A DNA stretch of 64,000 bases from Gordonia polyisoprenivorans NBRC 16320 = JCM 10675. Its GTDB lineage: Bacteria > Actinomycetota > Actinomycetes > Mycobacteriales > Mycobacteriaceae. The notes beneath the pieces were generated by a model, which saw only the letters and a list, made by a program, of their open reading frames with translations, searched no databases and had not been told where the DNA came from. A program made the translations under genes and the position numbers. Positions 1 through 64,000 of this stretch are shown piece by piece. The number at the start of each line of letters is the position of its first letter. Positions within the stretch are counted from its first letter, which is position 1. The DNA lies in NCBI RefSeq assembly GCF_000241325.1, contig NZ_BAEI01000010.1:1-64000 (forward strand), in the 5' to 3' direction.

Positions 1-51
1 GCGATCCTCGTGATGCTGCCGTCCACCGCGGAGTGGATCAAGGCCGGCTGA
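1..51 (+). CDS. 3' end of an unidentified protein
   Basis: An open frame enters from the left edge and ends at TGA 49-51, leaving 16 residues that end in EWIKAG. Too little is present to name a family. Its stop lies inside the 3' end of the convergent GDPD gene (14-nt overlap), so the two genes share their terminal codons on opposite strands. Confidence 0.4.
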   Translation, partial: AILVMLPSTAEWIKAG

Positions 52-910
52 CGCCCGAACCTTCTGTCGCCGAACCGAACCGTCGGGCCACGCCCTGTGG
101 GTCGTCGGTGGTGATCTGGTCGGCGTGCAACTCGAGAGCGCGGTCGATGTCGGGGTCGTCGGCCCGGCCGAAGGTGTAGATGTCGATCTCGCGTCCGGTG
201 GCGTGGAACGCTGCGACGAGGTCGGTGCCCCGATCGGCGACGGTCAGCACCAGCCGCCGGTCGAGGTAGATCACCTCGGCCCGAGGGGAAGCGGCGACCG
301 CATGGTCGACGAAACGCCGATAGGTGCGCCACCTCAGCACCCGGTCGACCGCGCCGTAATGGCAGGGGTCGTACCCCACACGCAGTCGCGGTACCGCATC
401 GGTGAGGATGCGTACCGCCTCGGCATCGCCGCACGAGAGAATCGCATGCTCTGCGAACGGTGCCACCGCCTCGACGAACGCCCGCACGGTCGGCTCGTCG
501 AGGTCGTCGGCGGACTGCTTGAGATCCAACTGCAGCAACGCATTCGGGTGAATGTCGGTGAGCAGACCGCCCAGGTCACCGAGCAGCGTCACCGGTTCGT
601 CGATCCGATGACCGTCGTTGTCGCGCAGGGACAACGATCGAAGGTAGTCGGCTGGGGCTGCGCCGACGTCGCCGGCGCCCGTCGTCGCCCCGGCCAGATC
701 GCGGTCGTGCAGGATCGCGAAGCCGCACGACGCGGACGAGCCCGGCCCGTGGATGACGAGGTCGACCTCCACGCTCGCCCCGACTGCCATCCCCTCGACG
801 ATTCTGCTGCGCGTGAAGGGCGGGTCCTCGGCGCGTTTGCGTGCGCGATGCCATTTCAGTCGGGTTCGGTGGCCGTCGGATGTCACGGCGATCGGTTCAG
901 CGGTACTCAT
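38..910 (-). CDS. glycerophosphodiester phosphodiesterase family protein
   Basis: 290 aa, ATG start at 910. The pattern fits a GDPD TIM barrel: an HR pair with an acidic residue nearby (HRARKRAED, residues 21-29), an ExD pair (E48, D50) and an LHD motif (67-69). GDPDs hydrolyse glycerophosphodiesters to glycerol-3-phosphate and an alcohol, using a metal ion. No signal peptide is visible, so a cytoplasmic enzyme is likely. The usual HRG...PEN signature is altered here to HRARKRAED, so activity on standard substrates is not assured. It is divergent from the DapB-like gene; the 73-bp spacer holds a KstR-type box that could serve both. Confidence 0.75.
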   Translation of the reverse strand: MSTAEPIAVTSDGHRTRLKWHRARKRAEDPPFTRSRIVEGMAVGASVEVDLVIHGPGSSASCGFAILHDRDLAGATTGAGDVGAAPADYLRSLSLRDNDGHRIDEPVTLLGDLGGLLTDIHPNALLQLDLKQSADDLDEPTVRAFVEAVAPFAEHAILSCGDAEAVRILTDAVPRLRVGYDPCHYGAVDRVLRWRTYRRFVDHAVAASPRAEVIYLDRRLVLTVADRGTDLVAAFHATGREIDIYTFGRADDPDIDRALELHADQITTDDPQGVARRFGSATEGSGVSRP

Positions 911-959
911 CGTCGGCGCACTCTACCGTCGGCAGTTGGCCAAAACGTGTCCGATAAAG

Positions 960-973
960 TGAAACGTGTTCTA
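960..973. promoter_or_regulatory. KstR-type operator
   Basis: The 14-mer TGAAACGTGTTCTA matches the TnnAACnnGTTnnA palindrome of the TetR-family sterol-catabolism repressor KstR at every fixed position. It ends 10 bp before the ATG at 984, so it would overlap the promoter or transcript start. A degraded similar sequence (AAAACGTGTCC) lies just upstream. Confidence 0.6.
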
Positions 974-983
974 GTTTTGGCTG

Positions 984-2060
984 ATGACGTTACGAGTGGT
1001 GGAGTGGTCGACCGGAACCGTCGGCCGACATGCGATTGCCGGGATCGATGCCCATCCCGACCTCGAACTGGTCGGGGTGTGGGTCTCGGACCCGGCGAAG
1101 GTGGGCAAGGACGCGGGCGAACTCGCGGGTCTCGGCCGCGACCTCGGTGTACTCGCGACCGACGACCGGGCCGCACTTCTCGCGCTGGCCCCCGATGCCA
1201 TCGTGCACACCGCGATGACCGACGACCGCATCTTCGAGGCGATCGACGATCTCATCTCCTTCGTCGAGGCGGGCGTCAACGTGGTCTCGAGCGGGCCGGT
1301 CGTGCTGCAGTTCCCCCTGGGCATCCTCGATCAGAAGCTCCTCGATCGCATCGCGGCCGCAGGCGCGGCGGGTGGGGCCAGCCTGCACGTCAACGGTATC
1401 GATCCAGGGTTTGCGAATGATGTTCTGGCGCTGTCGATGACGAGTCTCTCGCAACGGATCGACGAGGTACGGTGCCTCGAGATCGCCGACTACTCGACGT
1501 ACTACCAACCGGTGGTCATGCGTGACATCTTCGGTTTCGGGCAGCCGATGGACGCGACTCCGCTGCTCCTGTTGCCGGGTGTGCTCGCGATGGGGTGGGG
1601 CAGTGTCGTCCGCCAGCTCGCCGCCGGGCTCGGACTCGCACTCGACGAGCCGCTGATCGAACGACATGAGCGCGTCGCGGCCGACCGTGACTACTCGACC
1701 GTGTCGGTGGAGATTCCCGAGGGAACCATGGCCGCACTGCATTTCGAGGTGGTCGGCCAGGTCGCCGGAGTCGACCGCATCGTGCTCGAGCATTACACCC
1801 GCACACACCCCGAACAGTGTCCGCAGTGGCCGAGCCCCGTCGACGGTGACGGCTGCTACCGCATCACCATCTCCGGTGAGCCGCAGATGTCGGTGGAGTT
1901 CGCTCATCACGGTGAGAACGGCGATCATAACGTGTCGGGGATGATCGTGACGGCAATGCGATTGGTGAATTCGGTTGCCGCGGTGGTTGATGCACGACCG
2001 GGTCTGGTAACGGCCCTCGACCTGCCGCTCATCACCGGTGCCGGGCTGGTCTCGAGGTAG
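984..2060 (+). CDS. DapB-N-like NAD(P)-binding oxidoreductase
   Basis: 358 aa. The N-terminus has a Rossmann start (TLRVVEWSTGTVGRHAI) as in dihydrodipicolinate-reductase-like and 2,4-diaminopentanoate-dehydrogenase-like proteins, followed by a long C-terminal domain; true DapB is only about 250 aa. Such proteins are abundant in mycolate actinobacteria and mostly lack assigned substrates. The start at 984 is 11 nt past a perfect KstR-type box and has no clear Shine-Dalgarno, so a leaderless or near-leaderless message is likely. The operator suggests a role in sterol or related lipid catabolism, but nothing in the protein itself proves this. It stands alone between differently oriented or differently regulated genes. 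Confidence 0.65.
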   Translation: MTLRVVEWSTGTVGRHAIAGIDAHPDLELVGVWVSDPAKVGKDAGELAGLGRDLGVLATDDRAALLALAPDAIVHTAMTDDRIFEAIDDLISFVEAGVNVVSSGPVVLQFPLGILDQKLLDRIAAAGAAGGASLHVNGIDPGFANDVLALSMTSLSQRIDEVRCLEIADYSTYYQPVVMRDIFGFGQPMDATPLLLLPGVLAMGWGSVVRQLAAGLGLALDEPLIERHERVAADRDYSTVSVEIPEGTMAALHFEVVGQVAGVDRIVLEHYTRTHPEQCPQWPSPVDGDGCYRITISGEPQMSVEFAHHGENGDHNVSGMIVTAMRLVNSVAAVVDARPGLVTALDLPLITGAGLVSR

Positions 2061-2158
2061 GAGGCATCCTCCGGCGGTTCGGGTGCTTTTGCAGGAATCC
2101 CTGCACTGCAGCATATTTCGGGCTAATTGGACAAGTCGGACAGATCGAATCAGCAGTG

Positions 2159-2177
2159 TTTGGTTATGCTAACCTTG
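2159..2177. promoter_or_regulatory. IdeR/DtxR-type iron box
   Basis: TTTGGTTATGCTAACCTTG matches 16 of 19 positions of the degenerate iron-box consensus (TWAGGTWAGSCTWACCTWA). A TATGCT -10-like hexamer lies inside it at 2165-2170, so a bound repressor would block initiation. The box ends 6 nt before the ATG chosen for the PepSY gene. Confidence 0.7.
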
Positions 2178-2183
2178 GCCGCC

Positions 2184-3524
2184 ATGGTCACGGAGCAGGT
2201 CGCCAACCCACCGGTCGCACGCACCAGGGCATCGGCAACCCGTCGGCGAACGTCGAAGAAGCCGGTGCGACGTGCTCTGATCGTGACGCACCGGTGGAGT
2301 TCGATCGTTCTCGGTCTGCTTCTGGTGGTCGTCTGCACCAGTGGTGCGATCCTGGTGTACGAGCCAGAACTGGTGCGCGCCACCAACTCCTCGCTGTTCA
2401 CCACCACCGACACCGGGCTTCAGGCGAGTTTTGCCGACGCGGTGTCGGCCGTCCACGCTGCCGACCCGGATTTCGGTGCCCAGTATCTGTCACTCAAGGA
2501 CGGTGTGTACTTCATCAGTTCCGCCGATACGACCGCGGGCACCTGGGCCGTCGATGCCGGCACCGGAAAGGTCAACGGCCACGGCGATATTGACGGCGGA
2601 TTTCTGGGTTTCCTGGTCAACCTGCATGACTGTGGCCTGACCTGTGAGGGCTATCCGGGGTACATCTCGTGGTTGGCCAAGCCGTCGGTGGTCGCCGGTT
2701 GGGGTTGGTTCACCGCCGATATGACCTGGGGTGCACTTCTTCTCGGGATCAGTGGACTGTTGCTGGTCTTTCTGGCCATCTCCGGCATCGTCATCTGGTA
2801 CCCAGGGCTGCGACGCTGGCGCAACGGTTTTCGGGTGCGCATCGGCAAGGGGCGATTCGCGCGGGACACCGACCTGCACAACGTGATCGGCATCGTGGCC
2901 GCGATCCCGCTGCTCATCTGGGGGCTGACCGGGATGAACTTCGAGATCCCGGGCGTCGGCAAGGTGTGGTACGCCGCCACCGGAGGTGTCGCGCCGGCCG
3001 ATGACGCGTACACGATGCCGACCTCGGAGTCGACCGGACCTCTCATCTCCCTCGACCAGGCAATTGCCGCCGCTCAGGCGCACTACCCCGGATCGCACGC
3101 CACCTGGGTGGGGATGCCGTCGGAGGGCTCGGAGTACTACTCGGTGGATCTGCTTGTCGGAGGGCCGGATCTGTGGTCGGGGAGCGCGACCTACCACGGC
3201 AACCGAGAGCTCGGAATCGACGGCCATGACCCGTCGGTGATCAAGGAGTTCTCCGGGGCGCCGGCGACGGTCTCCAACACTATCGCCGACGACTGGGCAC
3301 AGCCGACCCTGCACTACGGGGTGTCGGTCAACGGCTGGTGGCGGGCGCTGTGGTTCATCTTCGGGATGACGCCGCTGCTACTGATGATCACCGGGCTGAG
3401 TACCTGGCAGATCCGAAACCGCAACGCGCGGCGCAGACGTCGTCGCGCCCGTGACCGTGCGGCCGCTACGCCCGACACCTCGACCGACTCGACGGGCGTC
3501 GCAGCCGCGACCGACGTCGAATGA
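2184..3524 (+). CDS. PepSY-domain membrane protein, probably iron-uptake related
   Basis: 446 aa from ATG 2184. I chose this start because the longer reading (TTG 2127) would run through the iron box. Four membrane segments are visible: about residues 30-55 (HRWSSIVLGLLLVVVCTSGA), 195-225, 245-268 and 395-420, in the order of PepSY-associated TM proteins (PiuB-like). The extracytoplasmic part between segments 1 and 2 holds a Cys pair (LHDCGLTCEGYPG). The C-terminal tail is very basic (RNARRRRRRARDR). PiuB-type proteins are linked to ferric-siderophore uptake or reduction, and the iron box upstream agrees. The exact reaction is unknown. The stop overlaps the next start as ATGA, so the pair is translationally coupled. 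Confidence 0.75.
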   Translation: MVTEQVANPPVARTRASATRRRTSKKPVRRALIVTHRWSSIVLGLLLVVVCTSGAILVYEPELVRATNSSLFTTTDTGLQASFADAVSAVHAADPDFGAQYLSLKDGVYFISSADTTAGTWAVDAGTGKVNGHGDIDGGFLGFLVNLHDCGLTCEGYPGYISWLAKPSVVAGWGWFTADMTWGALLLGISGLLLVFLAISGIVIWYPGLRRWRNGFRVRIGKGRFARDTDLHNVIGIVAAIPLLIWGLTGMNFEIPGVGKVWYAATGGVAPADDAYTMPTSESTGPLISLDQAIAAAQAHYPGSHATWVGMPSEGSEYYSVDLLVGGPDLWSGSATYHGNRELGIDGHDPSVIKEFSGAPATVSNTIADDWAQPTLHYGVSVNGWWRALWFIFGMTPLLLMITGLSTWQIRNRNARRRRRRARDRAAATPDTSTDSTGVAAATDVE

Positions 3525-3898
3525 ATCCATCTGTGGCATTACTGCTCTGCGTCGCGTGCGTAGGGGCGGCGCTGTGGTCGCTCCTGGGACTGACCTCCGT
3601 GCCGTCGCTGGCCTGGCCGACGCGAGTCACCGTGATCGTCGCGGTCGCTGTGATCGCCTGGACCGCAGGCGGTCTGGTGGCGTGGATGATCGGCGTCGAT
3701 GCCCCTGCGCGACCCGGGGTGTTCCTCGGCTACGCGGCCACGGCGGTGGGTCTCGCGGCATTCGGCATACCAGCAACGACGACCCTCGGTCGGCGTGGAG
3801 CCGCCGTCGCCCGGGCGCTCGTCCTCGCGCTGTTGGCTTTCGTGTGCTGGCGAGCCGAATCCGTCTGGCTGATCGGCGTGCCCGGGATGCATGGCTGA
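3521..3898 (+). CDS. small four-helix membrane protein
   Basis: 125 aa of almost continuous hydrophobic sequence with four predicted helices: residues about 5-25, 35-60 (VTVIVAVAVIAWTAGGLVAW), 68-85 and 95-118. No family recognised. It starts inside the stop of the PepSY gene (ATGA overlap), so it is co-translated and falls under the same iron box. That makes it a candidate accessory subunit of the PepSY protein. This role is inferred from position only. Confidence 0.65.
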   Translation: MNPSVALLLCVACVGAALWSLLGLTSVPSLAWPTRVTVIVAVAVIAWTAGGLVAWMIGVDAPARPGVFLGYAATAVGLAAFGIPATTTLGRRGAAVARALVLALLAFVCWRAESVWLIGVPGMHG

Positions 3899-3982
3899 CC
3901 GCACCGGAACTTGTGCGAGAGAACTTTCGACAACCTCTTGCCAACCCGACAAACCCGGCATACACTCGAACACAACAACACA

Positions 3983-3996
3983 CAAACACGTGTTCG
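3983..3996. promoter_or_regulatory. SOS (LexA) box candidate
   Basis: CAAACACGTGTTCG matches CGAAC-N4-GTTCG at 9 of 10 fixed positions, 13 bp before the GTG of the DUF222-HNH gene. A TACACT -10-like hexamer is at 3961-3966. Several mycobacterial 13E12 (DUF222) genes are known LexA targets, which makes the site plausible. Confidence 0.5.
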
Positions 3997-4009
3997 CTAG
4001 CGCCGGGGG

Positions 4010-5689
4010 GTGACAATCATGGTCGACACCGCACTCCCCGACGACGCACTGCCGGACGTGTCGGGGTTGTCGACCACCCAGAAACTTGCCCTCGCCCACC
4101 GCGTGGTTGATTCGCTGGCGTCGGATGATTTGACCGGGCTGTCCAACGACGACCTGGTCACCGTCGCTCAATCCACCGAACAGTTGATCACCCGCATCAC
4201 CATTCAGGGCGATCGGCAGATCGTCGAATTCTCCGACCGCCATCTGGCCCGCGAGTACGGGTTCGGGTCGATCACCGACGCCATGATCGGCTTACTGCGT
4301 GTGTCGGAACCGTGGCGGCGGTGGAAGCAACTGAAAGCGACCGCCACCTTCCACACTTTTACCGGTGAGGTCGCCGCCCCCAAGTATCCGGCGTTGGCCG
4401 AAGCGATGGCCTCCGGTGCGGCCGGCTCCTCGCATGCGGCGGTGGTGATCGACGTGTTGGTCCGTATCCCCGCGGCAGTGCCGTTCGACGAGAAAATGTC
4501 GGCCGACGCCACGATGGCCCGCTACGCCCGCACCCACACCCCCTCCGACCTCCGGATTTTGGGGGCACGGGTGTTGGCGCACCTCGACCCCGACGGCGAC
4601 CTGACCGACGATTCGGATCGGCAACGCCGCCGCCAGATCCGCATCGGCCGCCAGGACGCGCAGAAAATGAGTGGGTTGTCGGGGCAGATGACCCCCACCC
4701 TCACCGCGCACCTCGAAGCAGTACTCGCCGCGTGGGCAGCCCCCGGAATGAACAACCCCGCCGACCCGGAGTCCCCCACCGGGAGTCGCGAAGACGCTGA
4801 TCCCGAACAGGTGGCGGCCGCGGCGGCCCGCGATCACCGTGATCAGGTACAACGCAACCATGACGCGTTGGAAGCGGTCCTACGCGCCGGACTGGATGTC
4901 GGTCTCGGCCCCCAATCCCATCGCGGCCTACCACCACATCTGATCATCAAAGCATCGCTGTCCGACCTGATTGCGCAGACCGGAATGGGGGTGAGTGCGA
5001 CCGGCACCCTGCTCCCGATCACCGATGTCATCGCCCTCGCCGCTCAGTGCCAGCCGTGGCTGGCGGTGTTCGACGACCACACCAGTCTTCCCCTGTATTT
5101 GGGGCGCGCGCGGTTGGCGAGTCAAGGCCAGCGGATCGCGTTGTTCGCCAAAGACGGTGGTGAATACTGCTCGTTTCCCGGATGTACTCAACCCGCCGCC
5201 CATGTCGAAATTCATCACGCCACCAAAGACCATGCGAAAGGTGGGCTCACCAACATCGGTGACCTCGCCCCCGCCTGCGGCACACACAACCGGATGGTCG
5301 GCGACAAACCCGGCCAGTACACCACCGGGATTTATCGCGACGGGCCGTGGGCCGGACGCTGCTGGTGGCGCAAAAACACCCCCGTCGGCGCAGCGACACC
5401 GAACCCGAAACGCACCAACGCACTCCCCGACGTCGGCACCACCTACACCGACGCGCTGGCCCGCATCCGCGCGGAACTGCACCCACCACCCGACCCGACA
5501 CAAGGTGATGCTGATACCGATCTCGCCGAGCGCGACGACCGGGACTCGATGCTGCCCACCAACCGAGTCCGCCGCACCCGAGTCCCGCTCGGACACGGCT
5601 ACTACGACCTCGTCGAAATCCTCACCCCAGACCCTGGCTCGCCGGTCGAGAACCGACTCGCCCAACTACTCGGCGACCGCGGGTTCTAG
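4010..5689 (+). CDS. DUF222 / HNH endonuclease (13E12 family)
   Basis: 559 aa from GTG 4010 (ATG at 4019 is an alternative). The long DUF222 region fills the N-terminal two thirds. A zinc-type HNH module follows at about residues 386-430: CSFPGC, then HHATKDHAKGG, then CGTHNRM, giving the Cys-Cys-His-His-Cys-His set of a beta-beta-alpha metal nuclease. The tail carries a conserved-looking RRTRVPLGHGYYDLVE stretch. These genes occur in many copies in Gordonia and mycobacteria; cellular role is unsettled. A near-perfect LexA box upstream suggests DNA-damage induction. A second, divergent member lies at 49403-50677. The intergenic DNA before it (3899-4009) is rich in A and C, unlike its neighbours. 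Confidence 0.85.
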   Translation: MTIMVDTALPDDALPDVSGLSTTQKLALAHRVVDSLASDDLTGLSNDDLVTVAQSTEQLITRITIQGDRQIVEFSDRHLAREYGFGSITDAMIGLLRVSEPWRRWKQLKATATFHTFTGEVAAPKYPALAEAMASGAAGSSHAAVVIDVLVRIPAAVPFDEKMSADATMARYARTHTPSDLRILGARVLAHLDPDGDLTDDSDRQRRRQIRIGRQDAQKMSGLSGQMTPTLTAHLEAVLAAWAAPGMNNPADPESPTGSREDADPEQVAAAAARDHRDQVQRNHDALEAVLRAGLDVGLGPQSHRGLPPHLIIKASLSDLIAQTGMGVSATGTLLPITDVIALAAQCQPWLAVFDDHTSLPLYLGRARLASQGQRIALFAKDGGEYCSFPGCTQPAAHVEIHHATKDHAKGGLTNIGDLAPACGTHNRMVGDKPGQYTTGIYRDGPWAGRCWWRKNTPVGAATPNPKRTNALPDVGTTYTDALARIRAELHPPPDPTQGDADTDLAERDDRDSMLPTNRVRRTRVPLGHGYYDLVEILTPDPGSPVENRLAQLLGDRGF

Positions 5690-5761
5690 ACCGTCACGTA
5701 TTCGGTCCGGGGCTGGAACCAGCAGCGGCGCAACCGGCCTCGAGACCCGGTCAGCCGACGC

Positions 5762-7270
5762 TCATAGGGTCCAGGAGTGCACCGGCTCGCCCTCGTGCAT
5801 GTGGGTGACGTAGTCGGCCAGCATTCCGCGGAGGGCGTTAGTGCGGTCCTCGCCGGCCTGCTCGCGTGCGGCGACTGCCCGACGCTGCCATACCGAGCCG
5901 GTTTGTCTTGTGACGCAGCGGCCTTCGATGACCGACAGGTAGCGGGCACGCGCTTTGGACGAGACTCCGAATGCGCGGAGGCCGTCGTCGGCGAGGGGGA
6001 GTAGTCGACGGAGGGTGAGCTCGTCGGGGCGCACCCAGCCCACGTCGGGCCAATACAGTTGCGACTCGAGGCCTCCGCGGGCGCCGGCATGCAGATTCTC
6101 GGCAGCGGCATTGAACGACATCTGCGACCACAGCGGTCGGTCGGCCTCCACGAGACCGCGGACCACCCCGTAGTAGAACGCGGCGTTGGCCATGGTGTCG
6201 ACGACGGTCGGCCCGGCGGGCAGCACACGGTTCTCCACCCGCAAATGGGCCTGCCCGTCGACGACGTCGTAGATCGGCCGGTTCCAGCGGTACACGGTGC
6301 CGTTGTGCAGACGCAGTTCCTCGAGCGCAGGGATGCGCCCCGCGTCGAGTTCGGCGAGCGGATCGACGTCCGTCGACACCGGTAGCAGCGCAGGAAAATA
6401 GCGGGTGTTCTCCTCGAACAGGTCGAAGATCGTGTTGATCCATCGCTCCCCGAACCACACTCGCGGTCGCACGCCCTGGTTCTTCAGTTCCAGCGGCCGG
6501 GTGTCGGTCGCCTGCTCGAAGACGGGGATGCGACTCTCGTGCCACAGCGCGGTCCCTGCCAGGAACGGGGCGTTGCCGGCCAGCGCGACCTGCACCCCGG
6601 CGATCGCCTGCGCGGCATTCCAATGCGCGGCGAAATCCTCCGGTGCCACCCGAAGATGGAGTTGCAGGGACGTACACGCGGCCTCGGGCAGGATGGAATC
6701 GGTTGAGGTGTGCAGTCTTTCGCTGAGGTGATGCTCGCCGAGCGGGACCCCGGCGATGTCGATCTCGATGTCCTCACCGCGGGCGGCAAAGATCTGTTGG
6801 TTCAGCAGGTCGTAACGCGGATTCGCCGAGATCCATTGATGTGCGAAGTGCTCGGTCCGCAGGGTGGGCAGCGTGCCGATCATGACCAGGTGCGTACCGA
6901 CGCGGGTGGCCTGTTGCTCGGCGCGATTGAGCGAGGTGCGCAGCCGTTGTTCGAGAGACATCGTGTCGTTGTCGACGAAAGGCCGCGGCGAGACGTTGAT
7001 CTCGATGTTGAACTGGCCGAGTTCGGTCTGATAGTCGGGGTCGGCGATGGCGTCGAGTACCTCGGCGTTGGCCATGGCCGGGTTCATCTCGTCGTCGACG
7101 AGATTGAGCTCGACCTCCATGCCGAGCAACGGCTCGGGCGGAGCGCCGTGGTCGGTGAACAAGCCGTCGGCGAGCATCCGGGCGATCGCCTCGGTGCCCC
7201 GGCTGACCTGCTTGCGAAAACGCACCCGGTCGGCGCCGGAGAACTGCTGGGTGCTGACGTCGGTGCCCAT
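5762..7270 (-). CDS. glutamate-cysteine ligase (GCS2) family protein
   Basis: 502 aa, ATG 7270. The N-terminal half has the GCS2-like acidic metal/ATP motif [12 protein letters not shown] (about residues 49-60), then [12 protein letters not shown] and a later HLRVENR. The family forms gamma-glutamyl amides from glutamate, ATP and an amine or cysteine. This long actinobacterial subgroup has no firmly assigned substrate; the organism makes mycothiol, so glutathione synthesis is not expected. It is convergent with the HNH gene, 72 nt apart, and its 5' end is 50 nt from the 3' end of the SGNH gene on the same strand, so they may be cotranscribed. Confidence 0.7.
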
Positions 7271-7323
7271 TGCTCAATCCTGCCCGGTCCGTCCGGGTTG
7301 CGGGCGCGATCAGCGCAGGGCAC

Positions 7324-8217
7324 TCAACGCAGGGCGGCCACGACCTGATCGGCCATCGCCTGCTGGCCGCGCGCGTTGGCGTGCATGGACGGGAAGTTGA
7401 CCGCACCCAGCGTCGGCTCGACCCAGCGCCGATCACCCGCGCAGGCGTCGTGGCCTGCGGACGCCTTCGTCATGTCGACGAAGGTCGCATGCGTCGTCGC
7501 CGCGGCACGGCGCAAGGCGTCGTTGAGGGCGGCGAAGGCCTGGTGCAGGTATTCGGTGTCGGCGGGCGTGGTGAGCAGCGCAGCCGAGCAGACCGGGGAT
7601 CCCACGGCCGGGAAGATCTGCGGATATCCGACGAGCACGACACGGGCGTTCGGGGCGGCGCGGTCGATGTGGCGCAACGCATTCACCAGGTCGGGGTAGG
7701 TCGAGGTGTTGATCTTGTCGACCAACGAGGTGCCGAATGCATCGCGGCACGGGGCGGCCGACAACGGCGCGGACAGCCAGGCCTGCTGGCAGGCCGACGT
7801 CGAGTCGCTGAACAGCCCGTTGTTGTTCGCGCCGATCGTCAGGGTGATCAAGTGGGTCGCCGGTCCCAACGCGTTGATCTGCGGTCCCTGCCACCGGTAC
7901 TGCGACTGGGTCAGGTCGGCGGTCGTCGCGCCGGCGCAGCTGACGTCGGCGACATTCATCCCACGTCGCTTGGCGACGAGGTGGGAGTAGTTGACGCTCG
8001 AGTTCGAGCAGAAGGTGGCCGCACTCGTGGCCTGGGGGAACACCGATGCGCCTGCGCTGTAGCTGTCACCGAGGTTCACGTAGGGATATCCGTTGGCCGC
8101 CTGCGCCCCGCCGGCCTGAGCGAGTCCGCCGAGAAGGGCGACGGCGGTGGCCGCCGCGGTCAGCACGGTTCGGATGCCGAGGCGTCGGTGGGGGCTGCGG
8201 CCGTACGGCAATGGCAT
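7324..8217 (-). CDS. secreted SGNH/GDSL hydrolase (SEST-like lipase or esterase)
   Basis: 297 aa from ATG 8217; longer readings add non-conserved sequence. A Sec signal peptide spans residues 1-40 (hydrophobic core [15 protein letters not shown], cleavage AQA-AN). Catalytic Ser lies in GDSYSAG (S52), the oxyanion Asn in TIGANN, and His in PSMHAN near the C-terminus. The usual Asp three residues before the His is absent, as in the Ser-His dyad type of Streptomyces esterases. Paired cysteines (CSNSS/VSCAG, CQQ/PCRD, PVC/DAC) fit three disulfides in an exported enzyme. Likely acts on lipid or acyl esters outside the cell. Confidence 0.8.
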
Positions 8218-8385
8218 TCGGTGACTCCAGATCGTGGTGCTCGTGTTACTGACGTTGTTAGTGTGACAAATGGTACTGATGATGTCGTCGGGTTCGTCCG
8301 GAGCGTTACCGGAATGGGTCCTGATTGCCCGCCGCGTGCCCGAACGATCCCGCCGCGAGGCGGCGTGAATCGACGGCGAGGCATC

Positions 8386-8796
8386 ATGGGCGGCGTGCCC
8401 GCCCGAAAACCCATCGATCCCACCGACACCCGCGCAGCGGTACTCGCTGTCGTCGAGTGGTTGCGCGATGAGCAACTGCCCGCGCCTGCACGGCCCACGC
8501 TCGCGGCCGCGGTCCGGCTGACCGCGCGCACGCTGGAGGACATCGCACCGGGGAACTCCGTCGAGGTCCGAGTGCCACCGTACGTGGCCGTCCAATGCAT
8601 CGAGGGTCCGCGGCACACGCGGGGGACTCCGCCGAACGTCGTGGAGACCGACCCGCGCACCTGGTTGAGCCTGGTCGTGGGGGATGCGCGATTCGCCGAT
8701 GCCGTCGAGTCCGGTGCGGTCACGGCGTCGGGATCCCGCGCGGGCGAGGTCGCGCAGTGGCTGCCCCTGGTGCCGGTGCCCCGCCCCGACCTATGA
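8386..8796 (+). CDS. sterol carrier family protein (Rv0807-like)
   Basis: 136 aa, ATG 8386. A small globular protein with an SCP2-like hydrophobic profile: an N-terminal helix ([16 protein letters not shown]), then strands [14 protein letters not shown] and TWLSLVVGD. Position immediately before purF matches M. tuberculosis Rv0807-Rv0808. Probably binds a lipid or acyl group; no enzymatic motif is visible. It is divergent from the SGNH gene with a 168-bp shared promoter region. Confidence 0.65.
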
Positions 8797-9023
8797 CCCT
8801 GCTCACCCCGGAGGAATATCGTCGGGCGCGTCGTCGCTGCACGGTTGGCATCGGGGCAGTACCGATCGGTAGACTCCGGAGGGTCTCCAGCCCATTGCCG
8901 CGTTGGCTTCCGCACGGCCGGTCTCGCCCGTGATCGGATCACCATCGTGACCCGACATCTCATCCGGCCGTGGTGTCCGCGTCCGGATGTGCAGACCAGA
9001 GCCCAGCCCCAGGGAGATCGTCG

Positions 9024-10607
9024 ATGACCGAAGAGTCGATAGCCGGCCGGAACCTCCTGGCCCCCACGTCGCGGGCATGTCCCTCGAGCCGACCGATCGA
9101 CGAACCCGAGAACGAGCCGCGCGAGGAGTGCGGCGTTTTTGGTGTCTGGGCTCCGGGTGAGGACGTCGCGAAGCTCTCGTACTACGGCCTCTACGCCCTG
9201 CAGCACCGTGGTCAGGAGGCCGCCGGGATCGCGGTCGGCGACGGCTCGCAGGTGCTGGTCTTCAAAGATCTCGGACTCGTCAGCCAGGTGTTCGACGAGC
9301 AGACGCTGGCATCGATGGTCGGCCACGTCGCGATCGGCCATTGCCGCTACTCGACGACCGGATCGACCACCTGGGAGAACTCCCAGCCGATCTTCCGCAC
9401 CACCGACGCCGGGACAGGGGTTGCGCTGGGCCACAACGGCAATCTGGTCAACACCGCGGAGCTCGCGGCGCGCGCGCGTGAGGTCGGCATCAAGAGCACC
9501 GCGGCGACCTCGGATTCCGACGTCGTCGGCGCGCTGCTGGCCCATGGTGCCGCCGACAGCAGCATCGAGCAGGCGGCCATGGAGTTGCTCCCCACCCTGC
9601 GCGGTGCGTTCTGCCTGACCTTCATGGATGAGCACACCTTGTACGCGGCGCGCGACCCGCACGGTGTCCGCCCGCTGTGCCTGGGCCGTCTCGACCGGGG
9701 ATGGGTCGTCGCCTCGGAGACCGCGGCCCTCGACATCGTCGGTGCGTCGTTCGTGCGTGACATCGAACCCGGTGAGCTGCTCGCCATCGACGCCGACGGC
9801 GTGCGCAGTTCCCGTTTCGCCGAGCCGACGCCACGCGGCTGCGTCTTCGAGTACGTCTATCTCGCCCGCCCGGACAGCGTCATCCACGGCCGTTCGGTGC
9901 ATTCCACGCGTGTCGACATCGGGCGGCGGCTGGCCCGCGAGTTCCCGGCGGTCGGCGACCTGGTGATCCCGGTACCCGAGTCGGGTACGCCTGCGGCCGT
10001 CGGGTTCGCCCAGGAGTCGGGGATTCCCTACGGGCAGGGGCTGATGAAGAACGCCTACGTCGGCCGTACCTTCATCCAGCCGTCGCAAACCATTCGTCAG
10101 CTCGGTATCCGTCTCAAGCTGAACCCGCTCAAAGAGGTCATCCGCGGCAAACGTCTTGTCGTCGTTGATGATTCGATTGTGCGCGGCAACACCCAACGCG
10201 CACTGATCCGGATGCTGCGGGAGGCGGGCGCGGCCGAGGTGCATGTCCGTATCGCGTCGAGCCCGGTGCGCTGGCCCTGTTTCTACGGCATCGATTTCGC
10301 CTCGCCCGCGGAACTGATCGCCAACGGCATGGAGTCCGAGGAGCACATGGTCGAGGGCGTCCGGCAGGCGATCGGCGCCGATTCGCTCGGCTACATCAGT
10401 ACCGAGGAGATGATCGCGGCGACGCATCAGGAGCCGTCGGCGCTGTGTGCGGCATGCTTCGACGGCAACTATCCGATCGAGCTGCCCAAGGAGTCGTCGC
10501 TGGGCAAGGCGGTGCTCGAGCAGATGCTCGCCAACGCCGCCGACGACGCCCGGATCGACCCATTGACCGCTCCCAATGACAACGTCAGCGCCGTGATGCG
10601 GCCCTGA
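9024..10607 (+). CDS. purF: amidophosphoribosyltransferase
   Basis: 527 aa from ATG 9024, chosen for the AGGGAG ribosome site. First committed step of purine synthesis: PRPP plus glutamine gives 5-phosphoribosylamine. A 35-residue propeptide precedes the Ntn nucleophile Cys36 in REECGVFGVW. The PRPP loop is VVVDDSIVRGNTQRA. Four cysteines in the places used for a [4Fe-4S] cluster in Bacillus-type PurF are present (CVFEY, PCFYG and the CAAC pair), so this is the iron-sulfur, self-processing type. The following purM starts 23 nt downstream, giving a purFM operon as in mycobacteria. Confidence 0.95.
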   Translation: MTEESIAGRNLLAPTSRACPSSRPIDEPENEPREECGVFGVWAPGEDVAKLSYYGLYALQHRGQEAAGIAVGDGSQVLVFKDLGLVSQVFDEQTLASMVGHVAIGHCRYSTTGSTTWENSQPIFRTTDAGTGVALGHNGNLVNTAELAARAREVGIKSTAATSDSDVVGALLAHGAADSSIEQAAMELLPTLRGAFCLTFMDEHTLYAARDPHGVRPLCLGRLDRGWVVASETAALDIVGASFVRDIEPGELLAIDADGVRSSRFAEPTPRGCVFEYVYLARPDSVIHGRSVHSTRVDIGRRLAREFPAVGDLVIPVPESGTPAAVGFAQESGIPYGQGLMKNAYVGRTFIQPSQTIRQLGIRLKLNPLKEVIRGKRLVVVDDSIVRGNTQRALIRMLREAGAAEVHVRIASSPVRWPCFYGIDFASPAELIANGMESEEHMVEGVRQAIGADSLGYISTEEMIAATHQEPSALCAACFDGNYPIELPKESSLGKAVLEQMLANAADDARIDPLTAPNDNVSAVMRP

Positions 10608-10630
10608 AGCACTCGGGTAGCGTGTCTCCC

Positions 10631-11752
10631 GTGAGCGAACAGGATGCGGCTGACGAGAAGTCCACTTCACCTTCCGCGGATCTTCCTTCTGGCGGCCTGT
10701 CGTACGCGGGGGCCGGGGTCGACATCGACGCCGGTGATCGCGCTGTCGAGCTGATCGGTCCGCACGCCAAACGCGCCACACGCCCGGAGGTCCTCGGCGG
10801 ACTCGGCGGATTCTCCGGACTCTTCGCCCTCAAGGGCAACTACCGCGAGCCGGTACTCGCCGCGGCGAGCGACGGCGTCGGTACCAAACTCGCCGTCGCG
10901 CAAGCGATCGGCAAACATGACACCGTCGGCCAGGACCTGGTGGCCATGTGCGTCGACGACCTCGTGGTGTGCGGCGCCGAACCGCTGTTCCTGCAGGACT
11001 ACATCGCCATCGGCAAGGTGGTCCCGGAGACGGTCGCCGAGATCGTCGCCGGCATCGCCGACGGCTGCGTTATCGCCGGCTGCGCACTGCTCGGTGGCGA
11101 GACCGCCGAACATCCCGGTCTCATGCGTGACGACCACTACGACCTCTCGGCGACCGCGGTGGGCGTCGTCGAGGCCGACCAGGTGCTCTCGCCGGATCGG
11201 GTCCGCGCCGGCGACTCGGTGATCGCACTGGGTTCCTCGGGCCTGCACTCCAACGGATATTCGCTGGCGCGCAAGGTCCTTCTCGACTGGGGCCACATGG
11301 ATCTCGGAGGCGATGTCGAGGAATTCGGTCGCACCCTCGGTGAGGAACTCCTCGAACCGACACGCATCTACGCACGCGATTGCCTCGCGCTGGCGGCCGA
11401 GGCCGACGTTCGGACGTTCGCCCACATCACCGGTGGGGGGCTCGCCGAGAACCTGGCCCGAGTCATCCCATCGGGGCTCGTGGCCGAACTCGAACGCAAT
11501 ACCTGGACTCCCGCACCGATTTTCGCCATGATCGCCCAACGCGGTCGTGTCGAGCAGGCCGAGATGGAACGCACCTTCAACATGGGTGTCGGCATGGTGG
11601 CCGTGGTGGCGCCCGAGGACACCGATCGTGCCCAGGCCGTCCTGACCGCGCGCCACGTCGACAACTGGGTGCTCGGCACCATCAAGCGCAATCCCGAGGC
11701 CAAGGGTGGATCGGGGCGCGTGAACCTCGTCGGCGATCACCCACGCTTCTGA
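10631..11752 (+). CDS. purM: phosphoribosylformylglycinamidine cyclo-ligase
   Basis: 373 aa from GTG 10631 (GTG 10622 is also possible). Closes the imidazole ring of AIR from FGAM with ATP. Seen: the N-terminal YAGAGVDIDAGD motif, the GVGTKLAVA glycine loop and the ATP-binding DDLVVCGAEPLF segment, all diagnostic of PurM. Directly behind purF. The gene is convergent with the DUF3073 gene; a large hairpin sits between them. Confidence 0.95.
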   Translation: MSEQDAADEKSTSPSADLPSGGLSYAGAGVDIDAGDRAVELIGPHAKRATRPEVLGGLGGFSGLFALKGNYREPVLAAASDGVGTKLAVAQAIGKHDTVGQDLVAMCVDDLVVCGAEPLFLQDYIAIGKVVPETVAEIVAGIADGCVIAGCALLGGETAEHPGLMRDDHYDLSATAVGVVEADQVLSPDRVRAGDSVIALGSSGLHSNGYSLARKVLLDWGHMDLGGDVEEFGRTLGEELLEPTRIYARDCLALAAEADVRTFAHITGGGLAENLARVIPSGLVAELERNTWTPAPIFAMIAQRGRVEQAEMERTFNMGVGMVAVVAPEDTDRAQAVLTARHVDNWVLGTIKRNPEAKGGSGRVNLVGDHPRF

Positions 11753-11797
11753 CAAGCGTTACTGCAAGTACCGCCCGGGGAGACGCTGAGAAACCAA

Positions 11798-11860
11798 CGA
11801 TCACCGGTCCGTTCGCCGAACGCACTCGAGAGTTGCGTTCGATGAACGAACCGGTGATCG
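11798..11860. terminator. large inverted repeat between convergent genes
   Basis: Arms 11798-11826 and 11831-11860 are complementary over about 29 bp with three substitutions and one inserted base, around a CGAG loop. It lies 45 nt after purM and 76 nt after the DUF3073 stop, so it can terminate both. No U-tract follows. Each arm itself contains a short palindrome (GTTCGnCGAAC type). Confidence 0.65.
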
Positions 11861-11936
11861 CCTGTGGTGGCGCTACCGTGACGACGACGCCGGGGCGGTC
11901 GGCGTCAAGGGGTGAGCGAAATGAGGGCGGTCGCGC

Positions 11937-12113
11937 TCAGGCGCGACGCCACTCGTCCTCTTCAAGCCACTCGTCCACCGGATCCGGGCGGTCTGCCGAA
12001 TCCGCCGAACCCGACAACTCGCGCTGCAAGCTGTCGAAGTCGGTGTGGGGAGTGGAGTACTTCAGCTGACGAGCAACCTTCGTCTGCTTTGCTTTAGCCC
12101 GGCCGCGGCCCAT
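11937..12113 (-). CDS. DUF3073 small basic protein (Rv0810c-like)
   Basis: 58 aa from ATG 12113. The opening MGRGRAKAKQTKVARQLKY is the hallmark of DUF3073, a short conserved actinobacterial protein with a basic N-terminus and acidic C-terminus (DEWLEEDEWRRA). Function unknown; the charge split suggests nucleic-acid or ribosome contact, which is speculation. Position after purM is as in M. tuberculosis. Confidence 0.85.
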   Translation of the reverse strand: MGRGRAKAKQTKVARQLKYSTPHTDFDSLQRELSGSADSADRPDPVDEWLEEDEWRRA

Positions 12114-12135
12114 ATGGGACCCCCTCGCACAATGA

Positions 12136-12165
12136 CGGGGCGGCCAAACTGGTGGCGGCCCCGTT
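12136..12165. terminator. hairpin upstream of DUF3073
   Basis: ACGGGGC (12136-12142) pairs with GCCCCGT (12159-12165), with further partial pairing inside. It lies between the MOSC stop and the DUF3073 start on the minus strand, so it may end the ygfZ-MOSC message or sit in the DUF3073 leader. Confidence 0.35.
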
Positions 12166-12303
12166 CTCTCGGTAGTTGAGTATCTCGTGGGCACCAGTTT
12201 AGCGCGCGTTTCGCGATTACGCGGATTGCCCCGGCAATGGCACGCCGACCAGCTGCGATGGGGGTTGCCCGGGGCCTTCCCGGTGTGCTCGGGCCGGTGG
12301 CCG

Positions 12304-12996
12304 TCAGACCTTCGCGACGCGGGCGAGATGTCGGCTCGCCTCGCGACGAACCTTCGCGGGTAGGTCGTCGGCGGCCAGCAGGGTCTGTAGGGGCTCGGCG
12401 TCGGTGCCGGTCAGCAGATCGCGGACGGTGACTCCGTGGTCCGGGCGGGCGACGACGCGGATCTCGTCGCCGGCCCCGATGCTTCCGGGCGTGAGAACCC
12501 GCAGGTAGGTGCCGACGTCACCCTGCTGCATGAACCGTTTGACCCACCGGGGCTCGCCCGCCCACGCGGCGAAGGTCCGGCATGGGGTCCGGGGGATGGT
12601 GGTCTCCAGCAGGACGCCGGTCGAGGGATCCTCCGGTGGCCCGACCCACCAGCGTTCGCCGACGAGCGCATCGGTGACGGGCAGGCCGACGACGCGCAGG
12701 TTCTCCCCGAACCAGCCGTAGGGCAGGTCGCGACCGAGCTCGTCGGCCCAGCGGCGCGCCTCGCGGTCGTCGTAGGCGTAGACGGCCTGGTCGTGGCCCC
12801 CATGGTGTTTCGTGTCACGGACGTGGTCGTTCAACAGGCCGAGCTCGCCGACCTGCACCCGCCCGTCGTGGGGGCGCTTGTCGATGGCGCTGATGCCCGC
12901 CCGGCCGAGGTCGACGTCGGCGTGGACCGCGCAGACCGCCAGGACGCGCCCGTCCGGCTGACCCTGGTGCGCCGGCTCGGGCGGTGTCACCGTCAT
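12304..12996 (-). CDS. MOSC-domain protein
   Basis: 230 aa from ATG 12996. MOSC domains bind sulfur or molybdenum-cofactor ligands through a conserved Cys; here the likely residue is in IPRTPCRTF. Also seen are the GWFGENLRVVG and GDVGTYLRVL segments typical of YiiM-like stand-alone MOSC proteins, which reduce N-hydroxylated compounds in some bacteria. The start overlaps the ygfZ stop (ATGA), so the two are translationally coupled. This gene is not in the M. tuberculosis block and looks like a lineage-specific addition. Confidence 0.8.
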   Translation of the reverse strand: MTVTPPEPAHQGQPDGRVLAVCAVHADVDLGRAGISAIDKRPHDGRVQVGELGLLNDHVRDTKHHGGHDQAVYAYDDREARRWADELGRDLPYGWFGENLRVVGLPVTDALVGERWWVGPPEDPSTGVLLETTIPRTPCRTFAAWAGEPRWVKRFMQQGDVGTYLRVLTPGSIGAGDEIRVVARPDHGVTVRDLLTGTDAEPLQTLLAADDLPAKVRREASRHLARVAKV

Positions 12997-14186
12997 GCCC
13001 GTCCGCGGAGGCGTTCGACGGCCGCCCGGCCCGCCTGGACCCGGTCGTCGGCGTCCACGGAGTCGGGATCGACGCGGGCGGCCATCGGGGGTTCGTCGGC
13101 GTCGCCATTCACGAGCAACTCGAGGTCGGGGCCGATGCCGCGCTTGAGCAGTCCGAGGGCGATGGGGCCGAGGTCGAAGTGGTCGACGGCGGTGCCGAGG
13201 CGGCCGACGGTGCGCCCCCCCGCGGTGATCGGCGTTCCGGGCGGCGGACGGTGATCGGAGCTGCCGTCGAGATGCAGCAGCACGAGTTGCCGCGGCGGCT
13301 TGCCGAGATTGTGTACGCGGGCGACGGTCTCCTGACCGCGGTAACAGCCCTTGTCGAGGTGGACGGCGCCGAAACGCTCCGGACCGCCGATCCATCCCGC
13401 CTCGTGGGGGATGGTGCGTTCGTCGGTGTCGACGCCGAGGCGCGGGCGTAGGGCGGCGACACGCAGGGCGTCGAAGGCCCAGCTGCCGGCCATCCGTGCG
13501 CCGGCCTCGGTGAGCTGCTCCCACCAGCGCAGCAGCAGGAACTCCGGTACGACGAGGTCGACCATCGGCAGCGAGGTGTCGGCGTGCGGTCCCTCCGACA
13601 GGGGCGGCATCATCCGCCAGAAGCCGAGCGGCTCGTCCTCGTGATGGGATTCGGGCAGGTCACCGGCCTGATAGGGGGCGGCGTCGGGGTCGATCTCGAG
13701 GAGGTCGGCGATCGGTCCGCGCACCGCGTCGGGGCCGATGAGGGTGAGGACCTTGACGTCGGTGCGTGCCGCGGGTTGCACCTTGGCCCAGAAGACCATC
13801 CTGGTGAGGAACGTCAGCAGGGCGTCGCCGCGTGCGGCCTCGGTGTCGATCCAGGTGACCTCGTCGACGTCGGTGAGCACGAAATGGTCCTCGACTCGCC
13901 CGTTGGCGTCGAGGGACAGCGCCTCGGCACTCGACCGGTCACCGAGGTCGCTCACCTGCTGCGAGCAGATCGTGTTCAGCCAGGTGAGGCGTTCGGGGCC
14001 GGGGAGTTCGAGGACCGCACGGTCGGTGCGGTCGACGATGGCCGCGCCGCGGACCGCCGCCCGCTGCTCACCGAGGGGATCGCCGTAATGCCAGGCGACT
14101 CCAGTGCCCTGCGGAGTGGTGGGAGTCTCGGGAGCGGCGACCGCGCCCTGGCTGGAATACCTGGTCAGGATGGGTGAGCGGCTCAC
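12993..14186 (-). CDS. ygfZ: folate-binding YgfZ/GcvT-like protein
   Basis: 397 aa, GTG 14186. The signature KGCYRGQE (about residues 275-285) with its reactive Cys is diagnostic of YgfZ, a tetrahydrofolate-dependent factor that supports assembly or repair of some Fe-S proteins. An aminomethyltransferase-like fold precedes it (PERLTWLNTICSQ). Same position as Rv0811c. Divergent from the aminotransferase gene by 37 nt. Confidence 0.85.
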   Translation of the reverse strand: MSRSPILTRYSSQGAVAAPETPTTPQGTGVAWHYGDPLGEQRAAVRGAAIVDRTDRAVLELPGPERLTWLNTICSQQVSDLGDRSSAEALSLDANGRVEDHFVLTDVDEVTWIDTEAARGDALLTFLTRMVFWAKVQPAARTDVKVLTLIGPDAVRGPIADLLEIDPDAAPYQAGDLPESHHEDEPLGFWRMMPPLSEGPHADTSLPMVDLVVPEFLLLRWWEQLTEAGARMAGSWAFDALRVAALRPRLGVDTDERTIPHEAGWIGGPERFGAVHLDKGCYRGQETVARVHNLGKPPRQLVLLHLDGSSDHRPPPGTPITAGGRTVGRLGTAVDHFDLGPIALGLLKRGIGPDLELLVNGDADEPPMAARVDPDSVDADDRVQAGRAAVERLRGRA

Positions 14187-14223
14187 GGCTCGAGTCTACG
14201 CGGCGGGTCGATAGGGTGGCGGC

Positions 14224-15159
14224 ATGTCCCAGCCCGACAAGTCCCAGCCCGCAGTGTCCCAGCCCGCAGTGTCGCAGTCCATCCTGGTGTCCCTCGATGG
14301 AACCGTCCTCGATCCCGAGGTCCCGTTCCTGCATGCCGACGATCTGGCCGCGGTGCGGGGCGACGGGATCTTCGAGACGCTGCTGATCCGCGACGGGTGG
14401 GCGCGGTGCGTCACCCTTCATCTGCAGCGTCTGGCCCGCTCCGCGGAGATGCTCGATCTGCCCGAGCCGGATGCCGAGAAGTGGCGTTCGGCGATCGAGG
14501 TGGCGACGCGCACGTGGGTCGACCGCAACGGTGAGTTCGCCGAAGGTCTTCTACGCCTTGTCTATTCGCGTGGGCGGGAAGCTCATCCGGCAGGCGCGGG
14601 TGCCGAGTCCGGGGCGCCGACGGCGTATCTCACGGTCGGTCCGGTCGCCGAGCGGGTCGTCGCGGTCCGGGCGAACGGGGTCTCGGTGATCACCCTGGAC
14701 CGCGGCTATTCGATCGATGTCGCCGACGCCGCCCCGTGGCAGTTGCTCGGTGCCAAGACGCTCAGCTACGCGACCAACATGGCTGCGCTGCGTCATGCCG
14801 CCGACAACGGCTACGACGATGTGATCTACCTCAGCAGCGAGGGTGCGATTCTGGAGGGTCCGCGCTCGACGGTCGTTGCTGTGATGGGGAAGACACTCGT
14901 CACCCCGCCGGCCGAAATCGGCATCCTGCCCGGCACCACGCAGGTGGCGACGTTCGCGTTGGCGGCCGAAGAAGGCTGGCAGACCGAGACCCGCGTGCTG
15001 CGTCCGGCCGATCTGCTCGAGGCCGATTCGGTGTGGCTGATCAGCAGCGTCACCCTCGCCGCGCGGGTGACCGCGCTCAACGGTCACCCCCTGCCTGTGA
15101 CGGAAGTTTGCCAGGATTTTATCGATTTGGTCGACCGCGCCATTTCTGCTGACCGATAA
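14224..15159 (+). CDS. pabC: class IV aminotransferase, probably aminodeoxychorismate lyase
   Basis: 311 aa. PLP Lys is in GAKTLSYATN (about K178); the GDGIFETLL start and EGPRSTV motif are typical of the PabC/IlvE fold. Orthologue position of Rv0812, annotated as 4-amino-4-deoxychorismate lyase (p-aminobenzoate and folate synthesis), which fits the neighbouring folate-binding YgfZ. D-amino-acid aminotransferase activity cannot be excluded. A TAGGGT -10-like hexamer lies about 8 nt before the ATG, so a leaderless transcript is likely. Codons 2-16 are three 15-bp tandem repeats (SQPDK, SQPAV, SQPAV), probably a variable, unstructured tail. Confidence 0.75.
   Translation: MSQPDKSQPAVSQPAVSQSILVSLDGTVLDPEVPFLHADDLAAVRGDGIFETLLIRDGWARCVTLHLQRLARSAEMLDLPEPDAEKWRSAIEVATRTWVDRNGEFAEGLLRLVYSRGREAHPAGAGAESGAPTAYLTVGPVAERVVAVRANGVSVITLDRGYSIDVADAAPWQLLGAKTLSYATNMAALRHAADNGYDDVIYLSSEGAILEGPRSTVVAVMGKTLVTPPAEIGILPGTTQVATFALAAEEGWQTETRVLRPADLLEADSVWLISSVTLAARVTALNGHPLPVTEVCQDFIDLVDRAISADR
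14226..14270 (+). repeat. 15-bp tandem repeat in coding sequence
   Basis: Three consecutive 15-bp units (GTCCCAGCCCGMMRW type) encode SQPDK-SQPAV-SQPAV at the N-terminus of the class IV aminotransferase; a fourth degenerate unit follows. Unit length keeps the frame. Confidence 0.8.
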
Positions 15160-15279
15160 TGGTCGGTGTCTGCGGGCTCTCCCCGCGGACACCAGCGAGA
15201 TCCAGCCCACAAATGAACCCAGGTGACGGGACTTTTGGCGCTTGTTCGCGTGAGTGGCCAGGCGTAGCGTCACCGGTAT

Positions 15280-15302
15280 GGTTACTACGTGGTGTAGTAG
15301 CC
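15280..15302. promoter_or_regulatory. BlaI/CopY-like dyad upstream of cydA
   Basis: GGTTACTAC-N5-GTAGTAGCC has 8 of 9 matching arm positions. The TACTAC/GTAGTA arms resemble operators of BlaI/MecI-family repressors. It ends 37 bp before the cydA ATG. The regulator is inferred from motif shape only. Confidence 0.5.
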
Positions 15303-15339
15303 AACTTTCGTCCCGCGTCTCGCAGCCCGAGACGCGACC

Positions 15340-16923
15340 ATGCGATTCGAGGCGACGTTGAACGCTCTGGATTTGTCACGATGGCAATTCGGTATCACGA
15401 CCGTTTATCACTTCTTGTTCGTCCCGTTGACCATCGGTCTCGCGCCGATGGTGGCGATCATGCAGACGGTCTGGCACAAGACCGGAAACGAGCAGTGGTT
15501 ACGAGCCACGAAATTCTTCGGGAAGCTGTTCCTGATCAATTTCGCCCTCGGTGTGGCCACCGGTATCGTTCAGGAGTTCCAATTCGGAATGAACTGGAGC
15601 GAATACAGCCGGTACGTCGCCGATGTGTTCGGCGCGCCGCTGGCCCTCGAGGGATTGATTGCCTTCTTCCTCGAGTCGACATTTCTCGGCCTCTGGATCT
15701 TCGGCTGGTCGCGTCTACCGCGTCGGGTGCATCTGGCCACCATCTGGCTGGTCGCGATCGGCGTGACCGCGTCGGCGTACTTCATCATCGCCGCGAACTC
15801 GTGGATGCAGCACCCGGTGGGTGTGGCATTCGACCCGACGCGTAACCGCCCGGCCATGAACAACTTCTGGGCGGTCATCACCAACAACACGACCCTCGCG
15901 GCGTTCCCGCACGTGATCGCCGGTGCGTGGCTGACCGCGGCCACCTTCGTCGGCGGCATCGGTATCTGGTGGATGTCGCGAAACATGTGGCGCGCCAAGA
16001 AGTTGCGCGTGGCCATCGACACCGGCGACACGAGTGGGATGCCCAAGACCACCTCGCCGAGCCAGATCGATGCCACCCCAGAGGATCTCGAGCGCGACGC
16101 CCATCGCCTGTGGCGTCCGGTGACCCGGTTCGCGTGCTGGGTGGCGATCGTCGCCGGCGTGCTGTTGTTCATCACCGGTGACTTCCAGGCGCAGATCATG
16201 TTCAAACAACAACCGATGAAGATGGCATCGGCGGAATCGTTGTGCAATACCCAGGAGAATGCCGGGTTCTCGGTGCTCTCGATCGGGCGACAGAACAATT
16301 GCGCCGACATCGACCACGTCGTCGAGATCCCGGGCATGCTGTCCTTCCTGGCCACGCATCGCTTCGGTGAAACATTGCAGGGCGTGAATCAGTTGCAGGC
16401 GCAATATCAGGAAGCGCTGAACATGCCGGGTCAGAACTTCGCCCCCAATCTGTTCGTCACCTACTGGGGTTTCCGCGCGATGATCACCTGGGCGCTCGGA
16501 TCGGTCGTGGTGGCCTTCGGTGGACTGTGGTTCACCCGACGAAAGAAGGTGGTCGAATCCAGACGCCTGGGCCTGTTGGCCCTCTGGATGATCCCGACCC
16601 CGTTCCTGGCCAACGCATCCGGCTGGATCTTCACCGAGATGGGCCGCCAGCCATGGGTCGTCGCCCCGAACTGGGAGAACAACCTCGACCCGTTGCGCAT
16701 ACACATGCTCGTGCAGGACGGCGTCTCCAACCACACGCCACCGATCCTGTGGGTCACCATGATCGGCTTCACGCTGCTCTACGGCGGGCTGGGTGTGGTG
16801 TGGTTCCTCCTGCAACGGCGTTACGCCATCGAGGGTCCCGCGGCATATGACCACATCGCTCCGGAGGTGGAGTCCGACGACTCCGATTCCGATGAGCCCA
16901 AACAGCTTTCGTTCGCGTACTGA
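15340..16923 (+). CDS. cydA: cytochrome bd ubiquinol/menaquinol oxidase subunit I
   Basis: 527 aa, multi-pass membrane protein. Haem ligand His in WQFGITTVYHFLFVP (H24, equivalent of E. coli H19), a second His in AAFPHVIAGAW, and the quinol-side GRQPW motif are present. With CydB it oxidises quinol and reduces oxygen to water at high affinity. The insert between the Q-loop and the C-terminus is of the short type. First gene of cydABDC; a BlaI-like dyad lies upstream. Confidence 0.95.
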   Translation: MRFEATLNALDLSRWQFGITTVYHFLFVPLTIGLAPMVAIMQTVWHKTGNEQWLRATKFFGKLFLINFALGVATGIVQEFQFGMNWSEYSRYVADVFGAPLALEGLIAFFLESTFLGLWIFGWSRLPRRVHLATIWLVAIGVTASAYFIIAANSWMQHPVGVAFDPTRNRPAMNNFWAVITNNTTLAAFPHVIAGAWLTAATFVGGIGIWWMSRNMWRAKKLRVAIDTGDTSGMPKTTSPSQIDATPEDLERDAHRLWRPVTRFACWVAIVAGVLLFITGDFQAQIMFKQQPMKMASAESLCNTQENAGFSVLSIGRQNNCADIDHVVEIPGMLSFLATHRFGETLQGVNQLQAQYQEALNMPGQNFAPNLFVTYWGFRAMITWALGSVVVAFGGLWFTRRKKVVESRRLGLLALWMIPTPFLANASGWIFTEMGRQPWVVAPNWENNLDPLRIHMLVQDGVSNHTPPILWVTMIGFTLLYGGLGVVWFLLQRRYAIEGPAAYDHIAPEVESDDSDSDEPKQLSFAY

Positions 16924-16935
16924 GGAGCGGGACAG

Positions 16936-18012
16936 ATGTCACTCGAAAACTTCTGGTTCATCGTCGTCGCGGTCCTGTTCATCGGCTACTTCGTCCTCGA
17001 GGGCTTCGACTTCGGTGTCGGCATGCTGATGCCGTTCCTCGGTGCGAGTCACACCGGTGGCGACGAGAAGGTCGCGGCCGACGACGACGCCGCCGACCCG
17101 GACAAGCGCAGGCGAGCACTGCTCAACACCATCGGCCCGGTGTGGGACGGCAACGAGGTGTGGCTGCTGACCGCCGGTGGCGCGCTGTTCGCGGCCTTCG
17201 GTGGTTGGTACGCAACGATGTTCACCGCGTTCTACCTGCCGCTGTTCCTGATCCTGATCGGACTGATCACCCGGGTTGTGGCCATCGAGTGGCGCGGCAA
17301 GATCAACGACCCGCGCTGGCGGATGTGGTGCGATGTCGGCATCGGCCTGGGATCGTGGATTCCCGCACTGCTGTGGGGCGTGGCCTTCGCCAACGTCGTC
17401 CGCGGTCTGCCGATCGACGCCGCGCACCAGTACACCGGCGGATTCTTCAACCTGCTCAATCCCTATGCGCTACTCGGCGGTGTCACCACGCTGCTCGCGT
17501 TCCTGACCCACGGTGCGGTCTTCCTCGGACTCAAGACCAGCGGCGTGCTGCAGCAGGACGCGATGAGATACGCCAAGCTGCTGGCCATTCCGACGTTGGT
17601 CGTGGCCGCGGCGTTCCTGCTGTGGACGCAGTTCGCCTACGGCAACGGCTGGACGTGGATCCCGGTGCTCATCGCCGCTGTCGCCGCGCTGGTGATGGTG
17701 GCGGCGACCCAGGTGCAGCGCGAGGGCATCGCCTTCCTGGCGACCTCGATCGCCATCGCCGGGACCGTGGCGACGCTGTTCTCGGTGCTGTTCCCGAATG
17801 TGCTTCCGTCGACCACTGATTCGGCCTACAACCTGACCGTCGCCAACACCGCGTCGAGTCATTACACGCTGACCGTGATGACGATCGCCGCGCTGATCAT
17901 GACGCCCATCGTCATCGCCTATCAGGGGTGGACCTACTGGGTGTTCCGCAAGCGCATCAGCGTCGGCCAGATCCCGGCACCCACCGGTCTGTCGTTGAAG
18001 GCATGGCAATAG
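16936..18012 (+). CDS. cydB: cytochrome bd oxidase subunit II
   Basis: 358 aa, about nine membrane helices; opens with the CydB signature ENFWFIVVAVLFIGYFVLEG followed by DFGVGM, and contains NEVWLLTAGGALFAAF. Partner of CydA. It follows cydA by 12 nt with a GAGGAGCGGG ribosome site and overlaps cydD by 10 nt, so the operon is tightly coupled. Confidence 0.95.
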   Translation: MSLENFWFIVVAVLFIGYFVLEGFDFGVGMLMPFLGASHTGGDEKVAADDDAADPDKRRRALLNTIGPVWDGNEVWLLTAGGALFAAFGGWYATMFTAFYLPLFLILIGLITRVVAIEWRGKINDPRWRMWCDVGIGLGSWIPALLWGVAFANVVRGLPIDAAHQYTGGFFNLLNPYALLGGVTTLLAFLTHGAVFLGLKTSGVLQQDAMRYAKLLAIPTLVVAAAFLLWTQFAYGNGWTWIPVLIAAVAALVMVAATQVQREGIAFLATSIAIAGTVATLFSVLFPNVLPSTTDSAYNLTVANTASSHYTLTVMTIAALIMTPIVIAYQGWTYWVFRKRISVGQIPAPTGLSLKAWQ

Positions 18013-19715
18013 CGGACGCGGACGGGGGTTCTCGACGCGCACGGCGGGCCCGCCCGCCGCTCGATCCCCGCCTGCTCCGGTATTCGCCCGCCACCCGGCG
18101 CTATGTGCTGGTGACCGCCTTGCTGGCGGCGATCACCACGGTCGCGGTGATCGTCACCGCGGTGATGACTGCGTCGATCCTCGCGGAGTTGGTGACCGAG
18201 CCGGCACGCCGTTCCCTGACCGCGCAGTCGGTGCACCTGTGGGTGCTGGCGGCGGCGGTCGTCGTCCGCGTGCTCACCTCGTTCGGCCACGATCGGTACG
18301 CGCATCGGGCCTCGGCGACCGCGATCGCCGAGCTGCGCGCCCGCGCCCTGGATGTGTTGACCGACCCGGACCGCACGCCGCCGCGAGAGCTGGTGCAGCG
18401 CCGCGAACACGCGACGACGGTGTTGCTACGGGGACTGGGCGCGCTGGGCCCGTATCTGTCGGGATATGTGCCGGCGCTGATCGTGACGGTTCTGGTCACG
18501 CCGACGGTGCTGGCCGTCATCGCCGTCGCCGACTGGCCGTCGGCGGTGATCATCGTGATCACGCTGCCGCTGATCCCGCTGTTCATGATCCTCATCGGAC
18601 TGATGACACGTGATCGCACCGAGCGCAAGCTCGCGACGATGAGCCGGCTCAGCGCTCAACTGCTCGACCTGGTCACCGGTTTGCCGACGCTGCGCGCACT
18701 TAATCGCGCTCGCGCGCCTGCCCGGCAGGTTGCCGACCTCGGACAGGCGCACCGGCGCAGTTCGATGTCGTCGTTGCGGGTGGCGTTTCTCTCCGGCGGG
18801 GTCCTGGAGTTCCTCGCGACCATCAGTGTGGCGTTGGTCGCCGTCGGTATCGGCTTGCGTCTGGTGTCGGGCGAGATGACCTTGTACGCAGGTGTTCTCG
18901 CACTCATCCTGGCGCCCGAGGCCTACCTGCCGTTGCGGCAGGTCGGTGCGCAGTTCCACAACTCGGTCGACGGGGTGACCGCTGCCGGCGAGGTGCTCGA
19001 TCTCATCGACTCCGGTTCCGCGGGTGCGGGTGTCGGCCGGACGCGCTCGTGCACCGTTGCCGGAGAACCGATCCGGTTGCTCGACGTCGGTGTGCACGGC
19101 CGGGACGGCTGGGCGCCCTACGAGCTCACGGCGACCGCGAATCCCGGTGAGCTGACGGTGTTCACCGGACCCAACGGGTCGGGCAAGTCGACGATGTTCG
19201 CCGCCATCCTCGGACTGCTCGCCCCCGACGAGGGGTCGGTGCTCGTCGGGTCGATCCCGGTGGCCGAACTCGAACCCGACGCCTATCACGAGCAGGTCGC
19301 GTGGCTGCCCCAGCAGCCGGTTGTGGTGCCCGGCACAGTCGCCGACAACCTCGCCCTCTTCGGCGCACTCGATCCGGCGCAGCTCCACCGAGCCTGCGCC
19401 GCAACGGGTTTCGACGAGGTTCTGGCCTCGTTGCCGGACGGCGCCGACACCGTGCTCGGTACCGGGGGCGTCGGGCTGTCCGCGGGACAGCGGCAGCGAC
19501 TCGCGCTGACCCGGGTGCTGGCCTCACCGTCGCCGCTGCTGCTGCTCGACGAGCCCACCGCACACCTCGACGCCGCGAGCGAGGAGTCGGTGCTCGCCGC
19601 GCTGGCCGCGCGGGCGCGCGCCGGTGACACCGTGCTCGTCGTCGCGCATCGCGATGTGGCCCGCGCCAACGCCGACCACGTCGTCGAACTCCCGGAGGTG
19701 CTCGGTGTCCGCTGA
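18003..19715 (+). CDS. cydD: ABC exporter CydD (cytochrome bd assembly)
   Basis: 570 aa from ATG 18003. N-terminal six-helix transporter domain (residues about 25-330), then an ATPase with Walker A TGPNGSGKST, signature LSAGQRQR and Walker B LLLLDEPT. CydDC exports thiols or moves haem-linked reductant to the periplasmic side and is needed for cytochrome bd maturation. It starts inside the end of cydB. Confidence 0.9.
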   Translation: MAIADADGGSRRARRARPPLDPRLLRYSPATRRYVLVTALLAAITTVAVIVTAVMTASILAELVTEPARRSLTAQSVHLWVLAAAVVVRVLTSFGHDRYAHRASATAIAELRARALDVLTDPDRTPPRELVQRREHATTVLLRGLGALGPYLSGYVPALIVTVLVTPTVLAVIAVADWPSAVIIVITLPLIPLFMILIGLMTRDRTERKLATMSRLSAQLLDLVTGLPTLRALNRARAPARQVADLGQAHRRSSMSSLRVAFLSGGVLEFLATISVALVAVGIGLRLVSGEMTLYAGVLALILAPEAYLPLRQVGAQFHNSVDGVTAAGEVLDLIDSGSAGAGVGRTRSCTVAGEPIRLLDVGVHGRDGWAPYELTATANPGELTVFTGPNGSGKSTMFAAILGLLAPDEGSVLVGSIPVAELEPDAYHEQVAWLPQQPVVVPGTVADNLALFGALDPAQLHRACAATGFDEVLASLPDGADTVLGTGGVGLSAGQRQRLALTRVLASPSPLLLLDEPTAHLDAASEESVLAALAARARAGDTVLVVAHRDVARANADHVVELPEVLGVR

Positions 19716-21492
19716 TCTCGCTGAGACCTCTGGTGTCTCAACAAGCACTGGGCGGCATCGCGATCCGTTGCTCCGCGCGTTGGGATTCCTCGGTCTGCGC
19801 ACCCGGCCGGTGCTGTGGTCGCTGATGCTCGGCGTGGCCGGTGCCCTCTCGGCGCTGGGGCTCGCTGCGCTCTCTGCGTGGCTGATCACCCGAGCCTGGC
19901 AGATGCCGCCGGTGCTGTACCTGTCGGTCGCGATCACCGCCGTTCGCGCGCTGGGCATCTCGCGGGGACTGTTCCGGTATCTGGAGCGGCTGGCCACCCA
20001 TGACCTCGCACTCGGCGCGATGGCGACCGCACGCGAACGGCTGTACGTGGCGTTGGCGTCGGGATCGCCGGCCTACTCGGTGACCCTGCGCCGCGGAGAT
20101 CTGTTGACCCGCACCGGAGATGACGTTGACGAGATCGGCAATGCGCTCATCCGGGCGTTCATTCCGATCGGCGTCGGGTTGACGACCTCGGCGGCCGCGG
20201 TGGCGATCATGGCGTTGGTGTCCGGCTGGGCGGCACTGGTCCTCGCGATCGCCCTGATCGTCTCCGGGGTGATCGCGCCCTGGCTGGCGGCCCGCGGCTC
20301 CGATCGTGCGCTCGGTGACGCCGCCCGCGCGAACACCGCGGTCGCCGAGGCGACCACCACCGCCCTGTGGCATGCGCCCGAGCTGGTCGTCTCCCGGCGG
20401 CGGCGCAGCGTGCTGGTGACCGCCCGGCAGGCCGACGCCGAGGCGATCCGGGCTGCCGACCGGGGCGAACGCATCGAAGCCCTGGCCGCCGCGGCGACCC
20501 CACTCTCGTTGGGGGCGTCGCTGATCGCGGCCTGCGTCATCGGGATCGGCCTCGCCTCGGGGGTTTCCGGCTCGCTGGCCGGCGTGTCGAGTACCACCGG
20601 CCTGCTGACGCCGATGGTGCTCGGCGTGTTGATCCTGTTGCCGCTGTCGTCCTTCGAGTCCACGGCGCCGCTGACCGAGGCGGGAATCCAACTCGAGCGC
20701 AGTCGGCAGAGCGCCGCACGGGTGATGGCACTCGTCGACGGGGCACGCCGGATCGGCGAGGACTCGGCGGTCGGGGATGCGGCGATCGACGACATCGCTG
20801 TGCACGCCGCGCCCGCGACGCTGCGCCTCGACGCTCTGCGCTGGGGGTGGTCGGATGCGGCCGTGCTCGGCCCCGAGGCGGGTGTGACCGCAACGCTGAC
20901 GCCGGGTGCACGGATGGCCGTCGTCGGACCCAGTGGTATCGGCAAATCGACGCTGCTGTTGACGATGGCCGGTCTGCTCGATGCCCGCGGTGGGTTGGTA
21001 ACGGCCGCCGACGAAGCCGGGCAGCAGCTGACAATCCGTTCGGCGACATGTTATTTCGCCGAGGAGGCGCACATCTTCTCCACGTCGCTCGAGGAGAACC
21101 TCCGCGTCGCCCGCGGGGATGTGACCGTCGAGGAGATGCACGCGGCGCTCGTCGAGGTGGGTTTGGCCGACTGGGTGGCCGAACTGCCCGGCGGGCTCGG
21201 CACCGAACTGACCGGCGGCGCCGAATCGCTCAGCGGTGGCCAGCGCCGGCGACTGCTGCTTGCGCGGGCGTTGCTGCACCGTGCGCCGATCGTGCTACTC
21301 GACGAGCCGACCGAGCATCTCGACGCCGCCGACGCCGAGCGCCTGCTGGCACGGATTCTCGACCCGTCGTCGGGCATGTTCGCCCCGGATCGCACCGTGG
21401 TGGTGGTGACGCATCAGCTGCCGGCGACGGCGCTGCATCCCGGGCGTGCCGAGTCGGTTCGGGTGGTCGACCTCAGCCCGGTCGCGCACTGA
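19705..21492 (+). CDS. cydC: ABC exporter CydC (cytochrome bd assembly)
   Basis: 595 aa from GTG 19705, chosen for the GGAGGTG ribosome site 5 nt upstream; it overlaps cydD by 11 nt. Transporter domain then ATPase with Walker A VVGPSGIGKSTLL, signature LSGGQRRR and Walker B IVLLDEPTEHLD. Forms the heterodimer with CydD. Last gene of the operon. Confidence 0.9.
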   Translation: MSADLAETSGVSTSTGRHRDPLLRALGFLGLRTRPVLWSLMLGVAGALSALGLAALSAWLITRAWQMPPVLYLSVAITAVRALGISRGLFRYLERLATHDLALGAMATARERLYVALASGSPAYSVTLRRGDLLTRTGDDVDEIGNALIRAFIPIGVGLTTSAAAVAIMALVSGWAALVLAIALIVSGVIAPWLAARGSDRALGDAARANTAVAEATTTALWHAPELVVSRRRRSVLVTARQADAEAIRAADRGERIEALAAAATPLSLGASLIAACVIGIGLASGVSGSLAGVSSTTGLLTPMVLGVLILLPLSSFESTAPLTEAGIQLERSRQSAARVMALVDGARRIGEDSAVGDAAIDDIAVHAAPATLRLDALRWGWSDAAVLGPEAGVTATLTPGARMAVVGPSGIGKSTLLLTMAGLLDARGGLVTAADEAGQQLTIRSATCYFAEEAHIFSTSLEENLRVARGDVTVEEMHAALVEVGLADWVAELPGGLGTELTGGAESLSGGQRRRLLLARALLHRAPIVLLDEPTEHLDAADAERLLARILDPSSGMFAPDRTVVVVTHQLPATALHPGRAESVRVVDLSPVAH

Positions 21493-21573
21493 CGTGACAT
21501 CTCCCCTGTGAAACCCCCCGGAACGAAAACCTGTTGCCGGGCTTGAGGTTGCGGCGTAGTTTCGTCGGTACAC

Positions 21574-21633
21574 ATGGAAGGAGGTGGTCCGAAGTTGATT
21601 GGCACACGGACAAGTGAGGTGACCATCCGCTGA
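21574..21633 (+). CDS. candidate leader peptide with very strong ribosome site
   Basis: A 19-codon frame from ATG 21574 (MEGGGPKL...EVTIR), or 12 codons from TTG 21595 behind an AAGGAGGTGG ribosome site that is almost a full anti-SD match. It ends at TGA 21631-21633. The same frame stays open past that TGA all the way through the gene at 21880-22701. I do not recognise the peptide. It stands ahead of a four-segment stem-loop region, which suggests a leader or attenuator role. Confidence 0.4.
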   Translation: MEGGGPKLIGTRTSEVTIR

Positions 21634-21696
21634 CGCGGAGATCCATCTGATATCCCTCGATCGATCCCTCGCATCGGCGAATACCAGGTGGTCACC

Positions 21697-21798
21697 CGAC
21701 CCCCGCACCCGACCTGGTCCGGTCGCTCGGCCCGAATTCCCGGGCGGTGCGGGGGTCGTTCCATGTGTGGGGTCCGTCGGGGTGAACCCCCGGGTTTT
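21697..21798 (+). promoter_or_regulatory. attenuator-like leader with alternative hairpins
   Basis: Segment 1 (21697-21708) and segment 2 (21747-21758) are perfect 12-nt complements. Segment 3 CGGGG (21778-21782) pairs with segment 4 CCCCCG (21787-21792), followed by GGTTTT, as an intrinsic terminator. Segment 2 GGGGGT can instead pair with ACCCCC of segment 4, and segment 3 with segment 1, so the two folds are mutually exclusive. Confidence 0.45.
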
Positions 21799-21879
21799 CG
21801 GGTAGTGCACTACTCGTGTTCGGGCTGTTCGGCCGGTGTGGACTGGCACACAGATCAGCTCACCAACGCGGGAGACGTC

Positions 21880-22701
21880 ATGAACACCGGGATCCTGGAT
21901 TCGTCAGCAACTGCCTCATCGGCAACCGTGGGCATTGCGACCGCATCGACGCGGGAGTTCTCGGTACCCACCGGCGGGTTGTCGCGCTTTCTCACCCCGG
22001 GCGATCGCGACTGGAACGACGACGGCGCGGGTACCTGGATCGCGGGGTACGCCGGCGGGCTCACGTACACGTTGACTGCCGATTCCGTGGACTCGCGTCT
22101 GACCCTGCACAACCGCGGCCGCACCGATCTCGCCGTACTCTCGATTCCCGGCTTCACCGCGATGTCGGGTGCCCGGCTCACGCCACTGAGCGCAGGTTCA
22201 TCGGCGACGTTGCCGGACAACGAGTTCCACGTCCTGCAGGCCGAACGCCGCGGCGGGCGGCCGGTCATCGTCGGTCAGATCGTCGACGACGGCGAGCCCG
22301 CCTTCCTCATCCACCCACCACGGCCCGACGAGGTCGACTGGCTGCGGATGCCGGGTGCGGACGAGTTCTGGACGCCGTACTCGCCGGCACCGTCGGCCGG
22401 GCCCGGTCAATCGGGTGGGGCGTCCCGCAGCGCCGCCGAACCGCACAGCGCCACAGGCTTTCACGACGCCACGGACGCCGGGGTGTGCTGCGAGAGTGTC
22501 GCGGGGATGGCCGTGGTCCACAATCGGGGGCCGCGACGGATCGCGGTGCTGATGACCGGGCTCGGCGGGGCCTTCGACCTCGTCGTCGCGCTCCCCGGGG
22601 AATCGATCCCGATCCCACCGGGCCCCGGCATCCACTATGTGCAGGCGGCGCGGGATTCCGGGCGGCCGGTCGTCGTCGACGTCATCCATGTGCGCCCCTG
22701 A
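21880..22701 (+). CDS. hypothetical protein, unknown family
   Basis: 273 aa from ATG 21880 with a GGGAG ribosome site. No signal peptide, membrane helix or catalytic motif I can name. It reads as a two-repeat beta-rich protein: the ending of the first half (RRGGRPVIVGQIVDDG, about residues 123-138) resembles that of the second half (RDSGRPVVVDVIHVRP), and LTLHNRGRTDLAVLSIPG resembles MAVVHNRGPRRIAVLMTG. The halves are joined by a Pro/Ser/Gly linker (about 170-200). A Cys pair (VCCES) lies at the start of the second half. The frame is open upstream to the TGA at 21631, so a readthrough product with about 80 extra residues is possible. Located downstream of cydC behind an attenuator-like leader. 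Confidence 0.6.
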   Translation: MNTGILDSSATASSATVGIATASTREFSVPTGGLSRFLTPGDRDWNDDGAGTWIAGYAGGLTYTLTADSVDSRLTLHNRGRTDLAVLSIPGFTAMSGARLTPLSAGSSATLPDNEFHVLQAERRGGRPVIVGQIVDDGEPAFLIHPPRPDEVDWLRMPGADEFWTPYSPAPSAGPGQSGGASRSAAEPHSATGFHDATDAGVCCESVAGMAVVHNRGPRRIAVLMTGLGGAFDLVVALPGESIPIPPGPGIHYVQAARDSGRPVVVDVIHVRP

Positions 22702-22703
22702 AG

Positions 22704-22774
22704 TGTATGACGCCTGATGTGTATGACGTTCGTGTGTATGACGTTTCCGGCGGAAACCGGGCAAATCGTCATAC
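22704..22774. repeat. three direct and one inverted TGTATGACG copies
   Basis: TGTATGACG occurs at 22704-22712, 22720-22728 and 22735-22743 (spacing 16 and 15 bp); CGTCATAC at 22767-22774 is an inverted partner. Between them GTTTCCGGCGGAAAC (22743-22757) is a perfect palindrome about one central base. All lie in the 122-bp promoter region of the membrane-protein gene at 22824, suggesting a multi-site operator. Confidence 0.6.
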
Positions 22775-22823
22775 TGATCGACCTTCCGGGTGACATGGGG
22801 GGATTGGCGGTAGCGTATGCGCG

Positions 22824-23531
22824 GTGAATGAACCGGGGAGCCCTTATTCGAATCCGTACCCACAGCAGCCGCAGTACCCACAGACCCAGCAGTGGGGTGG
22901 CGGCCAGTATCCGGGCGGCTACGGGGTGCCCGGTGCGTATCCCGGTGCGTATGGGGCAGCACCGTTCACACCACCGCCGAAGCCGCCGCTGCGCCACGTC
23001 GCGCTGACGCGGACGTTCGCTGCGTGCACGATGCTCGCGTGGTTGCTGATCGGTGTTTTCGGGTTTCTCACCTTCGCGACGGTGACCGCAAACGACGGCG
23101 GCGACTCGACGTTCAACGGATGGGCTCACTGGACCTCGCAGGGTGAGGGACTGCCACTGATGGGCGGATCGCATGCGGTCGTCTTCCCAGGGGTGCTACT
23201 GCCCCTACTCATCCTCTTCCCGACGCTGCTGTCGTCGATCCTCATCCTGTGCAACGTCGCTCGGCGCGGATTCTCCGCGGTGAACGTGGTGTTCGGGGTC
23301 ATCGGTGCGGGTGTGGCGACGGTCGCCGTCGTCGATCCCTCGGCAGTGGTCGGCACTTTCGACAACGACTCGTCGCAGTATGTCGACGCCCACTACACAT
23401 TCTCGGCCGGACCCTCGGCGATCCTGAATGTGGTGCTCGGCGTCGTGGTGGTGCTGCTGGGGATCGGCGGAATCATCTGGGGTGGCAAGGCGCCCGCGCC
23501 GGCGCCTGTCTATGCACCGCCGCCGGTGTGA
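22824..23531 (+). CDS. Pro/Gly/Tyr-rich membrane protein
   Basis: 235 aa, GTG 22824. The first 55 residues are a low-complexity Q/P/Y/G tail (NPYPQQPQYPQTQQWGGGQY), typical of actinobacterial cell-envelope membrane proteins. Four helices follow at about residues 70-95, 117-142 (FPGVLLPLLILFPTLLSSIL), 150-170 and 198-222, with a short PAPAPVYAPPPV end. Family not recognised; the layout resembles DUF4190-like or Tim44-like envelope proteins, but I cannot assign it. Upstream repeats suggest dedicated control. Confidence 0.65.
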   Translation: MNEPGSPYSNPYPQQPQYPQTQQWGGGQYPGGYGVPGAYPGAYGAAPFTPPPKPPLRHVALTRTFAACTMLAWLLIGVFGFLTFATVTANDGGDSTFNGWAHWTSQGEGLPLMGGSHAVVFPGVLLPLLILFPTLLSSILILCNVARRGFSAVNVVFGVIGAGVATVAVVDPSAVVGTFDNDSSQYVDAHYTFSAGPSAILNVVLGVVVVLLGIGGIIWGGKAPAPAPVYAPPPV

Positions 23532-23535
23532 CGGC

Positions 23536-23583
23536 GCAGCAGTTCAGCCGACGCAGCAGTTCAGACGACGCAGTTCAGCCGAC
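23536..23583. repeat. 17-bp tandem repeat at gene 3' ends
   Basis: Units of 17, 17 and 14 bp (GCAGCAGTTCAGMCGAC type) at 23536-23552, 23553-23569 and 23570-23583. The last copy spans the stop of the nitrobindin-like gene. Confidence 0.7.
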
Positions 23584-24246
23584 GTGACGCCGCAGCTTGG
23601 CCGACAGGCGCGGGGTGAGGTCGCCCTCGGCGTCGACGCGTTCCTCGACGTAGGCGAGATCGCCGTCGGGCACGATGCCGTAGAGACGCTTGGCGCCGCC
23701 GGTGTGCTTGCCCGACTCGGAGCGGATGACGACGTCGGTGGTCAGATTCCACGACGTCTGGTTGAGCGGGCGGCCGTAGTACAGCTCGATGGAGCCCTCG
23801 GCGTGGGTGAGGAGGAGTTCGATGCTGTCGTCCTCGCCGATCCGCCAGAAGCCGGCCTCACGCAGATCGGGGCGGACGAAGTTCCCGTCCTCGTCGATCA
23901 CCCACGAACGGGCCTCCCAGTTGAGGAAGTTCTGTCCGTCGTGGCTGGCCACGATCTGCTGGGCGAAGTGGTAGTCGTTGCCGCTGACCGGGTCGTGGCC
24001 CTCACCCTCGCCGCGCCAGACTCCGACCATCGGCAGGAGGGCGAGCAGGCCCGGATGCAGGTCGGCGCCGATCCGCAGATTGGCGGTGTCGGCGGGCAAC
24101 GGCAGATCGTCCCACGAGGGTGTGTTGCGTTCGCGGCTGCCGGATTCGGCGGCACGGACCTCGGCCTGGTTGATCGCCTCGTCACCCGACCGACGTGGGG
24201 TATCGGCCCCGTCGGGGTCGGGTTGTCCGTCGGACGGCAGGGTCAC
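23575..24246 (-). CDS. nitrobindin/FABP-like beta-barrel protein (Rv0813c-like)
   Basis: 223 aa, GTG 24246. The C-terminal 160 residues show the ten-stranded barrel pattern of the DUF1794/nitrobindin family, with the GVWRGEGEG start (about residue 75) and the His region ([15 protein letters not shown]). M. tuberculosis Rv0813c has the fatty-acid-binding-protein-like fold, and related nitrobindins bind ferric haem and nitric oxide. The first 60 residues are a charged, probably disordered extension. Its start overlaps the stop of the 32-aa membrane peptide gene (GTGA), a coupled pair. Confidence 0.8.
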
Positions 24247-24341
24247 GATTCGTCGTTGACCAGGCGGTAGATCACGTACAGCGTGAACCAGATGATCAGC
24301 AGCGTTGCCAGACCCAGCAGGATTTCGAAGAAGAGGACCAC
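24243..24341 (-). CDS. 32-aa single-pass membrane peptide
   Basis: GTG 24341 to TGA 24243 encodes 32 residues. A hydrophobic helix ([20 protein letters not shown]) is followed by IYRLVNDES, so it should span the membrane once with a short charged tail. The stop overlaps the start of the nitrobindin-like gene by 4 nt (GTGA), which argues that it is translated. A GAGG stretch lies about 15 nt upstream. No family recognised. Confidence 0.6.
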
Positions 24342-24502
24342 GGGTGGGAGTTTACCTCTCGGGGTGTGCGCGGACGTCGTCGGTCCGGCCGAGTGAAAGA
24401 TGAATCACGGGCCGCCCTGGGAAGACCCGAGGAAGAACAGGTGAGAACGCCGACGGCCCGGCCACCGCGAGGGTGACCGGGCCGTCGGGAGTCCGCGTGG
24501 AC

Positions 24503-24808
24503 CTACTTGCTGACGGTGATGTCGTGCGTGTGCACGCCGGGTCCGTCCGGGCTGACGGTGACGTCACCGTTGCCGACCGAGCTCAGCGCACGCAGCGTCC
24601 ACTTGCCGGGCGCGGCGAAGAAGCGGAAGTCGCCGGTGGGGCTGGCGACGACCTCGGCGGTGAACTCACCGGTCTCGTCGAGCAGCCGCACGAACGCACC
24701 CGCGACGGGGCTCCCGGAGTTGTCGGTGACCTGTCCGGTCAGGACGGTCTCCTTCTCGACATCGACGCCCGCGGGCAGCTTCTGTCCCTGCTTGGGTGCA
24801 GCACACAT
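24503..24808 (-). CDS. sseC: DUF1416 protein (SseC-like)
   Basis: 101 aa. Ends of the beta-sandwich DUF1416 fold are clear: VLTGQVTDNSGSPVAGAFVR, then GDFRFFAAPGKWTLRAL. Orthologue of Rv0814c, always next to the thiosulfate sulfurtransferase gene and thought to act in sulfur metabolism. Function is not proven. It starts 2 nt after the cysA2 stop, so both are one operon under the polycysteine leader. Confidence 0.9.
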   Translation of the reverse strand: MCAAPKQGQKLPAGVDVEKETVLTGQVTDNSGSPVAGAFVRLLDETGEFTAEVVASPTGDFRFFAAPGKWTLRALSSVGNGDVTVSPDGPGVHTHDITVSK

Positions 24809-24810
24809 GA

Positions 24811-25650
24811 TTACTTACCTTCTCCCAGTTCAACCGGAACGCCGACGAGCGAGCCGTATTCGGTCCAGCTGCCGTCGTAGTTCTTGACGTTCTTGTGGCC
24901 CAGCAGCTCCTGCAGAACGAACCAGGTGTGGCTGGAACGCTCGCCGATGCGGCAGTAGGCGATGGTTTCCTTCTCACCGTCGAGTCCGGCGTCCTTGTAG
25001 AGCTCGGCGAGTTCGTCGTCGCTGCGGAAGGTGCCGTCCTCGTTGGCGGCCTTGCTCCACGGCACGTTGATGGCACCGGGGATGTGGCCCGGACGCTGGC
25101 TCTGCTCCTGCGGCAGGTGGGCAGGGGCGAGGATCTTGCCGGAGAACTCGTCGGGGCTGCGCACGTCGACGAGGTTCTTGGCGCCGATGGCGTCGACGAC
25201 CTCGTCGCGGAAGGCGCGGATCGAGTTGTCCGGATCGGCGGCCTTGTACTCGGTGGCCGGACGGCTCACGGCATCGGTGGACAGCGGACGGCCGTCGAGC
25301 TCCCACTTCTTGCGGCCGCCGTCGAGCAGCTTCACGTCCTGGTGGCCGTAGAGCTTGAAGTACCAGTAGGCGTACGCCGCGAACCAGTTGTTGTTGCCGC
25401 CGTAGAGCACGACGGTGTCGTCGTTGGCGATACCGCGCTCGGAGAGCAGCTTGGAGAACTGCTCGCGATCGACGAAGTCACGACGAACCGGATCCTGCAG
25501 GTCGGTCTTCCAGTCGAGCTTGACCGCGCCCTCGATGTGGCCGCCGTCGTAGGCGCTGGTGTCCTCGTCGACCTCGACGAACACGACCTTGTCGGTGTGC
25601 AGGTTCTGCTCAGCCCAATCGGCGCTGACCAGGACGTCGGAACGTGCCAT
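24811..25650 (-). CDS. cysA2: thiosulfate sulfurtransferase (rhodanese)
   Basis: 279 aa, ATG 25650 with a GGGAGGAAA ribosome site. Two rhodanese domains; the active loop CRIGERS with the persulfide Cys (about residue 232) is in the second, and the first is inactive as usual. Transfers sulfane sulfur from thiosulfate to a thiol acceptor. Homologue of mycobacterial CysA2/SseC-linked rhodanese (Rv0815c). Preceded by a 230-nt leader that begins with a polycysteine upstream peptide. Confidence 0.95.
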   Translation of the reverse strand: MARSDVLVSADWAEQNLHTDKVVFVEVDEDTSAYDGGHIEGAVKLDWKTDLQDPVRRDFVDREQFSKLLSERGIANDDTVVLYGGNNNWFAAYAYWYFKLYGHQDVKLLDGGRKKWELDGRPLSTDAVSRPATEYKAADPDNSIRAFRDEVVDAIGAKNLVDVRSPDEFSGKILAPAHLPQEQSQRPGHIPGAINVPWSKAANEDGTFRSDDELAELYKDAGLDGEKETIAYCRIGERSSHTWFVLQELLGHKNVKNYDGSWTEYGSLVGVPVELGEGK

Positions 25651-25880
25651 GGGTGTTTCCTCCCGTAGATGTGGGTATCGGGTGTGGTGGAGATGAACGT
25701 GAAACAGCGATGAAGGCGATCGGCGTCGGACGCCGACGAACTTCGGCGGATGATGACGGCGTGATCGGCGGAGAGCCCGGGATCTCGGTGGACGGCGTCG
25801 TCATGGGAAACGCGCCTGGACCGGCCGGCATCGAGTGACCGTGCGACTCGGGCGGGACGGGGCCGGCGCGAGCGAGACGA
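25651..25880 (-). promoter_or_regulatory. cysA2 leader between uORF and gene
   Basis: 230 nt without a credible larger gene. It holds a perfect 7-bp stem with a 3-nt loop at 25720-25736 (TCGGCGT/ACGCCGA). The thioredoxin-like gene found here in M. tuberculosis (thiX, between cysA2 and lmeA) is absent. Confidence 0.5.
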
Positions 25881-25970
25881 TCACATAGTGATGCGACAGC
25901 AACAGTCGGCGACTCGACAGAAGTCGATCGCCCGGCGGCGGGTGAGCATGAACTCACGGCGCTGTTGCAT
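25881..25970 (-). CDS. polycysteine attenuation leader peptide
   Basis: 29 codons from ATG 25970, or 22 from ATG 25949 which has a CGTGAG ribosome-like site. The peptide has a basic start (MLTRRRAIDFCRV), then ADCCCRITM and TGA. Three consecutive Cys codons near the stop match the cysteine-sensing uORFs known upstream of the mycobacterial cysA2-sseC locus, where stalling at low Cys-tRNA raises expression of the genes behind it. Position, strand and target genes all agree. Confidence 0.8.
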   Translation of the reverse strand: MQQRREFMLTRRRAIDFCRVADCCCRITM

Positions 25971-26046
25971 GTCCACGAGGGTACAACAGCGAGCGGTGTC
26001 CGCCACAAGCGTGTCCCCGGCCCGGCCGTGGTTGCGATCGTCGAGG

Positions 26047-27015
26047 TCAGAAGCGCGCGGGCAGCAGGTCGCGTGGCCCGGACCCGGCGGTGAGCAGGAT
26101 GTCGCTGCCCGAGCTGTGCGCTCCGGTCGCCGGCAGGTCCCATGGCATGGGCAGCAGCGGCAGTGTTGCGGTGAAACGCCCGAGCACGGCCGCGCGCCGG
26201 GCGGCCTGGTCGGCGCCGACGAGTTCCGGTGCGTCGACGTGCTTTTCGGGGCCGGTGTAGAAGCCCGTCGCCTGCAGGTGCAGCCGGCCGTCGCGCACCG
26301 ATACCTCGACGGTGACACTGACCCTGGTCCGTGGGCCCGGGTACTCCGAGGCCGACGGTGCGCGCTGCGGGCTCGGCGTCGCACCGGTCGGCGGAGCCGA
26401 GGTCGGCGGCAGGGCCACCGATCCGGTCAGCACGATCCCCGAGGTGCGTTCGAGGTTGCCGAATTGGGGTCCGCCGCCGCCGACACGGTCGGGGCCGGCG
26501 GGGGTGTTGACGGTGAGGTCCAGGATGCCCAGCATGCGGCCCAGATTCACCGAGTCCAGCCGTGAGTAGGCGGCGATCGAGTCGGTGTGCAGGGTGTCGG
26601 CGGGCCCGATGTCGAAGCCGTCGGGGACCCGCAGCGCCCCGAGTGTCGCCCCGAGTTCGGCGAAGCAGGGGCCGGCCGCCGGATACGAGCAGCCCTGCGG
26701 GATCGGCACCCCGCGGGCGGTGATCGTGGCGCCGGTGAACTCGCCCGAGGAGGCGTGGGTCAGGAACGGGAAGCCGCCGAGCGTCACCTCAGGCCGGTAG
26801 GTGATACCCGGCGCACTCGCGAGGGCCGTCGAGAGGCGATGTTCGCCGCGACTTGCCGCGACGGTGTCGACGATCACCGCGACGGCACCGAGGACGACGA
26901 CGAGCGCGAGCGTCACCAGAAGCGTGCGTCGGAGCCGATGTCGCGAGGGTGCGGGGGTCGCTGCGTCCGAGGTCACGGCCTCCGAGTCTGCCTTGTTAAC
27001 AGCCGAGCGTGACAT
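26047..27015 (-). CDS. lmeA: LmeA-like DUF2993 envelope protein
   Basis: 322 aa from ATG 27015 (ATG 27045 also open). A basic cytoplasmic start is followed by one helix (RRTLLVTLALVVVLGAVAVI) that anchors or exports the protein. Then comes the DUF2993 lipid-binding fold starting at SRGEHRLSTALASAPG and VTLGGFPFLTH. The M. smegmatis/M. tuberculosis orthologue (Rv0817c) is needed for mannan elongation in lipomannan. A Pro/Ser-rich insert (PPTSAPPTGATPSPQRAPSA) breaks the C-terminal part. Divergent from glnR. Confidence 0.8.
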   Translation of the reverse strand: MSRSAVNKADSEAVTSDAATPAPSRHRLRRTLLVTLALVVVLGAVAVIVDTVAASRGEHRLSTALASAPGITYRPEVTLGGFPFLTHASSGEFTGATITARGVPIPQGCSYPAAGPCFAELGATLGALRVPDGFDIGPADTLHTDSIAAYSRLDSVNLGRMLGILDLTVNTPAGPDRVGGGGPQFGNLERTSGIVLTGSVALPPTSAPPTGATPSPQRAPSASEYPGPRTRVSVTVEVSVRDGRLHLQATGFYTGPEKHVDAPELVGADQAARRAAVLGRFTATLPLLPMPWDLPATGAHSSGSDILLTAGSGPRDLLPARF

Positions 27016-27198
27016 TGCGGTTATTCTGTCATCTGTCGCGCACATGTTGGTAAGGCAGAGTAAACATGCTCTTTCAGGCGCGATCGGTGGATCGCCTCAA
27101 CGTCGAGGTGGCCGGGAGACGGGGTACGACCATCCCCGAGGCCCCCTGCCTCGGGACGTAAGGTGCGCGAGGCGCGACGAGGAAGATCGGAGAAGGAC

Positions 27199-27999
27199 GT
27201 GGATCTCCTGTTGTTGACCGCCGATCCGAACCCGGAGGCGGTATTGCCGTCCCTATCGCTGCTCGCGCACACCGTGCGGGTGGCGCCGACGGAGGTGTCG
27301 TCGCTGATGGAGGCGGGTAACGCCGACGTCGCGATCGTCGACGCCCGCACCGACCTGGCTGCGGCCCGCGGACTGTGCCGGCTGCTCGGCAGCACGGGAT
27401 CGGCGGTGCCGGTGGCCGCGGTGCTCACCGAGGGTGGATTGGTCGCGGTGAATGCGGATTGGGGACTCGACGAGTTCCTGCTGCCCGCAACCGGCCCCGC
27501 GGAACTCGACGCCCGCCTGCGCCTGCTCGTCGTGCGCACCCGCGGCGTCAGCGCCGAGGAGGCCTCCGGCAAGGTCACTCTCGGTGAGCTGGTGATCGAT
27601 GAGGGCACCTACACCGCCCGCCTGCGCGGGCGCCCGCTGGATCTGACCTACAAGGAGTTCGAGCTCCTGAAGTATCTGGCGCAGAACGCCGGTCGTGTCT
27701 TCACCCGGGCGCAGTTGCTGCAGGAGGTCTGGGGATACGACTTCTTCGGCGGCACCCGCACCGTCGACGTCCACGTCCGGCGCCTGCGCGCGAAACTCGG
27801 CAGCGACCACGAGTCGTTGATCGGCACCGTCCGTAACGTGGGCTACAAGGCCGTGCGCCCGACGCGCGGCCGCTCCGCCTCGGCGGAGACCGCCGACGAC
27901 GAGACCGCGGACGCGGGAGACGAACTCCCCGGCGAGGACCTCGGCGACATCGGCGACACCCGGATCGATCCCTTCGACGAGGAGTTCAGTGCCCCCTGA
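27199..27999 (+). CDS. glnR: orphan OmpR-type response regulator GlnR
   Basis: 266 aa from GTG 27199, chosen for the GGAGAAGG ribosome site. Receiver domain at 1-120 keeps the central Asp (VAIVDARTD) but lacks the usual acidic pair, as in GlnR, which works without phosphorylation. The winged-helix DNA-binding domain (about 130-225) has [20 protein letters not shown] and [13 protein letters not shown]. The acidic tail (about 40 residues) is typical. GlnR controls nitrogen assimilation. Same place as Rv0818, overlapping mshD. Confidence 0.9.
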
Positions 28000-28924
28000 G
28001 GTCGAGGTCCCCGAGGTTGACGTCATCGAGTCCCTGACGCCCGAGATGGCCGCCCACGCACACCGTCTCGTCGCGGCAGCGACCGCGGCCGACGGGGTGG
28101 CGCCACTGTCGGAACAGGCCGTCCTCGCCATCGACGGTGCCGGCGTGGGCGTTCGACACGTCATCAGCGCGGCCGGCTACGCCAACATCGTTGCCGGCCG
28201 TGACGACGAGCAGGCGATGATCGAGGCCGTCGTCGATCCTGAACAGCGTCGCAGGGGGCACGGCCGGGCACTCCTCGAAACCGCCTTCACGGCGGCGCGC
28301 GAACGTGCCGGCGCCGCCCCCACCTCGGACGCCGTGCGGGCCTGGGCGCACGGCGATCTCCCGGCCGCGCAGGCGTTGGCCGCATCGCTCGGGCTGCAGC
28401 GTCGGCGAGAGTTGTTGCAGTTGCGGCGAACCGGTGGAGCCGATGGCCTACCCGCCCTCGACGTCCCCGCCGACATCGAATTGCGCACCTACGCAGGGTC
28501 TTCGGATGACGCGGAGATCCTTCGCGTCAACAACGCCGCCTTCGCCTGGCACCCCGAGCAGGGTGGGTGGGCCCCCGAGCAGATCACCGAGCGGGTGGCA
28601 TCGGACTGGTTCGACCCGGCCGGGTTGTTCCTGGCGTTCGACGCCGCGGCCGGTGCCGGCGAATCAGATCGCCGACCGCTCTTGGGTTTTCACTGGACCA
28701 AGACGCAGGGGCCGGGGCTCGGCGAGGTCTACGTCGTCGGTGTCGATCCGGCCGCGCAGGGTCGCGGTCTCGGGCGGCTGCTGACGCTGGCGGGTCTGCA
28801 CTACTTTGCCGAGCGGGGTGTCGACGAGGTGCTGCTGTACGTGGAGGGTGACAACACCGCGGCGCTGCACACCTATGAGCGATTGGGCTTCACCCGCTAC
28901 GCCATCGACGTCGCCTATGGGTGA
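27989..28924 (+). CDS. mshD: mycothiol acetyltransferase
   Basis: 311 aa, GTG 27989. Two GNAT domains in tandem: the N-terminal one has [11 protein letters not shown] and the C-terminal one [15 protein letters not shown], the acetyl-CoA site. Catalyses the last step of mycothiol synthesis, acetylating the cysteine amine of Cys-GlcN-Ins. Starts 11 nt before the glnR stop and overlaps the EEP gene by 8 nt, so three genes form one coupled unit. It marks the organism as a mycothiol producer. Confidence 0.95.
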
Positions 28925-29972
28925 GCCGGCCCCGGCAACAGGTGGTCGTCGTTCGAGCTCTACCGGGGTGACCCGCTTCGGTGTGATTCGGCGGGGTGTG
29001 ATCCGGTGGAGTGTGATCCATTGGGTGACAACGATTGTCGGCGTGGTGCTGGTCGGTGCGGGCGCCGCCGGGGTGGCCGCCCATCATTCGCCGCTGACCA
29101 GCTCGACGGCCAGCCGGATCGCCGCGTTCACGCCGTTGCTGGTGTTGGCCTCGATCGTCGGGTTGGCCGCGCTGCTCGCCGCACGGCGCCGGCTCGGTGC
29201 GGTGCTCGCGACCTTCGTGGTGGCGGCCGGCGTGGTGACCCAGGTACCGCTCTACGTCGGCTCGGCGTCGGCGCGGGCCGATGATCTCGTGGTCATGCAG
29301 GCCAACATCTACCTCGGCGCCGCCGACACCGACGCGCTGGCCGACACGGTGCGCGCCGAGAAGGTCGACATTCTGACCGTCGTCGAACTCACCGACGCGG
29401 CGCTGACGCGCCTACGCTCCTCGACTCTGGCTGCGACGCTGGGGTATTCGTTCACCCACGCCCTGCCCGACGGCCGGGGGATCGGCATCTTCTCCCGGTT
29501 CCCCCTCGTCGAGGGTATGGTGCTGGAGCATTTCCGCCTGGGGAACGTGCGCGCGGTGGCCGACATCGACGGCCACGGCCGCCACGCCGTCTACGCACTG
29601 CATCCGTTGCCGCCGTGGCCGGAGCCGGCCTGGCGCTGGCAGTCCGAACTCTCCCGACTCTCGTCGATCCTGAACGCGGAGACACTCCCGACGATCGTCG
29701 GCGCCGACATGAACTCCACCTGGGATCATCGGCAGTTCCGAGAGTTGTTGCGCGGCCACGGTCCCGACGGATCACCGGGCCTGCTCGACGCCGCCGAACT
29801 CACCGGCGCGGGCGCCGCCGCCACGTACCCCGCGAACCGTCGGATACCACCGATGCTGGGGATCGATCACGTCATGACCCGCGGCGGGCCGGTACCGACG
29901 TCGCTGCGTACGGTGGACCTACCGGGATCCGATCACCGCGGCGTGGTGGCCACGGTGCGTCTGCGCCGATAG
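28917..29972 (+). CDS. membrane-anchored endonuclease/exonuclease/phosphatase family protein
   Basis: 351 aa from ATG 28917. Two or three N-terminal helices (about residues 40-60, 75-95, 103-120) precede an EEP domain: VMQANIYLG, VVELTDAAL, GRGIGIFSRFPL, VGADMNSTW, GIDHVM and GSDHRGVVA give the metal and catalytic Asn, Glu, Asp and His residues. The domain should face outside, hydrolysing a phosphoester; substrate unknown. Residues about 22-36 are a five-residue repeat (GVIRR, GVIRW, SVIHW) encoded by 15-bp tandem repeats. It overlaps mshD. It ends 7 nt from the convergent LLM gene. Confidence 0.75.
   Translation: MGEPAPATGGRRSSSTGVTRFGVIRRGVIRWSVIHWVTTIVGVVLVGAGAAGVAAHHSPLTSSTASRIAAFTPLLVLASIVGLAALLAARRRLGAVLATFVVAAGVVTQVPLYVGSASARADDLVVMQANIYLGAADTDALADTVRAEKVDILTVVELTDAALTRLRSSTLAATLGYSFTHALPDGRGIGIFSRFPLVEGMVLEHFRLGNVRAVADIDGHGRHAVYALHPLPPWPEPAWRWQSELSRLSSILNAETLPTIVGADMNSTWDHRQFRELLRGHGPDGSPGLLDAAELTGAGAAATYPANRRIPPMLGIDHVMTRGGPVPTSLRTVDLPGSDHRGVVATVRLRR
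28980..29024 (+). repeat. 15-bp tandem repeat in coding sequence
   Basis: Three units (28980-28994, 28995-29009, 29010-29024) of GGTGTGATYCGGYGG type encode GVIRR-GVIRW-SVIHW just before the first membrane helix of the EEP protein. Confidence 0.7.
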
Positions 29973-29979
29973 CGGGCCG

Positions 29980-31110
29980 TCAGGCCACCGCGGGGGTGGC
30001 GGGCGCACCGAGCAGCGGCAGCAGGAGATCGGCGGCGATCTCGGCCTCCGCGGCCAGCGGCCAGCCCGACAGAATCCAGATGTCGATACCGGCCTGTGCG
30101 GCAACGGTGTTCATCGCGCGGGCCACGTTCTCGGCGCTGCCGACGAAGTACGTTCCGGTGCCCTTGCCGGCGATGTCGAAGGGAGGTTCGGCGGCGGTCC
30201 AGGTGGTCAGCCCGGCGGCCATGCTCGGGGCGAACTCGAGTAGGTCGCGCCCGGGGATGCGCCCGGCACGCAGGGCGTCGATACGGCCCTGCACCTGCGG
30301 GTCGGGACTGGTGATCTCGTCGAGCCCGGGGAAGCCGAAGCTGCGCAGGTTGCGGTCGGCCGTCGCGAGCACCGTCTCCGGGCGTGTGCGGGACAGCTGA
30401 TCGGAGAACCGCTCCCACGCCTGCTCGTCGGTCTCGCGCACGATGACGCTGGCGAGCACGCCGAAGCGCAGCGACCGGCCGCTGCCTGCGGCGGCGTCAC
30501 GGACCCGGGTGAACAGTGTCGACAGGTCCGCAGGTGCCGACATGAACGACAGGTACACGTCGAGGACCTCGGCCGCGTGGGCAATGCCCTCCGGTGATGC
30601 GCCGGTTCCCCAGACCTCGATGCCGCCGGGCTGTCGGGGGCCGGGGATCGCGGGCTTGTATCGCGGTCCGTAGGAGAAGAATTCGCCGTCGTAGGCGTCG
30701 GTGGCGTCGGCGTAGAGACGTTTGACCTGGGTCCAGTATTCGGCCGAGAGCCGGTACCGCTGCGCCTTCGAGGCGTACTGGCCGTACCGGGCGAGGACGG
30801 CGTCGGCACCGTTGACCTGATTGAAGATCAGGCGCCCGCCCGAGTACTGGTCGAAGACCTGTGCCTCCTCGGCGAGCATCGCCGGTGGCTTCACGCCCGG
30901 GTACACCGGGATCAGAAAGCGCAGATTCTCGGTCTCGGGGACGAGCGCGATCGGTTCGCGCGCGGTGGTCAGTGCCCCGCCGTAGCCGAACCGGTCGAGG
31001 GTGCGGGCCTGATGCCGGATCACCTCGAAGGTGGGTTCGGTCCGCAGCGACGGTTCCCACGGGACGTCACCGTCGGTCGGATTGATGTACCAGAAGACCT
31101 CGGGCGCCAT
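29980..31110 (-). CDS. LLM-class flavin-dependent monooxygenase (SsuD-like)
   Basis: 376 aa from ATG 31110. Bacterial-luciferase-like fold: PEVFWYINPTDGDVPWE, RFGYGGALTTA, the phosphate-binding SGGRLIFNQVNG and the GGIEVWGTGASPEG segment are characteristic of FMNH2-dependent alkanesulfonate monooxygenases. SsuD frees sulfite from alkanesulfonates, but no transporter or flavin reductase genes are nearby, so another substrate (C-S, C-N or aldehyde) is equally possible. The ATG is 6 nt from a divergent iron box shared with nat, so iron-responsive expression is likely. Confidence 0.8.
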   Translation of the reverse strand: MAPEVFWYINPTDGDVPWEPSLRTEPTFEVIRHQARTLDRFGYGGALTTAREPIALVPETENLRFLIPVYPGVKPPAMLAEEAQVFDQYSGGRLIFNQVNGADAVLARYGQYASKAQRYRLSAEYWTQVKRLYADATDAYDGEFFSYGPRYKPAIPGPRQPGGIEVWGTGASPEGIAHAAEVLDVYLSFMSAPADLSTLFTRVRDAAAGSGRSLRFGVLASVIVRETDEQAWERFSDQLSRTRPETVLATADRNLRSFGFPGLDEITSPDPQVQGRIDALRAGRIPGRDLLEFAPSMAAGLTTWTAAEPPFDIAGKGTGTYFVGSAENVARAMNTVAAQAGIDIWILSGWPLAAEAEIAADLLLPLLGAPATPAVA

Positions 31111-31116
31111 GGAAGA

Positions 31117-31135
31117 TGAGGTTAGCCTATCCTGT
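31117..31135. promoter_or_regulatory. IdeR/DtxR-type iron box in divergent promoter
   Basis: TGAGGTTAGCCTATCCTGT matches 15 of 19 positions of the iron-box consensus. It is 6 bp from the LLM start (31110) and 4 bp from the NAT start (31140). TATCCT (31128-31133) on plus and TAACCT on minus would place both transcript starts at or next to the start codons. Confidence 0.6.
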
Positions 31136-31139
31136 TTTC

Positions 31140-31964
31140 GTGGACGCAACCGACACCTCGCCGATCAGCGCGGGGGCGCCGCTTCGGCCGGCCGCGTATC
31201 TCTCGAGGATCGGCGTGACCGATGTCGCCGCCGACCCGGCGAACCTCGTCGTCGCGATCGCCACCGCGCAACATCGACGAATCCCGTTCGAGAATCTCGG
31301 CATTCACCTCGGGACACCCGTCGAGGTGGACCCGCACGTCATCGTCGACAGGCTCGTCGACGGCCGTCGGGGCGGGATCTGCTACGAACTCAACGGGCTG
31401 CTGCTGCTCGCGTTGCGTGCGTTGGGTATCGATGCGGACGTCGTCGGCGCAAGGGTGGAGTCGGCCGCCGGTCTCGGCCCGCCGCTCGGGCACATGGCCG
31501 TGCTGGCGCAGGTCGGCGGAGAGCCGTGGCTCGTCGACGTCGGATTCGGTGGCGAGATGGTCTGCCGGCCCATCGACCTGGCCTCGGTCGCCGAACGCCG
31601 TATCGAATGCGAGTCGGCGGCCTACCTTCTGGAGCCGTACACGCGGGAACTCGCCGAGTTCGAGGCGATGGCCTGGTGGCACAGCACCTCGCCGCGGTCA
31701 CGATTCACCGGCTCGCTCATCGCCACCCTGCCCGTCGACGGCGGGCGGGTGAGCATCACCGGCGGCGCCGATGACTATCGGCTGATCGTCACCGACGCGC
31801 GGGGAACGCGCACCGAATCCGACCTCGATCACCCTGCGGCGCTCGACGTGTGCCGCCGGGTGCTCGGCCTCGATGTCGACGAGTTACCTTCGCTACCACT
31901 CGGTTCCGCGCGCGACCGGTCTCACTCCGGGCGCCACGGGGTGGGGAACGGCAACCCCAGATAG
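31140..31964 (+). CDS. nat: arylamine N-acetyltransferase
   Basis: 274 aa from GTG 31140; the ATG at 31116 would put the iron box inside the gene. The Cys-His-Asp triad is complete: RGGICYE (about C81), LGHMAV (about H118) and LVDVGFGG (about D133). RIPFENL is also typical. NATs move acetyl or other acyl groups from CoA to arylamines and hydrazines, and relatives close amide bonds in ansamycin synthesis. It faces the LLM gene across an iron box. Its last 43 nt overlap the 3' end of pobA on the other strand. Confidence 0.9.
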   Translation: MDATDTSPISAGAPLRPAAYLSRIGVTDVAADPANLVVAIATAQHRRIPFENLGIHLGTPVEVDPHVIVDRLVDGRRGGICYELNGLLLLALRALGIDADVVGARVESAAGLGPPLGHMAVLAQVGGEPWLVDVGFGGEMVCRPIDLASVAERRIECESAAYLLEPYTRELAEFEAMAWWHSTSPRSRFTGSLIATLPVDGGRVSITGGADDYRLIVTDARGTRTESDLDHPAALDVCRRVLGLDVDELPSLPLGSARDRSHSGRHGVGNGNPR

Positions 31965-33124
31965 ACCTCGCCGAGGGCCTGCTGCTCGGCACGCGAGGCG
32001 ACCCACCGGGTCAGCTTCGCGTGCCGCAATCCCCAGTCGAACGGGTCGTCGGTGAAGCGGTGCAGCACCGACGTCAGCGTCCAGGAGAAGTTCTGCGCCT
32101 GCCAGATCCGCGGCAGCGCGGTGTCGGTGTAGCTCTCGAGGCGGGTGCGGTCACCGTCGCGGTAGAACACCCCGAGGGCATGGGACAGCACGCTCGCGTC
32201 CGACACGGCAAGGTTGAGCCCTTTGGCGCCGGTCGGCGGCACGATGTGGGCGGCGTCGCCGAGCAAGAACAGCGAACCGTGCTGCATGCGTTCGGTGACC
32301 ACGCTGCGCAGCGGTGCGAGGCTGCGGTCGAAGATCTCTCCGGTCTGCAGTTCCGGGTGGTCGTCGGATGCACTGCGCCTGCGTAATTCGGCCCAGATGC
32401 GTTCGTGGGGCCAGTCGGCGAGATCGGTGTCGGCCGGCACCTGCAGGTACTGGCGCGTGATGTGTGTGCCGCGCATGCTGTGGACCGACAGTCCGTCGGG
32501 GTGGGCGCAGTACATGCCTTCCTCGGTCACCGGGGTGGTTCGGGCCAGGATACCCAGCCATGCAAAGGGATACACGCGTTCGATGGTGCGCACCGACGAC
32601 GGCAGCCGGGTCCGGGAGACCCCGTGGAAGCCGTCGCAGCCGGCGACGAAGTCGGCGGTCAGGCGATGAGTGCGGCCGTCGACGGTGTAGGTGACCTCGG
32701 TGGTGGGGCCGTCCGTCGGGCCGATCTCGACGTCGGCGGCGTCGAACACCAGCGGCAACCCGGCCGCCGTGCGTGCGTCGATGAGGTCGGCGACGATCTC
32801 GGCCTGTCCGTAGACGAAGGCGTTGCGCCCGGTCAGTCGGTGGAAGTCGAGGTGGTGTGTGCGGCGGTCGTAGCGCAGGTAGAAACCGTTGTGGCGCAGC
32901 GCTTGTACGTGTAGCCGGTCGGCCACGCCGAGTTCGGTCAGGGTGTCGACGGTGGTCTGTTCGATCACGCCGGCGCGAACCCGGGCGCGCACGTGCGCCT
33001 CGTCTCGCGCCTCGAGGACGACGGCGTCGATACCCTGACGGTGCAACATCATCGCCAGCGACAAACCCGCCGGGCCGGCACCGATGATCGCGACCTGACA
33101 ACGTATGAGGGGACTCCTGGGCAT
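31922..33124 (-). CDS. pobA: 4-hydroxybenzoate 3-monooxygenase
   Basis: 400 aa from ATG 33124 (33187 also open). FAD motifs GAGPAGLSLAMML, VAGCDGFHGVSR and FLLGDAAHIVPPTGAKG are those of class A flavoprotein hydroxylases, and RIWQAQNFSWTLTSVLHRF is specific to PobA. Converts 4-hydroxybenzoate to protocatechuate (3,4-dihydroxybenzoate) with NAD(P)H and oxygen. No pca ring-cleavage genes are in the window. Its start lies 40 nt after the stop of an iron-box-controlled acyltransferase gene, so it is probably in that operon. The start region is an 18-bp tandem duplication (PRSPLM/PRSPLI). Confidence 0.85.
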   Translation of the reverse strand: MPRSPLIRCQVAIIGAGPAGLSLAMMLHRQGIDAVVLEARDEAHVRARVRAGVIEQTTVDTLTELGVADRLHVQALRHNGFYLRYDRRTHHLDFHRLTGRNAFVYGQAEIVADLIDARTAAGLPLVFDAADVEIGPTDGPTTEVTYTVDGRTHRLTADFVAGCDGFHGVSRTRLPSSVRTIERVYPFAWLGILARTTPVTEEGMYCAHPDGLSVHSMRGTHITRQYLQVPADTDLADWPHERIWAELRRRSASDDHPELQTGEIFDRSLAPLRSVVTERMQHGSLFLLGDAAHIVPPTGAKGLNLAVSDASVLSHALGVFYRDGDRTRLESYTDTALPRIWQAQNFSWTLTSVLHRFTDDPFDWGLRHAKLTRWVASRAEQQALGEVYLGLPFPTPWRPE

Positions 33125-33140
33125 GAGGGGACTCCTGGGG
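33105..33140. repeat. 18-bp tandem duplication at the pobA start
   Basis: 33105-33122 and 33123-33140 are identical except the last base (ATGAGGGGACTCCTGGGS). On the minus strand each unit supplies a CCC-AGG-AGT run next to the ATG, so it adds or removes six codons or moves the ribosome site. Confidence 0.8.
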
Positions 33141-33164
33141 TGTGGGTGCCCGGCCGGCACGCGC

Positions 33165-34517
33165 TCAGGTGAGCGCGACCAGGGCACGGAGACGATCGGG
33201 CAGGGCGGCGAGTGCGTCGGCGACCGCGGCCGAGGACACCGCGTCGTCGAAATAGGCTGCGGCCACCGACATCCCGCCTCCGACGAGTGCGGTCGTCACG
33301 GTGAGGCCCTGCGGCGTCGGGGGATCGGCGACCGAGAACACCCGCGCCCGCTCGTCGGCCAGCCACGTCCAGCGGTGATCGCGGCCCGGCACGGTACCCA
33401 CACTCGAATGCAGCAGCGGCACCGGCACATCGGTGAGTACCGCGGGCGGTGGGTCGGCTGTGCGCCGGGAGGACGCGAGCGTCTTGACCGAGGTGATCGC
33501 CAGGTTGGCGATGGGCCGCCCCATCCGTGCCGACGCCGTCAGGGCGCGCTGGAGCTCGACCGGATCGCTGCCGGGCGGAACCGCAAATGCCAGTCCGGCA
33601 GAGAAATTCGCGAGCGTGTTCCGTGCGCGGGGGAGGTACACGCGGGCGTCGAAGGGGGCGGTGATCGTCGGATGTAGATCGACACCGGCCTCGGTGAGCG
33701 CATCGACGAGCGCGACGGTGGTCAGTGCGTACATCCCCACCCCGGGACAGTCACGGTCCCGGGCGGCGCGGACCTCGGCGACCGTGGCCGCGGGGACGTG
33801 GGCGAGGGTGGCGCGTGGACGGCGGCCGGTTGCGGCGTCGACACCGCCGACGGTGCCGGAAGGACCGGGTACCGACGCCGCTTCGCCGGTGGTCCGGACT
33901 CCTCCGGGCTCGGTCGGCGCCCGACGTAGCAGCCGCGCCAGCGCGACCACGCGGCGTGGGTCGGCGCAGACCGCGGCCGAGGCCAGCGCCAGCGGCGGTG
34001 TGCGGTGGCCGAATCGGCGCCACGTCCGGCGATCGTGTGGATCGGTGGACCCGAGGATCACCGAGACGACGACGTTGAGCAGGGTGGCGTCCCCGAGACC
34101 GTGATCGAAGTCGATGGCGATGTACTCGTGGCCCAGGACGACGCGCAGGGGCCGATCCGAGCTGCTGCGGACCTCGTCGAGCAGGCGCAGCGGCTCGTCG
34201 TCGCCGCCGCTCGCCCGCACCTCGCAACCACCGGCGCGGGGATCGTGGGTCCAGCGTGCACGTGTCGGAGAGGGGTGCAGGCCCACCCGCGTGAACGGGC
34301 CGGCCGCGGCCATCGCACGCACTCGCTCGCGAACCTGAGCCACGGACGGGACCTCGACGGGTCCCACGACCAACGCCGAGCGCCGGCGGCTGTGGTGGCG
34401 GTCGAGGGCCGCAGTGCGAATGGATCCCTGGGTGATGGTCCCTCGACGGACGGGCCCGCGTGGCATCGCGACCCGAGATGTCGGGAGTGCGGGATCGGGG
34501 GTTCGCTGCGTCGCCAT
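33165..34517 (-). CDS. condensation/PapA-like CoA-dependent acyltransferase
   Basis: 450 aa. The centre holds IDFDHGLGDATLL (about residue 140), an HxxxD active-site motif of the condensation and PapA/WS-DGAT superfamily, with Ala where Gly normally follows. A later DVPVPLLHSSVG and GRDHRWTW region fits the second half of the chloramphenicol-acetyltransferase-like fold. These enzymes make esters or amides of natural products and cell-wall lipids. The product is unknown. It lies behind a strong iron half-palindrome and ahead of pobA, suggesting it acylates an iron-regulated small molecule. The N-terminal 40 residues are basic and probably disordered. Confidence 0.6.
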   Translation of the reverse strand: MATQRTPDPALPTSRVAMPRGPVRRGTITQGSIRTAALDRHHSRRRSALVVGPVEVPSVAQVRERVRAMAAAGPFTRVGLHPSPTRARWTHDPRAGGCEVRASGGDDEPLRLLDEVRSSSDRPLRVVLGHEYIAIDFDHGLGDATLLNVVVSVILGSTDPHDRRTWRRFGHRTPPLALASAAVCADPRRVVALARLLRRAPTEPGGVRTTGEAASVPGPSGTVGGVDAATGRRPRATLAHVPAATVAEVRAARDRDCPGVGMYALTTVALVDALTEAGVDLHPTITAPFDARVYLPRARNTLANFSAGLAFAVPPGSDPVELQRALTASARMGRPIANLAITSVKTLASSRRTADPPPAVLTDVPVPLLHSSVGTVPGRDHRWTWLADERARVFSVADPPTPQGLTVTTALVGGGMSVAAAYFDDAVSSAAVADALAALPDRLRALVALT

Positions 34518-34532
34518 GAGAATCGTGACAAC

Positions 34533-34551
34533 TTTACCAAGCCTTACCTAA
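34533..34551. promoter_or_regulatory. IdeR/DtxR-type iron box
   Basis: On the minus strand TTAGGTAAGGCTTGGTAAA matches 15 of 19 consensus positions; the first 13 are perfect and the second half is weak. It ends 15 nt before the ATG of the acyltransferase at 34517. Confidence 0.55.
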
Positions 34552-34916
34552 ATTGAGTGCGCCGGGATGGGCTTTGCGCTGGTGCGCACCGGACGGCAAC
34601 CCGGCATTCACCGCGTGCTCACCCGGGTGGCGGCCGCGGGCCGCGGGCCACGCGTGGCACGTGGCCCGCAGTGTGGGCGTGTCGAGCGCCACAGCGATCC
34701 GAAATGGGACGTATCGGTCCAGCTCCGAGGGGTGATTGTCCGATCTGCGCATCCGGTCGGAACGCAAGGTGGCCGGAATCGACATGTCCGAGTCGTCCAA
34801 TTCATCTTCCGTTCACCTTTCGTCGGGGGACCGTCCATCACTGCCCCATAAAGTCAGCTCGACCGGGCAGGGTCGCATGGCCGGACTGCCGTGTTTTGAT
34901 GCTGGAGGAACCAGAA
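34552..34916. other. 365-bp intergenic region before pstS
   Basis: No convincing gene. It contains a 10-bp-stem hairpin at 34643-34669 (GCGGGCCACG/CGTGGCCCGC around the palindrome CCACGCGTGG), the PHO box at 34800-34821 and a CATAAAGT -10-like stretch near 34850. Confidence 0.6.
34800..34821 (+). promoter_or_regulatory. PHO box upstream of pstS
   Basis: Two adjoining 11-bp direct repeats, ATTCATCTTCC and GTTCACCTTTC, match the GTTCAyC-type repeats bound by PhoP/RegX3-family phosphate regulators. It lies about 95 bp before the pstS start. Confidence 0.7.
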
Positions 34917-36041
34917 GTGAAATTGAGTCGTACAGGTGCTGTTGTCGCCGCCATGGCGGCCAGCTCGGCCCTCATTCTCGGCGCGTGTAGCAGTAACGCG
35001 GACAAGGGGACCACCAGCGCGGCACCCGCGTCGGCCGTCGCCAATGTCAAGTGCGAGGGCAAGCAGTCGCTCAAGGCCAGCGGCTCGACCGCCCAGGCCA
35101 ACGCGATGAAGATCTTCTCCACGTCGTTCGCCAAGACCTGCCCGGGGTTCGAGCTCGCCTACGGTGGCGGTGGCTCGGGCCAGGGTGTCTCCGACTTCAC
35201 CCAGGGCCTCACCGACTTCGGTGGCTCCGACTCCCCGCTCAAGGGTGACGAGATCAGCAAGGCCGCCGCGCGCTGCACCGGCTCCGAGGCCTGGCAGCTG
35301 CCGTTGGTCTTCGGTCCGATCGCGGTCGCCTACAACGTCGACGGGGTCAGCGACCTCGCACTGTCCGGCCCGACGCTGGCCAAGATCTTCAGCGGCGAGG
35401 TCAAGACCTGGAACGATCCGGTGATCACCGCCGACAACCCGGGCAAGACCCTGCCGGCGACCCCGATCAGCGTCATCTACCGCGCCGATCAGTCGGGTAC
35501 GACCGACAACTTCCAGAAGTACCTGACCGCCGCCGGTGGCTGGACCAAGGGTGACGGCAAGACCTTCAACGGTGGTGTCGGCGAGGGCAAGCAGGGCAAC
35601 CCCGGTGTGGGTTCGGCCGTGAAGCCGACCCCGGGCTCGATCGCCTACGTCGAGTGGGCCTACGCGCAGTCCAACAACCTGTCGATGGCCAAGATCATCA
35701 CCGATCAGGATCGCAGCGGTGTGGCGTTGACGGCGGAGTCGGGCGGCAAGACCATCGAGTCGGCCACCTTGAAGAACGGCCCGGACAACCACAACATGGT
35801 GATCGACACCTCGTCGTTCTACAAGCCCACCACGGCCGGTGCCTACCCGATCGTTCTGGCAACATATTCGATTGTCTGCTCGAAGTACTCCGACACCGCG
35901 GTCGGGCAGGGCGTCAAGTCCTTCCTCTCGGTCGCCTCGGCGCCGCAGAATCAAGGGCAGGAACTGATCAACGCGGGTTACATCCCGCTCCCGAGTGACT
36001 TCCAGCAGAAGCTGCAGGCCTCGATCAACGCCATTCAGTAA
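34917..36041 (+). CDS. pstS: phosphate-binding lipoprotein
   Basis: 374 aa from GTG 34917 with a GGAGGAAC ribosome site. A lipoprotein signal ends at LILGACSSN (lipidated Cys about residue 24). The mature part has the phosphate-binding loop KASGSTAQA and YRADQSGTTDNF, with GGSDSPL, as in PstS. Captures phosphate outside the membrane for PstCAB. First gene of the pst operon, behind a PHO box. Confidence 0.95.
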   Translation: MKLSRTGAVVAAMAASSALILGACSSNADKGTTSAAPASAVANVKCEGKQSLKASGSTAQANAMKIFSTSFAKTCPGFELAYGGGGSGQGVSDFTQGLTDFGGSDSPLKGDEISKAAARCTGSEAWQLPLVFGPIAVAYNVDGVSDLALSGPTLAKIFSGEVKTWNDPVITADNPGKTLPATPISVIYRADQSGTTDNFQKYLTAAGGWTKGDGKTFNGGVGEGKQGNPGVGSAVKPTPGSIAYVEWAYAQSNNLSMAKIITDQDRSGVALTAESGGKTIESATLKNGPDNHNMVIDTSSFYKPTTAGAYPIVLATYSIVCSKYSDTAVGQGVKSFLSVASAPQNQGQELINAGYIPLPSDFQQKLQASINAIQ

Positions 36042-36098
36042 CCGGCGCGAACGTCAACGAAACACCTCGAAGTACCCGAACCCTAGGCGATAAGAGTT

Positions 36099-37187
36099 AT
36101 GTCAGTGGATGACACCACCGGTACGGGCCGGGGTCATACGGATAATCCGTACGACCCCGGCGCGCAGCCGCCCGAAACGCCCACCCAGTTACCGCCCGAA
36201 GAAGAGCGAGAACTCGACGAGCAACTCCACCCGGGCCTGCGTAGCCACCGAGGTGCCACCGGTGACCGCGTCTTCTCCTATCTCGCCCGGGGTACCGGGT
36301 TCTTCGTCATCGCCCTGATCGCCGGTATCGGTATCTCACTGATCGTCGATGCCGTACCGGCGATCGCGGCGAACAACGCGAACTTCCTGTTCTCCTCGGA
36401 GTGGCAGGTCAGCCAGTCGAACTTCGACGGCAACTCCGTGCGCTTCGGTGTGTGGGAGTTGTTCCGGGCCACCGCATTGTCGTCGGTGTTCGCCCTGGCG
36501 CTGGCGACGCCGATCGCCATCGGCATCGCGGTCTTCCTCGTCGAATACGCACCGCGGCAGATCTCCCGGCCGCTCGGTGCGGTCATCGACCTGCTCGCCG
36601 CGGTGCCCTCGATCATCTTCGGCCTCTGGGGCATCTACATCCTCGCGCCGTTCATCGCGCCGTTCGCGGAATGGTTGAACAGCTCGCTGGGCTGGTTCTT
36701 CCTGTTCTCCTCGGGCAGCACGTCGGTCGCCGGCGGTGGCACCGTCTTCACCGCGGGCATCGTGCTCGCGATCATGATGCTGCCGATCATCACCTCCATC
36801 ACCCGCGAGGTGCTGCGCCAGACGCCGAGCGGTCAGAAGGAGGCCGCGCTCGCGCTCGGCGCCACCAAGTGGGAGGTCATCCGGATGACCTCCTTCCCCT
36901 ACGGACGCTCCGGCATGATCGCCGCGTCGATGCTCGCCCTCGGACGCGCACTCGGCGAGACCATCGCGGTGATGATCATCCTGAGTTCGGCCGTCGGCCG
37001 TCTCAAGTGGTCGCTGTTCGAGGGCGGTGACACCTTCGCCTCCAAGATCGCCCGCGACGTCGGCGAGTTCGTCGGCAGCCGCGACACCCAGAGTGCGTAC
37101 ATCGCAGCAGGTCTGGTGCTGTTCATCCTCACATTCGTGGTCAATGCGATCGCCCGTTCGGTCGCCGGTGGAAAGGTGAACGGATGA
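36099..37187 (+). CDS. pstC: phosphate ABC permease PstC
   Basis: 362 aa. A 65-residue cytoplasmic tail precedes six helices; the EAA loop [20 protein letters not shown] contacts PstB. Forms the channel with PstA. Its stop overlaps pstA by 4 nt (ATGA). Confidence 0.95.
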
Positions 37188-38113
37188 CCGTCACGATGGA
37201 CAAGACACCCGGGGGCGGCCCGATCAAGGCCTCCGGCACGGCCTTTCGCGAGGTCTCGCTGAGCCGGAAACTGCGCAACAATTCGGCGAAGGGCATCTTC
37301 ATCGGATGCTTCGTCATCGGTGTCATTCCGCTGGTGTGGCTGCTGTGGACGGTCATCTCCAAGGGCGTCGGCGCCATCACCGACCCGAACTGGTGGTTCG
37401 GCGACGCCTATGGCATCGACACCACCACCCAGTTCGGGGCGGGCGTCGCGCCGGCCATCATCGGTTCGATCATCCAGGCGCTCGTCGCCGCGATCATCTC
37501 GGTGCCGATCGCCGTGCTGACCGCGGTCATGCTCGTGGAGTATCCGACGTCGCGGCTGGTGAAACCGGTCAGCTTCATGGTCGACATCCTCGCCGGAGTG
37601 CCGTCGATCGTGGCCACGCTGTTCATCTTCACCGTCTTCGTCATCGGGTTGTCGATGGGGCAGAGCGGCTTCATGGTGAGCCTCGCACTGATCCTGCTGA
37701 TGATCCCGATCGTCGTGCGCTCCACCGAGGAGATGCTCAAACTCGTTCCCGACGAGCTCCGCGAAGCCTCCTATGCGCTGGGCATCCCCAAGTGGAAGAC
37801 CATCATGCGCATCGTCATCCCGACCGCGCTGTCGGGCATGCTGTCGGGCATCTTCCTGGCCATCGCCCGCATCATGGGTGAGACCGCGCCGGTGCTGATC
37901 CTCGCCGGACCGGCGAGCACGATGGTCAAGACCAACCCGTTCGAGGGCGGTATGAACTCGTTGCCGCTGTTCATCAAGGACATGTGGGCGGCGAGTCAGC
38001 CCGCGTCGTCGTTCTACTACTGGGGTGCCGCGCTCACCCTGATCATCATCGTCGCCGTCCTCAACCTGTTCGCAGCCGTGCTCTCGAAGCTGCTGGCCCC
38101 CAAGACCAAGTAA
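37184..38113 (+). CDS. pstA: phosphate ABC permease PstA
   Basis: 309 aa, six helices; EAA loop [19 protein letters not shown]. Second half of the phosphate channel. Coupled to pstC by an ATGA overlap; pstB follows after 71 nt. Confidence 0.95.
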
Positions 38114-38184
38114 GTCCGAGCCGCGCACGCAGTCGAAAGGGGCTGTGTGCCAGGCTCATCCATCGCCGTAAAGAAAGTAGTTCC

Positions 38185-38961
<777 letters not shown>

Positions 38962-38985
38962 CGCCGGGAGCACGCAACGACCGAC

Positions 38986-39033
38986 GTCCCCGGATCGCCT
39001 GGCAGTGTCACGAAGCCATCGGCGGCCGGGGAC
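38986..39033 (+). terminator. extended hairpin after pstB
   Basis: GTCCCCGG (38986-38993) pairs with CCGGGGAC (39026-39033), continued inwards by CGCC/GGCG and TGGC/GCCA around an 11-nt loop. It lies 25 nt behind the pstB stop; no long U-tract. Confidence 0.65.
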
Positions 39034-39071
39034 TTGTCGTATGTCGCGCTCTTGTCACAGGTCATGTCTTG

Positions 39072-39224
39072 TCACATGTTGAGGTAGAGCAGTACCAGCA
39101 GCACCAGCAGCGACGCGATCACCCCGGCGTAGGTGAGCAGCTGCCGGGCACACACCCCGGCACCGACGTCGCCCTGATCCCCGGCGGCGTTGACATCCTG
39201 GTCGGCGGGAGAGTGCAGGCTCAT
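39072..39224 (-). CDS. candidate 50-aa tail-anchored peptide
   Basis: ATG 39224 to TGA 39072. A polar start (MSLHSPADQDVNAAGDQGD) with one Cys is followed by a single C-terminal helix (LLTYAGVIASLLVLLVLLYL). Lies antisense to nothing, between the pstB and phoU terminators. No family recognised; the hydrophobic pattern is better than chance shadows, but translation is unproven. Confidence 0.4.
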   Translation of the reverse strand: MSLHSPADQDVNAAGDQGDVGAGVCARQLLTYAGVIASLLVLLVLLYLNM

Positions 39225-39306
39225 GACGAGCAACGCTAGCCGGTCGCCGGGCCCCGATGCACACCGATCGGTGACCTCGGATCGGGTATCACACGCAGAC
39301 ACGAAA

Positions 39307-39340
39307 CGTGGTGCAGCGCACAGGAGCGAACTGCACCACG
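39307..39340 (-). terminator. terminator after phoU
   Basis: CGTGGTGCAG (39307-39316) and CTGCACCACG (39331-39340) form a perfect 10-bp stem with a 14-nt loop, 18 nt past the phoU stop. On the minus strand TTT follows directly. Confidence 0.75.
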
Positions 39341-39357
39341 CACGCGGGTCGGTCAGG

Positions 39358-40014
39358 CTAGACGTCGAGGTCGGCGAGGGTCTTGCCGGTCGCCTGGAAC
39401 ACCACACGGCGGCCGATCATGACGGCGTGATCGGCGAAACGCTCGTAGTAGCGGCCGAGCAGGGTGATGTCGACCGCGGAGGCCACCCCGTGCTGCCATT
39501 CCCGGTCCATCAGCACGGTGAACAGGTGACGGTGCAGGTCGTCCATGGCATCGTCGTCCTCCTCGAGACGGACGGCGGCCTGCGGGTCCTGCGAATCGAG
39601 GGCCTCGCGGGCGTTGCGCGCGAGATGCACGGCCAGCCGTCCCATCTCCGCGAAGTAGCCTGCGACCTCCTCGGGCAGCGCCTTGGCGGGGTGCCGACGG
39701 CGTGCGACCTTGGCGACGTGCAGGGCAAGCGCACCCATGCGGTCGGCGTCGGCGACGATCTGCAGCGCGCTGACGATGCCGCGCAGATCACCGGCCACCG
39801 GGGCCTGCAGGGCCAGCAGCCCGAAGGCCTGCTCCTCGGCGCGGGTGGCGAGTTCGTTCATCCGGTCGTTCTCACTGATGACCTCTTCGGCGATCGCGAG
39901 ATCGGCTTGGAGCAGCGAGCGGGTCGCGCGCTCCATCGCCGAGCCCGCGAGGTCGCACATCTCACCCAGGATGCTGTTGAGTGAGTGGAGTTGTTCCTGG
40001 TAGGCGGTCCGCAT
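39358..40014 (-). CDS. phoU: phosphate-signalling protein PhoU (PhoY2-like)
   Basis: 218 aa. Two PhoU three-helix repeats; the metal-binding acidic motifs [14 protein letters not shown] and [15 protein letters not shown] are present. Links Pst transport to the SenX3-RegX3-type sensor and damps the phosphate response. Orthologue of Rv0821c. A PHO box lies upstream, so it belongs to the same regulon though it is convergent with pst. Confidence 0.9.
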
Positions 40015-40055
40015 GTATCAAGGCTACTGCCTGTGTCGAGCGGTCACCGTCACCC

Positions 40056-40077
40056 GCCGGGTGAACACACCGTGAAC
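40056..40077 (-). promoter_or_regulatory. PHO box upstream of phoU
   Basis: Read on the minus strand, GTTCACGGTGT and GTTCACCCGGC are 11-bp direct repeats that end 42 bp before the phoU ATG. A third GGTCACC half-site precedes them. Same architecture as the pstS box. Confidence 0.7.
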
Positions 40078-40131
40078 GGTGACCGGCGGTTCGACGAGGG
40101 CCGTCATACCCGCCGAACGGCGTGGTGCAGG

Positions 40132-42378
40132 TCACGAACAGGTGGTGTCACCGGCGTTGGTGATGGCCAGGTCATTGGGCAGATTCGAGGTGTTGGCCGC
40201 CGGCGGCAACGACGACGCCGAGAGCGTCGTGCCGACCGCGGGAGCCGTCCCGACCGATCCGTCGAACTCCGACCCCAGAATGACCTCCACACCGTCGCGC
40301 ACCGTGCGGTCGAGCTGGATCGAGGCGCCCGGGAACATCTCGGCCACCGTGGCCGCAGAGTCCTCCGAACCGGTGCCGTACCGGATGACGGTGTCGGTGC
40401 GGTTCTCCGACGCGTCGGCGACGCCCTGGACGTCGAATCCCTGCGCGGACATCTGGTCGGAGACCTCACTGGCGATGCCGCTGCGCCCACTGCCGTTGAG
40501 GACCCGCAGCGAGACGTTGCCGGGGTTCTGGGCGGTCGCCGCCACCTTGCTCGGAGCAGCCGGCGTGGTCGTCGACGGGCGGGTGCTCGAGCTGGTGCCG
40601 GCCTTCTCGGCCTGCTCGCCGGGCAGCGGCTGATCATCGATGATCGCGTTGAAGATCGCGTTGATGGCATCGGTGTTGGGCAGCTCGTTGTTGCTGCCGT
40701 CGGTGGCGGTGCCGCTGGTGGGCAGGGTGATGAAGGTGACCCGGCCGGCCTCGATGCCCTGCATCGACTCCGCGAGCTGCAGCAGTGACTCGGTGTTGAC
40801 GTTGTCGACGTAGCTGTAATTGATGAACGTGTTGACGATCGAATTCAGCTTCGCCGGATTGGTCAGCACGTTGCTCGACAGACTCGACCGCAGCAGCGAC
40901 GACATGAACAGCTGCTGCCGTTTGATGCGGCCGTAGTCGCCGTTGCCCTCGGTGGAGACCATGCGGGCGCGGACATAGTTCAGCGCGCGTCGGCCGGTCA
41001 GTTTCTGCTTACCCGGTTTCCGCAGGATCTGGCCGAGTTCGTAGTCGTAGATCGGCTGGGTCGAACACACCTCGACACCACCGACGGCGTTGACGACCTT
41101 CTCGAACCCGAAGAAGTCCATCGCGATGAAGTGGTTGATGTTCAGGCCGCTCATCGCGGTGATGACCCGCACCAGACATTGCGGTCCGCCGAGGGCGTAG
41201 ACGCTGTTGAGTTTCACCTGTGTCTCGGCGTCGAGGGTGGCGCCGTAGGTGCCCTTGTCGTTGTCCCACTGCTGGCATTCGGGCCGGTCCACCTGTAGGT
41301 CTCGTGGGAAGGACACGGCCACGACGCGACTGCGGTCGGCGGGGATGTTGACGAGGATGACGGTGTCGGAGCGGGCGCCCTCGGCGTCGGCGGTGGTGCC
41401 CGCGCCGACGTCGCCGTTCTGCCCGCTCCGGGTATCGGTGCCGACGATGAGGTAGTTCTCGTCGCCGTACTGGGCGTTCTTGTTGCGGATGTTGGTGTCG
41501 TCGGGGTTGACGGCCATGATGTTGCGCCAGTTGCCGTCCACCGAATTCAGATAACCCCACACGAAGCCGGTGCCGACCAGCGCCATCACGCAGGCCACCG
41601 CGACCAGGATGCGTCCGGTGACCGTGGCGTTGCGCCGCATCACCTGTTTGCGCGTGCGAGCCCGCACCCGACGGGGACGCGAGCGCGCCATCGCCGCCAG
41701 ATCCGGTGTGCGCTGCAGCGGGGGCCCGGCCGGTTCGGTGGCCTCGGCGGAGGCCGCGTGCACGGTCTCGGGGGCGGCGGCGGGAGTATCGGTGCTGGTG
41801 TTGGCGGCGTCGGGGGTGGGTGCGTCCTCGGTGTCGCCGGCCGGTGCGACCCGTGTGACCGGCTCGAACTCCTCGGGTGCGACCGGTGCGGCGTGGGAGC
41901 CCTGTGCGCGTGACTCCTCGCTGGCGCGGCGCGCGGTTGCCTGGTCGGAGAGATCCACGCCGGTCGGTGTGTCGGTGACCGGGGGAAGCTTCTGGGTGAC
42001 GTCGGCCGGTGCGTAGGGCGGGACCGGGGGAATCGACTCGGTCGGCGGGTCCGCACGCGGGGGGGCAGGCGCAGGAGGCGGGCTCGACCGCGGTCGTCGG
42101 AGTCGCGCGCGGCTGGTCGGGATGGCCTGGGTCGGGGTCTCGTCGGATGCCCCGGCCGACGCATCGTCGGCGTTCATCTGTTCCATCAGCTGCCGCACGG
42201 TCAGCCGATTGCGCCCACGGACGAACCGATCCGAGGACCGGGGCTCGCGGAGCCGATCGGCGGGCGGGCTCTCACCGGACGCGGCGAACCTCGACCCGCG
42301 GTCGTCGCCGGTACGGCGATCGTCGGGGTCGTCGCCGTCACCCGGCTGGGCGCCCTTGTTCGGCGTCGAACGACTCAA
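40132..42378 (-). CDS. LytR-CpsA-Psr (LCP) cell-wall ligase
   Basis: 748 aa, long for the family because of a Pro/Thr/Ala-rich cytoplasmic region of about 250 residues. One helix follows (ILVAVACVMALVGTGFVWGY). The LCP domain (about 300-560) has the polyprenyl-phosphate Asp/Arg motifs (DTRSGQNGDVG, DTVILVNIPADRSRVVAVSF, RRALNYVRARM). A C-terminal LytR_C domain (about 625-695) carries VRVLNGSGRSGIAS. LCP proteins join arabinogalactan or other polymers to peptidoglycan. Orthologue of Rv0822c, a CpsA-type homologue. Acts outside the membrane. Confidence 0.85.
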   Translation of the reverse strand: MSRSTPNKGAQPGDGDDPDDRRTGDDRGSRFAASGESPPADRLREPRSSDRFVRGRNRLTVRQLMEQMNADDASAGASDETPTQAIPTSRARLRRPRSSPPPAPAPPRADPPTESIPPVPPYAPADVTQKLPPVTDTPTGVDLSDQATARRASEESRAQGSHAAPVAPEEFEPVTRVAPAGDTEDAPTPDAANTSTDTPAAAPETVHAASAEATEPAGPPLQRTPDLAAMARSRPRRVRARTRKQVMRRNATVTGRILVAVACVMALVGTGFVWGYLNSVDGNWRNIMAVNPDDTNIRNKNAQYGDENYLIVGTDTRSGQNGDVGAGTTADAEGARSDTVILVNIPADRSRVVAVSFPRDLQVDRPECQQWDNDKGTYGATLDAETQVKLNSVYALGGPQCLVRVITAMSGLNINHFIAMDFFGFEKVVNAVGGVEVCSTQPIYDYELGQILRKPGKQKLTGRRALNYVRARMVSTEGNGDYGRIKRQQLFMSSLLRSSLSSNVLTNPAKLNSIVNTFINYSYVDNVNTESLLQLAESMQGIEAGRVTFITLPTSGTATDGSNNELPNTDAINAIFNAIIDDQPLPGEQAEKAGTSSSTRPSTTTPAAPSKVAATAQNPGNVSLRVLNGSGRSGIASEVSDQMSAQGFDVQGVADASENRTDTVIRYGTGSEDSAATVAEMFPGASIQLDRTVRDGVEVILGSEFDGSVGTAPAVGTTLSASSLPPAANTSNLPNDLAITNAGDTTCS

Positions 42379-42564
42379 CTGACAGTTCCTCTTCCCCCGG
42401 CAAGCTTTCGTGGACCGCGTCGTCGGGGCTCAACGCGTGCGGCACGCTCCGATCACGAACCTGCCGCAGCAGGACCTTGCGACATCTTACTTAGTCTCCG
42501 CTGAGAAGCACTCGCGCCGGTCGCCGATCCCGACCGAGTGGTCACGCGTCGCGCAGGTCTCCGC

Positions 42565-43806
42565 TCACCCGCCGGAGTGCATCACCTCGGCGCCGGCCGG
42601 AACCACGTCCTCGTCGGGATCGTCGAGCCAGCCGTCCGGGAGCGCCACCTTGGCGGGTGATCCCTGACGCCCACGAGGACCGTGTCCGTCGTCGGGGAAC
42701 GGGGCCTCGGCGGGCAGTGTGGCCACCAGATCGCGCAGCTCCGACAGTGTGGTGACCAGTGAAAGTCGTTGGCGCAGATCCGATCCGGCAGGGAAACCGC
42801 GGAGATACCAGGCGACGTGCTTGCGAATCTCGCGCATGCCCTTGTCCTCGCCGTGGTGGTCGGCGAGCAGCTCACCGTGGCGCACGATGATGGCCGCGAC
42901 CTCGCCCAGGGTGGGCGCGGCGGGTGCGGGCAGGCCGTTCAGCTCGGCGGCGAGCTCGGCGAACAGCCACGGCCGGCCGAGGCAGCCGCGGCCGATGACG
43001 ACGCCGTCACACCCGGTGCGCTGCATCATCGCCACCGCGTCGGCGGGCTCGAAGATGTCGCCGTTACCGAGCACCGGGACGTCGGTGACGTGCTCCTTGA
43101 GACGTGCGATCTCATCCCAGTCGGCGTGCCCGGAATATCGCTGCGACGCGGTACGGGCATGCAGCGCAACGGCTTTCGCACCCTCTTCGGCGGCGATACG
43201 CCCGGCGTCGAGGTGGGTGTGGTGCTCGTCGTCGATGCCGATGCGGAACTTCACGGTGACCGGGACGTCGGTGCCCTCGGTGGCGCGCACCGCGGCGGCG
43301 ACGATCTTGCGGAACAGGGTGCGCTTGTAGGGGATCGCCGATCCACCACCCTTGCGGGTCACCTTGGGGACCGGGCAACCGAAGTTCATGTCGATGTGGT
43401 CGGCGAGGTTCTCCTCGACGATCATCTTCGCGGCCTCGTAGGTGTAGCGCGGGTCGACCGTGTACAGCTGCATCGACCGCGGACTCTCGTCCGGGCCGAA
43501 GGTGGTCATGTGCATCGTCACCGGATGGCGCTCGACAAGCGCTCGCGCGGTGACCATTTCGCACACGTAGAGCCCCGACACCGTCCCGGTGCGGGCGAGT
43601 TCGAGTTCGCGGCACAGGGTGCGGAAGGCGACGTTGGTGACCCCGGCCATCGGTGCGAGGACCACCGGGCTCGACAACTCGAACGGTCCGATGCGCAGCC
43701 CGGATGCTCGGGACGTCGGGTCGGACGGGGCGTGCGGGACAGACGCCGAACCGGCGCCCTCGGTGATCGAGGACGCCGGTGCGGTCAGGGTCGGTGCGGT
43801 GCTCAG
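42565..43806 (-). CDS. dus: tRNA-dihydrouridine synthase
   Basis: 413 aa if started at CTG 43806, which overlaps the desA stop as CTGA and gives an N-terminus LSTAPTLTAP. No in-frame ATG, GTG or TTG lies between there and the conserved SSPVVLAPMAG, and the only earlier start (43968) would run 166 nt inside desA. FMN barrel with the catalytic Cys in NFGCPVPKV, KGGGSAIPY and GCDGVVIGRGCLGRPW. Reduces uridines in tRNA loops. Orthologue of Rv0823c (NifR3-like). Confidence 0.85.
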   Translation of the reverse strand: MSTAPTLTAPASSITEGAGSASVPHAPSDPTSRASGLRIGPFELSSPVVLAPMAGVTNVAFRTLCRELELARTGTVSGLYVCEMVTARALVERHPVTMHMTTFGPDESPRSMQLYTVDPRYTYEAAKMIVEENLADHIDMNFGCPVPKVTRKGGGSAIPYKRTLFRKIVAAAVRATEGTDVPVTVKFRIGIDDEHHTHLDAGRIAAEEGAKAVALHARTASQRYSGHADWDEIARLKEHVTDVPVLGNGDIFEPADAVAMMQRTGCDGVVIGRGCLGRPWLFAELAAELNGLPAPAAPTLGEVAAIIVRHGELLADHHGEDKGMREIRKHVAWYLRGFPAGSDLRQRLSLVTTLSELRDLVATLPAEAPFPDDGHGPRGRQGSPAKVALPDGWLDDPDEDVVPAGAEVMHSGG

Positions 43807-44795
43807 GATGCCTGACGCTCCCGCTTCTTGGCCTCGCGGGCGAGGGCGCGGTCGCGCATCTCCTCGAACTTGAGGGTGTCCTTCTCGAGTTGCTCGAGGA
43901 AGGCGGCGAGCTCCTCGCGGGTCTTCTCGCCCTCGCTGGTGAAGTCCTCGCGTTCGAAGACCCGCCACTTGCGCAGCACCGGCTGCACGACCTCTTCGAG
44001 GTGCTGGCGCAGGTCGTAGATGCCGTGCTTGGCCATCAACACGCCGTGGCGGCGGAAGTTGGGCATGCCAGCGCCGGGCATCTGGAAGTTGGTGACGATG
44101 TCGGTGACCGCGCGCAGCGTCTGATCCGGTGCCAGATCCATCCCGGCGCCACAGATGTTGCGGTAGAAGATCATGTGCAGGTTCTCGTCGGCGGCGATGC
44201 GCTGCAGCATCTTGTCGGCGATCGGGTCGTTGCAGGCCTTGCCGGTGTTACGGTGGCTCACCCGGGTGGCCAGCTCCTGGAAGGTGACGTAGGCGACGGA
44301 GTGCAGGATGCCCAACTCGTCGGCGTGCTCCTCCAACTCGTCCGCGCGTCCGGCGGCGGCGAGCATCGGGTCGTAGCCGTTGGTCATGTGGACCATGCGG
44401 TCGGCCTCGAGAGCGGCGGGATCGACACCGCGGGTCACCACGAGGTAGTCGCGCATCACGATGCCGTGACGGTTCTCCTCGGCGGTCCACCGACCGACCC
44501 AGTGGCCCCACGCAGAATCCATCGAGAAGTTGTCGGCGATCACGCGGTGATACGAGGGCAGGTTGTCCTCGGTCAGCAGGTTGGTGATCATTGCGGCCTT
44601 GGCGACCTCGCTGAGCTGCGACTGCTCGGGGTCGTAGTCCGGGCCGCCCAGCGCCGGGTAGTTCTTGCCCTCATCCCACGGGATGTAGTCGTGCGGGTTC
44701 CAGTCGCGGGCGATCTTGAGGTGTCGGTTCACGTTCTCTTCGGCAACCGGAGCGAGTTCCTGCAAGAGCTCCAGTTGAGTCAGTGCACGTGCCAT
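43803..44795 (-). CDS. desA: acyl-[ACP] desaturase DesA
   Basis: 330 aa from ATG 44795 behind GGAGGAATC. Di-iron ferritin-like fold with two ENxxH-type motifs (EENRHGIVMRDYL and DENLHMIFYRN) plus the N-terminal Glu (LELLQEL). Introduces a double bond into long acyl chains and is needed in mycobacteria for mycolic acid synthesis. Orthologue of Rv0824c (desA1). A TACGG-TG-CCGTA palindrome lies upstream. Confidence 0.9.
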   Translation of the reverse strand: MARALTQLELLQELAPVAEENVNRHLKIARDWNPHDYIPWDEGKNYPALGGPDYDPEQSQLSEVAKAAMITNLLTEDNLPSYHRVIADNFSMDSAWGHWVGRWTAEENRHGIVMRDYLVVTRGVDPAALEADRMVHMTNGYDPMLAAAGRADELEEHADELGILHSVAYVTFQELATRVSHRNTGKACNDPIADKMLQRIAADENLHMIFYRNICGAGMDLAPDQTLRAVTDIVTNFQMPGAGMPNFRRHGVLMAKHGIYDLRQHLEEVVQPVLRKWRVFEREDFTSEGEKTREELAAFLEQLEKDTLKFEEMRDRALAREAKKRERQAS

Positions 44796-44901
44796 AGAGA
44801 TTCCTCCGAACGGTGGTCGCATACGTGTGGGGTCGGTGCGCACACGGTTGGGTCAGCATTACAGGCTACGGCACATACCAGGCCGAACCCAAGTCACTAC
44901 C

Positions 44902-44913
44902 TACGGTGCCGTA
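44902..44913. promoter_or_regulatory. palindromic operator candidate for desA
   Basis: TACGGTGCCGTA is a perfect 5-2-5 dyad 107 bp upstream of the desA ATG. A TetR-type lipid regulator (such as the desaturase regulator of mycobacteria) is a plausible binder; this is inference. Confidence 0.4.
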
Positions 44914-44945
44914 ACCCGACCTCTCGGTCATGTTGCCATGGGGGT

Positions 44946-44991
44946 GATGTCGCTGTCTTTCGGATGTCGCTGTCTTTCGGGTGTCGCTGTC
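44946..44991. repeat. 17-bp tandem repeat
   Basis: Two exact 17-bp units (44946-44962 and 44963-44979) and a 12-bp partial third. Intergenic, between desA and the SnoaL-like gene. Confidence 0.85.
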
Positions 44992-45081
44992 GGCATGGAT
45001 GGTGTTACCCCGGCTCACCATCCTGAGGGTCGGCTTCGTCCGGGTCCAGGCCCGGACGCGTACTCACAGGTGATCGACAGA

Positions 45082-45612
45082 TCAGCGGCGCGCGGCGAAC
45101 GCCGGCCCGATCCGGCGCATCCATTCGGCCGCACTGTCGTCGAGAGTACCGAGGTCGGACGCCTTTTCACACCACTTCATGGCGGCGGCACCGAACTCGA
45201 GCGGGTTGTAGACGTCCTCCTCGCGCGACCACAGCCCGTCGCCGGCGTAGGTGAGGATGGTGATGTTGGTCGCTGTGATGAGGCTGCCGTCGCCGGGATC
45301 GCGCATCGGGTTGTCGACCTCGCAGATCACCCGCGCGGTCGACGGGTCGGCGACGTGCCACAGTGCCGGGAATCCGGTCATGTGGCTGCCCGGGAATGCC
45401 GTCATCGTCTTCCAGATCCACGCCCGGATCTCCTCGCGACCACGCATGACGCCCAGAGCGTGCTCCACGTAGTCGGCGTCGGTGGTGAACAGGTCGGCGA
45501 AGCGGTCCCAGTCCCGGCTGACCCCGATCTCGGCGACGGTCCGCTGGAAGTCGGCAAAGGCCGCGTCGAGTTCGGCGGCGTCGAAGTTCGGTGCGGCGGC
45601 TGCGTTGGACAC
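45082..45612 (-). CDS. SnoaL-like (NTF2-fold) protein
   Basis: 176 aa. Alpha+beta cone: AELDAAFADFQRTVAEIG, DRFADLFTTDADYVEHALG, MRGREEIRAWI and a long C-terminal sheet. Members are polyketide cyclases, isomerases or ring-hydroxylating dioxygenase partners; no active residue set points to one. Divergent from the WS/DGAT gene by 165 bp. Confidence 0.7.
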   Translation of the reverse strand: MSNAAAAPNFDAAELDAAFADFQRTVAEIGVSRDWDRFADLFTTDADYVEHALGVMRGREEIRAWIWKTMTAFPGSHMTGFPALWHVADPSTARVICEVDNPMRDPGDGSLITATNITILTYAGDGLWSREEDVYNPLEFGAAAMKWCEKASDLGTLDDSAAEWMRRIGPAFAARR

Positions 45613-45777
45613 GTGTCCACCCTACGGTGACGGGAACCGAATCGGTCGAATTTCGCATTCTCGCGCAATGTGTGGGGATGACCGCCGACGGGGAGCAGAA
45701 TGGTTTCGGGGGCCGAAAGAGGGCCGCGTCGCCGAAGCACTCACGGGTGCTCCGGCCGAGACAAGTGGAGGTCCGCA

Positions 45778-47181
45778 GTGCAGCGGTTGAGTGGTTTGGA
45801 CGCGTCGTTCCTGTATCTGGAGACGCGCTCGCAGTTGATGCATGTCGTGGGGATCATGGAACTCGATGCGAGCACCATTCCCGGTGGTTACAGCTTCACC
45901 CGAATGCGTACCCAGCTCAATGCGCGGGTTGCCGCGATGCCCATGTTGCGACGCAAACTGGAGAACTCCGCGCTCAACATCGACCACCCGGTGTGGGTCG
46001 AGGACGACCACTTCGACATCGATCGGCACGTGCACCGCGTCGCGTTGCCCTCGCCCGCGGGCAAGAAGGAACTCAACGAGCTCTGCGGACATCTGGCCGG
46101 GCAGGCCCTCGACCGGGGCAAGCCGCTGTGGGAGCTGTGGATCATCGAGGGCAGCGCCGACGGCAAGATCTGTGCGTTCCTGCGGATGCACCACGCCAGC
46201 GTCGACGGGGTCACCACCGCCGAGGTGCTCGGCCAGCTCTGCAGCCTGACCCCCGACGAACCCGACGTCGACCCGGACAAGGTCGCCGAGACCGCCGGTG
46301 GACCCAACCGCACCGGCATGGTGATCTCCGGCGCCCTCAACTACTTCGTGCAGCGACCGATCGCGATGGCCAAACTGCTTCCGCAAACCGCCGGCGTACC
46401 GATCGAGTGGTTTCGCCGGTCGCGGTCGCGTACCGGGATGCCCGCCCCCTTCGCCGCGCCCCGCACCGTGTTCAACGGGCCGATCTCGCCGCACCGCAGC
46501 ATCGCGACCACCCAACTCTCCCTCGACGACGTCAAGCGGGTGAAGAACCGCTTCGGGGTGAAGGTCAACGACGTGGTGCTCGCGATGGTCGGCGGTGCGC
46601 TGCGCGAATATCTCTCCCAGCACGGGGACCTACCGGGCTCGCCGTTGGTGGCGATGGTCCCGGTGTCGGTCCACGATGCCGACGAGCGCGATCTGGTGGT
46701 CAACGGCACCAACAAGGTCACCGGCATGTTCACCGAATTGCCGTCGGACGTCGCCGATCCGGTCGAACGGCTCGAACGTGCCGGGGAACTCGCCCGCCGC
46801 GCCAAGGAACATCACGCCGACATCGACGCGAACATCCTGCGTGCGTGGGCACAGTTCGCCCCCGGCACCACGCTGTCGACGCTGATGAAGTTCTACGGTG
46901 ACCGCAAGCTGTCGATGAATCATCCGCCCATCTACAACGTCACGGTCTCCAACGTCGCCGGCCCCGACTTCCCGATGTACTTCTGCGGGGCGAAGGTCGC
47001 CGCCATCTATCCGCTCGGTCCGATCTTTCACGGCCTGGCCCTCAACATCACCGTCTTCTCCGTCGACGGGCACCTCAACGTCGGCATCCTGACCTGCCCC
47101 GACGAGGTGCCCGACGTCGAGGTGATCGCCGAGGCCTTCGATCACCAACTCAAGGCGCTGATCGAGGCGTGTGACGACTGA
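45778..47181 (+). CDS. wax ester synthase/acyl-CoA:diacylglycerol acyltransferase
   Basis: 467 aa from GTG 45778, chosen for the GTGGAGG ribosome site. The HHxxxDG active-site motif is intact (MHHASVDG, about residue 138), as are the opening RLSGLDASFLYLE and the NVTVSNVAGP segment of the family. Makes triacylglycerol or wax esters from acyl-CoA. Typical of lipid-storing Gordonia, Rhodococcus and mycobacteria. Probably monocistronic; nadE starts 40 nt later. Confidence 0.9.
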   Translation: MQRLSGLDASFLYLETRSQLMHVVGIMELDASTIPGGYSFTRMRTQLNARVAAMPMLRRKLENSALNIDHPVWVEDDHFDIDRHVHRVALPSPAGKKELNELCGHLAGQALDRGKPLWELWIIEGSADGKICAFLRMHHASVDGVTTAEVLGQLCSLTPDEPDVDPDKVAETAGGPNRTGMVISGALNYFVQRPIAMAKLLPQTAGVPIEWFRRSRSRTGMPAPFAAPRTVFNGPISPHRSIATTQLSLDDVKRVKNRFGVKVNDVVLAMVGGALREYLSQHGDLPGSPLVAMVPVSVHDADERDLVVNGTNKVTGMFTELPSDVADPVERLERAGELARRAKEHHADIDANILRAWAQFAPGTTLSTLMKFYGDRKLSMNHPPIYNVTVSNVAGPDFPMYFCGAKVAAIYPLGPIFHGLALNITVFSVDGHLNVGILTCPDEVPDVEVIAEAFDHQLKALIEACDD

Positions 47182-47221
47182 GGGTCGACGCCGCCAACGG
47201 CCCCGCAGTTAGGCTGAGACC

Positions 47222-49249
47222 GTGTCTGTTCACGACCATGGTTTCGCGCGGGTCACCGGGGCAATCCCGGTCGTCCGCATCGCCGATCCGAAGGCCAATG
47301 CCGAGGCGACCGTCGAGTCGATGCGGCAGGGTGCCGCAGAGGGCTCGCTGCTCGTCGTCTTCCCCGAGATGGGTTTGTGTGGCTACAGCATCGACGATCT
47401 CGTCCAGCAGGATGCGATTCTCGACGGCTGTCGCGATGCATTGAAGTCGATCGTCGACGCCAGTGCAGGGTTGATGCCGCTCGTGGTGGTGGGGTTACCG
47501 CTGGTGGTCGGCGACGGGCTGTACAACTGTGCTGCGGTGATCCGTGACGGCGCAGTGCTGGGCGTGGTCCCCAAGTCGTATCTGGCCAACTATCGAGAGT
47601 TCTACGACAAGCGCTACTACAGTGCCGCGCGCGATGCGCCGCAGGATACGGTGCGGCTCTTCGGCTCCGACGTCCCGTTCGGTGCGGATCTCCTCTTCGA
47701 CGCCGAGGACGTCCCGGGCTTCTGCCTGCACGTGGAGATCTGCGAGGACGGCTGGGTGCCCATCCCGCCGAGCGTGTGGGCCTCGCTGGCCGGCGCGACC
47801 GTCCTGGCGAATCTGTCGGGTAGCCCGGTAACCGTCGGCAAAGAGTCGTACCGGAAGTTGTTGAGTACCAGCCATTCCGCGCGCTGCATCGCCGCGCACC
47901 TGTACGTGGCGGCCGGTTTCGGCGAATCCACGACCGATCTCGCGTGGGACGGCGACGCGTTGATCACCGAGAACGGGACCCTGCTCACACGCAGTAAGCA
48001 ATTCGAGATGGGTGCCCAATCCATCAGTGCCGACATCGATCTCGACCGTCTGCGCCAGGAACGCATGCGTATGACCAGTGTGCGCGATCAGGTCGGCGAC
48101 CACGCCGAGGACCTGAAAAGGTTGCGGCGCATCGGTTTCAGCTTCGGTGTGCAGCCCGGAACCGATGACGTCGAGGTGCTGCGACGTGCCATCGCGCGGT
48201 TCCCGTTCGTGCCCAGCGGCACCAGCGACCTCGATGAACGTTGTCGGGAAGTCGGCAACATCCAAGTGCAGGGACTCGCGGCGCGCTTGCGTGCGACGGG
48301 ACTCGAGAAGGTCGTCATCGGCGTATCCGGTGGACTCGATTCGACCCTTGCATTGTTGGTCGCGGTGGACACCTTCGATCGACTCGACTTGCCGCGCACC
48401 AATATTCTGGCTTACACCATGCCAGGCTTCGCCACCGGAGGCGCAACCCTGCGGCGGGCGCACACTCTGATGGACTCGCTGGGCGTGAGTGGGACCGAAC
48501 TCGACATCCGCCCGTCGTGCGAGCAGATGCTCGCCGACCTCGACCACCCGTACTCGCGTGGCGAGAAGGTCTTCGATGTGACGTTCGAGAACGTGCAGGC
48601 CGGGGAACGGACCTCACACCTGTTCCGCCTGGCCAACCACCACGGCGCCATCGTCCTCGGCACGGGAGATCTCTCCGAGCTCGCCCTCGGATGGTGCACC
48701 TACGGCGTCGGTGATCAGATGTCGCACTACAACGTCAACGGGTCGGTTCCCAAAACGCTTGTCCGCCATCTCATCCGGTGGATGATTACCTCCGGTGAGT
48801 TCTCCGACGAGACCAGTGCGGTACTCGCCGAGATCCTTGCCGACGTGATCTCGCCCGAATTGGTACCGCCAGGCGAGGACGGTGCGATCCAATCCACCGA
48901 AGACACCGTCGGGCCGTACGAATTGCACGACTTCTTCCTTTACTACCTCACCCGGTTCGGCTACCGTCCCAGCAAAGTCGCGTACCTCGCCCGTCAAGCA
49001 TGGGGCGATCTCGACCGAACGCCGTGGGATACCGAGCCGCTCGACGACCGCAACGTCTACGACGCGGCGACGATCGACAAGTGGCTCACGGTTTTCTGCC
49101 AGCGGTTCATGGCCAACCAGTTCAAGCGCACAGCCATGCCCAACGGACCCAAGATCGGTTCCGGCGGTTCGCTGTCGCCACGCGGTGACTGGCGTTCACC
49201 GTCGGACGCCTCCGCACGTGCGTGGTTACAGGAGCTCCGCGGGGAGTGA
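47222..49249 (+). CDS. nadE: glutamine-dependent NAD+ synthetase
   Basis: 675 aa, GTG 47222 with a TAGGCT -10-like hexamer 7 nt before (leaderless type). N-terminal nitrilase-like glutaminase with Glu ([10 protein letters not shown]), Lys ([16 protein letters not shown]) and nucleophile Cys (VEICEDGW). C-terminal synthetase with the P-loop [13 protein letters not shown] (about residue 370). Last step of NAD synthesis, using ammonia passed through an internal tunnel. The stop lies in a 14-bp tandem repeat, followed by a clear terminator. Confidence 0.95.
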
Positions 49250-49280
49250 GAAGCGGGGAGTGAGAAGCGGGCAGTGAGAT
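49239..49280 (+). repeat. 14-bp tandem repeat across the nadE stop
   Basis: Three units (GCGGGGAGTGAGAA, twice exact, then GCGGGCAGTGAGAT). The nadE TGA is within the first. Confidence 0.8.
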
Positions 49281-49289
49281 GCGGCCGGG

Positions 49290-49320
49290 CCCCACGGTGA
49301 TCATCTCGACCACCGTGGGG
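49290..49320. terminator. terminator between nadE and the HNH gene
   Basis: CCCCACGGTG and CACCGTGGGG form a perfect 10-bp stem with an 11-nt loop, 40 nt past the nadE stop. It also lies downstream of the convergent HNH gene. Confidence 0.75.
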
Positions 49321-49402
49321 CGGTTCGCTATTGAGTTCTCAAACAACAGATGCGGTCCCGGCCTGGCCGGGTGCGGGGAATCAGGTTGTGGGGCAGCGTA
49401 GG

Positions 49403-50677
49403 TCAGGCTGCGGTGTTGTCGAGTCGCATGGTCCGTCGGTGATAGGACGGTATCGGTCGTCGTTTCGGATCGATGCTGGCGGGCGGGATCAGCCAGGGGT
49501 GTCGGTCGAATCCCATGACGATGTCCCAGCCGTGGTGGTGGACATCGTCATGGCAACTGGTGCACAGGAGGCAGCCGTTGTCGAGGTCGGTGGGACCACC
49601 ATCGGCCCAGTGGTGCGCGTGGTGTGCTTGGCAGCGTCCGGCGTGGGCACCGCATTTGATGCACCCACGATCCCGGACCAGCAACGCTTTGCGTTGCCCG
49701 GGTGTGAAGAAGCGTTTCGCCTCCCCAACACTGAGCGGCACACCGTTCGGATCGAGCATGATTTTCGTGATGGTGGTGTCACACGACAACAGTTTGGCGG
49801 TGGCTTCGGTGATCGCACCCATATTCTGCAGGTCCCCGCCGAGTGCCGGGTTGTCCGCTGACCAGGTCCACAACAGGCCGTTGGTCGGTTTCGCCGAGAA
49901 CGTGGTGTCCGCCAAACCTTGTGCCGCCAACTCCACGATCGTCTCGAATGCGGCCGCGCAGATCTGTTCGGGTGTCCGCGGATCCGGCGACCCGTCGGGT
50001 TGAGGCTTGGGCGCCGACAAGGTTTCCATCAGAGTTCTGGTTTTCTCCCCGGCGATGATGTCGAGGTTCGCTGAGATTTCCAGCCGGCCGTCGTCGGTGA
50101 TGCGGTCGGTGTAGGAGTTGATCGTCTTGTCTTCGGCGGCAGGTAACCCGCCAGGCGTCTCCGCGGCGAGCTCGTTACCCAGCTGTCGCGCGTAGAGGTT
50201 GATCTCGGCGGGGGTGAAACCGGCGAAGTAGTGCGACAGCAGTTTCCGCAGGTATTCGCACCGTTGGACGGTGTCGAGGGGTTCGGGGCATCGGGTGTCG
50301 ATGTGGCCCAGCCCGCGGACGATGGCGTCGGTGTGTTCGGACGAGATGGACCCGTCCGCTGCATGCGCCAACAACAGATCGATGTCGCCGGTGGCAGCAA
50401 TCCGCACGTACCGACCTGCGACGGCAGGTGCGAAACCCATGCTGATCAACAACTCCCGCAGTCGGGTGGTCTTGTGGTCGGCCACTCCCAGGCGATCCAT
50501 CTCACCGGTGAGGGTGGTGGCGTGATGATCGATCAGGTTCCGCAACAACAGGACTTGTTTCATCGCACCGAAGGCCTGCGGTCCGGTCATCTCCGGATTC
50601 CATTGCAGGTCGCTGAGTTGGGTGACAATCCCGGCGAAAACTGCCTCGGCATCAAGAGCTTCGGTGGTGTCGATCAT
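49403..50677 (-). CDS. DUF222 / HNH endonuclease (13E12 family), second copy
   Basis: 424 aa from ATG 50677, chosen for the GGGGAGG ribosome site. DUF222 region then an HNH zinc module at about 337-380: CIKCGAHAGRC, HHAHHWADGGPTD and CHDDVHHHGW. Shorter than the copy at 4010 and of another subfamily (metal site CxxC-H-CxxC-type). Only degenerate SOS half-sites (TCGAAC and GTTCGA, 20 nt apart) are seen upstream. Confidence 0.85.
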   Translation of the reverse strand: MIDTTEALDAEAVFAGIVTQLSDLQWNPEMTGPQAFGAMKQVLLLRNLIDHHATTLTGEMDRLGVADHKTTRLRELLISMGFAPAVAGRYVRIAATGDIDLLLAHAADGSISSEHTDAIVRGLGHIDTRCPEPLDTVQRCEYLRKLLSHYFAGFTPAEINLYARQLGNELAAETPGGLPAAEDKTINSYTDRITDDGRLEISANLDIIAGEKTRTLMETLSAPKPQPDGSPDPRTPEQICAAAFETIVELAAQGLADTTFSAKPTNGLLWTWSADNPALGGDLQNMGAITEATAKLLSCDTTITKIMLDPNGVPLSVGEAKRFFTPGQRKALLVRDRGCIKCGAHAGRCQAHHAHHWADGGPTDLDNGCLLCTSCHDDVHHHGWDIVMGFDRHPWLIPPASIDPKRRPIPSYHRRTMRLDNTAA

Positions 50678-51071
50678 GGGCCCCTCCCCAGTGGCTGATC
50701 GGTGTGATGACTCCATCCTACTCGAACATAGGGATCAAGGCAAGGGTGTTCGATGGTTGTGGGGAGGCAAAGGTGCTTGTGGACAACGGGTTTCGGTGGT
50801 GGGCTGGCGGCAGTTTTCTGTCGGTGGGGTGTGGTAGGCGGGCGGCTTTCGCTGTGAGCCGGATCGATGTGGTTGGGAGGCTTGTTGTCTCGCCGGGTCT
50901 CGAGGCTCGCCGCACGCGGCTCGCACCTCGACCATCGGGGGGAAGGCCAGGCGGCTGGGGCGGTGTACACCCTCGACCATCGGGGGGGAAGGCCAGGCGG
51001 CTGGCGGCTGGGGCGGTGTACACCCTCGACCATCGGAGGGAAGGGGGCGGGGTGCGCGTCGCAGGAGGTCG
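50678..51071. other. 394-bp gene-free region with repeats
   Basis: The left part is a likely HNH promoter. The middle holds a hairpin-forming element (about 50897-50930, GAGGCTCGCCGC...GCGGCTCG) and then the 45-53 bp repeat described separately. No credible gene. Confidence 0.6.
50926..51042. repeat. 45-53 bp direct repeat
   Basis: Copy 1 at 50926-50970 and copy 2 at 50971-51022 share CCTCGACCATCGGGGGG, AAGGCCAGGCGGCTGG and GGCGGTGTACAC; copy 2 has one extra G and a duplicated GCGGCTGG. A partial third copy begins at 51023. Confidence 0.75.
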
Positions 51072-52229
51072 CTACAGCCCCAGATCCTTGGCGATGATCG
51101 TCTTCATCACCTCGTTGGTCCCGCCGTAGATCCGCGATACGCGGGTGTCGGCGTAGAGGCGGGCGATGGGGAACTCGGTGATGTAGCCGTAGCCGCCGTG
51201 TAGCTGCAGGCATTTGTCGATGACCCGGCCCGCGGTGTCGGTGGCGAACAGTTTGGCGCGGGCGGCGTCGGGAACCGACAGCTCACCCGAGTTGTGCAGC
51301 GTCAGAGCGTGATCGACGAACTGCTGGATCGCCTCGACCTCTGCAGAGCATTCGGCGAGCACGAACTTGGTGTTCTGGAAGGAGGCGACCGGCCGCCCGA
51401 AGACGTCACGCTCGCGGGTGTAGGCAAGTGCATGCTGCAGGGCAGCGGCGGCGGTGGCCGCCGAGCCGATCGCGATGGTGAGCCGCTCCTGCGCCAGATT
51501 GTGTGTGAGGTACCGGAATCCGGCGCCCTCGTCGCCCAGGCGGTCGGTCACCGGCACGCGCACCGAGCTGAACGACAGTTCGGCGGTGTCGGAGGCCTTG
51601 AGCCCGATCTTCTCCAGCTTGCGGCCCACGGCGAAGCCCTCGGAGGAGGTGTCGACCACCAGGATCGACAGGCCGCCGCGCCGGTTGTCGGGGTCGAAGG
51701 CCGACGTGCGGCAGACCACCAGGATGCGATCGGCCAGGGCGCCGCCGGTGATGAAAGTCTTGGCACCGTCGAGGATGTAGTGGTCGCCGTCCTCGCTGAG
51801 TCTGGCGGTGGTGGAGATGTTGGCCAGATCCGACCCGGTGCCGGGCTCGGTCATAGCGATCGCGAACATCAGCTCGCCGGAACAGAATCCGGGTAGCCAA
51901 CGCTGCTTCTGCTCGTCGGTCGCGTACTCCATCAGGTAGGGCAGGATGAGGTTGGCATGCACCGAATAGCTACCGAAGGTCACCCCGGCCAGCGCGCATT
52001 CCTCGGCGATGACCATCGAGTAGGTGAAGTCGTGCTCGCCGCCACCGCCGTATTCCTCGGGCGCCTCGATGCCGAGCACTCCGAGCTCACCGAGCTTGTT
52101 GTAGAACTCGCGCGGCGGATGCCCCTGCTTCTCCCAGTCGTGGTGGACGGGTACAACCTCCTTGGCGATGAAGTCGCGAATGGTCTTGCGGAAGGCTTGG
52201 TGATCGTCGTTGAACACGGTGCGCTGCAT
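51072..52229 (-). CDS. acyl-CoA dehydrogenase (IVD-type base)
   Basis: 385 aa from ATG 52229. FAD-binding folds with AIAMTEPGTGSDLANI and the substrate loop QLHGGYGY. The C-terminal motif reads YGGTNEV, not YEGT, so the usual catalytic Glu is absent there; a Glu in LAQERL (about residue 240) sits where isovaleryl-CoA-type enzymes keep theirs. Oxidises acyl-CoA to enoyl-CoA. 14 nt behind the other dehydrogenase, so they are one operon and may act on related substrates or as a pair. Confidence 0.85.
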   Translation of the reverse strand: MQRTVFNDDHQAFRKTIRDFIAKEVVPVHHDWEKQGHPPREFYNKLGELGVLGIEAPEEYGGGGEHDFTYSMVIAEECALAGVTFGSYSVHANLILPYLMEYATDEQKQRWLPGFCSGELMFAIAMTEPGTGSDLANISTTARLSEDGDHYILDGAKTFITGGALADRILVVCRTSAFDPDNRRGGLSILVVDTSSEGFAVGRKLEKIGLKASDTAELSFSSVRVPVTDRLGDEGAGFRYLTHNLAQERLTIAIGSAATAAAALQHALAYTRERDVFGRPVASFQNTKFVLAECSAEVEAIQQFVDHALTLHNSGELSVPDAARAKLFATDTAGRVIDKCLQLHGGYGYITEFPIARLYADTRVSRIYGGTNEVMKTIIAKDLGL

Positions 52230-52243
52230 GGGTTCTGGCCTCT

Positions 52244-53452
52244 CTAGTTGGTTCGGTACTCGCGGAGCAGACCCTTGGAGATGATCTGTTTCTGGATTTC
52301 GCTGGTGCCCTCGCCGATCAGCAGGAAGGGAGCCTCCCGCATCAGCCGTTCGATCTCGAATTCCTTGGAATAGCCGTAGCCGCCGTGGATACGAAAACTG
52401 GCCTGGGTGACCTCTGCGCAGTACTCGCTGCACAAGTATTTGGCCATCCCGGCCGCGACGTCGTTGCGTTCGCCGGAGTCCTTGAGCCGGGCTGCGTTCA
52501 CCATCATCAGGTGCGCCGCTTCGGTTTTGGTGGCCATCTCGGCCAGCGAGAAGGCGATCGCCTGATGCTCGGCGATCGGCTTGGCGAAGGTGCGTCGCTG
52601 TTGGGCGTAGGTGACGGCGAGTTCGAAGGCGCGCTGGGCGATCCCGCAGGCGCGCGCCGATACGTTGACCCGGCCGACCTCGACGCCGTCCATCATCTGT
52701 GCGAATCCGCGGCCCGGTGTGCCGCCGAGGATGTGCTCGGCATCGGTGCGATAGCCGTCGAAGATCAACTCGGTGGTGTCGATCCCCTTGTAGCCCATCT
52801 TGTCGATCTTGCCGGGAATCGTCAGTCCGGCAACCACTTCGCCGAAGCCGGCCGGCTTCTCGATGAGGAAGGTGGTCAGGTTGTGGTGCGGCTTCTCGGC
52901 TCCCTCGTCGGTGCGCACGAGCGCCGCGACCAGGGTCGACGAGGCGCCGTTGGTGAGCCACATCTTGGCGCCGTTGATCGTGTAGGTTCCGTCGTCGGAG
53001 CGTTTGGCCGACGTCGTGATGGCCGCGACGTCGGAGCCGAGGTCGGGTTCGCTCATCGAGAAGGCGCCACGCACCTCGCCGGTCGCCATCCGCGGCAGCA
53101 GCCGCTGCTTCTGTTCCTCGGTTCCGTGCTGTCGCAGCATGTAGGCGACGATGAAGTGGGTGTTGATCACGCCCGACACACTCATCCAGCCGCGCGCGAG
53201 TTCCTCGACGCACAGTGCATAGGTCAGCAACGATTCGCCGAGCCCGCCGTACTCCTCCGGGATCATCAGCCCGAACAGTCCCATCTCCCGCATGCCGGCG
53301 ACGATCTCCTCGGGGTAGGCGTCGGCATGCTCGAGTTCTTGCGCGTTGGGGATGATCTGGGTGTCGACGAAGCGCCGCACGTTGGCGACGATGTCGGTCT
53401 GGATATCGGTGAGACCGAGGGTCTGGGCAAGGCGGGCCATGGTCTTCAGCAT
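52244..53452 (-). CDS. acyl-CoA dehydrogenase (short/medium-chain type)
   Basis: 402 aa from ATG 53452 (or ATG 53437). SMSEPDLGSDVAAI binds FAD and substrate, RIHGGYGY follows, and the IGEGTSEIQ motif carries the catalytic Glu (about residue 378). First gene of a two-dehydrogenase operon, divergent from the MFS gene. Substrate unknown; the region as a whole looks like beta-oxidation of a special acyl chain. Confidence 0.85.
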   Translation of the reverse strand: MLKTMARLAQTLGLTDIQTDIVANVRRFVDTQIIPNAQELEHADAYPEEIVAGMREMGLFGLMIPEEYGGLGESLLTYALCVEELARGWMSVSGVINTHFIVAYMLRQHGTEEQKQRLLPRMATGEVRGAFSMSEPDLGSDVAAITTSAKRSDDGTYTINGAKMWLTNGASSTLVAALVRTDEGAEKPHHNLTTFLIEKPAGFGEVVAGLTIPGKIDKMGYKGIDTTELIFDGYRTDAEHILGGTPGRGFAQMMDGVEVGRVNVSARACGIAQRAFELAVTYAQQRRTFAKPIAEHQAIAFSLAEMATKTEAAHLMMVNAARLKDSGERNDVAAGMAKYLCSEYCAEVTQASFRIHGGYGYSKEFEIERLMREAPFLLIGEGTSEIQKQIISKGLLREYRTN

Positions 53453-53692
53453 GCCCGTGACGGGACCGCCCGGTAATGCGGTCTTCGGCTAAGGCTCCGA
53501 TAGGACGAGACAATGCCACGCCTGCAAGAAGCGACTGCGGGCCGCTGACCAGCACGTATAGGCAACACTTTGGGCACCGATCGCCGATCCGGGCATTGTC
53601 GGCATTTCCGGCGAACGGTTTGCTGGGGTCTGGATGTGATCTGGCGCACCCCCGGCGCCACCCCCAACCCCCGACCCGAACAGGATCCCGCC

Positions 53693-55057
53693 ATGGCTCA
53701 CCTGGCCCCCGAACCGGCCGCCGATTCGTCGGTGACGCCGGCACCGATGCCCTCGACTGCCGCCCGCCCTCGCGACTCCCGCCGCACCGCGTGGGGACTG
53801 ACCGGCCTGCTCGTCGCCCTCTACGTGATCAACTACGCCGACAAGGCCGTCCTGGGCATCATCGCCCAACCGCTGACCGAGGAGCTCGGATTGCGTTCGG
53901 CGCAAATCGGTTTGGTCGGCAGTCTGTTCTTCCTGACCTTCACCGTCGGTGGCTTCTTCGCCGGCGTGCTCAACCGGTGGATGACTCTGCGCTGGGCACT
54001 GGTGGTGTTGGCGTTGTGCTGGGCCGTCGCGATGCTGCCACTGGTCGCCGTGGCCGCCTTCGCCGTGCTGGTGGTGAGCAGGTTGTTCCTCGGGCTGGCC
54101 GAGGGGCCCAGTTCGGCATTGCTGCACACCGCGGCCTACTCGTGGCATCCGCCGGCCAAGCGAGGGCTGCCGTCGGCGCTGCTCGCCGGCGCGGCGTCGA
54201 TCGCGAAGATCGCCATCGCACCTGCGCTCGCGGTGGTCACCGTCAGCCTCGGCTGGCGAGCGGCACTGGTCTGCCTCGCCGCGGCGGGCCTGCTCTGGTG
54301 TGTCATCTGGCTGGCCGTGTGGCGGGAGGGGCCGTACACGACAACCGGTGCCGCGCGCGAAGCAAGTGCAGAGGCGCCGAGTGCCGACGAACCGTCCGTG
54401 CCGTGGCGACGCATCCTGACCTCGCGGAGTTTCGTCTTCGGCGCCCTGCTGGTGATGAGCGTGTATGCGCTGGTCACGGTAGTCCTGACCTGGTTGCCGT
54501 CGTACTTCGAGGTCGGGCTCGGCTACAGCCGCGTGCAGGCCGGGTCGATGTTCGCGCTGCCGTCGATCGTCGGGCTGGTGCTGATGCTGGTGTCCTCGAT
54601 CGTCGGTGACCGGATGATCTCCGCGGGTTCGTCGGCACGCAGTGTGCGCGTCGTGGTGCCCTCGGTCGGCGTGCTGATCTGTGGCGCCATGCTCGTCGCC
54701 CTGCCGTCGATCGGCACGCCGATCATCGCGGTCCTGGTGGTGTCCGTTGGCTACGGATTCGCCGCGACCGTGTTCCCGCTGCTCAACGCCGCGATCTCGG
54801 AGATCTGCCCACCGCGGCAGATGGCGGGCACCCTGTGCGCATTCCTGGCCGTCATGGCCGTCGGTGGTTTGATCGCGCCATAAGCGACCGGGCTCATCGT
54901 CGACGCCGCGTCGTCGCCGGCCGCCGGGTACGCCACCGCTTTTCAGATCCTCGGTGTGGTCTCGGCCGTGGCCGCCGTCCTCGCGTTGATCTTCGTCGAC
55001 CCCGGTCGCGACAAGGCTGCGATCCGCGGTGATGCCGGTGTGCCGAGCGCGACATAG
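53693..55057 (+). pseudogene. MFS transporter interrupted by an in-frame TAA
   Basis: The frame starts at ATG 53693 and runs 396 codons (11 helices, with DKAVLGI and RLFLGLAEGPSSAL motifs of the ACS-type organic-anion family). TAA stands at 54881-54883 in GLIAP-stop-ATGLIVDAA, where a Tyr codon is expected. The same frame then continues for 57 sense codons (AFQILGVVSAVAAVLALIFV is helix 12) to TAG 55055-55057. The upstream part is intact and shows normal codon use, so the mutation looks recent or is a sequencing error. Probable substrate is an organic acid fed to the acyl-CoA genes nearby. Confidence 0.75.
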
Positions 55058-55111
55058 GTCGCGGCTATGACCCCATGAGCGTGAATCACCTTGTGATCGA
55101 GCGCCCGTCAT

Positions 55112-55146
55112 GGTCGATTCGTAGGTAGGGGTCGATTCGTTGGTAG
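55112..55146. repeat. 18-bp-period direct repeat before the thiolase
   Basis: GGTCGATTCGTAGGTAG (55112-55128) and GGTCGATTCGTTGGTAG (55130-55146) are almost identical and end 23 bp before the thiolase ATG. A 5-3-5 dyad (ATCAC/GTGAT) is at 55085-55097. Candidate operators. Confidence 0.5.
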
Positions 55147-55169
55147 TGGTTTCGAGAAAGGAACTCCTC

Positions 55170-56306
55170 ATGACAGATGCGGTGATCGTCGATGCGGTCC
55201 GTACCCCGATCGGACGCCGGGGCGGGGCGTTGTCGGGTATCCATCCGGCCGACTTGTCCGCCCACGTCCTCGAGGCACTCGTGGAGCGCACCGGCGTCGA
55301 TCCCGCCGACGTCGACGACGTCATGTGGGGGTGCGTCAGCCAGCACGCCGAACAGGCGGGCAACATCGCGCGCACCGCGATCCTGGCCGCCGGTTGGCCG
55401 GAAAGTGTTCCGGGGACCACGATCACACGGGCCTGCGGATCGAGCCAGCAGTCGCTGGCGATGGCCGCCGCCGCGGTCATCAGCGGTCAGCTCGACATCG
55501 TCGTCGCCGGTGGGGTCGAGTCGATGAGCCGCGTGCCGATGGGCAGCGCGGCCCCGAACGGAGAGCATCAGCCCCCGACCGTGCTCGACCGCTACGGCGT
55601 CGACCGGTTCAGTCAGGGCGTCGGCGCCGAGATGGTGGCCCGGCGTTGGGATCTGAGTCGCACCCGACTCGACGAGTACTCGTTGCGCTCCCATGAACTC
55701 GCAGCTGCAGCCAGCGATGCCGGGGCGTTCGACGGTCAACTCGCCCCGGTGCCCGGCGTCCTCGAGGGTGACGAGGGCATCCGGCGCGGCGGATCGCTGG
55801 AGTCACTGGCCAAACTCAAGACAGTGTTCGACGAGAACGGGGTCATCCACGCGGGCAACGCCTCTCAGATCTCCGACGGTGCGGGCGCGCTGCTGGTGTG
55901 CTCGTCGGAGACCGCCGCCGCACACGGCTGGACCCCGCTGGTACGCATCCACACCACCGTGGTGGCCGGCGACGATCCGGTCGTGATGCTCACCGGGCCC
56001 ATCCCGGCCACCGCCAAAGCCCTTGCCCGGTCCGGGCTCTCGATCGACGAGATCGGGGCGTTCGAGGTGAACGAGGCGTTTGCGCCGGTCCCGCTGGCGT
56101 GGCAGATCGAGACGGGTGCGGCGGAGAAGGCGCTCAATCCGCTCGGCGGCGCCATCGCGGTCGGGCACCCGCTCGGCGGCTCCGGCGCCATCCTCGCCAC
56201 CCGGCTGGCGCATCACATGCGCGACAACACCATCCGTTACGGACTACAGACGATGTGCGAGGCGGGTGGCATGGCCAACGCCACCATCTTCGAACTCATC
56301 GGCTGA
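55170..56306 (+). CDS. thiolase (acetyl-CoA acyltransferase)
   Basis: 378 aa from ATG 55170 with a GAAAGGAA ribosome site. Active Cys in TRACGSSQQS (about C88), NEAFAPV, GHPLGGSG with the catalytic His, and the second Cys in MCEAGG. Cleaves or condenses 3-ketoacyl-CoA. First of a four-gene operon; the following SDR starts 19 nt later. Confidence 0.9.
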   Translation: MTDAVIVDAVRTPIGRRGGALSGIHPADLSAHVLEALVERTGVDPADVDDVMWGCVSQHAEQAGNIARTAILAAGWPESVPGTTITRACGSSQQSLAMAAAAVISGQLDIVVAGGVESMSRVPMGSAAPNGEHQPPTVLDRYGVDRFSQGVGAEMVARRWDLSRTRLDEYSLRSHELAAAASDAGAFDGQLAPVPGVLEGDEGIRRGGSLESLAKLKTVFDENGVIHAGNASQISDGAGALLVCSSETAAAHGWTPLVRIHTTVVAGDDPVVMLTGPIPATAKALARSGLSIDEIGAFEVNEAFAPVPLAWQIETGAAEKALNPLGGAIAVGHPLGGSGAILATRLAHHMRDNTIRYGLQTMCEAGGMANATIFELIG

Positions 56307-56325
56307 CCACCTCAGGAGCAGATGT

Positions 56326-57090
56326 ATGGAACTCAAGGACCTCTCCACCGCCATCACCGGCGGAGCCTCCGGCCTCGGCCTGGCCACCGCCCGGCGCATC
56401 GTCGATGCCGGGGGACAGGTGACCCTCATCGACCTGCCGACCTCCGACGGCGTCGAGGTGGCCGAACAGCTCGGTGCCGCAGCGAGATTCGCGCCCGCCG
56501 ACATCACCGATCGCGAGCAGTTCGCCGCCGCGCTCGACGTGGCCGACGAACGCGGCGGTCTACGCGCTCTCGTGCACTGCGCCGGTGCGGGTCGCCGGAT
56601 GCGCATCCTCGACGCGCAGGGCCGCGCCGGATCGGCCGACGACTTCGAGTTCGTCATCCGGCTCAACCTCATCGGCTCCTTCCACGCCCTCTCGCTGGGC
56701 GCCGAGCGGATGGCCCGACTGCCCGAGATCGACGGCGAGCGGGGCGTGATCGTGATGACCGCGTCGGTCGCCGCGTTCGAGGGGCAGATCGGCCAGATCA
56801 ACTACAGCGCCTCCAAGGCGGGCATCGTCGGGATGACGCTGGTGGCCGCACGAGATCTGGCGAGCAAGCACATCCGCGTCAACACCATCGCCCCCGGCAC
56901 CATGGACACCCCGTTGCTGGCGCGGTTGCGTGACGACGTCCGCGAGTCGCTGGCCGCGAGCATCCCGAACCCCTCGCGGCTCGGCAAGCCCGACGAATTC
57001 GGCCGGTTGGCGGTCTCGATCGTGGAGAATCCGTACCTCAACGGGGAGACCATCCGCCTCGACGGCGCCATTCGGATGGCCCCGCGATGA
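56326..57090 (+). CDS. short-chain dehydrogenase (3-hydroxyacyl-CoA type)
   Basis: 254 aa from ATG 56326, AGGAG ribosome site. Cofactor motif TGGASGLGLA, Asp in IDLP (NAD preference), catalytic Ser-Tyr-Lys in MTASVAAFEG and YSASKAG. Resembles type II 3-hydroxyacyl-CoA dehydrogenases (HSD10). Oxidises the 3-hydroxy intermediate before thiolysis. Its stop overlaps the synthetase start (ATGA). Confidence 0.85.
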   Translation: MELKDLSTAITGGASGLGLATARRIVDAGGQVTLIDLPTSDGVEVAEQLGAAARFAPADITDREQFAAALDVADERGGLRALVHCAGAGRRMRILDAQGRAGSADDFEFVIRLNLIGSFHALSLGAERMARLPEIDGERGVIVMTASVAAFEGQIGQINYSASKAGIVGMTLVAARDLASKHIRVNTIAPGTMDTPLLARLRDDVRESLAASIPNPSRLGKPDEFGRLAVSIVENPYLNGETIRLDGAIRMAPR

Positions 57091-58769
57091 CCGAATTACA
57101 CTATCCGGCAATTACTCTCGCCACGCTGCCAGCAGGTATGGCCCGGCTGTATGCGAACCGCGCGGCCGTCATCGACGGCGAGCGGGTGCTCACCTTCGAC
57201 GATCTCGACGTGCGCACGGCCGCGGTGGCCGCCGGGCTCGCCGCGATCGGGGTGGTGCAACGCGACGTCGTTGCGCTGCACCTGACCAACAGTGCCGACT
57301 TCGTGCTGGCCTACTACGGGGCGTTGCGCGCCGGCGCGACGGTGACATTGATCAACCCGGCGCAGCCGGTCGCCGGGTTGCGCGCCCAACTCGTCGAGAC
57401 CGACGCCGTCGCGGTCGTCACCGAGGAGCCGCAGTCGCAGACACTGGCGTCGGCGATCGAGGGACTCGATCTGCGGGCCGCGATCCTCGTCGGCGACGAC
57501 ATCGGGTCCGAGACCGACACCACCCCAGCGAGTTTGATCACCCTGGCCGAACTGACCGCCGACGCAGGCCCCGCACCACGGGTCGGGATCACCGGTGCGG
57601 ATGTGGCCCACCTCGCCTTCACCGGTGGCACCACCGGCGTCTCCAAGGGCGTGCAGGTGTTGCACCGCAACGTCATCGCCAACGTCACCCAGATGATCGC
57701 CTGGCGCGCCGGACATGCGGTGACCGAGAACGACGACGGGTCATTTCGCCTCACCCCGCGCGACGGCGCCGGACGCGGCGTCGTACCCGGGCAGGCCGCC
57801 ACCATCGTGGTGTCCCCGCTCTATCACGCGCACGCCCTGATCAACATGTCCTTCCTCCTGATGTGCGGCGCCACCCATGTGCTGGCCGGCCGATTCGATC
57901 CGGCCCGGATGCTCGATCTCATCGAAGGTCACCGCGCCACCTACATCACCGGCAGCCCGACGATGTGGCATGCGCTGGCCGCACATCCCGATGTGGCCAC
58001 ACGCGATCTCTCGTCGGTGCGGGTGGTGTCGTCGGGGGCCGCGCCGATCGATCACGTCACGCTCGAGCGGCTCGCCGCGGCTTTCCCGTCGGGTGCGGTC
58101 GTGGAGGGCTACGGGCTGACCGAGGCGACGTGCCTGGTCTCGTCGGCGCCGCTGGCGGCCACCGGCAATGGCACCGGTGAATACCGTTTCGGCAGTGTCG
58201 GATTGCCGACATTCGACACCGAGGTGTCGATCCGTTCGCTCGACGATCGCACCACCGAACTCGACGCCGGCGAACGCGGTGGGCTGTGGGTCCGCGGCCC
58301 CCAGGTGACCGCCGGGTACCTGCACCACCCCGAGATCACCGCAGAACAGTACGTCGACGGATGGCTCGACACCGGCGACATCGCCTACGTCGACGACGAC
58401 GGCTACCTCTACATCTGCGACCGTGCCAAGGACATGCTGATCTACAAGGGCTACAACGTGTATCCGCGTGAGCTCGAGGAGATTCTGGTGACCCACCCCG
58501 ACATCGCCGGTGCCGCGGTGGTCGCCCGGGAGGCCGGGCCGGTCGGGCAGGAGCCGGTGGCCTTCGTCGTCGCCCGGCCGGGCCACCGGGTCGACGCCGA
58601 CGCGGTGCAGGGCTTCGTCGCCGAACAGGTGTTGCCCTACAAGAAGATCCGCGAGGTGATCGTCGTCGACGAGCTGCCCACCTCCGCCGCGGGCAAGATC
58701 CAGAAAGTTGCGTTGCGAGCCCAACTCGCCGCGGCCGAGCACAACGGAAAGGACCGACTTCATGCGTGA
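57087..58769 (+). CDS. acyl-CoA synthetase (AMP-forming)
   Basis: 560 aa. ATP loop TGGTTGVSKGVQ, GYGLTEAT, hinge region YLYICDRAKDMLIYKGYNV, and the C-terminal catalytic Lys in SAAGKIQK. Activates a carboxylic acid (fatty or aryl/cyclic) to CoA thioester, so it opens the pathway served by the neighbouring thiolases and dehydrogenases. Coupled to the SDR by an ATGA overlap and to the next thiolase by 8 nt. Confidence 0.85.
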   Translation: MTELHYPAITLATLPAGMARLYANRAAVIDGERVLTFDDLDVRTAAVAAGLAAIGVVQRDVVALHLTNSADFVLAYYGALRAGATVTLINPAQPVAGLRAQLVETDAVAVVTEEPQSQTLASAIEGLDLRAAILVGDDIGSETDTTPASLITLAELTADAGPAPRVGITGADVAHLAFTGGTTGVSKGVQVLHRNVIANVTQMIAWRAGHAVTENDDGSFRLTPRDGAGRGVVPGQAATIVVSPLYHAHALINMSFLLMCGATHVLAGRFDPARMLDLIEGHRATYITGSPTMWHALAAHPDVATRDLSSVRVVSSGAAPIDHVTLERLAAAFPSGAVVEGYGLTEATCLVSSAPLAATGNGTGEYRFGSVGLPTFDTEVSIRSLDDRTTELDAGERGGLWVRGPQVTAGYLHHPEITAEQYVDGWLDTGDIAYVDDDGYLYICDRAKDMLIYKGYNVYPRELEEILVTHPDIAGAAVVAREAGPVGQEPVAFVVARPGHRVDADAVQGFVAEQVLPYKKIREVIVVDELPTSAAGKIQKVALRAQLAAAEHNGKDRLHA

Positions 58770-59991
58770 TGTCGTCATCTGCGAGCCCGTGCGCACCCCG
58801 ATCGGGCGCTACGGGGGCATGTTCCGGTCGCTGACCGCCGTCGACCTCGGGGTGGCCGCCCTGCGCGGACTCCTCGAGCGGACCGGCATCCCCGACGACG
58901 CCGTCGACGACGTGATCCTCGGTCACTGCAACGGAAACAGTGAGGCGCCGGCGATCGGCCGTGTCGTCGCACTCGACGCCGGACTGCCGACCACTGTGCC
59001 CGGCATGCACATCGACCGACGCTGCGGGTCGGGGTTGCAGGCGGTCATCCAGGCCGCCTACCAGGTGGGGTGCGGCGACAACGATCTCGTCGTCGCAGGC
59101 GGTACGGAGTCGATGAGCAACGCGTCGTTCTATTCGGTGGACATGCGTTGGGGTGGTGCGCGCACCGGAATCGCCATGCATGACAGCCTGGTTCGGGCTC
59201 GCTCGACCGCCGGCGGCAAGAACTGGCCGGTACCCGGTGGCATGATCGAAACCGCCGAGAACCTCCGCAAGGAGTACGGGATCTCCCGCGAGGAGCAGGA
59301 CGATCTCGCCGTCGAATCACACATGCGCGCGGTTCGTGCACAGAAGGACGGCATCCTCGGCGAGGAGATCATCCCGGTCACCGTGCGAGATCGTAAGTCC
59401 GAGAAGCTGATCGACACCGACGAACATCCGCGCGCCGACGTCTCGCGAGAGTCGCTCGCCGGACTGCGACCCATCATGGGCGCCACCGACCCCGACGCCA
59501 CGGTGACCGCGGGCAACGCCAGCGGACAGAACGACGCGGCCTCGATGTGCCTGGTGACCACCGCCGAGGTCGCCGCACAGCACGGTCTGACGCCGTTGGT
59601 GCGCTTGGTGTCCTGGGGTCTGGCCGGTGTGCCGCCGGCGACCATGGGCATCGGCCCGGTGCCGGCCACCGCCAAGGCGCTCGACAAGGCGGGATTGACG
59701 CTCGCCGACATCGACGTCATCGAACTCAACGAGGCCTTCGCCGCGCAGGCGCTCGCCGTCACCCGGGAGTGGGGATTCGGCCGATTCGCCACCGACAGTC
59801 CCGATTTCGCGCGCACCAACGTCCACGGATCGGGAATCTCGCTGGGGCACCCGGTCGGCGCGACCGGCGGGCGGATGCTGGCATCGCTGGCGCGGGAACT
59901 GCACCGGCGCGAGGCACGCTATGGCCTGGAGACGATGTGCATCGGCGGCGGGCAGGGGCTGGCCGCAGTATTCGAACGGGTCAGCGGATAA
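58762..59991 (+). CDS. thiolase (acetyl-CoA acyltransferase), second copy
   Basis: 409 aa from ATG 58762 with GGAAAGGA. Active Cys in DRRCGSGLQAV, NEAFAAQ, SLGHPVGATG and CIGGGQG; all four catalytic motifs are canonical, unlike the shortened first thiolase. Last gene of the operon, ended by a perfect hairpin. Having two thiolases suggests two rounds or two chain types. Confidence 0.9.
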   Translation: MRDVVICEPVRTPIGRYGGMFRSLTAVDLGVAALRGLLERTGIPDDAVDDVILGHCNGNSEAPAIGRVVALDAGLPTTVPGMHIDRRCGSGLQAVIQAAYQVGCGDNDLVVAGGTESMSNASFYSVDMRWGGARTGIAMHDSLVRARSTAGGKNWPVPGGMIETAENLRKEYGISREEQDDLAVESHMRAVRAQKDGILGEEIIPVTVRDRKSEKLIDTDEHPRADVSRESLAGLRPIMGATDPDATVTAGNASGQNDAASMCLVTTAEVAAQHGLTPLVRLVSWGLAGVPPATMGIGPVPATAKALDKAGLTLADIDVIELNEAFAAQALAVTREWGFGRFATDSPDFARTNVHGSGISLGHPVGATGGRMLASLARELHRREARYGLETMCIGGGQGLAAVFERVSG

Positions 59992-60005
59992 CCGATTCTC
60001 GTGAC

Positions 60006-60038
60006 AAGCCGCCTTGACATCTGATGTCAAGGCGGCTT
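60006..60038. terminator. perfect hairpin that also holds the XRE promoter
   Basis: AAGCCGCCTTGACAT and ATGTCAAGGCGGCTT pair perfectly (15 bp) around a CTG loop, followed by TTTA. TTGACA (60014-60019) inside the left arm and TTTACT (60037-60042) are 17 bp apart, an ideal promoter spacing, and would start transcription at about 60049. Confidence 0.75.
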
Positions 60039-60048
60039 TACTCGTGGC

Positions 60049-60267
60049 ATGCCCGACCTGGCCGCTGTCTCATCGCCGATCCGGGCCGCGCGGACCCGGG
60101 CGGCCCTACGGCAGGCCGACCTGGCGAAGGCGGTCGGGGTGAGCAGGCAGACGATCGTGTCGCTCGAGCGTGGCGACTACGCACCGTCGGTCTATCTGGC
60201 CATCCGGGTCGCGCGGGCGCTCGGTGCCGGCGTCGAAGAACTGTTCCCGTTGCCCCCGGAGAACTGA
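60049..60267 (+). CDS. XRE-family DNA-binding protein
   Basis: 72 aa, almost wholly a helix-turn-helix of Cro/CI type: RQADLAKAVGVSRQTIVSLERGDYAPS, then helices IRVARALGAGVEELF. Its ATG is 10 nt past a hairpin that carries a -35 and a -10, so it is predicted to be leaderless. The palindrome TTGACATCTGATGTCAA in that hairpin is a natural site for autoregulation. It is 17 nt ahead of a membrane-protein gene, a common XRE plus membrane-protein pairing. Confidence 0.85.
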   Translation: MPDLAAVSSPIRAARTRAALRQADLAKAVGVSRQTIVSLERGDYAPSVYLAIRVARALGAGVEELFPLPPEN

Positions 60268-60284
60268 GACCCAGGAGAGCTGAG

Positions 60285-60782
60285 ATGAGTTCCGGACGAA
60301 CCACATTCCCCGATCTGTTGCTCGGCCCCGACGATGCATCGTGGGGCGATGAACGCGAGCGCGCGGTACTGCTGGAGGGCTACGCCTACATCTACACCCT
60401 CTCGACGCTGCTGCTGTGGGCGATCGGCGCCGTCGCGGCGTGGTTCGTGCCCGCCTGGGTGACCGTCCTGTGGTGGGTTGCGTTGATCGCGCCCGCGATG
60501 GAATGGCGGCGATTCTGCACGGCTCGCCGCGTCGATCCCCAGACGCTGGTCTACGCCCGCGGATCCCGGCGCCGCATCATCGTCACCAGCCTGTACACCG
60601 GTGCCTGCTCGCTGTCGATGGCACTCGCGGTGATCCTCGGGCTCGGACCGGACGGTGAGGCGACGACGATCGTGGGGGCAGTCGTCGGCGGTATCGTCGG
60701 TGGCGGTGCGGCATTCCTGCTGGCCCGGCGACATGCGATCAAGTCCGAGAAGGCGCAAGCCGCAGGTGATCTCGACGACTGA
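60285..60782 (+). CDS. membrane protein paired with the XRE regulator
   Basis: 165 aa from ATG 60285, CAGGAG ribosome site. Four helices: about residues 34-55, 58-75, 103-125 and 132-150 (IVGAVVGGIVGGGAAFLLA). No family recognised. Immediate neighbour of the XRE gene; such pairs often sense membrane or redox state, but no sensor motif is visible here. Confidence 0.65.
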   Translation: MSSGRTTFPDLLLGPDDASWGDERERAVLLEGYAYIYTLSTLLLWAIGAVAAWFVPAWVTVLWWVALIAPAMEWRRFCTARRVDPQTLVYARGSRRRIIVTSLYTGACSLSMALAVILGLGPDGEATTIVGAVVGGIVGGGAAFLLARRHAIKSEKAQAAGDLDD

Positions 60783-60803
60783 GTCGTGCGCACCTCGCGC
60801 ACC

Positions 60804-61694
60804 TCACTCCTGGACCGCTCGCTGCGCGGCCATCGACCGCGCGACGTCGGCGAACGCCTGACCGGCGACCGAGAGGCCGCCCGGATCGAAGATCATCGCG
60901 AAAGTCCGTGCGAACCGCGGTGACACAGGCCGCACCACCGCACGATCGGCCACCGATTCGGCGACGCGACGTTCGAGCAGGGTGGCCCCGATCCCGGCCA
61001 GCACCATGGGAAGTCGCTGCTCCCGATGGTCGGAGAGCACGGCGATCGGCAGTCGGACACCGGATTCGCGGATCGCGCTCTCGATCTCCTCGGCGACCGA
61101 GCCGCCCCGCGGAACGAAGACCATGGGAATGCGGGGGAGATCGGCGATCGGGATCGGCCCGTCGGGCACCTCGGTCCCGGGTGGGCACACCAGCCAGAAT
61201 TCCTGCTCACCGAGCACGATCATGTCGAGATCGTCACCGACCGTGGGCAAATGGGTGATGACGAACTCGCAGCGTCCCTCCTCGATCATCGCCGATGCCT
61301 GTGTCTCGACCCGCAGGTCGCCGAGGCGCACGGTGACCCCCGGATGGCGGGCCCGGAAGCCGGCCACCAGGTCGATCACCGCGCCACCGTCGATGAACGG
61401 GGAGGCGAGGACGTCGACGCGGCCGGTCGGTTCATCACCGGCCGCGGAGAGGGCGTCGTCGACGGCAGCCACATCACGCATGATCTGCCGGGTCGACCCG
61501 ACGAGCGCCCGTCCCGCCGAACTCGGCACCATGCCGCGTCCGATCCGGTGGAACAACTGCACCCCGACTTCTCGTTCCAACGCCCGAAGCGCCTGGGACA
61601 CAGTCGGTTGGGTGACCCCCAATGACGCCGAGGCGCCGCCGATGCCGCCGTGTTCGACGACGGCGAGGAAGTACTCGAGCTGGCGCAGTTCCAT
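60804..61694 (-). CDS. LysR-family regulator
   Basis: 296 aa from ATG 61694. N-terminal helix-turn-helix MELRQLEYFLAVVEHGG with the recognition helix VTQPTVSQALRALERE; the rest is the two-lobed effector domain (residues 90-296). Effector unknown. Starts 5 nt from the stop of the next LysR gene, so both form a small operon. Confidence 0.85.
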   Translation of the reverse strand: MELRQLEYFLAVVEHGGIGGASASLGVTQPTVSQALRALEREVGVQLFHRIGRGMVPSSAGRALVGSTRQIMRDVAAVDDALSAAGDEPTGRVDVLASPFIDGGAVIDLVAGFRARHPGVTVRLGDLRVETQASAMIEEGRCEFVITHLPTVGDDLDMIVLGEQEFWLVCPPGTEVPDGPIPIADLPRIPMVFVPRGGSVAEEIESAIRESGVRLPIAVLSDHREQRLPMVLAGIGATLLERRVAESVADRAVVRPVSPRFARTFAMIFDPGGLSVAGQAFADVARSMAAQRAVQE

Positions 61695-61699
61695 CGAAC

Positions 61700-62650
61700 T
61701 CACCACGCTCCGTCGTGGGGAATGGTGGCATCGTCGGGCACGACGTCGGCCGGTGGCGCGGGCGTACCGCTGATCCGCCGCGCCACCGCGACGAAGGCGA
61801 CCGCGGCCGGCGACGGTTGCCCCGACCGCATCACCAGTCCGTAATTGCGCAGCAGTGGGGGCGCCACACCGACGACCTCGGCGCCGCTGAACTGCTCGGC
61901 GGCGACCGGACGCGGGACCACGCTCACGCCGACGCCGCGATCGACGAGATCCCAGATGGCCGACGAATGGGCGCAATCGACCACCACGTTGCGGGCGTCG
62001 TCGGCGATGACGTCGGCAAGCAGGGCCGCGGTCGCCTGATCGGACAGGTTGACCAGCAGCGGTAGATCGCGCACCGCCGCGCGGGGCACCGTGCCCGACT
62101 CGGTGACCACACCGTCGCCGAGGAGTCCCGGTGGCGCGGCCAGCACGAGTTCCTGTGCGCCGAGGGGGATCGATACGAGAGACGCGTGGTCGGCATCGGA
62201 ATCGATCATCCCGATCTCGGCGTCACCGCGCCGCAACGCGGCGAGCACCCCGGACGGGCCGTCGGCGGCGTGGACGCGCACGACCACGGCGTCGTGTCGC
62301 TCCCGGAACGCCCGCACCATCGTGACGAGCGGGTCGATGGCGAAGGCGGCATCGGTGACGATGTCGACGCGTCCCGAGCGCAGTTCGCGGACGGCGGCCA
62401 CCTTCAGTTTCGCGCGCTCGACGTCGGCGAGGATACGGCGTGCGGCGACCTCGACGCGCCGACCTGCGTCGGTGAGTTCGAGCCGTCGACCACTGCGATC
62501 GAACAGGGTGACACCGAGACGGCGTTCGAGCGTGCGGATGGCCTGGGAGAGCGAGGGCTGGGAGATGTAGAGGGCATGCGCCGCCTTGGTGATCCCGCCG
62601 TGGTCGATGACCGCGACGAAGTAGGTGGCGAGATGCAGGTCCACTGCCAC
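61700..62650 (-). CDS. LysR-family regulator
   Basis: 316 aa from GTG 62650 (GTG 62644 also possible). Helix-turn-helix LATYFVAVIDHGGITKAAHA and SQPSLSQAIRTLER, then an effector-binding domain. First of two tandem LysR genes; the pair may be heteromeric or recently duplicated. The 16-bp gap to the GH1 stop makes cotranscription with GH1 possible. Confidence 0.85.
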   Translation of the reverse strand: MAVDLHLATYFVAVIDHGGITKAAHALYISQPSLSQAIRTLERRLGVTLFDRSGRRLELTDAGRRVEVAARRILADVERAKLKVAAVRELRSGRVDIVTDAAFAIDPLVTMVRAFRERHDAVVVRVHAADGPSGVLAALRRGDAEIGMIDSDADHASLVSIPLGAQELVLAAPPGLLGDGVVTESGTVPRAAVRDLPLLVNLSDQATAALLADVIADDARNVVVDCAHSSAIWDLVDRGVGVSVVPRPVAAEQFSGAEVVGVAPPLLRNYGLVMRSGQPSPAAVAFVAVARRISGTPAPPADVVPDDATIPHDGAW

Positions 62651-62666
62651 AGCCTAGCCGCGGCGT

Positions 62667-64000
62667 TCAGAGCTGTGCCCGCGGCCCGTCGACGCGGGAG
62701 GGCATGGTCCACGATTGGGGGATGCGGGCGAACGAGCCGACCGCCGGGGCCATCACCGGTCGGTAGTTGGCCGCGGGCCCCGCACCCGCGGTCAGCTCAC
62801 GGTAGGCGTCCACTCCGCTCGTCGGATGACGCGTGAGGCCCGGATCGCGCAGTACGTCGACCCGGTACAGACCGAATCTCGGTGTGTAGCTGCCCCATTC
62901 GTAATTGTCGGTGATCGACCAGTGGTTGTAGCCGACGATCGGCAATCCGTCGCCGCGCGCTCGTTGGAGCCAGAAGAGACTGTCGCGCAGGAAATCCGCC
63001 CGGGTGTACCCGTCGGCGCGGGGTGTTCCGTCGGACAGCGGCATGCCGTTCTCGACGATGTAGAGCGGTGTGCCGGGGAAGGCCTGCGCGTAGTGATGGC
63101 ACGCCTGGTAGATGTCGTCGGGCTGCGGGCGGACCGCCGCGAAATCGCCACCCGCCGCAGCGATCGTGGTGAGATTGTTCAGCGCTGCACCGTAGTAGTA
63201 ATCGATGCCGACGAAGTCGAGGGTGTCGAGGACCCGATTCATGAACAACGCATCGGTGACCGGCGTGACCGCGGGCAGGAAGGCCTCGTTGACCGCAACG
63301 CGCGCTTGCGGATTCGCATCATGTGCGGCCGCGTGGGCGATCCGGTGGGCCTGTGCGACGCGGTCGAGAAACCGCGGCATGTCGGCGTCGGTGAGGGCGC
63401 CGATCTCCTTCTCATGGCCGTAGAAGACCAAGGGCTCGTTGATGCTGATCCACATCGAACACTGCTCGGCGTAGCGAGCGGTGATCATGCGCGCATACCG
63501 CTCGAAGTCGCCGAGTGTTCGGGGGCCGAGGAAGCCGCCCTGATCGGCCACCCACCCCGGATACACGTAGTGCACCAGGGTGATCATCGGGCTCATGCCC
63601 AGCGACCGTATCCCGGCGACGAGGTCGTCGTAGTAGGCCAGTGCCGCCGCGCTGAACCGGCCGCGTTGCGGTTCGACCCGCGCCCACTCGATGCCGAAGC
63701 GAAAGGTGTTGAGTCCCATGCCCGCGGCGAGGTGCAGATCGGACCGGTAGCGGTGCCGGAAGTCGACGGAGTTGCGTACCGGGTCGACCCGTCCGGTCCG
63801 CGCCGCACGGTCGGTGTAGCGCCGCCAATTCGAGTCCGGGCTGAAGCCCTCGGCCTGGAAACCCGAGGTGGCCGCCCCGAAATGGAAGCCGTCGGTCCAG
63901 CCGGGCACGCGTGGGGCGTGCACGAATGGTGCGGTACCCGGCGCGGCGGAGGCCGACGCAGCACGCAGGCCCGACGCACCCAGCCCGACTCCCGCTGCGA
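62667..64000 (-). CDS. secreted GH1-family glycosidase (5' end outside window)
   Basis: At least 444 codons; the frame is open to the right edge and reads ASGLRAASASAAPGTAPF before the domain, the C-terminal end of a signal peptide. So the start is beyond 64000. GH1 barrel with acid/base Glu in ISINEPLVFYG and nucleophile Glu in YIVENGMPLSDG; the aglycone region has NHWSITDNYEWGSYTPRFG. Family members hydrolyse beta-glucosides or beta-galactosides. Substrate unknown; export suggests scavenging of plant or envelope glycosides. Confidence 0.85.
   Translation of the reverse strand, partial: AAGVGLGASGLRAASASAAPGTAPFVHAPRVPGWTDGFHFGAATSGFQAEGFSPDSNWRRYTDRAARTGRVDPVRNSVDFRHRYRSDLHLAAGMGLNTFRFGIEWARVEPQRGRFSAAALAYYDDLVAGIRSLGMSPMITLVHYVYPGWVADQGGFLGPRTLGDFERYARMITARYAEQCSMWISINEPLVFYGHEKEIGALTDADMPRFLDRVAQAHRIAHAAAHDANPQARVAVNEAFLPAVTPVTDALFMNRVLDTLDFVGIDYYYGAALNNLTTIAAAGGDFAAVRPQPDDIYQACHHYAQAFPGTPLYIVENGMPLSDGTPRADGYTRADFLRDSLFWLQRARGDGLPIVGYNHWSITDNYEWGSYTPRFGLYRVDVLRDPGLTRHPTSGVDAYRELTAGAGPAANYRPVMAPAVGSFARIPQSWTMPSRVDGPRAQL

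Follow-up and report, generated by a model that had tools for sequence, protein, structure and literature searches.

Four adjoining genes of Gordonia polyisoprenivorans at positions 29980..34551 of a 64,000-nucleotide stretch of DNA (the window) combine a PobA-like hydroxylase with three other enzymes and two iron boxes, which raises the question of whether this island degrades 4-hydroxybenzoate or builds a product under the control of iron. We consider the chances about even that it forms half of a biosynthetic system under iron regulation, split in this genome, whose product, an oxidised aminophenol acid, would serve in a surface glycan or as a secreted chelator. All four gene calls hold, and the identities that an earlier, sequence-only reading had given them (PobA, NAT, LLM monooxygenase and condensation-like acyltransferase) all stand, the last through a predicted condensation fold. 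The LLM flavin monooxygenase (29980..31110, reverse strand) matches PF00296 and is SsuD-like in sequence and in alignment with SsuD; it is separated by a 29-bp divergent gap, which contains the first DtxR/IdeR-type iron box (31117..31135), from a gene of the arylamine N-acetyltransferase family (NAT; 31140..31964, forward strand; PF00797, E 1.1e-38). The PobA-like FAD hydroxylase with a remodelled substrate pocket (31922..33187, reverse strand) was assigned from its NF006091 and TIGR02360 scores, its residues and a tree, and its start is likelier to be the ATG at 33124 than the GTG at 33187. It forms a unit with the leading gene ACT (33165..34517, reverse strand), a putative HxxxD acyltransferase of the condensation/PapA/BAHD fold. 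The second box (34533..34551) lies in the divergent gap between ACT and pstS, its centre being 25 bp upstream of the start codon of ACT.

Both boxes are thus exactly where the sequence-only reading had placed them, and its proposal of iron-type control at both island promoters is supported at the level of sequence by their presence, their conservation and a simulation of chance. Each window box has four mismatches to the 19-bp palindrome that we take to be the DtxR/IdeR consensus; the window holds three such sites, against a mean of 0.01 and a maximum of 1 over 300 simulated windows, which is beyond chance. Loss of the boxes in related genomes had been named as evidence against iron control; instead, the same promoters are boxed in relatives. 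The core of the LLM/NAT box is kept in G225 and G211, and G201 and G162 have it at the promoter of NAT-ALDO. Across 41 sequences we found 94 sites, compared with 3 in reversed controls, and across 41 further loci, whose DNA is partly common to the first set, 53 compared with 4. The boxes stand before leading genes (GT2a 21/22, GT2c 17/19, ALDO 20/25, NAT 10/12, PobA 20/28), and inner and flanking genes are unboxed (A-T-TE 0/33, WZX 0/34, GTC 0/16, EEP 0/13, MshD 0/10). The genome has five PF02742 matches above cut-off for a DtxR-family repressor, and three of its nine strictest boxes lie at isochorismatase/AMP-ligase, chorismate-binding-enzyme and N-hydroxylase/NRPS genes. Against the proposed system, another three of the nine (C40, C58 and C86) lie at genes with no obvious tie to iron, and only 6 of the 25 LLM genes are themselves preceded by a box. 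No box was found at three glycan/ACT loci of other genera (L102, L104, L105), nor at any of six Mycobacterium and Streptomyces LLM loci (L192-L196, L198), which also have no synthase within 10 kb, the synthase of L194 (genome G099) being about 38 kb from LLM. The box type resembles that of the DtxR/IdeR regulons of rhequibactin/heterobactin-type siderophore loci, and siderophore-type genes with such boxes are present in the same genome; unlike those loci, the boxed genes here comprise an aromatic-acid module and a polysaccharide-type cluster.

The remainder of this module lies outside the window, on contig C60, where a GriI-like aldolase and a GriH-like synthase of the DHQS-II type stand side by side within an iron-boxed polysaccharide cluster with glycosyltransferases, flippase-like proteins and an A-T-TE enzyme. 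The two halves form one cluster in several Gordonia and Rhodococcus, and in Rhodococcus this is seen as a contiguous single cluster. The view of the island as an iron-controlled, biosynthetic system survives, but not that of its four genes as the whole, since the aldolase, synthase, glycan genes and A-T-TE enzyme are on C60. The synthase (PF01959), LLM and island-type PobA occur in the identical 16 of 59 genus genomes, and synthase and LLM in the identical 24 of 401 family genomes (the LLM tally omits a second, weaker match in G225, with 43% identity and one in-frame TAA). The ordinary AroB (PF01761) is present in all 24 synthase carriers searched; the DHQS-II enzyme is thus not required for the shikimate pathway, and we rejected that role for it. 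Aldolase and synthase are a pair common to the Streptomyces 3,4-AHBA clusters (grixazone gri, bagremycin/ferroverdin bag/fev, ahbamycins ahb), whose pathway is described in PMC10179220 and PMC6692506. The NCBIfam models match the Gordonia pair below their curated exception-model cut-offs (synthase with BagC/FevH, 407 bits against 750; aldolase with BagB/FevI, 241 bits). From these families we infer that the C60 pair makes 3-amino-4-hydroxybenzoate, homology to PF01959 being no proof of product. Unlike the Streptomyces clusters, the Gordonia set adds PobA, an SsuD-like LLM, NAT, glycosyltransferases, flippase-like proteins and DtxR-type boxes.

This partnership bears on the substrate of the island PobA, which scores 507 bits with NF006091 and, for the window protein alone, 452.3 bits with TIGR02360, below the equivalog cut-off of 538.7. 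It shares the FAD hydroxylase family and the carboxylate and 4-OH contacts with p-hydroxybenzoate hydroxylases, including the protocatechuate 5-hydroxylase XaPobA; the retained residues are S212, R214, Y222, Y201 and P293, with roles as given in PMC10770758. In the pocket, all 24 island PobAs that were read carry F75, G199, M200 and M213, compared with I, L, I and Q in all 13 paralogues read, two incomplete copies (L138 in G222 and L150, the second copy of G211) being left out of the count. Relative to the usual PobA the window protein carries L199G, I200M, L210V, Q213M and N384V, and position 75 is V in P. aeruginosa, I in the Gordonia paralogues and F here, such that the usual catabolic pocket (L199, L210, V or I at 75) is replaced by G, V and F. 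PMC10770758 links positions 75, 199 and 210, among others, to the acceptance of a ring substituted at position 3, albeit with different residues from those seen here. Because PobA co-occurs with the synthase and its pocket is altered, a 3-substituted 4-hydroxybenzoate is its likelier substrate than 4-hydroxybenzoate itself, and both observations speak against the earlier suggestion that the product is protocatechuate. Ordinary catabolism, in which PobA would supply protocatechuate for growth and the boxes would have arisen by chance, is consistent with the retained contacts, but we regard it as highly improbable. The genome has a separate PobA with 41-42% identity and the usual pocket beside an IclR regulator on contig C83, and the remodelled pocket, a distribution identical to that of the synthase and the conserved iron boxes also argue against it. 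A scan of the intradiol families found no ring-cleavage gene in the window, in agreement with the absence of pca genes noted by the sequence-only reading, or on contig C103. A catabolic PobA was set aside on these grounds, and the biosynthetic role put forward in that reading is favored.

The acyltransferase and the A-T-TE enzyme are less closely bound to the aromatic genes. ACT matches no Pfam or NCBIfam model; its predicted structure has a condensation fold by Foldseek comparison to the PDB, with HGLGD as its HxxxD motif, and it has 11-16% identity to PapA5, condensation-domain, BAHD/HCT and AzeD proteins of this fold, from which it differs in lying beside glycosyltransferase genes in relatives. 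We had expected ACT to track the aromatic genes; instead it tracks the polysaccharide genes: 10 of the 43 genus genomes that lack the synthase have ACT, and 2 of the 16 that possess the synthase do not. Among the 25 carriers, NAT was found in 11 at the loci read and not in the other 14. A-T-TE matches occur in all 16 genus genomes with the synthase and in 14 of the 43 without it. The adenylation code, taken from full enzymes at 28 of 31 loci (L094, L254 and L175 were dropped), failed as a marker of genomes with the aromatic genes, as two of its three types are common to genomes with and without the synthase; the L252 enzyme, from a genome without it, falls between two types. The A-T-TE enzyme thus need not activate the aromatic acid. 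Alignment A1 omits L043, which has an internal stop, and the ends of L044-L046 were trimmed at their stop.

Our data suggest a model in which the C60 aldolase and synthase would provide 3-amino-4-hydroxybenzoate, which the island PobA may hydroxylate beside the 4-OH group on the way to an aminocatechol acid; LLM would contribute a further oxidation, and in carriers that have NAT this enzyme would acylate the amine. More speculatively, the A-T-TE enzyme and ACT might move the aromatic or another acyl group onto an extracellular glycan, itself the product of the co-regulated glycosyltransferases and flippase-like proteins. With ample iron, a DtxR/IdeR regulator would silence these genes, and iron starvation would yield a chelating, redox-active aromatic coat or a chelator. 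Of 25 carriers, 22 (from Gordonia, Rhodococcus and Mycobacterium) have the synthase, aldolase or PobA at one locus with polysaccharide-type glycosyltransferases; no polysaccharide cluster was detected beside the aromatic genes in G221, G162 and G230, the last having one distant GT2-like gene only. With perhaps one chance in four, the module instead makes a free, secreted chelator or pigment akin to grixazone, bagremycin or ferroverdin, and the polysaccharide genes are merely co-regulated neighbors. G221 and G162, which carry the module without such genes beside it, and the loose linkage of ACT and synthase would fit this, as would the binding of iron by nitroso forms of 3,4-AHBA esters in ferroverdin, described in PMC6692506; the 22 shared loci weigh against it, and according to the same paper the nitroso form arises under iron-rich conditions, contrary to what the boxes predict. 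Moreover, among the annotated neighbors of the module small-molecule exporters were noticed in two cases only: G230 has one of the ABC type, and Rhodococcus globerulus has an MFS-like protein next to an NRPS.

That siderophore-type NRPS, which adjoins the R. globerulus cluster by visual inspection, leads to a less probable alternative, in which a non-ribosomal peptide siderophore encoded nearby would incorporate the aromatic acid as a building block or cap. In G230 (Gordonia sihwensis) the module has an A-T-TE enzyme on one side and a large NRPS on the other, both preceded by boxes, and C60 bears NRPS-like genes with an isochorismatase and an AMP-ligase. However, no multi-module NRPS was seen in the Gordonia clusters between pstS and mshD (about 20 kb read) or in the island (29980-34551), and G117 and G008 have NRPS/A-T-TE loci but not the module. 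One candidate for such a siderophore is heterobactin, which has a benzoxazole form; a literature search, with most subscription journals outside its coverage, found no confirmation that the acid caps it. Returning to the surface-glycan reading, we put forward tentatively, as a possibility below even odds, a previously undescribed iron-starvation system of mycolic-acid bacteria. Its exopolysaccharide coat would bear aminocatechol acids and act as a surface-bound polymeric iron scavenger, the aromatic unit being made by a new five-enzyme route (GriI-like, GriH-like, pocket-altered PobA, repurposed LLM and NAT) and attached either by ACT, as an orphan acyltransferase of the condensation fold, or by the A-T-TE enzyme. 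Within the same coverage, the search recognised no iron-boxed aminohydroxybenzoate/polysaccharide cluster and returned nothing on topic for polysaccharide siderophores. If true, this would mean that a single regulon of Gordonia, Rhodococcus and Mycobacterium connects aminophenol chemistry and surface polysaccharide with the control by iron. It would also suggest that enzymes of the PobA and SsuD types catalyze reactions not yet ascribed to them, and give a concrete reason to search the capsules of actinobacteria for chelators attached by covalent bonds.

The same reading carries a warning, as annotation of the island PobA as 4-hydroxybenzoate degradation or of LLM as sulfonate use would mislead. 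NAT has the Cys, His and Asp that we take to be the catalytic triad of its family, in addition to the family match, and is an accessory part of the system. LLM scores 125.7 bits to the SsuD alkanesulfonate monooxygenase structure 1nqk over nearly its full length, yet only 156.8 bits with TIGR03565 against a cut-off of 518.2. The SsuD alignment shows that C54, R226, H228, R297 and Y331, which we assume to be the catalytic residues of SsuD, are not conserved, and LLM was rejected as an alkanesulfonate monooxygenase because these are missing. Near a relative of LLM in Streptomyces violaceus (55%) there are, as read by eye, another LLM gene and genes for a transporter-like lipoprotein and a protein resembling cysteine synthase, neighbors that hint at a sulfur-related ancestry of this LLM family.

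Our analysis points to a probable new variant of 3-amino-4-hydroxybenzoate (3,4-AHBA)-type biosynthesis, which is linked to iron control and surface-glycan genes; no description of such a 3,4-AHBA, iron and glycan system was found in the literature searched, the coverage of which was partial. The island at 29980..34551 encodes a flavin monooxygenase (LLM), an NAT, a PobA and a condensation-fold acyltransferase (ACT). The sequence-only reading proposed that, under iron control, it may build or modify a catechol-type iron chelator, with PobA making protocatechuate, rather than degrade 4-hydroxybenzoate. The underlying observation of iron boxes at this gene set is confirmed; iron control and a non-degradative role are supported, and the conversion of 4-hydroxybenzoate to protocatechuate is not.

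The island boxes, at 31117-31135 (between LLM and NAT) and 34533-34551 (between ACT and pstS), each have four mismatches to TWAGGTWAGSCTWACCTWA, a DtxR/IdeR-type consensus, and each is thus weak taken singly. With the site at 2159 they make three such sites in the window; 300 order-1 simulated windows averaged 0.01 and never held more than 1. This genome (G000), G225, G211, G201 and G162 share the NAT-side core AGGATAGGCTAACCT without any difference, even though in the last two the divergent partner is an aldolase and not LLM; the ACT core TTAGGTAAGGCTTG is common to G000, G225 and G211. A stricter scan of G000, allowing up to three mismatches to TWAGGTTAGSCTAACCTWA, returned nine sites, with none in a backward control; both island boxes are absent from this list. 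Of the nine, one is found by isochorismatase and AMP-ligase genes, a second by a chorismate-binding-enzyme gene adjoining an ornithine/lysine N-hydroxylase, and a third by an N-hydroxylase adjoining a large NRPS; two fall within the contig C60 cluster, one is the window site 2159, and the genes at the other three (on C40, C58 and C86) have no obvious link to iron. We consider the list a fair positive control. Five DtxR-family matches are present in G000. The site at 2159-2177 is stronger (three mismatches) than the two island boxes and directly precedes a gene named by eye as a PepSY-like membrane protein (ORF 2127-3524), whose true start is probably downstream of the box.

Across the window and 40 fetched loci we found 94 boxes, compared with 3 in reversed sequence. 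Counted per occurrence in fetched loci, some of which overlap and which are not independent genomes, boxes concentrate at promoter-leading genes: the glycosyltransferase genes GT2a (21/22) and GT2c (17/19), the aldolase ALDO (20/25), NAT (10/12), PobA (20/28), epimerase (5/5), ACT (9/22) and LLM (6/25). Inner and flanking genes are boxless, namely A-T-TE, an adenylation-carrier-thioesterase enzyme (0/33), the flippase-like WZX (0/34), the large membrane protein GTC (0/16), CORE2 (0/11), GH16 (0/8), EEP (0/13) and MshD (0/10). The GriH-like synthase DHQS2 has a box in 1/26 occurrences, GT2b in 3/22 and pstS, which has a common gap with ACT, in 6/15. No box was found at the glycan/ACT loci L102, L104 and L105, at the LLM locus L084, or at L192-L196 and L198, six LLM loci from Mycobacterium and Streptomyces.

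DHQS2, LLM (E <= 1e-40) and island-type PobA (58-100% identity, other PobA matches being 46% or less) each occur in 16 of 59 genus genomes, and the 16 are identical. Among 401 family genomes from 31 genera, DHQS2 and LLM (E <= 1e-80) occur in the same 24, from five genera. The combined sets comprise 25 carriers of the aromatic genes, and the nine from other genera all have island-type PobA. The synthase-LLM pairing persists despite distance in G000, G225, G211, G204, G226 and G238, and in two Mycobacterium-type genomes (G322 and G099) the two genes are about 33 and 38 kb apart. An LLM scan of another collection gave five extra loci, L192, L193, L195 and L196 from Mycobacterium and L198 from Streptomyces, with no synthase within their 10-kb flanks. 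Ordinary AroB is present in 24/24 carriers searched (G226 left out), and NAT was seen in 11/25. ACT is a looser partner than DHQS2, LLM and PobA, being found in 14/16 genus genomes with DHQS2 (including a remnant with stops in G162) and 10/43 without; A-T-TE matches occur in 16/16 and 14/43, respectively. Among the hosts with names are Gordonia aichiensis, otitidis, sputi, tangerina, desulfuricans, amarae and sihwensis, Rhodococcus globerulus, rhodnii and triatomae, and several Mycobacterium.

In G000 the partner genes lie on C60, which holds ALDO, DHQS2, A-T-TE, flippase-like proteins, a Branch-family transferase, GH16, GTC and GT2 genes. The box at C60:8734, between ALDO and GT2a, is the best of the nine strict sites (two mismatches), and that at C60:16506 precedes GT2c. 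In several Gordonia (e.g. G201, G216 and G241) a cluster begins at the pstS end of the interval that the island occupies here and runs ACT, GT2c, GH16, GT2b, GTC, GT2a, PobA, NAT in some, ALDO, DHQS2, LLM and WZX; Rhodococcus relatives have the whole set as one cluster, A-T-TE included. By family, ALDO is assigned as a DeoC/LacD-type aldolase and DHQS2 as a 3-dehydroquinate synthase II. The NCBIfam scores of DHQS2 are 473 bits (a DHQS-II subfamily model) and 407 bits (the 3,4-AHBA synthase model BagC/FevH, below its cut-off of 750); those of ALDO are 278 bits (an ADH-synthase-type model) and 241 bits (BagB/FevI, below its cut-off of 500). GriI and GriH convert aspartate semialdehyde and dihydroxyacetone phosphate to 3,4-AHBA (PMC10179220). 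The putative label "polysaccharide" rests on the glycosyltransferase, flippase-like and GH16 families; WZX scored slightly under the Pfam cut-off for Polysacc_synt, and GTC had no family match. In the Gordonia loci read, the pstS-mshD interval (about 28900-34900 in the window) is a hot spot, where pstS and mshD/EEP enclose a glycan cluster, the aromatic module, the two together or only remnants, and the two Mycobacterium-type genomes also have glycan genes near EEP. One cluster of G322 (L236) has two DHQS-II genes, at 7381 and 14691. On C60 (L108, L109, L110), boxed catechol-siderophore-type and N-hydroxylase genes lie about 49 and 80 kb from the polysaccharide and aromatic genes.

Island PobA retains H72, Y201, S212, R214, Y222, P293 and Y385 (P. 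aeruginosa numbering, via alignment), described as carboxylate, 4-OH and proton-network residues (PMC10770758). Its pocket is otherwise altered: all 24 island PobAs read (15 Gordonia and 9 others; G222 left out) have F75, G199, M200 and M213, with V384 in 23 and V210 in 21. The 13 paralogues read all have I75, L199, I200, L210 and Q213; in P. aeruginosa the residues are V75, L199, I200, L210, Q213 and N384. A homology model of another PobA places L199 and L210 no more than 4 A from 4-aminobenzoate (PMC10466732), and PMC10770758 ties positions 75, 199 and 210 to acceptance of a 3-substituted ring, with residues that differ from the island's. In a tree of 30 sequences, two of them fragments, island PobAs group in a single clade (support 0.999) that adjoins a 46% copy of G211 and is separate from the roughly 40% paralogues. 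One of the latter lies in G000 at C83:67277 alongside an IclR regulator, with no box in the stretch fetched around it.

Computation establishes the boxes, partnership, cluster structure, ACT fold and altered PobA pocket. From the enzyme families, we propose that 3,4-AHBA is made. PobA would hydroxylate it beside the 4-OH to give an aminocatechol acid; LLM may oxidize this further and NAT may acylate it, and ACT or A-T-TE might conceivably modify the glycan with an acyl or aryl unit. The LLM protein is alignable with SsuD and does not have the catalytic residues of that enzyme, so that it is probably a flavin monooxygenase that has been repurposed. In Streptomyces violaceus (L198, about 9836-12259), a 55% LLM relative adjoins, by eye, another LLM gene and one for a cysteine-synthase-like protein, a neighbourhood suggesting that this LLM family arose in a sulfur-related setting. 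A-T-TE consists of an AMP-binding, a carrier and a thioesterase domain; Gly occupies code position 235, which normally contacts the alpha-amino group, in 28/28 read, so an alpha-amino acid is an unlikely substrate. Stand-alone A-T-TE enzymes (L106, L108, L168-L173 and others) can be sorted by code into roughly three types, GGDHxC[RL]N, G[AG]DH[ST]CW and GAN, all of which have this Gly.

Several observations run against an iron-regulated module that supplies an oxidized aminophenol acid to a surface glycan or chelator. Two of the three A-T-TE code types recur whether or not a genome has the aromatic genes. In G221 and G162 we detected no polysaccharide cluster next to the aromatic genes, and in G230 the neighbours of these genes are a boxed NRPS, an A-T-TE enzyme and an ABC exporter; the aromatic acid may thus have more than one use. 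Ferroverdin, a studied 3,4-AHBA chelator, is produced in its iron-binding form in abundant rather than scarce iron (PMC6692506).

A recurring Gordonia locus (L245, L247, L253, L251 and L086) combines NRPS modules, A-T-TE and a family-2-like glycosyltransferase, to which some copies add an ABC exporter and iron boxes; it occurs with and without the aromatic genes and possibly encodes an undescribed glycosylated siderophore. Elsewhere in the window, a wax-ester-synthase/DGAT-like acyltransferase (45700-47181, by eye) lies 11 kb from ACT and is probably unrelated to it, and the ORFs at 4010-5689 and 49403-50716 both encode what, by eye, are HNH-type 13E12-like repeat proteins.
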